Shown here piece by piece: positions 1 to 25,036 of a stretch of 25,036 nt of DNA. Source of the stretch: a virus; IMG/VR virus record IMGVR_UViG_3300020421_000130, positions 1 through 25,036 of that record. The stretch is one strand, 5' to 3'. How positions within the stretch are numbered: the stretch's first letter is position 1; every line of letters starts with the position of its first letter. The translations under genes and the position numbers were made by a program. Below the pieces are notes generated by a model, which saw only the letters and a program-made list of their open reading frames with translations, did no database searches and was not told where the DNA came from.

Positions 1-167
1 AAACCCATTACTTGCATTGTTTCCTGCTGTTTATAATAAAGTTTACAAAAACACTTAGCAATATTTCTAAGTTCTTCGAGATCACTACAACTATCTATTT
101 CACCGGACAACTTAGTATATTCAAAACTTTTAGAAAGATTATCTAAACTAATATCATTTGGGTCCAT
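1..167 (-). CDS. Small conserved phage protein, start only (cut by window edge)
   Basis: The reading frame opens at ATG 167-165 and stays open to base 1, giving at least 55 residues that begin MDPNDISLDNLSKSFEYTKL. A strong Shine-Dalgarno sequence, AAGGAG, lies 7 bases upstream of the ATG (plus-strand ctcctt, 175-180) inside the preceding gene, and the start overlaps that gene's end by 14 bases. The visible part is charged and probably helical, with a Cys pair (KCFCKLYY) and a KQQET stretch near the cut. From memory, small proteins with a similar LSKxFEYEK...LRxxxKxxxKLYxKQQE pattern follow the large structural genes in T4-like cyanophages, but no function is known to me. The gene is real on ribosome site, overlap and codon continuity; its role is unknown. 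Confidence 0.75.
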   Translation of the reverse strand, partial: MDPNDISLDNLSKSFEYTKLSGEIDSCSDLEELRNIAKCFCKLYYKQQETMQVMG

Positions 168-378
168 TGATTAACTCCTTTAATAGTGATTTAATTTCGT
201 TAATATCATCTTTCATACTAGCAACTTCTTCCTCAATTGTTTGTACTTTTTGATGCTCTTTATTATTCACCTCACGTCTTGCAATGTATTTTTCATGATC
301 TAAAGAATTCATATTTAATATCGCTCCAGTATGCGGATCTCGCCTAAGATCCGCGTGATCTTTTACCTTATACATCAT
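154..378 (-). CDS. Small hypothetical protein with C-terminal coiled coil, 74 aa
   Basis: The gene starts at ATG 378-376, whose last two bases and the following A form part of the TGA stop of the preceding 2515-residue gene (ATGA overlap), so translation is probably coupled. A second ATG follows immediately (375-373) and could be the true start, since the protein would then begin MYKVKDHADLRRDPHTGAIL. There is no clear Shine-Dalgarno sequence. The N-terminal half is basic. The C-terminal half (about residues 40-70) is a heptad-like run of V/I/L with E/K (QTIEEEVASMKDDINEIKSL), suggesting a short coiled coil. From memory, small MYKV-type proteins of this layout are common in T4-like cyanophages just after the DUF4815 structural gene. 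An assembly or structural accessory role is inference only. A perfect 8-base inverted repeat lies early in the coding sequence (333-354). Confidence 0.8.
   Translation of the reverse strand: MMYKVKDHADLRRDPHTGAILNMNSLDHEKYIARREVNNKEHQKVQTIEEEVASMKDDINEIKSLLKELINGPK
333..354. repeat. Perfect 8-bp inverted repeat (hairpin) near a gene start
   Basis: GCGGATCT at 333-340 is the exact reverse complement of AGATCCGC at 347-354, with a 6-base loop. In the minus-strand mRNA the stem lies about 25 to 46 bases into the 74-residue gene. It is GC-richer than its surroundings. There is no U-tract after it in the minus-strand direction, so a simple intrinsic terminator is unlikely. It may be an mRNA structure affecting stability or coupled translation, or chance. 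Confidence 0.5.
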
Positions 379-3300
379 GCTAAAGCTAGAACTCTAAGAT
401 CTTTAATTCTTGGAACATAAGTTTGATTTGTTCCAGTAAGTAAAATCTTAATTCTATAAGATCTAAATGTTGGTAATTGTTCAACACTAAACGTGTGCTC
501 TTTGAATTCGATGGATCCACTATCAAATCCGAATGTAGGAGTCTTACCTACAAGCACATCTGGATCTCCGTTGTTGTTAGCAGCATCAATAATTTGACCT
601 CTAGAATTAATATTTTTGTATCCAGGGAATGGAACAAAGATTGGATTAAATCCATCTTTATTACTTATGGCATAGAATGCTTTAATTCCAGAATAATCAT
701 TGATGTGAGCATCAAGAATAATTTTGAGAGAAGTTGCAGGATTCGTCAATTTAATTTCTTTTGAAATATACTGACAAGCTGTTGGATCGTCAAAAACTCC
801 GTTTACTCTTGAATCTGTTGCAACATCAACTATTACATCATTTACTCTATTAGAGGAAAGAATGGTGCTAACTCTTTGACCATCAAGAACAGGTGAAATA
901 TGAGAATCAGTTGTTACCATATTGACTCTCATTTGAAGAGATTTAGATCCTTCAATATTAACCAATTTAACATCTTCATTTACCTTAGAATAAATCATTC
1001 TAGTAGAATCAAGATAGTTTGGTGAATTAACTACCAGAGGTTCAAATCCATTATCAACATAAGGAATTTCATTGCCACTAATACTCTTACCGGTAACAGT
1101 TCTTACTTCTGCACTAATAGAAGTTCCTCTTGTAGTTACATTCTGAACAATTGGTGTAATAATCTCAAAGGGCATGTTTTGAGTTGCCTTGATCTTAGTT
1201 CCACCAGAAGACTTAGTTGCACCAATATAAAGTTTTGGATGACCAACATCATTGCTTCTGTCATCATTTTCAGAGTTGAACTTCTCAGACATATCTAACT
1301 TAATATTGTAAGAATCATAAGTAATCGAGTTTCCGATAGAAACTTCACTTAATGTGTGAGTTTTATTGATTCTACTTAAGTTAACTCCACCAAGTTCATA
1401 CTTAAATACTGGAGTTCCAACGGGATATGTGACTGAATTTGTTCCTCTTATAATATTACCACCAATACTATTGCCAGTGACTGAGGTATATTCAATTATT
1501 TCTTCACCAATCATAAGATAACCAGTATTGGTTGTGCCAACACCAACATTTTCAAAAGATGTGAAGTTAGTGGCATTATCAACAGATAGTCCACTAGTTG
1601 AATCTGATGCATAAGATGCACTCAGTTTTGTTGGTTTGATGTCAGGAGAAACTCCAGAAATAATAACTCTATTATCAGTGAAATACATTCCATGATTTTG
1701 ATGATTCACTTTCAAGTGAAGTCCGTCAGTGTCAACATTGATAGTTGAAACTTGAACATCACCGCCTACTCCTCCAGGAAGACCATAATTAAGTTCAGTT
1801 GTAATTCCTGCACTATTGACATACATCATAGTTTTTGCAGCACCAACTGCAAACTCACCTTGAACATTTTCAAATATAAGTTCATTGGTTTGACCAATAC
1901 CAGTGACTGTGAGTCTTACATTTCTACCAACGGATGCGTTACCGATGGTTGTAATTCCAAGAACATCACCGACTTGATATCCATTACCGCCTGCGTTGCT
2001 AATGGTTGCACCACTTGCAACTATGACTCCATCAGAAACGGTAATTTCAGCCTGAGCACCTCTACCATTACCACTCAGAGTAACAAGATTAACTCCAGTA
2101 AAAGTAAGTGATCCGTCATTTGGAGTCAGACCAATACCAGCATTTGAAATTGTCAGATTACCAACAGCAGTTCCTGCAGTTCCAACCAAGTCGCCAGTTG
2201 CATTAGTTGTTTGTTGTGAGAAAGTATTACCAAGTTCATATCCAGAATCTGCAACTGTAGTTCCAAGACCAACTCTAATCTTTCTGGAACTAAGTTCAAT
2301 TGCATCAGGTTGAAGAGTTGGAATTTGTCTATTACCCTCAGTCAGTTCAGGACTATAGAATTCTACAGTTCCAGAATCAATAAAGTCCGCTCTATACATT
2401 ATAAACTTAAGATCTTCCCATTGACTTGCTTCCCAAGTCGATGCGTTTTGAGACTTAAACAAAGATCCAAGATATGGTTGATTGGAGATAAAGGTGTCAC
2501 TAAGGAGATCATTCTCACCAATTCTTGAGATGTAGACGCTATACTTAGTTGAGTTAGATGCAAGAGCAATTGCATATTCTTGACCACCTTCTAAGAAAAC
2601 AGGAGCCTTAAATTCAATTGTAGTTGCAACTGATCCATCATCAGAAAGATCAATATCTGCGGGATCAATAACAATTTCAGAGAAGGGAAGAATTTTTTGA
2701 GTTGGGAATCCATTCTCCATGGTTCTAAGTTGGAATACCAAAGGAACATCATTATCGTCTTTTGTTCTAAAGTAAACATCACACTTGGTAACGAATACTC
2801 CTGTTTCCTCTTCAACTAAGAAAGATTGTGCAAGAGGGTCATACCATCCAACAATATTATCTTGAGAAGATTGATTAACAACTTGAGATCCTACAACTTC
2901 CGTTCCAAGATTTCTGTTTACGTTTCTTTCTTGGAATTCTTGTCTTTGTTCTACTCTTGCGTTTCTTACCGAAATAATATTTTCTTGAACTGTTTCAAGT
3001 GTTCCTGAAGCAGTAAACCCTTCTTCAGCAATAGTTGTTGCTACGTTGGGATCATTATCAATATCATTGGTAAGAGTAAAAACTTTAGTTCCTGTTTCAA
3101 ATCTTGGATGAGTAAGAACGTTTGGATCTGGAATAAAGAAACTACCAGTTAGATTTGCTGCAAGATCAGAGATAAGTCTTACGTTTGTAATCGTTGCTTC
3201 TGCACCACTAGTTGATCCCTTAAGAACCATTCCTTCTGCAACATAACCGCTATATTGTCCCTGCGCCTCATTAGACAGAGAGAATGTATCAACATTCAAG

Positions 3301-6300
3301 ATAGTTGAAGTTGCAGAATATACGGAAGGAAGGGGAGATCCAATATAAGGATTCTCTCTAAAAACCTGATCAGGTGCATTATATTCGCCTTCTCTGTGAT
3401 TGGATTGAGAAACTCTAAATGTAATTCTTGGTCTGTTTCCTCTTTCAACTGGACCAAGACCAGTATCAACCATTCTACCAACAACAGTTTCACCAATCTG
3501 GAATGTTCCAGATGCCATTTCAATCTCAAGGAGTTTAGGTACACAATACTTGGTTACATTTTCACCATCAAAGAAACCATACATTTGAGTTAGGGGCTTC
3601 ATTCTCTTAGAAACAAACTCAATGTTTCTTGATCTCATAGTTGCAATCAGGTCTCTACTTACAGTTCTGTCTCCAACAGACTCTCTATCAAACTGTTCAG
3701 TAACAACTGTTTGTAAACCAGTTCTTGATTCAACTCCAGTTTGAATAGTTTCTCTTAATGTGTCCTCTATAGTAGTTGTAGTTGTAGTTTCAAGAATTCT
3801 TGCAGGGTTTCCAAAACCTCCACTAAAGTTATTAATCCAACCACCAACACCTCTTCTACCACCCGTTGAAGACTGAGTTCTTCTTACTGTAGTATCATTA
3901 AATTCAAATCCAGTCCAGTTAGTTTCCCAAGCGTTCCAAACGATAGGAGCAAAACCAGTTTGTGGATCAAGATTTTCTGTCCTCCTCAACATTTCAACTG
4001 TTGAACTATAGTCACCCTCAACATCGATGACTTTAGCTTCAAGTCTCACAGTGTCTACCCAGGTATCAGAGGCAGGGGTAAGTTCCATAGTCCCTTGCCA
4101 GAAACTAATTAAGAAAGGAGTAACACTTTCAGTTCTAGTAGCAAATGGTTGATTAATATATTCAACTTCGCTATAGTCAAGTGTAATTACATCATTTGCC
4201 TTTCTAATATTATTACCCTCAATAGTGGCAAAATTAAGATCTGCTGTTAAATCAGTATCAACAACAGGGCCAAAGATGAGATCAACAGAGTTTGTATAAT
4301 GTCTTGGTCTTAACTCTTTATGTGCCCTATCAATACTATTTTTAATTTTAAGTCCATCTTCTTGAGCTGTAAATCCAGTAAAATTATCAACGAAGAAACC
4401 AGACTTAAATCTATTCAAACCATCAGCATCTGCAACAAACATATTTGCAGTGGTAGTTTCTAAAGTAGAAAGAGATGTATAATATTCAAGATTTGAAATT
4501 CTATTTTCAAGTTTCTTGATATCTGTCATTCTAAATCTCTTATGTTCTAAGAATCTAAGAGATGCTTGCTTAACATTATATAAGAATGGAGGTAAAGTAA
4601 TTTCAGCAACTTCAAGTGCTTCATCAATTGGGTTTGGTCTTTGAGGAAGTTCTGATGGAGTTCCATATACAACTTGAAACTTACCTTTTTTGTCTAAGAA
4701 TACTCTGTCAATTCTACCAAGATAATGGGAGAATGTTGTAAGAATTGCCTCATCAGATGCTAAAGCGTTAGTTGCAGAGTTTCCTGCAGCATTAAATGTT
4801 CTTCCAAGGAATTCTAGTGGAGATCTGCTACCCTCAGATGCAGTATATTCAGAAACTCTTGGACGGATATCAATTATATCAGAGTTTGCAAATCCATTTA
4901 CAGATTTAATCTGAGTCGCATAATCAAAATTTTTGTAAGATTCTACTGTTGTAATGTCACCATTATCAGTGGATTCATAAGAAGCACTCAGATAATAGAT
5001 TTTAAGTTTCTTAGCAGGTGCTATAGATCCTTCTTTTCTTTCCAGTCTTGCATGATCGTAGAAAGTTTCTTCTTGACCAGTTCTAAACTTAAAGTTGCCG
5101 GAAATGTCAAAACTATCAGAATTTAAAGTTGAGACAATTCCTTGAATTCCCGTCTCTTGGAAGGTAACAGTTTCACCCTCTACAAACTGAATATCATTCT
5201 TATAAATGAACGAAATCTGGCCTGAAGTTAGTTTTTCTGCAACAATTGCCTCAGATCCCGTTGTTTCGCCAATAAAGGACTCCCCAACTAACAATTCAGC
5301 AGTAGTTGTAGATGTACTGTTGATGTTAGATAAAGTGACTTTAGGTGCAGTCGCATCATTCGTATCCGCAGATTCAAATACGCCATGAATCTCAATAACA
5401 TCTGGAACATTCAAAGAGATTGTATGATCTTGAACTCTTGTTCCATATGGATAGTTTCCATGAGAAAGTCCATCATTTAGAGTTGTAGATCCAGTGCCAG
5501 ATGCTTGATTGTTTGACTTGTCAACAATTAGAGTCTTGACTCTGTTTTTGATTTTAATCTTAGATGTTGGTTTTACTTTTTTAAGTGATGCAATTAAAGT
5601 AGCACCAGTATCATTAGAACCAAGACCATATATGTTCAGTCCAGTTCCTGCAGTATTGACTTCAATTTTATCTGAAGATAAAGCTTCTGTAGTTCCGTCA
5701 GATCTGATAAGTGCATATCTCTCTTCATCAAATGGTAAGAAAGATTCATTTGCATCTGCAGTAATTTGAGAGGAAAGTTGATTAGAAGTAATGTCAACAC
5801 TAAATGTTTTTCTTACGGTAAGACTTGCATCACTAAGATCGACAGTAGCGATATCAGTTTTAGGTAGTAATGTATAAAGAGTATTATCGGAAGATGAATC
5901 AAGTTTTGTAGTTACTAATCTAAAGTCACTAACATCAATACTTGATGTTGGGAGAGATCCTGCTACAACTCCAGGAACCGGAGTAACTGCTTCGATTGCA
6001 ATAGTATTAGTGCCAACACTTGTCACTCTGGACATTGTTGGATCGGTCAGAGTTGCTGATGAGTTTGTATATTCTACAAGATCGCCAACTGTAAACGCTG
6101 CAGGGAAAGAATTATTAGAACTTCTTACTGTACTAACACCACCAGATGAAGCAGTAATAGTTGCCACACCAACAACAATTGATGGTGACTGAATAACATC
6201 AGCATTGAAAGTGTTAATGCCAGTGTTACCATCATTGGTTGCATATACTGACTTAACATCTGCTAATGTGTGTGCTGTTACTGCAATTGCAATTCTTCCA

Positions 6301-7922
6301 TCAGGCACACCATCAAAAATAAGAGATTCATTTTGTATAAAATCTCCTTCTACCTCATACACTGTCAGTGCGGTTCCTACAGTTACGGCATCTTTTAGGA
6401 ATCCAGTAGCACCACTATTAGATCCTTTAATAAAGGTTGGAACAGAAAGGGTGGTTGATTGATTAAGAGACAGATGAGTTACGGTCTGTACGTCATATAA
6501 TGCAATATCCCATTCATTTAAACTGCTATTGTTAGCGTCATATGATCCAGATTCTAATCTGTAGTCATAAACTCTTGCAACACCAATTTCTTTACCAACT
6601 GCTGAGGTGTCAGATGATACACCAACCCTTTGATCTCTAAGACTGAGAACATATGTATTACCAATTCCAATATCAGGTGCTCTAAGAGTTCTGTTTACTC
6701 TCAGAGTTGGACCAGTATTGTATATGATGGACTGATCTTCGATAGTCTTTGTTGTTCTTGGTTTTGGAACATCAATGAATGTTGGATTTGCAGTTTCAAT
6801 ATCATATCCACGAACAAATGCTCTACCTGGAGAAAACTTATAAAGTGCTAGATCATCAGTTGGAACCTGACCACTATAAGTTAGTTGTTGTGCATTAAAT
6901 ACACCCCTATTACCTCTTCCATTGTTTAGAGATTCATGAACAGAAACGTCAAATGCTTTAACATAATAATCACCAGATTCTGCAAATGTTCTTCTTGCAA
7001 GTATATCAGTCCAATCTTTAAATCCTGGTCCTCCACCAAGATCACCTCTTCTGGTTGGTGATTTTATATTGCCGTCTTCAATAATAGATAATTCGACAAA
7101 CTGATCGTCGTTATAATCAGTTAATGGTTTTTTGAAAAGACTCACAGATATTTTTAGTCTATCTGCACCCGGTGCAGAGTAGTTATTAAATCCCTGAGAA
7201 TTGTCATTTAAAGTTTCGTCTGCATCAGCGTTGACAATTTCTTCAGTAACCTGAAGACCAACTCTATAGTTTGGGCTAGTTCCGTACTGATCTAAAAGGA
7301 GAGTTTCAGTTTGAACATTTACAAAATAACCCCTAACAAAATATACTCCTTCTTGAATCTGAAATGCAGATCCAGTTGCGGATGCATCGGATGCAATAGC
7401 ATTTGCAAAAGGTGCTCCAGCAGCAATTGTTGAATTTCCAAGTAATCCTGATGAAATAACCTGATTGCAAGTTAAAGACTCTCCATCAGAGAAAGTCTGA
7501 GTTGAATTATTTGTTGTGCTTGAGTTTAAGTAATTAATATAAAGGGTAAGATTTCCCCTCTCAGAATTTTCTGGTAAAAGTACTTTATCAACAACAGCAC
7601 TTACTCCAGACAATTCTCCAGTAATTTTTGTCCCAACTAATTGTTCAGCATACGCAGCAACAGGAACCCCAAGATATGTGTTTTGCAGTTGAACGCAATA
7701 ATATAATTGAGAGTATCCAGTATTCCCTGGAATTACTTTTGCACCTTCTTTAAAGAAATGCTGACCAAACCTTTCAATCTGATTCTGCAGAATAGACTGT
7801 AAAGTAGTTAATTCCCTCGCCTGTACTGGATATCCCGGTTTAAATAAAACTTTATGGAAATCGTTAGCAGAATCAAAGTCGTCAAAATATGGGGCTACAT
7901 TGAGATTTGTTTGCTGAGACAT
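375..7922 (-). CDS. Very large DUF4815-type tail/baseplate structural protein, 2515 aa
   Basis: The start is ATG 7922, 6 bases after the gp8 stop. The N-terminus (residues 8-66) carries the block I associate with DUF4815 phage proteins: PYFDDFDSANDFHKVLFKPG, then YPVQARELTTLQSILQNQIE and HFFKEGAKVIPG. A helical stretch follows near residues 1120-1150 (LEHKRFRMTDIKKLENRISN). Around 1442 is the conserved block MKPLTQMYGFFDGENVTKYC, and at about 1700-1755 comes YDPLAQSFLVEEETGVFVTK then CDVYFRTKDD, both recurrent in phage fibre or adhesin-like proteins. A GGNGY strand and an IGEEIIEY...IIRGTN module (about 2133-2175) occur in the C-terminal third. The C-terminus ends FRSYRIKILLTGTNQ...LRVLALA, a conserved ending in cyanophage homologues as I recall. 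Its place after gp8 corresponds to T4 genes 9-12, so a peripheral baseplate or fibre-attachment role is likely but inferred. Confidence 0.9.
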   Translation of the reverse strand: MSQQTNLNVAPYFDDFDSANDFHKVLFKPGYPVQARELTTLQSILQNQIERFGQHFFKEGAKVIPGNTGYSQLYYCVQLQNTYLGVPVAAYAEQLVGTKITGELSGVSAVVDKVLLPENSERGNLTLYINYLNSSTTNNSTQTFSDGESLTCNQVISSGLLGNSTIAAGAPFANAIASDASATGSAFQIQEGVYFVRGYFVNVQTETLLLDQYGTSPNYRVGLQVTEEIVNADADETLNDNSQGFNNYSAPGADRLKISVSLFKKPLTDYNDDQFVELSIIEDGNIKSPTRRGDLGGGPGFKDWTDILARRTFAESGDYYVKAFDVSVHESLNNGRGNRGVFNAQQLTYSGQVPTDDLALYKFSPGRAFVRGYDIETANPTFIDVPKPRTTKTIEDQSIIYNTGPTLRVNRTLRAPDIGIGNTYVLSLRDQRVGVSSDTSAVGKEIGVARVYDYRLESGSYDANNSSLNEWDIALYDVQTVTHLSLNQSTTLSVPTFIKGSNSGATGFLKDAVTVGTALTVYEVEGDFIQNESLIFDGVPDGRIAIAVTAHTLADVKSVYATNDGNTGINTFNADVIQSPSIVVGVATITASSGGVSTVRSSNNSFPAAFTVGDLVEYTNSSATLTDPTMSRVTSVGTNTIAIEAVTPVPGVVAGSLPTSSIDVSDFRLVTTKLDSSSDNTLYTLLPKTDIATVDLSDASLTVRKTFSVDITSNQLSSQITADANESFLPFDEERYALIRSDGTTEALSSDKIEVNTAGTGLNIYGLGSNDTGATLIASLKKVKPTSKIKIKNRVKTLIVDKSNNQASGTGSTTLNDGLSHGNYPYGTRVQDHTISLNVPDVIEIHGVFESADTNDATAPKVTLSNINSTSTTTAELLVGESFIGETTGSEAIVAEKLTSGQISFIYKNDIQFVEGETVTFQETGIQGIVSTLNSDSFDISGNFKFRTGQEETFYDHARLERKEGSIAPAKKLKIYYLSASYESTDNGDITTVESYKNFDYATQIKSVNGFANSDIIDIRPRVSEYTASEGSRSPLEFLGRTFNAAGNSATNALASDEAILTTFSHYLGRIDRVFLDKKGKFQVVYGTPSELPQRPNPIDEALEVAEITLPPFLYNVKQASLRFLEHKRFRMTDIKKLENRISNLEYYTSLSTLETTTANMFVADADGLNRFKSGFFVDNFTGFTAQEDGLKIKNSIDRAHKELRPRHYTNSVDLIFGPVVDTDLTADLNFATIEGNNIRKANDVITLDYSEVEYINQPFATRTESVTPFLISFWQGTMELTPASDTWVDTVRLEAKVIDVEGDYSSTVEMLRRTENLDPQTGFAPIVWNAWETNWTGFEFNDTTVRRTQSSTGGRRGVGGWINNFSGGFGNPARILETTTTTTIEDTLRETIQTGVESRTGLQTVVTEQFDRESVGDRTVSRDLIATMRSRNIEFVSKRMKPLTQMYGFFDGENVTKYCVPKLLEIEMASGTFQIGETVVGRMVDTGLGPVERGNRPRITFRVSQSNHREGEYNAPDQVFRENPYIGSPLPSVYSATSTILNVDTFSLSNEAQGQYSGYVAEGMVLKGSTSGAEATITNVRLISDLAANLTGSFFIPDPNVLTHPRFETGTKVFTLTNDIDNDPNVATTIAEEGFTASGTLETVQENIISVRNARVEQRQEFQERNVNRNLGTEVVGSQVVNQSSQDNIVGWYDPLAQSFLVEEETGVFVTKCDVYFRTKDDNDVPLVFQLRTMENGFPTQKILPFSEIVIDPADIDLSDDGSVATTIEFKAPVFLEGGQEYAIALASNSTKYSVYISRIGENDLLSDTFISNQPYLGSLFKSQNASTWEASQWEDLKFIMYRADFIDSGTVEFYSPELTEGNRQIPTLQPDAIELSSRKIRVGLGTTVADSGYELGNTFSQQTTNATGDLVGTAGTAVGNLTISNAGIGLTPNDGSLTFTGVNLVTLSGNGRGAQAEITVSDGVIVASGATISNAGGNGYQVGDVLGITTIGNASVGRNVRLTVTGIGQTNELIFENVQGEFAVGAAKTMMYVNSAGITTELNYGLPGGVGGDVQVSTINVDTDGLHLKVNHQNHGMYFTDNRVIISGVSPDIKPTKLSASYASDSTSGLSVDNATNFTSFENVGVGTTNTGYLMIGEEIIEYTSVTGNSIGGNIIRGTNSVTYPVGTPVFKYELGGVNLSRINKTHTLSEVSIGNSITYDSYNIKLDMSEKFNSENDDRSNDVGHPKLYIGATKSSGGTKIKATQNMPFEIITPIVQNVTTRGTSISAEVRTVTGKSISGNEIPYVDNGFEPLVVNSPNYLDSTRMIYSKVNEDVKLVNIEGSKSLQMRVNMVTTDSHISPVLDGQRVSTILSSNRVNDVIVDVATDSRVNGVFDDPTACQYISKEIKLTNPATSLKIILDAHINDYSGIKAFYAISNKDGFNPIFVPFPGYKNINSRGQIIDAANNNGDPDVLVGKTPTFGFDSGSIEFKEHTFSVEQLPTFRSYRIKILLTGTNQTYVPRIKDLRVLALA

Positions 7923-7928
7923 AATTCT

Positions 7929-9479
7929 TTAGAACTGCAAAATGATTTTGATATCTTCTTTTTGGTTAGATGATCTGGTAATTGAAGGTCTGTTATCTAC
8001 GTAGATAATATTACCTGCATGTTTTTTAACTTCAGGACCTGCAACCCCACTGGTAAATGACTGACCAAGATAATATGTTTTATTATTTATTATGGTTGAG
8101 ATACCGCTAAAGGATGTATCAATTGCCAAATTAGATCCACTCGTTGGAATAATGGTTAAACTTCCACCGGACTCTGGTGCTGCGGTAAATGATTTCAAAT
8201 CAAATCCATACGTAGGATTTGTTAAAGCAGTTCCTACAGTGTTAAAACCTGCAAGAGATCTATCTTGCCAATACTTTAAAACTCCTGTTGTTGCATCATA
8301 ATTTACAACTCTACCAACAGCAGTGCTACCAGTAGCAACTGTTTGAGTAAAATATGAATCTGCCGTAAATGAAGCAGAACTATAACCAGTTCCGGTTAGT
8401 TTTAATGCGTTAAGAGCACTTGCTTTATCTGAAGTTAAAACCGTACCTGCTGTTACTTCTGGATTTTCTACAACACCAACTCTTGCAATTTGATTACCAG
8501 TTACAAAATCTGGATTTTCATTATCATTTTCAATTCTTGAATATAAAAGAACATTGAATGCTCCAAGTTCTCTGTAAATGTCTGCTCCATGACCTCCCTG
8601 TGGAGACATGATTACATCAAATGTTGGGATGGTTGTTCCCGTTGGAACTCCACCAGAACTAAGATTTAAACTGCCAAAAGAATATCCCGATCCTTGATTA
8701 GAAACTGTTACTCCACTAACTTTAGAATCAGCACCGACAGTTAAAGTGCATTCTGCTCCAGAACCATCACCTTCGATTGGAACTCTTGTATAAGTTTGAT
8801 TTGCTGTTCCGAGACCAACTCCATCATTAGTTACAGTAACAATTTTGATTGATCCATCTACAGCATTATCTCTAACAGTTGCATTATCACTTGAAGATGA
8901 CCAATTAGCAGGGACAGGCATAAAATCTGTTGATTCAAATTTTACAACCTCATTTGGTTTAATTGTATAAAGATACTTCCAAACATATCCATCACCACTA
9001 GACCCGGCAGATCTTGGTTCTAAATCTGTGAATAAAGGTTCATCCAAAGAAGGTTTGCCATTTGGATTATTTGGATCTGTTCCATTTTGCAAACAAATAT
9101 AAACTCTAAAGTCACTATTCATTACATAGTAAAATGCAGAATATAGATTTGTGGCACCGGATACGGCTGCGGTATTGGTCACACTATAATCATGTCGATA
9201 CATGTCATAGGTGGTGCCAGAAGTCCAATTTCTTTTAGGAATTACTTGCCTTACGTCAGAAGAGTTAATTTTCTTTAGAGCGATCATGGTATCCCAATAA
9301 TCATTCTCTTCTGAAAAATTATCCTTAGGAGCGGGGGGATTTGTGTCCCAGTCACTTTGATAATCTGATGGATTTGGTAGACCAATAAAAGAATAGTAGG
9401 AATTAGAACTGGAACTAACTCCAGATACAAAATTCTTTGCATTCAATATTCTAATTTGATCAGTTATAATTGCAGCCAT
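7929..9479 (-). CDS. gp8: Baseplate wedge subunit gp8, 516 aa
   Basis: gp8 is a structural component of the T4 baseplate wedge, where it joins gp7, gp10 and gp6. Matches to T4 gp8 as I remember it are clear at both ends. Residues 61-85 give DYWD...VIPKRNW (T4 has a VIPRRDW block). Residues 162-171 give GDGYVWKYLY (T4 GDGYVWEYLF). The last 32 residues give HAGNIIYVDNRPSI...NQKEDIKIILQF (T4 HSGEMIYMENRPPI...EEINILFTF). The protein is about 180 residues longer than T4 gp8 (334). The extra length is in the middle, where at about residues 245-262 there is a VTVSNQGSGYSFG strand of the same type repeated in the giant upstream protein. The gene starts at ATG 9479, 33 bases after the upstream stop, and has no obvious Shine-Dalgarno sequence. 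A late-promoter-like octamer lies in that gap. Confidence 0.95.
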   Translation of the reverse strand: MAAIITDQIRILNAKNFVSGVSSSSNSYYSFIGLPNPSDYQSDWDTNPPAPKDNFSEENDYWDTMIALKKINSSDVRQVIPKRNWTSGTTYDMYRHDYSVTNTAAVSGATNLYSAFYYVMNSDFRVYICLQNGTDPNNPNGKPSLDEPLFTDLEPRSAGSSGDGYVWKYLYTIKPNEVVKFESTDFMPVPANWSSSSDNATVRDNAVDGSIKIVTVTNDGVGLGTANQTYTRVPIEGDGSGAECTLTVGADSKVSGVTVSNQGSGYSFGSLNLSSGGVPTGTTIPTFDVIMSPQGGHGADIYRELGAFNVLLYSRIENDNENPDFVTGNQIARVGVVENPEVTAGTVLTSDKASALNALKLTGTGYSSASFTADSYFTQTVATGSTAVGRVVNYDATTGVLKYWQDRSLAGFNTVGTALTNPTYGFDLKSFTAAPESGGSLTIIPTSGSNLAIDTSFSGISTIINNKTYYLGQSFTSGVAGPEVKKHAGNIIYVDNRPSITRSSNQKEDIKIILQF

Positions 9480-9506
9480 TTTGTGCCAATTTAATGGAGT
9501 TTTTTT

Positions 9507-9514
9507 TATTTATT
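9507..9514 (-). promoter_or_regulatory. Candidate late promoter AATAAATA upstream of gp8
   Basis: The minus strand reads AATAAATA here (plus-strand tatttatt), overlapping the stop codon of the 4157-residue gene and about 28 bases before the gp8 ATG. It fits the NATAAATA form reported for late promoters of the T4-like cyanophage S-PM2 and is one base from the T4 late consensus TATAAATA. The region is AT-rich and the octamer could arise by chance; its position in one of only two real gaps is the main support. Confidence 0.4.
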
Positions 9515-12500
9515 ATGTATTGGATGGGATATAATTTTTAGATCTGAGTTGAACAGATCTTTCAACCCTCATAGAGGTATTAATACCGATTACCCCACCA
9601 GAGGTATATGCAGAGTAAGAATTCACTCCTGCTCTAGATGCCATTACAAATTTACCCCAACTGTAATCTCCATATCCAGCACTAGTTGTAGTGGATATAG
9701 TTCCTGCAGTTCCAAAAGTAAATGTATCATCAATGTTAACAAATACTCTTCGGAAAACAGAGGTTCCGATTCCAATAATCTGTCTTTCTACGTTTTGAAC
9801 GTTTTGAACGACATAAACATTGTCAATAAATGATTTACCAACCCCTGCAGTAGATCCATCAGGATCAAGAGAAACGATTGAAGTTGATGCGTTACCAACA
9901 TTTGATCTCGTAACCACAAAGTAATCATTTACATTAAGAGTGCTCAGAGTTACTGCTGTTCCAACAATAGTAGATTCTCTAAGTTTAGAATCATATGGTA
10001 TATGTAGATCAAATATAAACTGGGTGGTAACTCCACTTACAGTTGTTGTTCCAAATCCAACAATAATTCCAGAGTCTCCGAGGAAGTTTGTAATAAGATT
10101 TTCTTCCTCACTATATGATGGAGAAGAAATCAATACACCAGGTGGTTTATCAGTTGTGTAACCTGTTCCAACATTAGTCAGAGAAAGAGTTGAAACAGTT
10201 CCTGCCGCGCTGATTGTTGCAGTGGCAGTAGCCGTGGTCAAACCTAACGTTACATCTTGCTGTGCAGTTCCAGCAATACTGACTGTTGGAGCAGATGTAT
10301 ATCCACTACCACCATCAGATATAACAAGAGACGATACTGTTCCTGCCGCACTCACCACTGCAGTAGCAGATGCTCCTACTTGTACAACTTGAGATACAAA
10401 TTTAACTTTGTCTTGGAATAAAAGACTCGTGTCATTTTCATTTCTTCCATTGAACAGTGGTCTGATTCTATCAACATAAACGTGAGTGGATCCAATACCA
10501 ACAGTTTTGGTTATGTATGCGTAAGGATAGATAAGTGGTTCATATAATTCTCTGTCCTTAGCGACACGTTTTTCATCGATAATTTTATCTTCAGTCTGTC
10601 TACACCATACAAGAGGTCTAAACAGAGTTTCATCTGTAGTATTACCAGGTCCAAAATATGGGAATGTTTGAACTTGATCGGTTGAATTAACTGCAGTAAC
10701 TGTTCTTGCATCTTCCTGTAAGAACTGATCTTGTCCACGACTTGGATCATATCCAAGTGTAACTGTATCACCTTTTTTAACAGTTTCAATAACCTCTCTC
10801 AAGATAACATCCTGGTCATCTCCACTTCCCTTATAGAAAATAATCTTACAAGAGTCTCCAGGTTTTGGTGCTTCAGCAAATGTAATAACACTACCACCGG
10901 GGAATTGATATCCTTGACCAGGTTCTTGTAAGATATCATTTACAAATACAAGTAAGACTTGTTCAACATCAATCTTAGATCCTCTATTGGATCTAATTGA
11001 AATCAGGTTACCACCAAGAGTTATATTAAATGTTTTGGTTGCACCGTCAAAATTACCAGATGGATCGTCAAGAGTTTGTAAAGTTCCTATCGTCCAACCA
11101 GTAAATTCATCAGAGAATACTTTTTGAATATCCAATTCAAACTGATTAAATGTTCCAGAAGTGGGAATTCCAGTCAAACCACCAACAGGAATGGTAAGAA
11201 TTTCTCCAGGAGCATATCCAACACCTTTATTATTAATAGAGAAGTCAATAATACTAGATCCATTACCAACAATAATGTCTATAGTTCCATTCAGTCCAGA
11301 CTGAGCAGTTCCAACATAGTTAAGAGGAATATTAGTGTAAGACAGAGGATCATCAATCTCCACAAATGGTTTGATTAAAGTGGTATATCCAGAACCTGGA
11401 TTCGTTATCGTAACCGAAGTTGATATATTACCAGTTCCTGTCAAGATGGTTGCAAAACCAACATGACTCATGGTTGCAATCCCGGTCGCACTTTCACCAA
11501 CACTAACATTTACAAATCCAATTTGTGGATTAGTAACAATAATTTTAGTTTGAGTTCCTTCAGAAATTATTGTAGAGATTGTATCTCCGGTCCCAATTCT
11601 AACAAAAGTAGATGCTGTGGATACAATTGTTACTGGAGTAAAATCAGTTCCAACTCCGATTGTGCAATTAGTTCCACTATTCAAAGTTCCAATGAGACTG
11701 AGAACACTTCCGGTATTTTCCAGATAGATTTCTGTGGACCCAACTCCAACAGGAGATGCAATATCAGCAAGAAATTCATATTTTGTTGGAACTCTATATC
11801 CAGATCCAGTGTTTCCTACACTGATCAAAGAAATAGTTCCGAGTCCAGAAACACTGGCAGTTGCTCCAGCAGAAACTAAAGGTTGATATCCTAATCCTGC
11901 TGTAGATCCTACGGAAAGGAGAACTCCACCAAGAGGAAGTCCTGCAGTATTTACATCACTTGTTGTAGATGATGCAGTTCCCGTAAATGTAATAGTGGTA
12001 ATACCGGCACTTTCTCCCATAGTATAGTTTGAACTATTTCCAGGTTCTTGGAAAATGTCATTAATTAAGATAACACCATTTCCAGTGGCTATGCCTGAGA
12101 TTTCAGAAGATCCTGCAGAAGTAAGGACATACGTTGTAGTTGTTCCATCAAATTGATCTGAAAGACTGTCAAAGATTACATTTCCAGAGTAAGTTTCTTC
12201 TGTAGTATCTGGTGTACCAGATCTCATAAACATTCTTCCTTGGAAAGTAGATCCAGTTGTAATACCAATCCAATCTCTTTCATCTGGTCTATTAGTAATG
12301 CTACCAATGGGTTGTCCGCCATAGGGAGCATCAACAAAGTTGAGGACATTATCAATGATATTGTAGTTACCTACAACTTTAGTGATTGTATCACCAGTTG
12401 CTCCTAATCCAATTTTAGTTCCTAATTGACCACGACGAACAGTAAATCTGTTTGTGCTACCAATACCAACACCAGTGATCTTCATAATTTCATCACCCAT

Positions 12501-15500
12501 CTTGATCAAATCAGATCCAAAGAATGATGTGATGCCACTCAGGAATACATCATTATCAACACTTGATACTCTATCTGCAAGAGTTTGAGTCTGAGCAGTG
12601 GATACAATAGGCGATTGAATTAAATTATCAAGAGCAAGCATGCACTTAGCATTTTGATTTGTTGCTATGAATCTATGAGAAGTTCCAACACCAACACTTT
12701 CAAGTTCAATAGGAACAGCAATTCTCTTCAGAGCATTTTCTGCACTTGATGCAAGTTTGATCTTATCGTCAGTAACTTTAATTACAAATATATCTTGATT
12801 GATTGGAAGGAATTCTGTATTACCAAGTCCAGCAAAACTTGTAGTTGCAATACCGATAGATGATGTAATTCCACCATTTCTATCATAACGAATCGCTTCA
12901 CCAGTTACGTAGAAGTGGTTAGGAATTCTAATGGTATCTGCATCAATACTAACAATATCACTATTGTTACCAACAAAATATCTCTCAAAAAGTGGAGCCT
13001 CTCTATGAGTTAAATTAAATGCTTTCTTAACAGCATTTTCAGTTCCTTCATACCTTGCATAATGTGAAACAATGAGACCATTATCAAAATCAATTTCATC
13101 CTTACTATCATCTTCAAGTCTCAGAGCATTCATAAATGTCTTAACCGTTACACCAATTCCAGCTTGTGGAGTGAAGGTCAGAGAAACACCACCACCAGAA
13201 GTTACTCTTGCACCAAATGTTCCAAGTCCAGTTACGTATGGCAAAGTGGTCTCAGTTTCTACCATACCAAATTCTTGAATATATGTTGTTGATGCTTGCT
13301 CAGAGGAAGAAAAATCATCAAGAACAAGCATTTCTCTCATTTCATGGTGATTGTGATTATTTCCGGTATCAGAAATTTGAACCATAAAGTATGCAGCATC
13401 ATATTCAGGGAGATAAGATGCAACTGTAGTGATTCCAGGAGTTCCAGATGCAGCAATTGTTGTAGTTTGTGCATCAAGGAAAGCATGTTTCATTTCATTT
13501 GTTCCAAATCCAACAATAGATTCAGAGGTAATGCCGATTTGCATAGTGTTTGCAGTTACTGCTACACCCGCAATTGGAATAAAATCAATCTTGATAGTAG
13601 ATCCATCAAAGAATGGATAGAACGTTCCAAATCCTGTTCCAACAAAAGATCCTTGATTTGTAGTCAACCTGCCAAATTCAGTTATATAGATTTCACTGCC
13701 ATCGTGAACCATATTCAACTCATCATATTGATACTCATTATTTGTCAGATCTGAAACGCAAGAATAAACTTTCATAGATCTAACAGTGTCTGCAACAGAA
13801 ACAACCGTTGTGCGACCACCTGTGCAGTCAACACTATCAGTCTGTATCTCAACTACGTTATCAAAGAATACTGTGCTTCCAACTCCAATTACATTGTCAT
13901 CAAGGTGATATGCAATATTGACAATTTGATAGTCATTAAATGCAAAGTTATTGGGGAAGAATTGTAATGATGCGTTAACACCAGAAACAACCATATCAAA
14001 TGAACCAAGTTCTCCAAAGGTATCTGTTCTTCCGTATTGATTAATGTATGCAAAAGTTCCGTCTTGAACCATTGTGACAATATCAAATTGTCTTTCACTA
14101 ACAAATCTTTCATCCTTGGCATAGATGAAATACTTCATTGCTCTACTGTTATTAATATTAAAACTATCAATTAAAGCAAATCTTGATGATCTAGGATTGC
14201 TATTAAACAGTCCACTTACATTGTCAATCTCAACTGCCCTATTACCAAATGACTCAAAGTAATCTTGTAAAATTCTACTTGCAAAAATTACTTCATCGGA
14301 ATATACAGAACCGGCTATGTCTAAAGAATTTTCTGCAACTAAATCAAAATTATAAACACAATTTAAATCAGCAACTCCATAAAGATCATTAACGACTGTA
14401 AAGTAAGACAATTCAGTTGATAATCCAACTGCCATTGAATTTGAAGTAACTTCAGAGAACGATGCTGGAGTTTCAAGTTGATAATCAGAGAATTTTTTAA
14501 ATCCAGCAGTGTGATTAGTAACACTTACTGCATCATTCCAAGAATCATAATCAACTCTTGATCTGAGAGAATATGAGAAGTTTTGGTAGTAAAAACTATC
14601 CTGCACTCTCTGCATATTGGCATTTAAGAAACCAGAATCAGTTAATGATCCTTGCAGAACTCTAGATGTAGAATCAGTTTCAATTAAAGATTCATAAGTC
14701 GTAATTGAGGAAGCAATTCCTTGAGTTTTAGATGCAGTTCCTCTAATGACTTCATTGACTAAGAAATCTTTATTTGTAGAAACTCTAAGATCACCAGTTT
14801 TTCTATCCCAACTTTCAACAGTTCCTGAAGTAGTATCAGATTCAACTATTTCACCATCAGCAAAATTATTATCTTTTAATACAATATCAAAGATTGGGAA
14901 ATGTTTTTCTGGAATAATTCTTCCACCTGAATTAAATGAATCAAACTCACCAACAAATTCTCCTCTATTAGTGTCAAACAATCCTTCGAGACTATAAGCA
15001 ACAGTTGCTCCAACGCCACCAAGATTTTGATCTACATTAATAATTGGGAATAACTTATAGTCATACCCAGAGGAATTGAATCCTCTTCCGGTTGAACCTA
15101 CGCCAACACTAATATTTTCAATTAAGACTTTATCTCCAACTGCAATTGGGAAAGTTTCAGCAGTGCTAAATCCAACCGATAAAGTTACAGTAACTTGATT
15201 TGTTGTTGTATTAAATCCAATGGTACTAATACCAACACCATTAGTATTTGCAGTAGGTAAAATCGTTGGTAAGGTATTACTAATTCCTTTGGTATTTTTA
15301 AGAATAGTTACTTGCTCATCACCAAGATTGTATTGTAAATCTACATCTGTAATTCTCTCATCTGTTTTTCCATCAAATACTAATAATTTGGGAGCGGATG
15401 AATATCCTCTACCACCAGAACTAACTCCAATAAATTCAAATGATTTTAAAGATTCAATTTTGATGATATTTGGTAACGTGACTGATGGTTTTAGAGTTTT

Positions 15501-18500
15501 ATCAGTAGGGAAGTCAAAACCAATGTCCTGAATTCTGGTTTTATCAATTTGACCGACTATGTTACTATCTGCTTCTAAGATAGCACCTGTTCCATTTGCA
15601 GATGTAACTGTAGTTACTCCAGGAAGTGCATAATATGCCTTACCACCATTTACCACTTCAATTTGATTAATTGGACCCTTAGTATGGGTGCAATCAGTTT
15701 CATATGTGATCTTAGCTGCTGAAGTAGATGAAATATAAGATGACTGCTCTGGAGTCACCCCAATTGTAAATTCAAAGAAATTGGTGGATGCTGTTGATAC
15801 TCTATGCTTTCCATTAAGGAGACTTTTTTTAATTTCTATGGTATTATTTTGGAAAACATCTGCATCTACATTAACTTCAGACTTAACTGTGGGTAATTCA
15901 CTTTCATATATGGGATCTAACCTATAATAAAGTTCATCTGGAGTGTTTTCATTAACAACTAAAGAAACTTTAGCAGTTCCATTAATACCCGGTCTTCCAG
16001 TTTTAGTTACGTCATAATTTTTACCATCACTAATTTTTCCAGTGTATATGTTAGTGAAATTCTTATCAGCATATAAGTTAAATTCAAAAGAGGAATAATC
16101 TGTGGTTTGCTGTGTATGAGATAAAGAAGAATCCGTTAAGATAAAATCGACTGTAGAATTCTTATAAAGCTTCAATGCTGGGTTGATAGGATTAATAGTT
16201 CCGCCACCACCAGTGCTTGCAATGCCAACTCCAGCAGGTATATCTCTTACTGCATCGTGGAAAGTTTCTGCTAATTTGAAGGTATCACTATCAATTACAC
16301 CAACATAATAAATTTCTTCATTAGTTAATCCCTCAGCAACATCTCCTGAGGTATAAACAACTTTTTGACCATTAACAAATCCATGATTAGTGATAGTGAT
16401 TACACCAGTAGAGGTGTTAATACCAGTTGCACTATATGATTTTGGATTAATGATTATCTTTCTATTAAAATCATTATAACTGACATTGAACGAAGAGGAT
16501 ACTCCTGGATTTACATCCAAGAATATATCATGATCAACTGCAAGTTCGTGTGATTGTCCTGTAGAAACAGTTACCCTATTTCTATTAACAACGCCAGTAA
16601 TTACATTGTAGTTTGTTTTTAAACTATGAACTACTCCTGTTCCTATTCCCAAAAATGCTAGGGTTGTTGACGCAGTGGTTCCAATGCCGATAAAAGTGCC
16701 TGTGGTCCCAAGACCAACTCTTACTGTTGACAGTCCGATTAAATTATTTGCTACTTTAGCAACAAATAATTGAGTTCCGTCTGCAACTGTTGTCCCAACA
16801 CCAACATTGGTCTCATCTTGAACAATAATTCCTTTTCCACCATTAGCAGAATATGTAACAAGATCACCAGTTTGTAAATTATGATCTTTGATGAATAGTG
16901 TTTTGGTTGGAATAATTGTAGTGGTGGCACCTGTTCCTGGATTTGAGAAGAAGATTGTACTTCCAATTCCAACTCCAGCAGTGCTACCCAAACCAACTGT
17001 TTCTGATGGATTAAAGTAAATTTGTTTGTTTACTTTATATGCAAAATCAGTTTTAAATCCAGCATCAATAGAAAGTTTTCTTTGGGTTATGGTAGCTCCA
17101 GTTCCAACAGTGTGTGATACTCCAACAACTCCATTAACTGCTCTTAAAACTCTAAGTCTTGATAATCTTGTATCAACATTTAAAACCTTTACTCTTTCAG
17201 TTCCAATTTGAAGGATATCATTTTCTCTAATATTTGGATAGTTTAAATCACCTGCAACATTAAAGAAAGTTACAATACCTGTCGCTTCAAGAGTTCCGAT
17301 TCCAACACCAGTTGTCCCAACACCAGTTAATGTATAAACGTTGGTTGTAATTCCAGCAGAATAAACTCCCTCTAAATCAGAAGCAGTTGTTGAAACTCCA
17401 GATATACGAATAAAATCTACATTTTGGAATTGATGTGGTGTCTCTGCAAATAGTAGATATTTTCCTTTTCCATTTGGATAAAATTCAACACTACTAATCG
17501 AACTAGTTGCAATACTTACACTTTCAACAGACCTACCAAGAACTCTTGAGACCCTTGCAGAAACGCCTGTGCCGCCTGTATTTGACTCATTGAATACAAC
17601 TGGGTCATTTACTTTATAATTGTCTCCTCCGGTCAAAATACCAACGGATTGAATTGATCCTTTCTTAGTGTTGACAATTTCTATGGATTGCTGCAAGTCA
17701 TTTGGAAGAGAAATATAATCATATCTTTCCTTTCCATCAAAATAATTAAATGGAGTAGTATTTTTTACGTATCCAGAAGAATTAAAATCATAATCATCTT
17801 GATTAGAGGTTTTTTTGAAATTAAACTCATTTGGTTTTGCGTGAAAATTTTCACCCACCAAATATGGGAATACTGGTGCCCTAAATCCTGTATATGGTGA
17901 TTGAGTATCTGCAATGGTGTCTATTGTTGCAAAATACACATAAGATCCATTTGGAAAATCTGGGGTAACGCAATGTCTTCCATTATTCTCATCAAGAACA
18001 TCTTCAGATGACAAGTTTTGATAAGTAAAATCTTCAACAAAGAAACCACTTGGCCACACGGTGAGTGGAGGTCTATTTGCCTTTGAGGTATCTTCAATAT
18101 AACCACTCTTCATCTGAGTAACAGCACCACCAGATCTCTTTGAATATCCATATGGTCCGTAAATTGGATGGCCATCATATGACCAACCAATAATTGGCGA
18201 ATGTTGAGTTGATTCTTGCTCCTGTCTTGTATTAACGTTTATTTTAAGATCAGTATCTCCATAAAGAATTTTTCCGTCTTGATCTACAGCATAAACAAGT
18301 TGTCTTAATTTTCTTGGTGCGTAAATGTGAGCGTATTGTAATTCAAAATCTTCATTTACACCATTTACAATTATACCGTCATCTTCTTTAATGGAAGACA
18401 CATACCTTTGTGCTAAATTAACTCTCCAATTTTGAAGTTTTGCATTTAAAGTTGCACCTCTTCCTGGAAATACAACTCTAATAGTGGTAGTTGTTTGATC

Positions 18501-21500
18501 ATATCCAATTCCAGATTCTAATACCTTTACTGAAGTTACTAAACCATTTGACAGTACAGGAACAACAACTGCTCCGATACCATCACCATCAATGACAAGA
18601 TCTGGAGGAGAATTGTATTTTTTACCAGAATTTGTTACTAATACTTCTTGAAGTTTTCCATTATTAATAATGGGTTGCATTTGTGCATCAGTTCCAGAAA
18701 TTAAAGTAACAGATGGTGGTCTATTCAGATTTAATACCTCTGAAGATCCATATCCTACGCCATTATTTGAAAGATTAACTGAAGTTACTTCTCCACGGAA
18801 TATTGGTTGTAGTTGTGCTTGGAAAGTTTCTTGTCCAATAGAAGATATGCCAATTGATCCAGCAATAGTGACAGAAATTTCTGGATAGTTAAAGGAATGA
18901 GTTCCAGTGCCAGTTGAAGTTAATTCAACAAATTGATTTGTATCATAGAAGAACTTTCTTGAAGACGTTGTTAAACCTACATTTGTTAATCTAAAATTAT
19001 CATCGTCGATCTTAATTACATAGTATTCTGTTCCATCAGTTAATCCTCCAATGGTGGAAGTGCCTGCGGTATATTTTACTTTTTCTCCACTTAAGTAATC
19101 ATGATTTTTAATAGTAATTCTATTTTGAGAAGTGCTGACTCCAGCAATAGTAACTGATCTCTGCTTATTTTCATATCCAGTTCCATTAGATACTACGGAA
19201 ATAGATTCAACTACAGATTTTTTATTGACACTCTGTAAACTGTGAACACCATTACCAAATGAAGTTAATACTACAGTATTAATTCCAGATAAAACATCAC
19301 TTACAGTATTAAATAATTTAACAGTTTCATTATTCTCTACAGAAACATGATACTTTGCATCAGTTGTTAATCCACCAATACCATCTTGCCCGTTTGTTTT
19401 GTATATTACTTGTTCAGTATTTCTAAACTTGTGATATGTGCCCAACCCGATTGTAGATACCGTAGCACCAAGTCCGACTCTATTTGACGCTGCTTCTGAA
19501 AAGAATGAAACTGAGTGATCAATCAATTTCATATTTGGTTGTGCAGCTGCACCAGTTCCATTACCACCAGTAATTGTTATCCTTGGTGTGTCTGCATAAT
19601 CAAATCCTGGATCAAGAACTCTAATTGAATCCAGAGATCCAAGAATTGATACATTTCCTGTGGCTCCTGTTCCTACTGAATCTTCAATGAAAACTAAAGG
19701 GGGATCTATAATATCATAATCTTGACCGGAAGCAACTACTTCTACTTCTTCAATTTTTCCATAGTATACAACATCACTACTTTTATAATTTAATATCTCT
19801 ACTCCATTAATAAGAACTCCAGTAAATCCTCCAGGAGTTGTAGGAGTTAATTTACCAGTATGCTGAGCACGTTTTGGAATTTCTCTAACAATTTTTTGAG
19901 ATGTTAAAGTCTGATCCTTAAATTCAAAAGGTGTTACTTTATTATTAATTACTTTTACTGTACTTTCTACTTCTATAAATCTTTCATTAAAAATATCACT
20001 CCTACTTTTTGCAAATTTTACAGTGGTATCAGAAACTCTCTTTACATAATAAAGACCATCCGAAAAGTTTGCTCCGAGTGAAGTTCCTCTTACAGACCTT
20101 GTTTTAATAGTGTTGTCTTCATCAACATATTTTTCGGTGGTTACTTCACCAGTATAATAAACAGCATCTCCTGTATAGAAGTTATGTTGCCCTAATCTTG
20201 AGATTTCAACATCTGTTCCTGCAGGGACTGTTTCTGAAAAAGTTACGGATCTATCATCTGTATTCAATGCCGCAGTAAAATATGAAGGAATTGACGAAGA
20301 TGCAACAAGTAAATTATTATCACTATCAAATACAGCCTGCACATTTGCCTGGGTTAATCCAGCAGATGCAAATTTGGAGGCATTTCCTTTTAAAATATTT
20401 CTCTTTAATGTATATGTTCTATTTGAACTTAAATTACCTTGCCCTTTGACTGAAATAGATGAGGGTGAGGTAACTTGATAAATTACGGATGACTTCTCAT
20501 TTCCAAGATCATCCGTTAGTACGACACTATCATTGATTCGGAAATAATGATCCTTAAACAAGAAAAGTTCGTAACTGCTATCAGAGGAGTCAATTAACTT
20601 AACAAGCACAACTCTATGAGTTGACGCATAGTTATAAAACCAATTCTTAAAAATTTGTTCGGATTTATCTTTACCTAAAGTTCTAATTTTAGCAGAGTCT
20701 CCATCTCTATACTCTTTGGTATTTTCCGGAACTTCTAATTTGCTAAGAACAGAATTGATTCTTACGGTTATTATTTCATCTTGACTACGAAATGATCTTC
20801 CATATGCATAAGTATTAATTCCAACGTCTTCACCATCGGGTATGGTTCCAGTTATATTTGAACAACCAAAAAATTCTGTTAAAGTTTTAGATGAATATGA
20901 TACAATACCAGTTGTAGTGTCACTATAAGTAACTGATAACTCTCCAGTTGTACCAAAACCAACCGTAGAATCTACATTAAGAATAGATGCTCCAGATCCA
21001 ACTTGCCCAATTAATTTTGTTTTGGGATGAATTGAAAATGCACCGTAAATTGCACCATCAACACTAACATCTCTATTGTATCCTGCATCAAGACTTAATT
21101 TGTAAAAACTCTTTCCGGTTCCTACTTGCAGTTTTTCTGCCCGTGTAATTGGAGCAAATGCTTTGGTGATATTAGTTTTAAATGCATAAGGATCTTGAAA
21201 CAAAGTTGCTTGCTCAAGATCTAAGGGATCACCGGAAACTGGTTCCACAACTAGGTCATTTGTAATTCTATAGTCAGAATTTGATGGAGTAAATAAGAAA
21301 TCTCTTGGTCTTACAACGGTTACATCTTCATTATATAATGCCCTAAACAAAATTTCAAAAGATCTATCTGTTCCTCTGCTCAGATAAAAATCTTTAGATT
21401 GTTTTACAAATAAATTCTGATTAAGATCCTCAGATAAAGGTCTTTCGTCAAGTAAAGGTAAAAATTGTTTTTTGGTTTTCGTTAAAAATTCTTTTAAAAA

Positions 21501-21986
21501 TAAGCAACTAAGGTTTGTAATAGTTGCGCCTTTTTTATGTTCTTGAGTTGAAGTTGATGTAAATTCTAAATTATCTGTATTACCTTGTTCTCTATAAGAA
21601 GTAATTCCAACAAATCCTCTTACACACCCAGTAAAAGTAGAATCTGTCTTATCAGTATATGTTATAATCTCATCATTGATTTGAATTAAACCGTAAGTAT
21701 CTGGAAATCCTTTAGTTCCTGTTGGAGTATTTGCCAGATCAACTTTTACAACGGTATCATTAAAAGATATATCTTCTAACAATACTGAAGAATAAGTTAA
21801 ATTAGTTGTATTATCAAGTTTAATGTAACTATCAATATTCTGAATTAAATCAATGGGAGCACCTTGAAACTCCTGTGCTTGATAATATTGTTTTAAAAAT
21901 TCAGAAATAAGAGGAAACTCCTCTCTCACATAAGAGGGGAGTTGATTCTGTACTATGTTGTTAAACTGAACTCTCTTTTCTGACAT
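9513..21986 (-). CDS. Giant gp7-like baseplate wedge/tail structural protein, 4157 aa
   Basis: The gene starts at ATG 21986, 12 bases after the gp6 stop, and ends 33 bases before gp8, so it occupies the position of T4 gene 7. Residues 1-60 (LPSYVREEFPLISEFLKQYY) and 162-240 (FLKEFL...SRGTDRSFEILFRALYNE...VVRPRDF) resemble the C-terminal third of T4 gp7 (YLSDGY...TKGIEASYKFLFKVLYNE). The rest is predicted beta-rich and strongly modular. Six H-x-(F/L)-x-x-G modules lie between residues 600 and 3107. A YHYH-like domain lies at about 1255-1385. VG(V/L/I)G(T/S) runs lie at about 1640-1790. Three tandem repeats lie at about 2613-2958, and two NDI(L/F)QEPG modules at about 3274-3722. Dispersed GSGY strands occur from about 750 to 3950. 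T4 gp7 is 1032 residues, so this is about four times longer. No transmembrane segment or signal peptide is visible. A gp7 wedge core with fibre-like extensions is my reading; the function of the extension is unknown. Confidence 0.85.
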   Translation of the reverse strand: MSEKRVQFNNIVQNQLPSYVREEFPLISEFLKQYYQAQEFQGAPIDLIQNIDSYIKLDNTTNLTYSSVLLEDISFNDTVVKVDLANTPTGTKGFPDTYGLIQINDEIITYTDKTDSTFTGCVRGFVGITSYREQGNTDNLEFTSTSTQEHKKGATITNLSCLFLKEFLTKTKKQFLPLLDERPLSEDLNQNLFVKQSKDFYLSRGTDRSFEILFRALYNEDVTVVRPRDFLFTPSNSDYRITNDLVVEPVSGDPLDLEQATLFQDPYAFKTNITKAFAPITRAEKLQVGTGKSFYKLSLDAGYNRDVSVDGAIYGAFSIHPKTKLIGQVGSGASILNVDSTVGFGTTGELSVTYSDTTTGIVSYSSKTLTEFFGCSNITGTIPDGEDVGINTYAYGRSFRSQDEIITVRINSVLSKLEVPENTKEYRDGDSAKIRTLGKDKSEQIFKNWFYNYASTHRVVLVKLIDSSDSSYELFLFKDHYFRINDSVVLTDDLGNEKSSVIYQVTSPSSISVKGQGNLSSNRTYTLKRNILKGNASKFASAGLTQANVQAVFDSDNNLLVASSSIPSYFTAALNTDDRSVTFSETVPAGTDVEISRLGQHNFYTGDAVYYTGEVTTEKYVDEDNTIKTRSVRGTSLGANFSDGLYYVKRVSDTTVKFAKSRSDIFNERFIEVESTVKVINNKVTPFEFKDQTLTSQKIVREIPKRAQHTGKLTPTTPGGFTGVLINGVEILNYKSSDVVYYGKIEEVEVVASGQDYDIIDPPLVFIEDSVGTGATGNVSILGSLDSIRVLDPGFDYADTPRITITGGNGTGAAAQPNMKLIDHSVSFFSEAASNRVGLGATVSTIGLGTYHKFRNTEQVIYKTNGQDGIGGLTTDAKYHVSVENNETVKLFNTVSDVLSGINTVVLTSFGNGVHSLQSVNKKSVVESISVVSNGTGYENKQRSVTIAGVSTSQNRITIKNHDYLSGEKVKYTAGTSTIGGLTDGTEYYVIKIDDDNFRLTNVGLTTSSRKFFYDTNQFVELTSTGTGTHSFNYPEISVTIAGSIGISSIGQETFQAQLQPIFRGEVTSVNLSNNGVGYGSSEVLNLNRPPSVTLISGTDAQMQPIINNGKLQEVLVTNSGKKYNSPPDLVIDGDGIGAVVVPVLSNGLVTSVKVLESGIGYDQTTTTIRVVFPGRGATLNAKLQNWRVNLAQRYVSSIKEDDGIIVNGVNEDFELQYAHIYAPRKLRQLVYAVDQDGKILYGDTDLKINVNTRQEQESTQHSPIIGWSYDGHPIYGPYGYSKRSGGAVTQMKSGYIEDTSKANRPPLTVWPSGFFVEDFTYQNLSSEDVLDENNGRHCVTPDFPNGSYVYFATIDTIADTQSPYTGFRAPVFPYLVGENFHAKPNEFNFKKTSNQDDYDFNSSGYVKNTTPFNYFDGKERYDYISLPNDLQQSIEIVNTKKGSIQSVGILTGGDNYKVNDPVVFNESNTGGTGVSARVSRVLGRSVESVSIATSSISSVEFYPNGKGKYLLFAETPHQFQNVDFIRISGVSTTASDLEGVYSAGITTNVYTLTGVGTTGVGIGTLEATGIVTFFNVAGDLNYPNIRENDILQIGTERVKVLNVDTRLSRLRVLRAVNGVVGVSHTVGTGATITQRKLSIDAGFKTDFAYKVNKQIYFNPSETVGLGSTAGVGIGSTIFFSNPGTGATTTIIPTKTLFIKDHNLQTGDLVTYSANGGKGIIVQDETNVGVGTTVADGTQLFVAKVANNLIGLSTVRVGLGTTGTFIGIGTTASTTLAFLGIGTGVVHSLKTNYNVITGVVNRNRVTVSTGQSHELAVDHDIFLDVNPGVSSSFNVSYNDFNRKIIINPKSYSATGINTSTGVITITNHGFVNGQKVVYTSGDVAEGLTNEEIYYVGVIDSDTFKLAETFHDAVRDIPAGVGIASTGGGGTINPINPALKLYKNSTVDFILTDSSLSHTQQTTDYSSFEFNLYADKNFTNIYTGKISDGKNYDVTKTGRPGINGTAKVSLVVNENTPDELYYRLDPIYESELPTVKSEVNVDADVFQNNTIEIKKSLLNGKHRVSTASTNFFEFTIGVTPEQSSYISSTSAAKITYETDCTHTKGPINQIEVVNGGKAYYALPGVTTVTSANGTGAILEADSNIVGQIDKTRIQDIGFDFPTDKTLKPSVTLPNIIKIESLKSFEFIGVSSGGRGYSSAPKLLVFDGKTDERITDVDLQYNLGDEQVTILKNTKGISNTLPTILPTANTNGVGISTIGFNTTTNQVTVTLSVGFSTAETFPIAVGDKVLIENISVGVGSTGRGFNSSGYDYKLFPIINVDQNLGGVGATVAYSLEGLFDTNRGEFVGEFDSFNSGGRIIPEKHFPIFDIVLKDNNFADGEIVESDTTSGTVESWDRKTGDLRVSTNKDFLVNEVIRGTASKTQGIASSITTYESLIETDSTSRVLQGSLTDSGFLNANMQRVQDSFYYQNFSYSLRSRVDYDSWNDAVSVTNHTAGFKKFSDYQLETPASFSEVTSNSMAVGLSTELSYFTVVNDLYGVADLNCVYNFDLVAENSLDIAGSVYSDEVIFASRILQDYFESFGNRAVEIDNVSGLFNSNPRSSRFALIDSFNINNSRAMKYFIYAKDERFVSERQFDIVTMVQDGTFAYINQYGRTDTFGELGSFDMVVSGVNASLQFFPNNFAFNDYQIVNIAYHLDDNVIGVGSTVFFDNVVEIQTDSVDCTGGRTTVVSVADTVRSMKVYSCVSDLTNNEYQYDELNMVHDGSEIYITEFGRLTTNQGSFVGTGFGTFYPFFDGSTIKIDFIPIAGVAVTANTMQIGITSESIVGFGTNEMKHAFLDAQTTTIAASGTPGITTVASYLPEYDAAYFMVQISDTGNNHNHHEMREMLVLDDFSSSEQASTTYIQEFGMVETETTLPYVTGLGTFGARVTSGGGVSLTFTPQAGIGVTVKTFMNALRLEDDSKDEIDFDNGLIVSHYARYEGTENAVKKAFNLTHREAPLFERYFVGNNSDIVSIDADTIRIPNHFYVTGEAIRYDRNGGITSSIGIATTSFAGLGNTEFLPINQDIFVIKVTDDKIKLASSAENALKRIAVPIELESVGVGTSHRFIATNQNAKCMLALDNLIQSPIVSTAQTQTLADRVSSVDNDVFLSGITSFFGSDLIKMGDEIMKITGVGIGSTNRFTVRRGQLGTKIGLGATGDTITKVVGNYNIIDNVLNFVDAPYGGQPIGSITNRPDERDWIGITTGSTFQGRMFMRSGTPDTTEETYSGNVIFDSLSDQFDGTTTTYVLTSAGSSEISGIATGNGVILINDIFQEPGNSSNYTMGESAGITTITFTGTASSTTSDVNTAGLPLGGVLLSVGSTAGLGYQPLVSAGATASVSGLGTISLISVGNTGSGYRVPTKYEFLADIASPVGVGSTEIYLENTGSVLSLIGTLNSGTNCTIGVGTDFTPVTIVSTASTFVRIGTGDTISTIISEGTQTKIIVTNPQIGFVNVSVGESATGIATMSHVGFATILTGTGNISTSVTITNPGSGYTTLIKPFVEIDDPLSYTNIPLNYVGTAQSGLNGTIDIIVGNGSSIIDFSINNKGVGYAPGEILTIPVGGLTGIPTSGTFNQFELDIQKVFSDEFTGWTIGTLQTLDDPSGNFDGATKTFNITLGGNLISIRSNRGSKIDVEQVLLVFVNDILQEPGQGYQFPGGSVITFAEAPKPGDSCKIIFYKGSGDDQDVILREVIETVKKGDTVTLGYDPSRGQDQFLQEDARTVTAVNSTDQVQTFPYFGPGNTTDETLFRPLVWCRQTEDKIIDEKRVAKDRELYEPLIYPYAYITKTVGIGSTHVYVDRIRPLFNGRNENDTSLLFQDKVKFVSQVVQVGASATAVVSAAGTVSSLVISDGGSGYTSAPTVSIAGTAQQDVTLGLTTATATATISAAGTVSTLSLTNVGTGYTTDKPPGVLISSPSYSEEENLITNFLGDSGIIVGFGTTTVSGVTTQFIFDLHIPYDSKLRESTIVGTAVTLSTLNVNDYFVVTRSNVGNASTSIVSLDPDGSTAGVGKSFIDNVYVVQNVQNVERQIIGIGTSVFRRVFVNIDDTFTFGTAGTISTTTSAGYGDYSWGKFVMASRAGVNSYSAYTSGGVIGINTSMRVERSVQLRSKNYIPSNT
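10822..11062 (-). repeat. NDI(L/F)QEPG module, copy 2
   Basis: This segment reads NFDGATKTFNITLGG, then VFVNDILQEPGQGYQFPGG, VITFAEAPKPGDSCKI and IFYKGSG. It matches the copy at 11970-12165 in the order FDG-x-T/K-x-(F/Y), NDI(L/F)QEPG, a Y, and ITF. The shared strands suggest a beta-sandwich unit of about 65-80 residues. Confidence 0.65.
11970..12165 (-). repeat. NDI(L/F)QEPG module, copy 1
   Basis: This segment reads QFDGTTTTYVLTSAG, then VILINDIFQEPGNSSNYTMG and GITTITFTGTAS. It is the N-terminal of two such modules in the giant protein and is separated from the second by about 300 residues that contain three GSGY strands. Confidence 0.65.
12665..12920 (-). repeat. H-x-(F/L)-x-x-G / YYV / DxFxL module, copy 6
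   Basis: The landmarks are NHFYVTGEAIRYDRNGGI, IFVIKVTDDKIKLASS and GVGTSHRFIATNQ. The order and spacing match the five earlier copies in the same protein, although this one stands about 1100 residues after copy 5. Confidence 0.65.
13113..13408 (-). repeat. Tandem ~120-residue repeat, unit C
   Basis: This is the third of three tandem units. It reads YDAAYFMVQISD, then MLVLDD, TYIQEFGMVE, a Gly-rich turn, and SLTFTPQAGIGVTVKTFMNA. It aligns with units A and B at the aromatic strand, the acidic pair, the Y-I-x-(E/Q)-(F/Y)-G core and the F-x-P strand. A His cluster (NNHNHHEMREM) sits where the other units are acidic or polar. Confidence 0.7.
13519..13785 (-). repeat. Tandem ~120-residue repeat, unit B
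   Basis: This unit reads VRSMKVYSCVSD, LNMVHDGSEIYITEFGRL, a GTGFGTF turn and IKIDFIPIAGVAVTANTMQI. It is the clearest bridge between units A and C: MVHDG resembles MVQDG of A, and FIPIAGVAVTANTM resembles FTPQAGIGVTVKTF of C. Confidence 0.75.
13893..14149 (-). repeat. Tandem ~120-residue repeat, unit A
   Basis: This unit reads SRAMKYFIYAKDERF, VTMVQDGTFAYINQYGRTDT, GSFDMVVSG and ASLQFFPNNFAFNDYQIVNI. It begins the three-unit tandem array at about residue 2613 and is preceded by a non-repeated, helical-looking segment (VIFASRILQDYFESFGNRAV). Confidence 0.7.
16185..16387 (-). repeat. H-x-(F/L)-x-x-G / YYV / DxFxL module, copy 5
   Basis: The landmarks are TNHGFVNGQKVVYTSGD, EIYYVGVIDSDTFKLAETF and a GVGIASTGGGG turn. 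It follows a partial unit (GQSHELAVDHDIFLDVNPG) that keeps only the first strand pair. Confidence 0.7.
16615..16885 (-). repeat. H-x-(F/L)-x-x-G module, copy 4, with VGxG(T/S) insert
   Basis: The landmarks are KDHNLQTGDLVTYSANGGKG, LFVAKVANNLIGLSTVRVGL and VVHSLKTN. Between the second and third landmarks sits a run of GIGTT-type units not present in copies 3 and 5, so this copy is longer (about 90 residues). Confidence 0.65.
17880..18230 (-). other. YHYH-like domain within the giant protein
   Basis: At about residues 1255-1385 the protein reads IIGWSYDGHPIYGPYGYS, a spacer, EDVLDENNGRHCVTPDFPNG and SYVYFATIDT. This is the order seen in YHYH-family domains (DG-x-PIYGP, then LDE-x-NGR, then G-x-YHYH). 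The signature YHYH is YVYF here, so both histidines that name the family are absent. Homologous segments occur in other marine T4-like phage tail proteins as I recall. A structural rather than catalytic role is inferred. Confidence 0.7.
18889..19105 (-). repeat. H-x-(F/L)-x-x-G / YYV / DxFxL module, copy 3
   Basis: This is the best-formed copy. The landmarks are KNHDYLSGEKVKYTAGT, GGLTDGTEYYVIKIDDDNFRL and GTGTHSFNYP, about 70 residues in all, directly followed by a GSGY-rich segment. Confidence 0.75.
19228..19436 (-). repeat. H-x-(F/L)-x-x-G / YYV / DxFxL module, copy 2
   Basis: The landmarks are YHKFRNTEQVIYKTNGQ, GGLTTDAKYHVSVENNETVK and GNGVHSLQSV. The GGLTxxxxYxV segment is almost identical in layout to copy 3, about 110 residues downstream. 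Confidence 0.7.
19920..20190 (-). repeat. H-x-(F/L)-x-x-G / YYV / DxFxL module, copy 1
   Basis: The landmarks are GQHNFYTGDAVYYTGEV, SDGLYYVKRVSDTTVKFAKS and KVTPFEFKD. It is the first copy after the gp7-like N-terminal part, and its last strand lacks the THSF consensus. Confidence 0.6.
21207..21986 (-). other. gp7-like wedge core domain (residues 1-260 of the giant protein)
   Basis: This part resembles the C-terminal third of T4 gp7 in three consecutive blocks: a helix ending in FLKQYY, a helix FLKEFLTKTKKQFLPLL, and the block SRGTDRSFEILFRALYNE followed by a V-x-V-x-x-P-R-D strand. A separate module (GLIQINDEIITYTD...CVRG...EHKKGATITN, residues 98-160) is inserted between the first and second helices. 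Comparison is from memory of T4 gp7, not from an alignment program. Confidence 0.65.
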
Positions 21987-21998
21987 TTTATGATTCTA

Positions 21999-24119
21999 TT
22001 AGTAACCGTATGAACCGCCGCCGCCACCACCGCCGGAGCTGCCGCCAGTTGATGGAGTGGATGAAGGAGTAGATGAAGATGTGGATGGTGCTGAATACGT
22101 GCCTTGAGAGACTGTACCCGTTGTTGTTCCTGTGTTGACTGTGGATCCTGCAGCAGTAGATCTAGTAGTTGCTATTGGTACGCTACCTCTACCACCTGGA
22201 CGAACTAACATACCATCTGCATAACTGGATGTAACAATATAGTTAGACGCTGACGGATCGAGTCCTGATGCAATTTCATCAACTATAGTTTCAAAATTGC
22301 TGCTACCAACTTCAAGTTGTAAATAAAGATCTTGTAGCCCTACTACGTCATTTGATGTTGGAGCTCCGGATATTTCGATAATCGTTTGACCATCTTTAAT
22401 TTTTCCTCCCAAAATGTTTATGGGGTTCAAAGTTAAAATACCCTGTTTATAATTAATAGTTCCAATATTTCTTCTTAAAATAGATGCACTTGTAGAATTT
22501 ACAGATGGAACTGAGAATAAGAATAATTCACCAGTTTCTCTATTGGTATCAGGTAAATCTGAAATATAAACGTCAGAGTTAATACCATCTATTCTAAAAG
22601 CAGAAGTTTTAATATTATACCCATTCATACTTTTAATGTAGAATGCATTACCAAAACCAATTTGATACTCAACTAAAGCATTTAGAGTTACTCGCAAATC
22701 ACGTCTCATTTGAATCGTCGTAATATTTGACGTTATAGAGTCATGACTATCATCAATTATCTTTAAGAATTTACTATACTTGAATCTCGCTCCATACTTA
22801 TTTAACTCAGTTGATTCAGAGTACTTTTGAACATTATTTTGAACAACCGTAGATACAAGTTCCGAAGATGGTGTTAAGTTTGTATTGTAATATACCTTTG
22901 AGTCACTTTCAATGTAAAGATACTTAAGATCAAGTATTTCCGGAACAATTCCAGCAACAGCAAACTTTTTAAGTTTAAGTTTAATATTCTCTTTAATAAG
23001 ATTTGGCAAATAGTCACCAAATCTTGGTTTAATACTAATGAAAACCTTTCCATATTGTGGAGGAATCAACTCTTCTCCGCCAAAAACTGAAATTGATTCG
23101 GTTTCTGGATAAATTTTTGATGGAATTAGAGTTTCATAGTCATTTGATGTCAGTGCTCTGTTTTGAGTTGCATAAATTCGTGTTGCATACTTCTTAACAG
23201 ACTCAACAGTTTCAATGTTCTCACCACCTGCAGCAATAAGACCTGTTGACAATAGTGAGATGCCAGATGTTACGTTATATTCAACACCATTTCTTGTATA
23301 GGTGACTCTACCTCCAAAATTGAATTGACTGATGCCGTTTGCAGAATCACCATTAGTAACAATATAATTTGCTGTGACATAATTTCCTTCTTCTAGTGCT
23401 TTTCCGAAAATATTGTCTCCAAAAATTAATTCATATCTTTCGTCTTCAATTTCTTGTAGATAATAAACTCTTGATTCGCCATTAATATCAAAGAGACTAT
23501 CTTGTAAACTATATTTGGCCGCGGCAGTTGAAAACTGATTAGTTTTAACAGAAACTCTAATCAAATCGCTGTCAATACCTGCGTTAGGTAAAATAAATTT
23601 TTGATTTGGATTTGTAGCAGAATATGTAAAGTTTGACTCTAAAAGAACACCTTCATAAACTGTTAATTCATCAAAAGATGCTATACCATCAAAAACTGGA
23701 ACTGTTACATCTTCTAAAATTGAAAAAACAAATGATTGTGAAGCAAAAGATCCACTTGTAGTTGCAATAACACCTTTTTTTAAGGTGAGTGTTGCTGGAG
23801 ATGGAGTAATATCTGATGTATCAACGAAAAAACTAACCGATGCTGTTGCTGCCTTTCTTGATCTTGGAACATATCCAATATTTCTTGCTAAAGCAACGAC
23901 ATTTTCTCTTAAAGTCGCGCTATCAATGAATACCTCATTCGCAACCATGTTTGCGTTATACGAGGTAATATAAGTGTTGTATGCCAGAACATCAATAATA
24001 GTCGAGAGATTAGAACCCTCAAAATCATAATCCGTAAAGTTGGAATTTGATCTTAGATATTCTTTGAGTGATGTTTTAACCTGGTCAAAATCCAGATTAG
24101 AAAAATTAACTAGTGGCAT
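21999..24119 (-). CDS. gp6: Baseplate wedge subunit gp6, 706 aa
   Basis: gp6 forms the inner ring of wedges in T4-like baseplates, binding gp25, gp53 and gp7. The N-terminus holds the family block at residues 40-90: TIIDVLAYNTYITSYNANMV, ANEVFIDSATLRENVVALAR and NIGYVPRSRKA. Mid-protein segments (YYLQEIEDERYELIFGDNIF, then YATRIYATQNRALTSNDYET) are typical of gp6/Baseplate_J-like proteins. Length is close to T4 gp6 (660). The start is ATG 24119, 3 bases after the gp25 stop, with AAGG about 6 bases upstream. The last 65 residues are unusual: a Ser/Thr/Pro-rich run followed by GGSS and seven glycines, ending SYGY. That tail is encoded by a GC-rich patch at 22010-22050 that stands out from the AT-rich surroundings. 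Confidence 0.95.
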   Translation of the reverse strand: MPLVNFSNLDFDQVKTSLKEYLRSNSNFTDYDFEGSNLSTIIDVLAYNTYITSYNANMVANEVFIDSATLRENVVALARNIGYVPRSRKAATASVSFFVDTSDITPSPATLTLKKGVIATTSGSFASQSFVFSILEDVTVPVFDGIASFDELTVYEGVLLESNFTYSATNPNQKFILPNAGIDSDLIRVSVKTNQFSTAAAKYSLQDSLFDINGESRVYYLQEIEDERYELIFGDNIFGKALEEGNYVTANYIVTNGDSANGISQFNFGGRVTYTRNGVEYNVTSGISLLSTGLIAAGGENIETVESVKKYATRIYATQNRALTSNDYETLIPSKIYPETESISVFGGEELIPPQYGKVFISIKPRFGDYLPNLIKENIKLKLKKFAVAGIVPEILDLKYLYIESDSKVYYNTNLTPSSELVSTVVQNNVQKYSESTELNKYGARFKYSKFLKIIDDSHDSITSNITTIQMRRDLRVTLNALVEYQIGFGNAFYIKSMNGYNIKTSAFRIDGINSDVYISDLPDTNRETGELFLFSVPSVNSTSASILRRNIGTINYKQGILTLNPINILGGKIKDGQTIIEISGAPTSNDVVGLQDLYLQLEVGSSNFETIVDEIASGLDPSASNYIVTSSYADGMLVRPGGRGSVPIATTRSTAAGSTVNTGTTTGTVSQGTYSAPSTSSSTPSSTPSTGGSSGGGGGGGSYGY
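22002..22196 (-). other. Ser/Thr-rich and polyglycine C-terminal tail of gp6
   Basis: Residues 642-706 of gp6 run through TTRSTAAGSTVNTGTTTGTV and STSSSTPSSTPSTGG to a seven-glycine stretch and SYGY. The composition is disordered and linker-like, and the glycine codons are mostly GGC/GGT, making a short GC-rich island. I know of no matching tail in T4 gp6. Confidence 0.8.
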
Positions 24120-24122
24120 TTT

Positions 24123-24524
24123 TTACCTTGTTGGCTGCAAGACGAATTCCAATTGTTGTGCAGGTATATCTGCACCAATAATGTCATATATGATAATTAC
24201 GTCAAATTGATTATTTTCAAAGTTAGGAAAAGTCTGAACTTTTCTCAATCTGACTCTTGGTTCATTATTTTCAATAGATCTTTCAATCTCATCCCTAATA
24301 TCTGCCGCAGTTAAGTCATCAATATTGTCAAAAAGCGATTTCGAGACCCTTGATCCAAATCTTTCATTAAAAAACTTCTCTCCAGGTTGGGTAAAGACAA
24401 TATTTCTAATGGAACGTGCTATTGCGTTCTCATTTTTGATGGCAATTAAGTCATTGGTCAAGGGATTAATCTTGAATGTCATACTGACATCCTTAAAACC
24501 TTGACTAACCCTCTCTAATGGCAC
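24123..24524 (-). CDS. gp25: Baseplate wedge subunit gp25, 133 aa
   Basis: gp25 is a small wedge protein of the GPW/gp25 family that contacts gp6 and the sheath at the baseplate centre. The family pattern is plain: NENAIARSIRNIVFTQPGEK (residues 31-50), FGSRVSKSLFDNID (56-69), then IRDEIERSIENNEPRVRL and a C-terminal strand ending LEFVLQPTR. Length is almost the same as T4 gp25 (132). I chose the GTG at 24524 as start because the resulting N-terminus, PLERVSQGFKDVSMTF, matches cyanophage homologues that begin MPxERVSQGFKD as I recall; the first in-frame ATG (residue 15) would cut that conserved part. No good Shine-Dalgarno sequence precedes the GTG. The gene stops 3 bases before gp6, and a candidate late promoter lies 22 bases upstream. 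Confidence 0.95.
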   Translation of the reverse strand: MPLERVSQGFKDVSMTFKINPLTNDLIAIKNENAIARSIRNIVFTQPGEKFFNERFGSRVSKSLFDNIDDLTAADIRDEIERSIENNEPRVRLRKVQTFPNFENNQFDVIIIYDIIGADIPAQQLEFVLQPTR

Positions 24525-24545
24525 AATAATACGGCAATTATGTAT

Positions 24546-24553
24546 TATTTATC
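24546..24553 (-). promoter_or_regulatory. Candidate late promoter GATAAATA upstream of gp25
   Basis: The minus strand reads GATAAATA (plus-strand tatttatc) in the 27-base gap before gp25, overlapping by two bases the stop of the small upstream gene. It matches the NATAAATA late-promoter form described for cyanophage S-PM2. About 21 bases separate it from the GTG start, which leaves a very short leader. Confidence 0.5.
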
Positions 24554-24713
24554 AACCAAAAAGAGGTTCTGGGTCGCCCTCTGGATCAAAAAGTTCACTT
24601 TCTTTAATTTTATCGGTCTTTTTTGGTGTGATCTTGTCGTTAGCAATCTCACGAAGCATTTTTTGATGCTGATCGTTTGCCAAATTGTCTAAAAAGTCGT
24701 TATTTGGAGTCAT
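24552..24713 (-). CDS. Small hypothetical protein, 53 aa
   Basis: The gene starts at ATG 24713, 14 bases inside the end of the preceding gene, with GAAGAGG about 7 bases upstream as ribosome site. The product begins MTPNNDFLDNLANDQHQKML, is highly charged and probably helical, and ends ESELFDPEGDPEPLFG. I do not recognise a domain. A longer reading of this frame from a TTG at 24857 is possible but would lie wholly over the upstream gene, so the ATG is preferred. The acidic, Pro-containing C-terminus suggests a short flexible tail. Position next to gp25 suggests a structural or assembly accessory role, which is inference only. Confidence 0.7.
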   Translation of the reverse strand: MTPNNDFLDNLANDQHQKMLREIANDKITPKKTDKIKESELFDPEGDPEPLFG

Positions 24714-25036
24714 TTTTTTCCTCTTCAGGTAAATTTTCGCGTTCTCTTGCTGTTTTCCAGAAATATTCGTCCTCACGACCCATTCCGAGTCGCTCAAAAC
24801 CATTTTCAACTTGATAATATTGAGTTGAAACTTTAAAATCAGGTTGTTTTGGTTCAACCGGTGTCAAACTATTGTCATAGATACGCATTCTATTATTAGG
24901 ATACAGTGCATACTGACCATTTTCTAGTTCAATCAAGTTATGTGACTTGTGTTCGGCAGGATTTTCACTTGTTGCATAGTCAACTACCTCAGGATCTTGA
25001 TGATAGTTATCAATTGTACAAATATAAGATCCTTTT
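24700..25036 (-). CDS. C-terminal part of an unrecognised phage protein (cut by window edge)
   Basis: The frame is open from the window edge (base 25035) to a TAA at 24700-24702, giving at least 111 residues, and it probably begins outside the window; the internal TTG at 24936 need not be used. The visible part reads KGSYICTIDNYHQDPEVVDY, then ENPAEHKSHNLIELENGQYA, LYPNNRMRIYDNSLTP, DFKVSTQYYQVENGFERLGM and an acidic, Lys-rich end. It looks like a globular beta-rich domain followed by a charged tail. From memory, proteins with a similar NLIELENGQYALYPNNR segment are conserved in T4-like cyanophages upstream of gp25, but I cannot assign a function. Confidence 0.8.
   Translation of the reverse strand, partial: KGSYICTIDNYHQDPEVVDYATSENPAEHKSHNLIELENGQYALYPNNRMRIYDNSLTPVEPKQPDFKVSTQYYQVENGFERLGMGREDEYFWKTARERENLPEEEKNDSK

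Follow-up and report, generated by a model that had tools for sequence, protein, structure and literature searches.

A probable split-core gp7 with a long internal arm in the baseplate wedge of a marine T4-like cyanophage

In contractile systems one gp7-type chain forms a bundle with two gp6-type chains (PMC10457771; PMC10811340), and BW3/gp7 is the attachment site of receptor-binding proteins (RBPs) in T4, A511 and pyocin (PMC10811340). In the literature, proteins of the BW3 class such as XM1 gp17, pyocin PA0619 and P2 gpI combine this wedge bundle with a periphery that holds the RBPs. An example of this is XM1 gp17, a protein of 242 residues in which two flexible parts hold the tail spikes (PMC10457771). 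T4 gp7 (PDB 5IV5, 5HX2), encoded between gp6 and gp8, has an N-terminal extension of 640 aa, followed by a core (residues 644-895) whose two halves, here called A and B, are interrupted by domain V and lie approximately 100 residues apart.

The status of gp7 in marine T4-like phages has been less clear. The gene was listed among the non-cyanophage core genes, its divergence splitting gp7 into several clusters (Sullivan et al., 2010; PMC3037559), and T4 gp7 was later stated to be absent from pelagi- and cyanomyophages, seemingly replaced by VrlC (PMC7029224). Very large proteins are found in the virions of these phages. S-SZBM1_208 (6619 aa) is present in the virion proteome with 71 peptides (PMC9146016), and ORF122 of S-CREM2 (1937 aa), encoded between gp6 and gp8, yielded 91 unique virion peptides; a study which used HHpred assigned it as an intermediate baseplate wedge protein (PMC10665884). 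From the same cluster, the sequence analysed here is that of S-H34.

We analysed a 25,036-nucleotide IMG/VR virus record, hereafter the window, whose nearest genome is that of Synechococcus phage S-SM2 (80% DNA identity, 99% coverage). The gene order is gp25-gp6-[giant gp7]-gp8-VrlC, identical to that of S-SM2. The giant ORF encodes 4157 aa (449 kDa) with no internal stops and is flanked, like T4 gene 7, by gp6 and gp8 (Table 1), as the earlier note on this DNA had said; the gp6 neighbour, the expected wedge-core partner, retains its N-terminal domain (Gp6-like_1st, E 1e-15). The phrog_2885 profile ('baseplate wedge subunit') scores 4285 bits across residues 1-4150. S-SM2 gp7 (ADO97439.1, 4156 aa) is collinear with the window protein and 77% identical to it from end to end, and its record already reads gp7, baseplate wedge initiator, so that a protein of this type has borne the name before. 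Such 'baseplate wedge initiator' records in cyanophages come without core boundaries, a second core half or an insertion architecture, and many database records call these giant proteins structural or hypothetical. VrlC of the window (375-7922, 2515 aa) contains DUF4815 in three stretches (Pfam E 1e-52), and its position next to gp8 is conserved in cyano-, pelagi-, Stenotrophomonas and Sinorhizobium phages.

Core homology to T4 gp7 can be added to gene position. The earlier note had likened the first 240 residues of the protein to T4 gp7, and this likeness is beyond chance, although the direct match spans only ~35-50 residues and the remainder is reached through intermediates. The two motifs concerned are TKGIEASYKFLFKVLYNE, at residue 737 of T4 gp7, and SRGTDRSFEILFRALYNE, at residue 203 of the window protein. 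When residues 1-260 were compared by tblastn with 50,697 phage records, T4-like gp7s matched below the cyanophages, and in nearly all such records among the matches listed the aligned part of the query was ~179-246. A profile of window-type residues 1-250 together with distant N-termini was searched against 177,635 distinct PDB sequences; its best match was T4 gp7 (E 8e-8), followed by a related gp7 (E 1.4e-6) and then by an unrelated protein (E 0.12). The profile-profile comparison with T4 gp7 proposed in the earlier note was also significant: against a T4-type gp7 family of 24 members, window residues 191-225 aligned with T4 725-759 (P 96, E 2.3e-9), and the reversed T4 family, used as a control, gave no match. 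By these sequence comparisons the window protein is a gp7 equivalent.

Other searches place limits on the likeness. The whole window protein found no match in the PDB by phmmer, showed no significant sequence match to XM1 gp17, pyocin PA0619 or P2 gpI, and contains no Pfam or profile match to the N-terminal domains of T4 gp7 (aa 1-640). These domains are missing from every non-T4 relative examined too, and we do not take them as defining for the wider gp7 family. PF23786 (Baseplate_wedge) gives 17.7 bits, under its curated cut-off of 27 bits. An AlphaFold2 (AF2) model of residues 1-250 is of low confidence (pLDDT 63), with helices at 8-15, 18-23, 25-40 and 44-55, and in Foldseek gp7 was not among its matches, the inserted beta domain dominating.

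The intermediates are short gp7s from Ochrobactrum phage OC (631 aa), Stenotrophomonas phage BUCT608 (503 aa) and Sinorhizobium phage phiM7 (1006 aa), all of which pass the PF23786 cut-off. OC gp7, like PF23786, is built on an N-terminal core in which both halves, A and B, are present. This contiguous OC-type core (~280 residues) is collinear with T4 gp7 644-895 (hhalign P 98.2, E 5.7e-14, 239 columns), finds T4-like gp7s of several phages by tblastn over 94-96% of the query (E ~1e-4), and short cores have T4 gp7 as their top PDB sequence match (E 3e-10 to 1e-8). A predicted structure of a close relative (L018) has gp7 chains as its top three Foldseek matches (9f4a, 5iv5 and 5hx2; best E 7.5e-10 across 296 columns), but the whole short-core model superposes poorly (TM 0.27, rmsd 22), both AF2 models being of modest confidence. 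The first 250 residues of the window protein align with the short cores at E 1.6e-19 (hhalign) and correspond to just their first half. The N-terminal helices were placed via these short cores, themselves aligned to T4 from residue 644; with the RGT helix in the second part of half A, they make up a region homologous to T4 644-759.

The second half of the core lies far downstream. A core B profile built initially from OC, phiM7 and BUCT608 alone, cyanophages being left out, matches window residues 2450-2506 (E 1e-8), and the iterated profile residues 2449-2505 (E 1e-24). In profile-profile comparison residues 2388-2519 align with the short cores at E 2e-14. On T4 gp7 itself the core B profile scores 10-13 bits at ~862-908 (E 0.03-0.6), which is below significance, so that the step from B to T4 depends on the short cores and their collinearity with T4; through them B is homologous to T4 ~862-895. 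At the level of sequence, the T4 core ~644-895 is thus present in the window protein as aa 1-250 plus aa 2449-2505, with ~2125 residues inserted. The earlier note had the core complete within the first 240 residues and the remaining ~3900 made up of arm modules, neither of which agrees with a second core half ~2200 residues downstream. With the core split by an insertion, the arm would therefore be a loop built into the core, not a tail behind it. Unlike T4 gp7, the protein has no N-terminal extension, its A and B halves lie ~2200 residues apart, and it continues for 1640 residues at the C-terminus; the A-B distance is 82 residues in OC gp7 and 2203 in the window protein.

Table 1. Features of the giant gp7 gene and its neighbours in the window.
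Feature	Position	Strand	Basis or remark
Giant gp7 (baseplate wedge) gene	9513..21986	-	phrog_2885; S-SM2 gp7 orthologue
Core half A, part 1: N-terminal helices, aa 1-61	21804..21986	-	Counterpart of T4 gp7 helical domain 643-689
Insertion site 1, ~100-aa beta domain, aa 62-160	21507..21803	-	Alignment; AF2 pLDDT ~70-83 over much of it
Core half A, part 2, aa 161-250	21237..21506	-	HMM A2 167-245, E 1e-29; contains RGT helix (T4 gp7 725-759)
Insertion site 2, ~2125-aa arm, aa 251-2375	14862..21236	-	Position between HMM A2 and HMM B
YHYH domain within inserted arm, aa 1255-1357	17916..18224	-	Pfam PF14240, E 2.8e-23
Candidate domain V counterpart, aa 2376-2440	14667..14861	-	Tentative; aligned to short cores in the 2388-2519 comparison
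Core half B, aa 2449-2505	14472..14642	-	Counterpart of T4 gp7 ~862-895
C-terminal arm, aa 2520-4157 (~1640 residues)	9516..14429	-	Comparison with DSL-LC02, S-H34 and phiM7
gp6, expected wedge-core partner	21999..24119	-	Pfam Gp6-like_1st, Gp6_C-I and Gp6_C-III above cut-off
gp8	7929..9479	-	Pfam Phage-Gp8, E 9e-20
gp25, baseplate wedge / sheath initiator	24123..24524	-	Pfam GPW_gp25, E 1.6e-13

Insertions of graded length are seen across the relatives. The beta domain at site 1 is missing from OC, phiM7 and BUCT608, and is bigger, by ~500 residues, in P-SSM4, S-RIM8 and S-SZBM1, where the A2 region begins at aa 668-676. Foldseek matched this domain weakly to tail or baseplate chains of GP4 (8jov) and JBD30 (8rk3), none significantly. 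At site 2 the gap between A and B varies from 81 to 2794 residues: 81-89 in OC-like proteins, 88-105 in the T4 type (in which Pfam domain V, 766-861, occupies it), 165-362 in numerous environmental phages, 502-810 in phiM7-like proteins, 513 in pelagiphage HTVC008M, 1572-1783 in S-PM2, S-H34 and S-CAM1, 2142-2343 in window-type proteins and P-HM2, and 2704-2794 in S-RIM8, S-SZBM1 and P-SSM4. Long-insert proteins do not form one clade on a core-only tree, which hints at repeated expansion; support for the deep branches is weak, and the tree serves as a hint only. The gp7 of P-SSM4 (L008:2145-24083) reaches 7312 aa, with ~3700 residues after core B, and is followed by gp9 and another baseplate gene before gp8, unlike the window.

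The gp7 arms contain repeats, some of them common to gp8. Window gp8 has 516 aa, compared with 334 aa in T4, and its residues 167-267 are modules also present in gp7 arms, which suggests exchange of modules between baseplate proteins.

In all likelihood the window protein is the wedge-core and peripheral-anchor gp7 of a T4-like baseplate. If the structures of T4, XM1 and pyocin are a guide, two gp6 chains would be joined by the N-terminal helices in the wedge core bundle, and the separated A and B pieces would come together as a single wedge fold. The intervening 2125 residues would then form a loop that emerges from the wedge and returns to it, with both ends anchored there, and a second, optional arm may consist of the 1640 residues at the C-terminus. 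No correspondence could be shown between the loop of XM1 gp17 and the insertion site of the window protein. Six copies per virion would be expected by extrapolation from T4 (PMC3004832). The arms may carry or constitute the host-contact periphery, because receptor-binding proteins dock on gp7/BW3. We tentatively suggest, as a plausible model short of the likely, that one loop of the wedge core is an insertion hot spot (~80-2800 residues) in T4-related phages, and that the cyanophage periphery is a closed loop anchored at two ends which replaces gp10, gp11 and gp12.

Whether such arms bind receptors at all is a narrower question. They could be purely structural, for instance a cage or belt in place of the T4 gp10/gp11/gp12 periphery, and the absence of further genes between gp7 and gp8 and between gp8 and VrlC in the window and S-SM2, where T4 has gp9-gp12 after gp8, is in keeping with this. 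Proteins of the gp7/BW3 type anchor receptor-binding proteins in known systems (PMC10811340), and S-PM2d081, the gp7 counterpart of S-PM2, is among the large ORFs mutated late in chemostat co-culture with the host, although these late mutations were mostly not repeatable (PMC9910659). An exclusively structural role is thus possible, if somewhat doubtful.

Much less probable is the reading of the earlier note, in which a complete gp7 core in the first 240 residues is followed by a linear C-terminal arm. The core does start at residue 1, and aa 191-225 give the best direct match to T4, both as this reading expects, but the second half is found at 2449-2505 and, in all of the relatives, at the corresponding position. 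Genes of this family can also end at B: phiM7 gp7 ends ~14 aa and S-H34 gp7 ~48 aa beyond it, with the C-terminal arm nearly absent, and the DSL-LC02 ORF ends 4 residues after B, the next ORF partly matching the window-type C-terminus. The arm which these proteins have in common is therefore the one within the core, that at the C-terminus being optional. The DSL-LC02 stop (L012:27540-27560) reads TAA CAA ATG, with the second ORF in the same frame; it may be a real gene split, or a nonsense change or sequencing error, and is used with caution, S-H34 and phiM7 supporting a gene end near B independently of it. Another locus, L173, where the ORF ends ~100 aa past B, was rejected as evidence for an optional C-terminus, an overlapping long ORF in another frame suggesting a frameshift.

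It is likewise improbable that core B is an independent mobile module within gp7 which does not complete the wedge fold. The weak direct scores of B against T4 would be consistent with mobility, as would the fact that other repeated arm modules are not confined to a single protein, some being shared between gp7 and gp8. Against this, a six-frame search of 5090 segments from the window and 20 phage regions gave a single A and a single B for each phage, none of them outside the gp7 ORF and B always after A (T4-type B was sub-threshold in this search), and exactly one significant copy of B is present in all 11 cyanophage gp7 proteins tested, that of the window among them. The short relatives have A and B contiguous and jointly aligned to T4. 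Both halves were strong in 120 environmental loci, and among 45 loci with A and without B, 38 were cut by the locus end, 5 were T4-type and 2 (L125 and L155) had broken frames, the B of L155 being found in another frame.

That the gene encodes a giant adhesin or tail fibre at the gp7 locus, gp7 itself having been lost or replaced by VrlC (PMC7029224), would suit a protein with most of its length, including a YHYH domain, outside the core and many records reading structural or hypothetical, but is very improbable given significant gp7 core homology by several methods and a VrlC that coexists as a separate gene beside gp8. The same split gp7 core is found in other marine phages. In HTVC008M a 1016-aa protein between gp6 and gp8 matches the A profile at residues 169-244 (E 6e-19) and the B profile at 758-811 (E 7e-16), and in S-SZBM1_208 the halves occupy 676-749 (A) and 3524-3581 (B). 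A gp7 core and a separate VrlC are both present in HTVC008M, S-SM2 and the window, which contradicts the 2020 statement that gp7 is missing from cyano- and pelagimyophages, and the suggestion of the earlier note that marine T4-like phages said to lack gp7 carry its core was right. The HTVC008M protein (YP_007517921.1, L201:5760-8810) is annotated 'head closure Hc2'. PHROGs 701, 4406, 19630 and 3465 match the gp7 core and are filed under head, packaging or connector.

The direction of change between T4 and the other phages can also be considered. The core lies at or near residue 1 in all non-T4 relatives examined, and ~640 preceding residues are found only in T4-type gp7; in the minimal XM1 orthologue (242 residues) the core is again N-terminal, with helices at 1-48 (PMC10457771). 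The N-terminal extension of T4 gp7 is therefore probably derived, and to describe the core of the window protein as moved to the N-terminus, as had been proposed, is probably to put the change backwards, given the N-terminal core of the non-Straboviridae relatives examined and of XM1.

Assignment of the gp7 core accounts for misleading annotations such as head closure Hc2, head and packaging, and provides an explicit architecture, open to test, for a protein that is among the largest in abundant marine phages. If this architecture is true, structure prediction must pair residues ~2200 apart, and deletion of the C-terminus and deletion of the arm would be different experiments. The graded insert lengths at one site make it possible to ask how new host-contact surface is gained by a conserved injection machine whose core stays unchanged.
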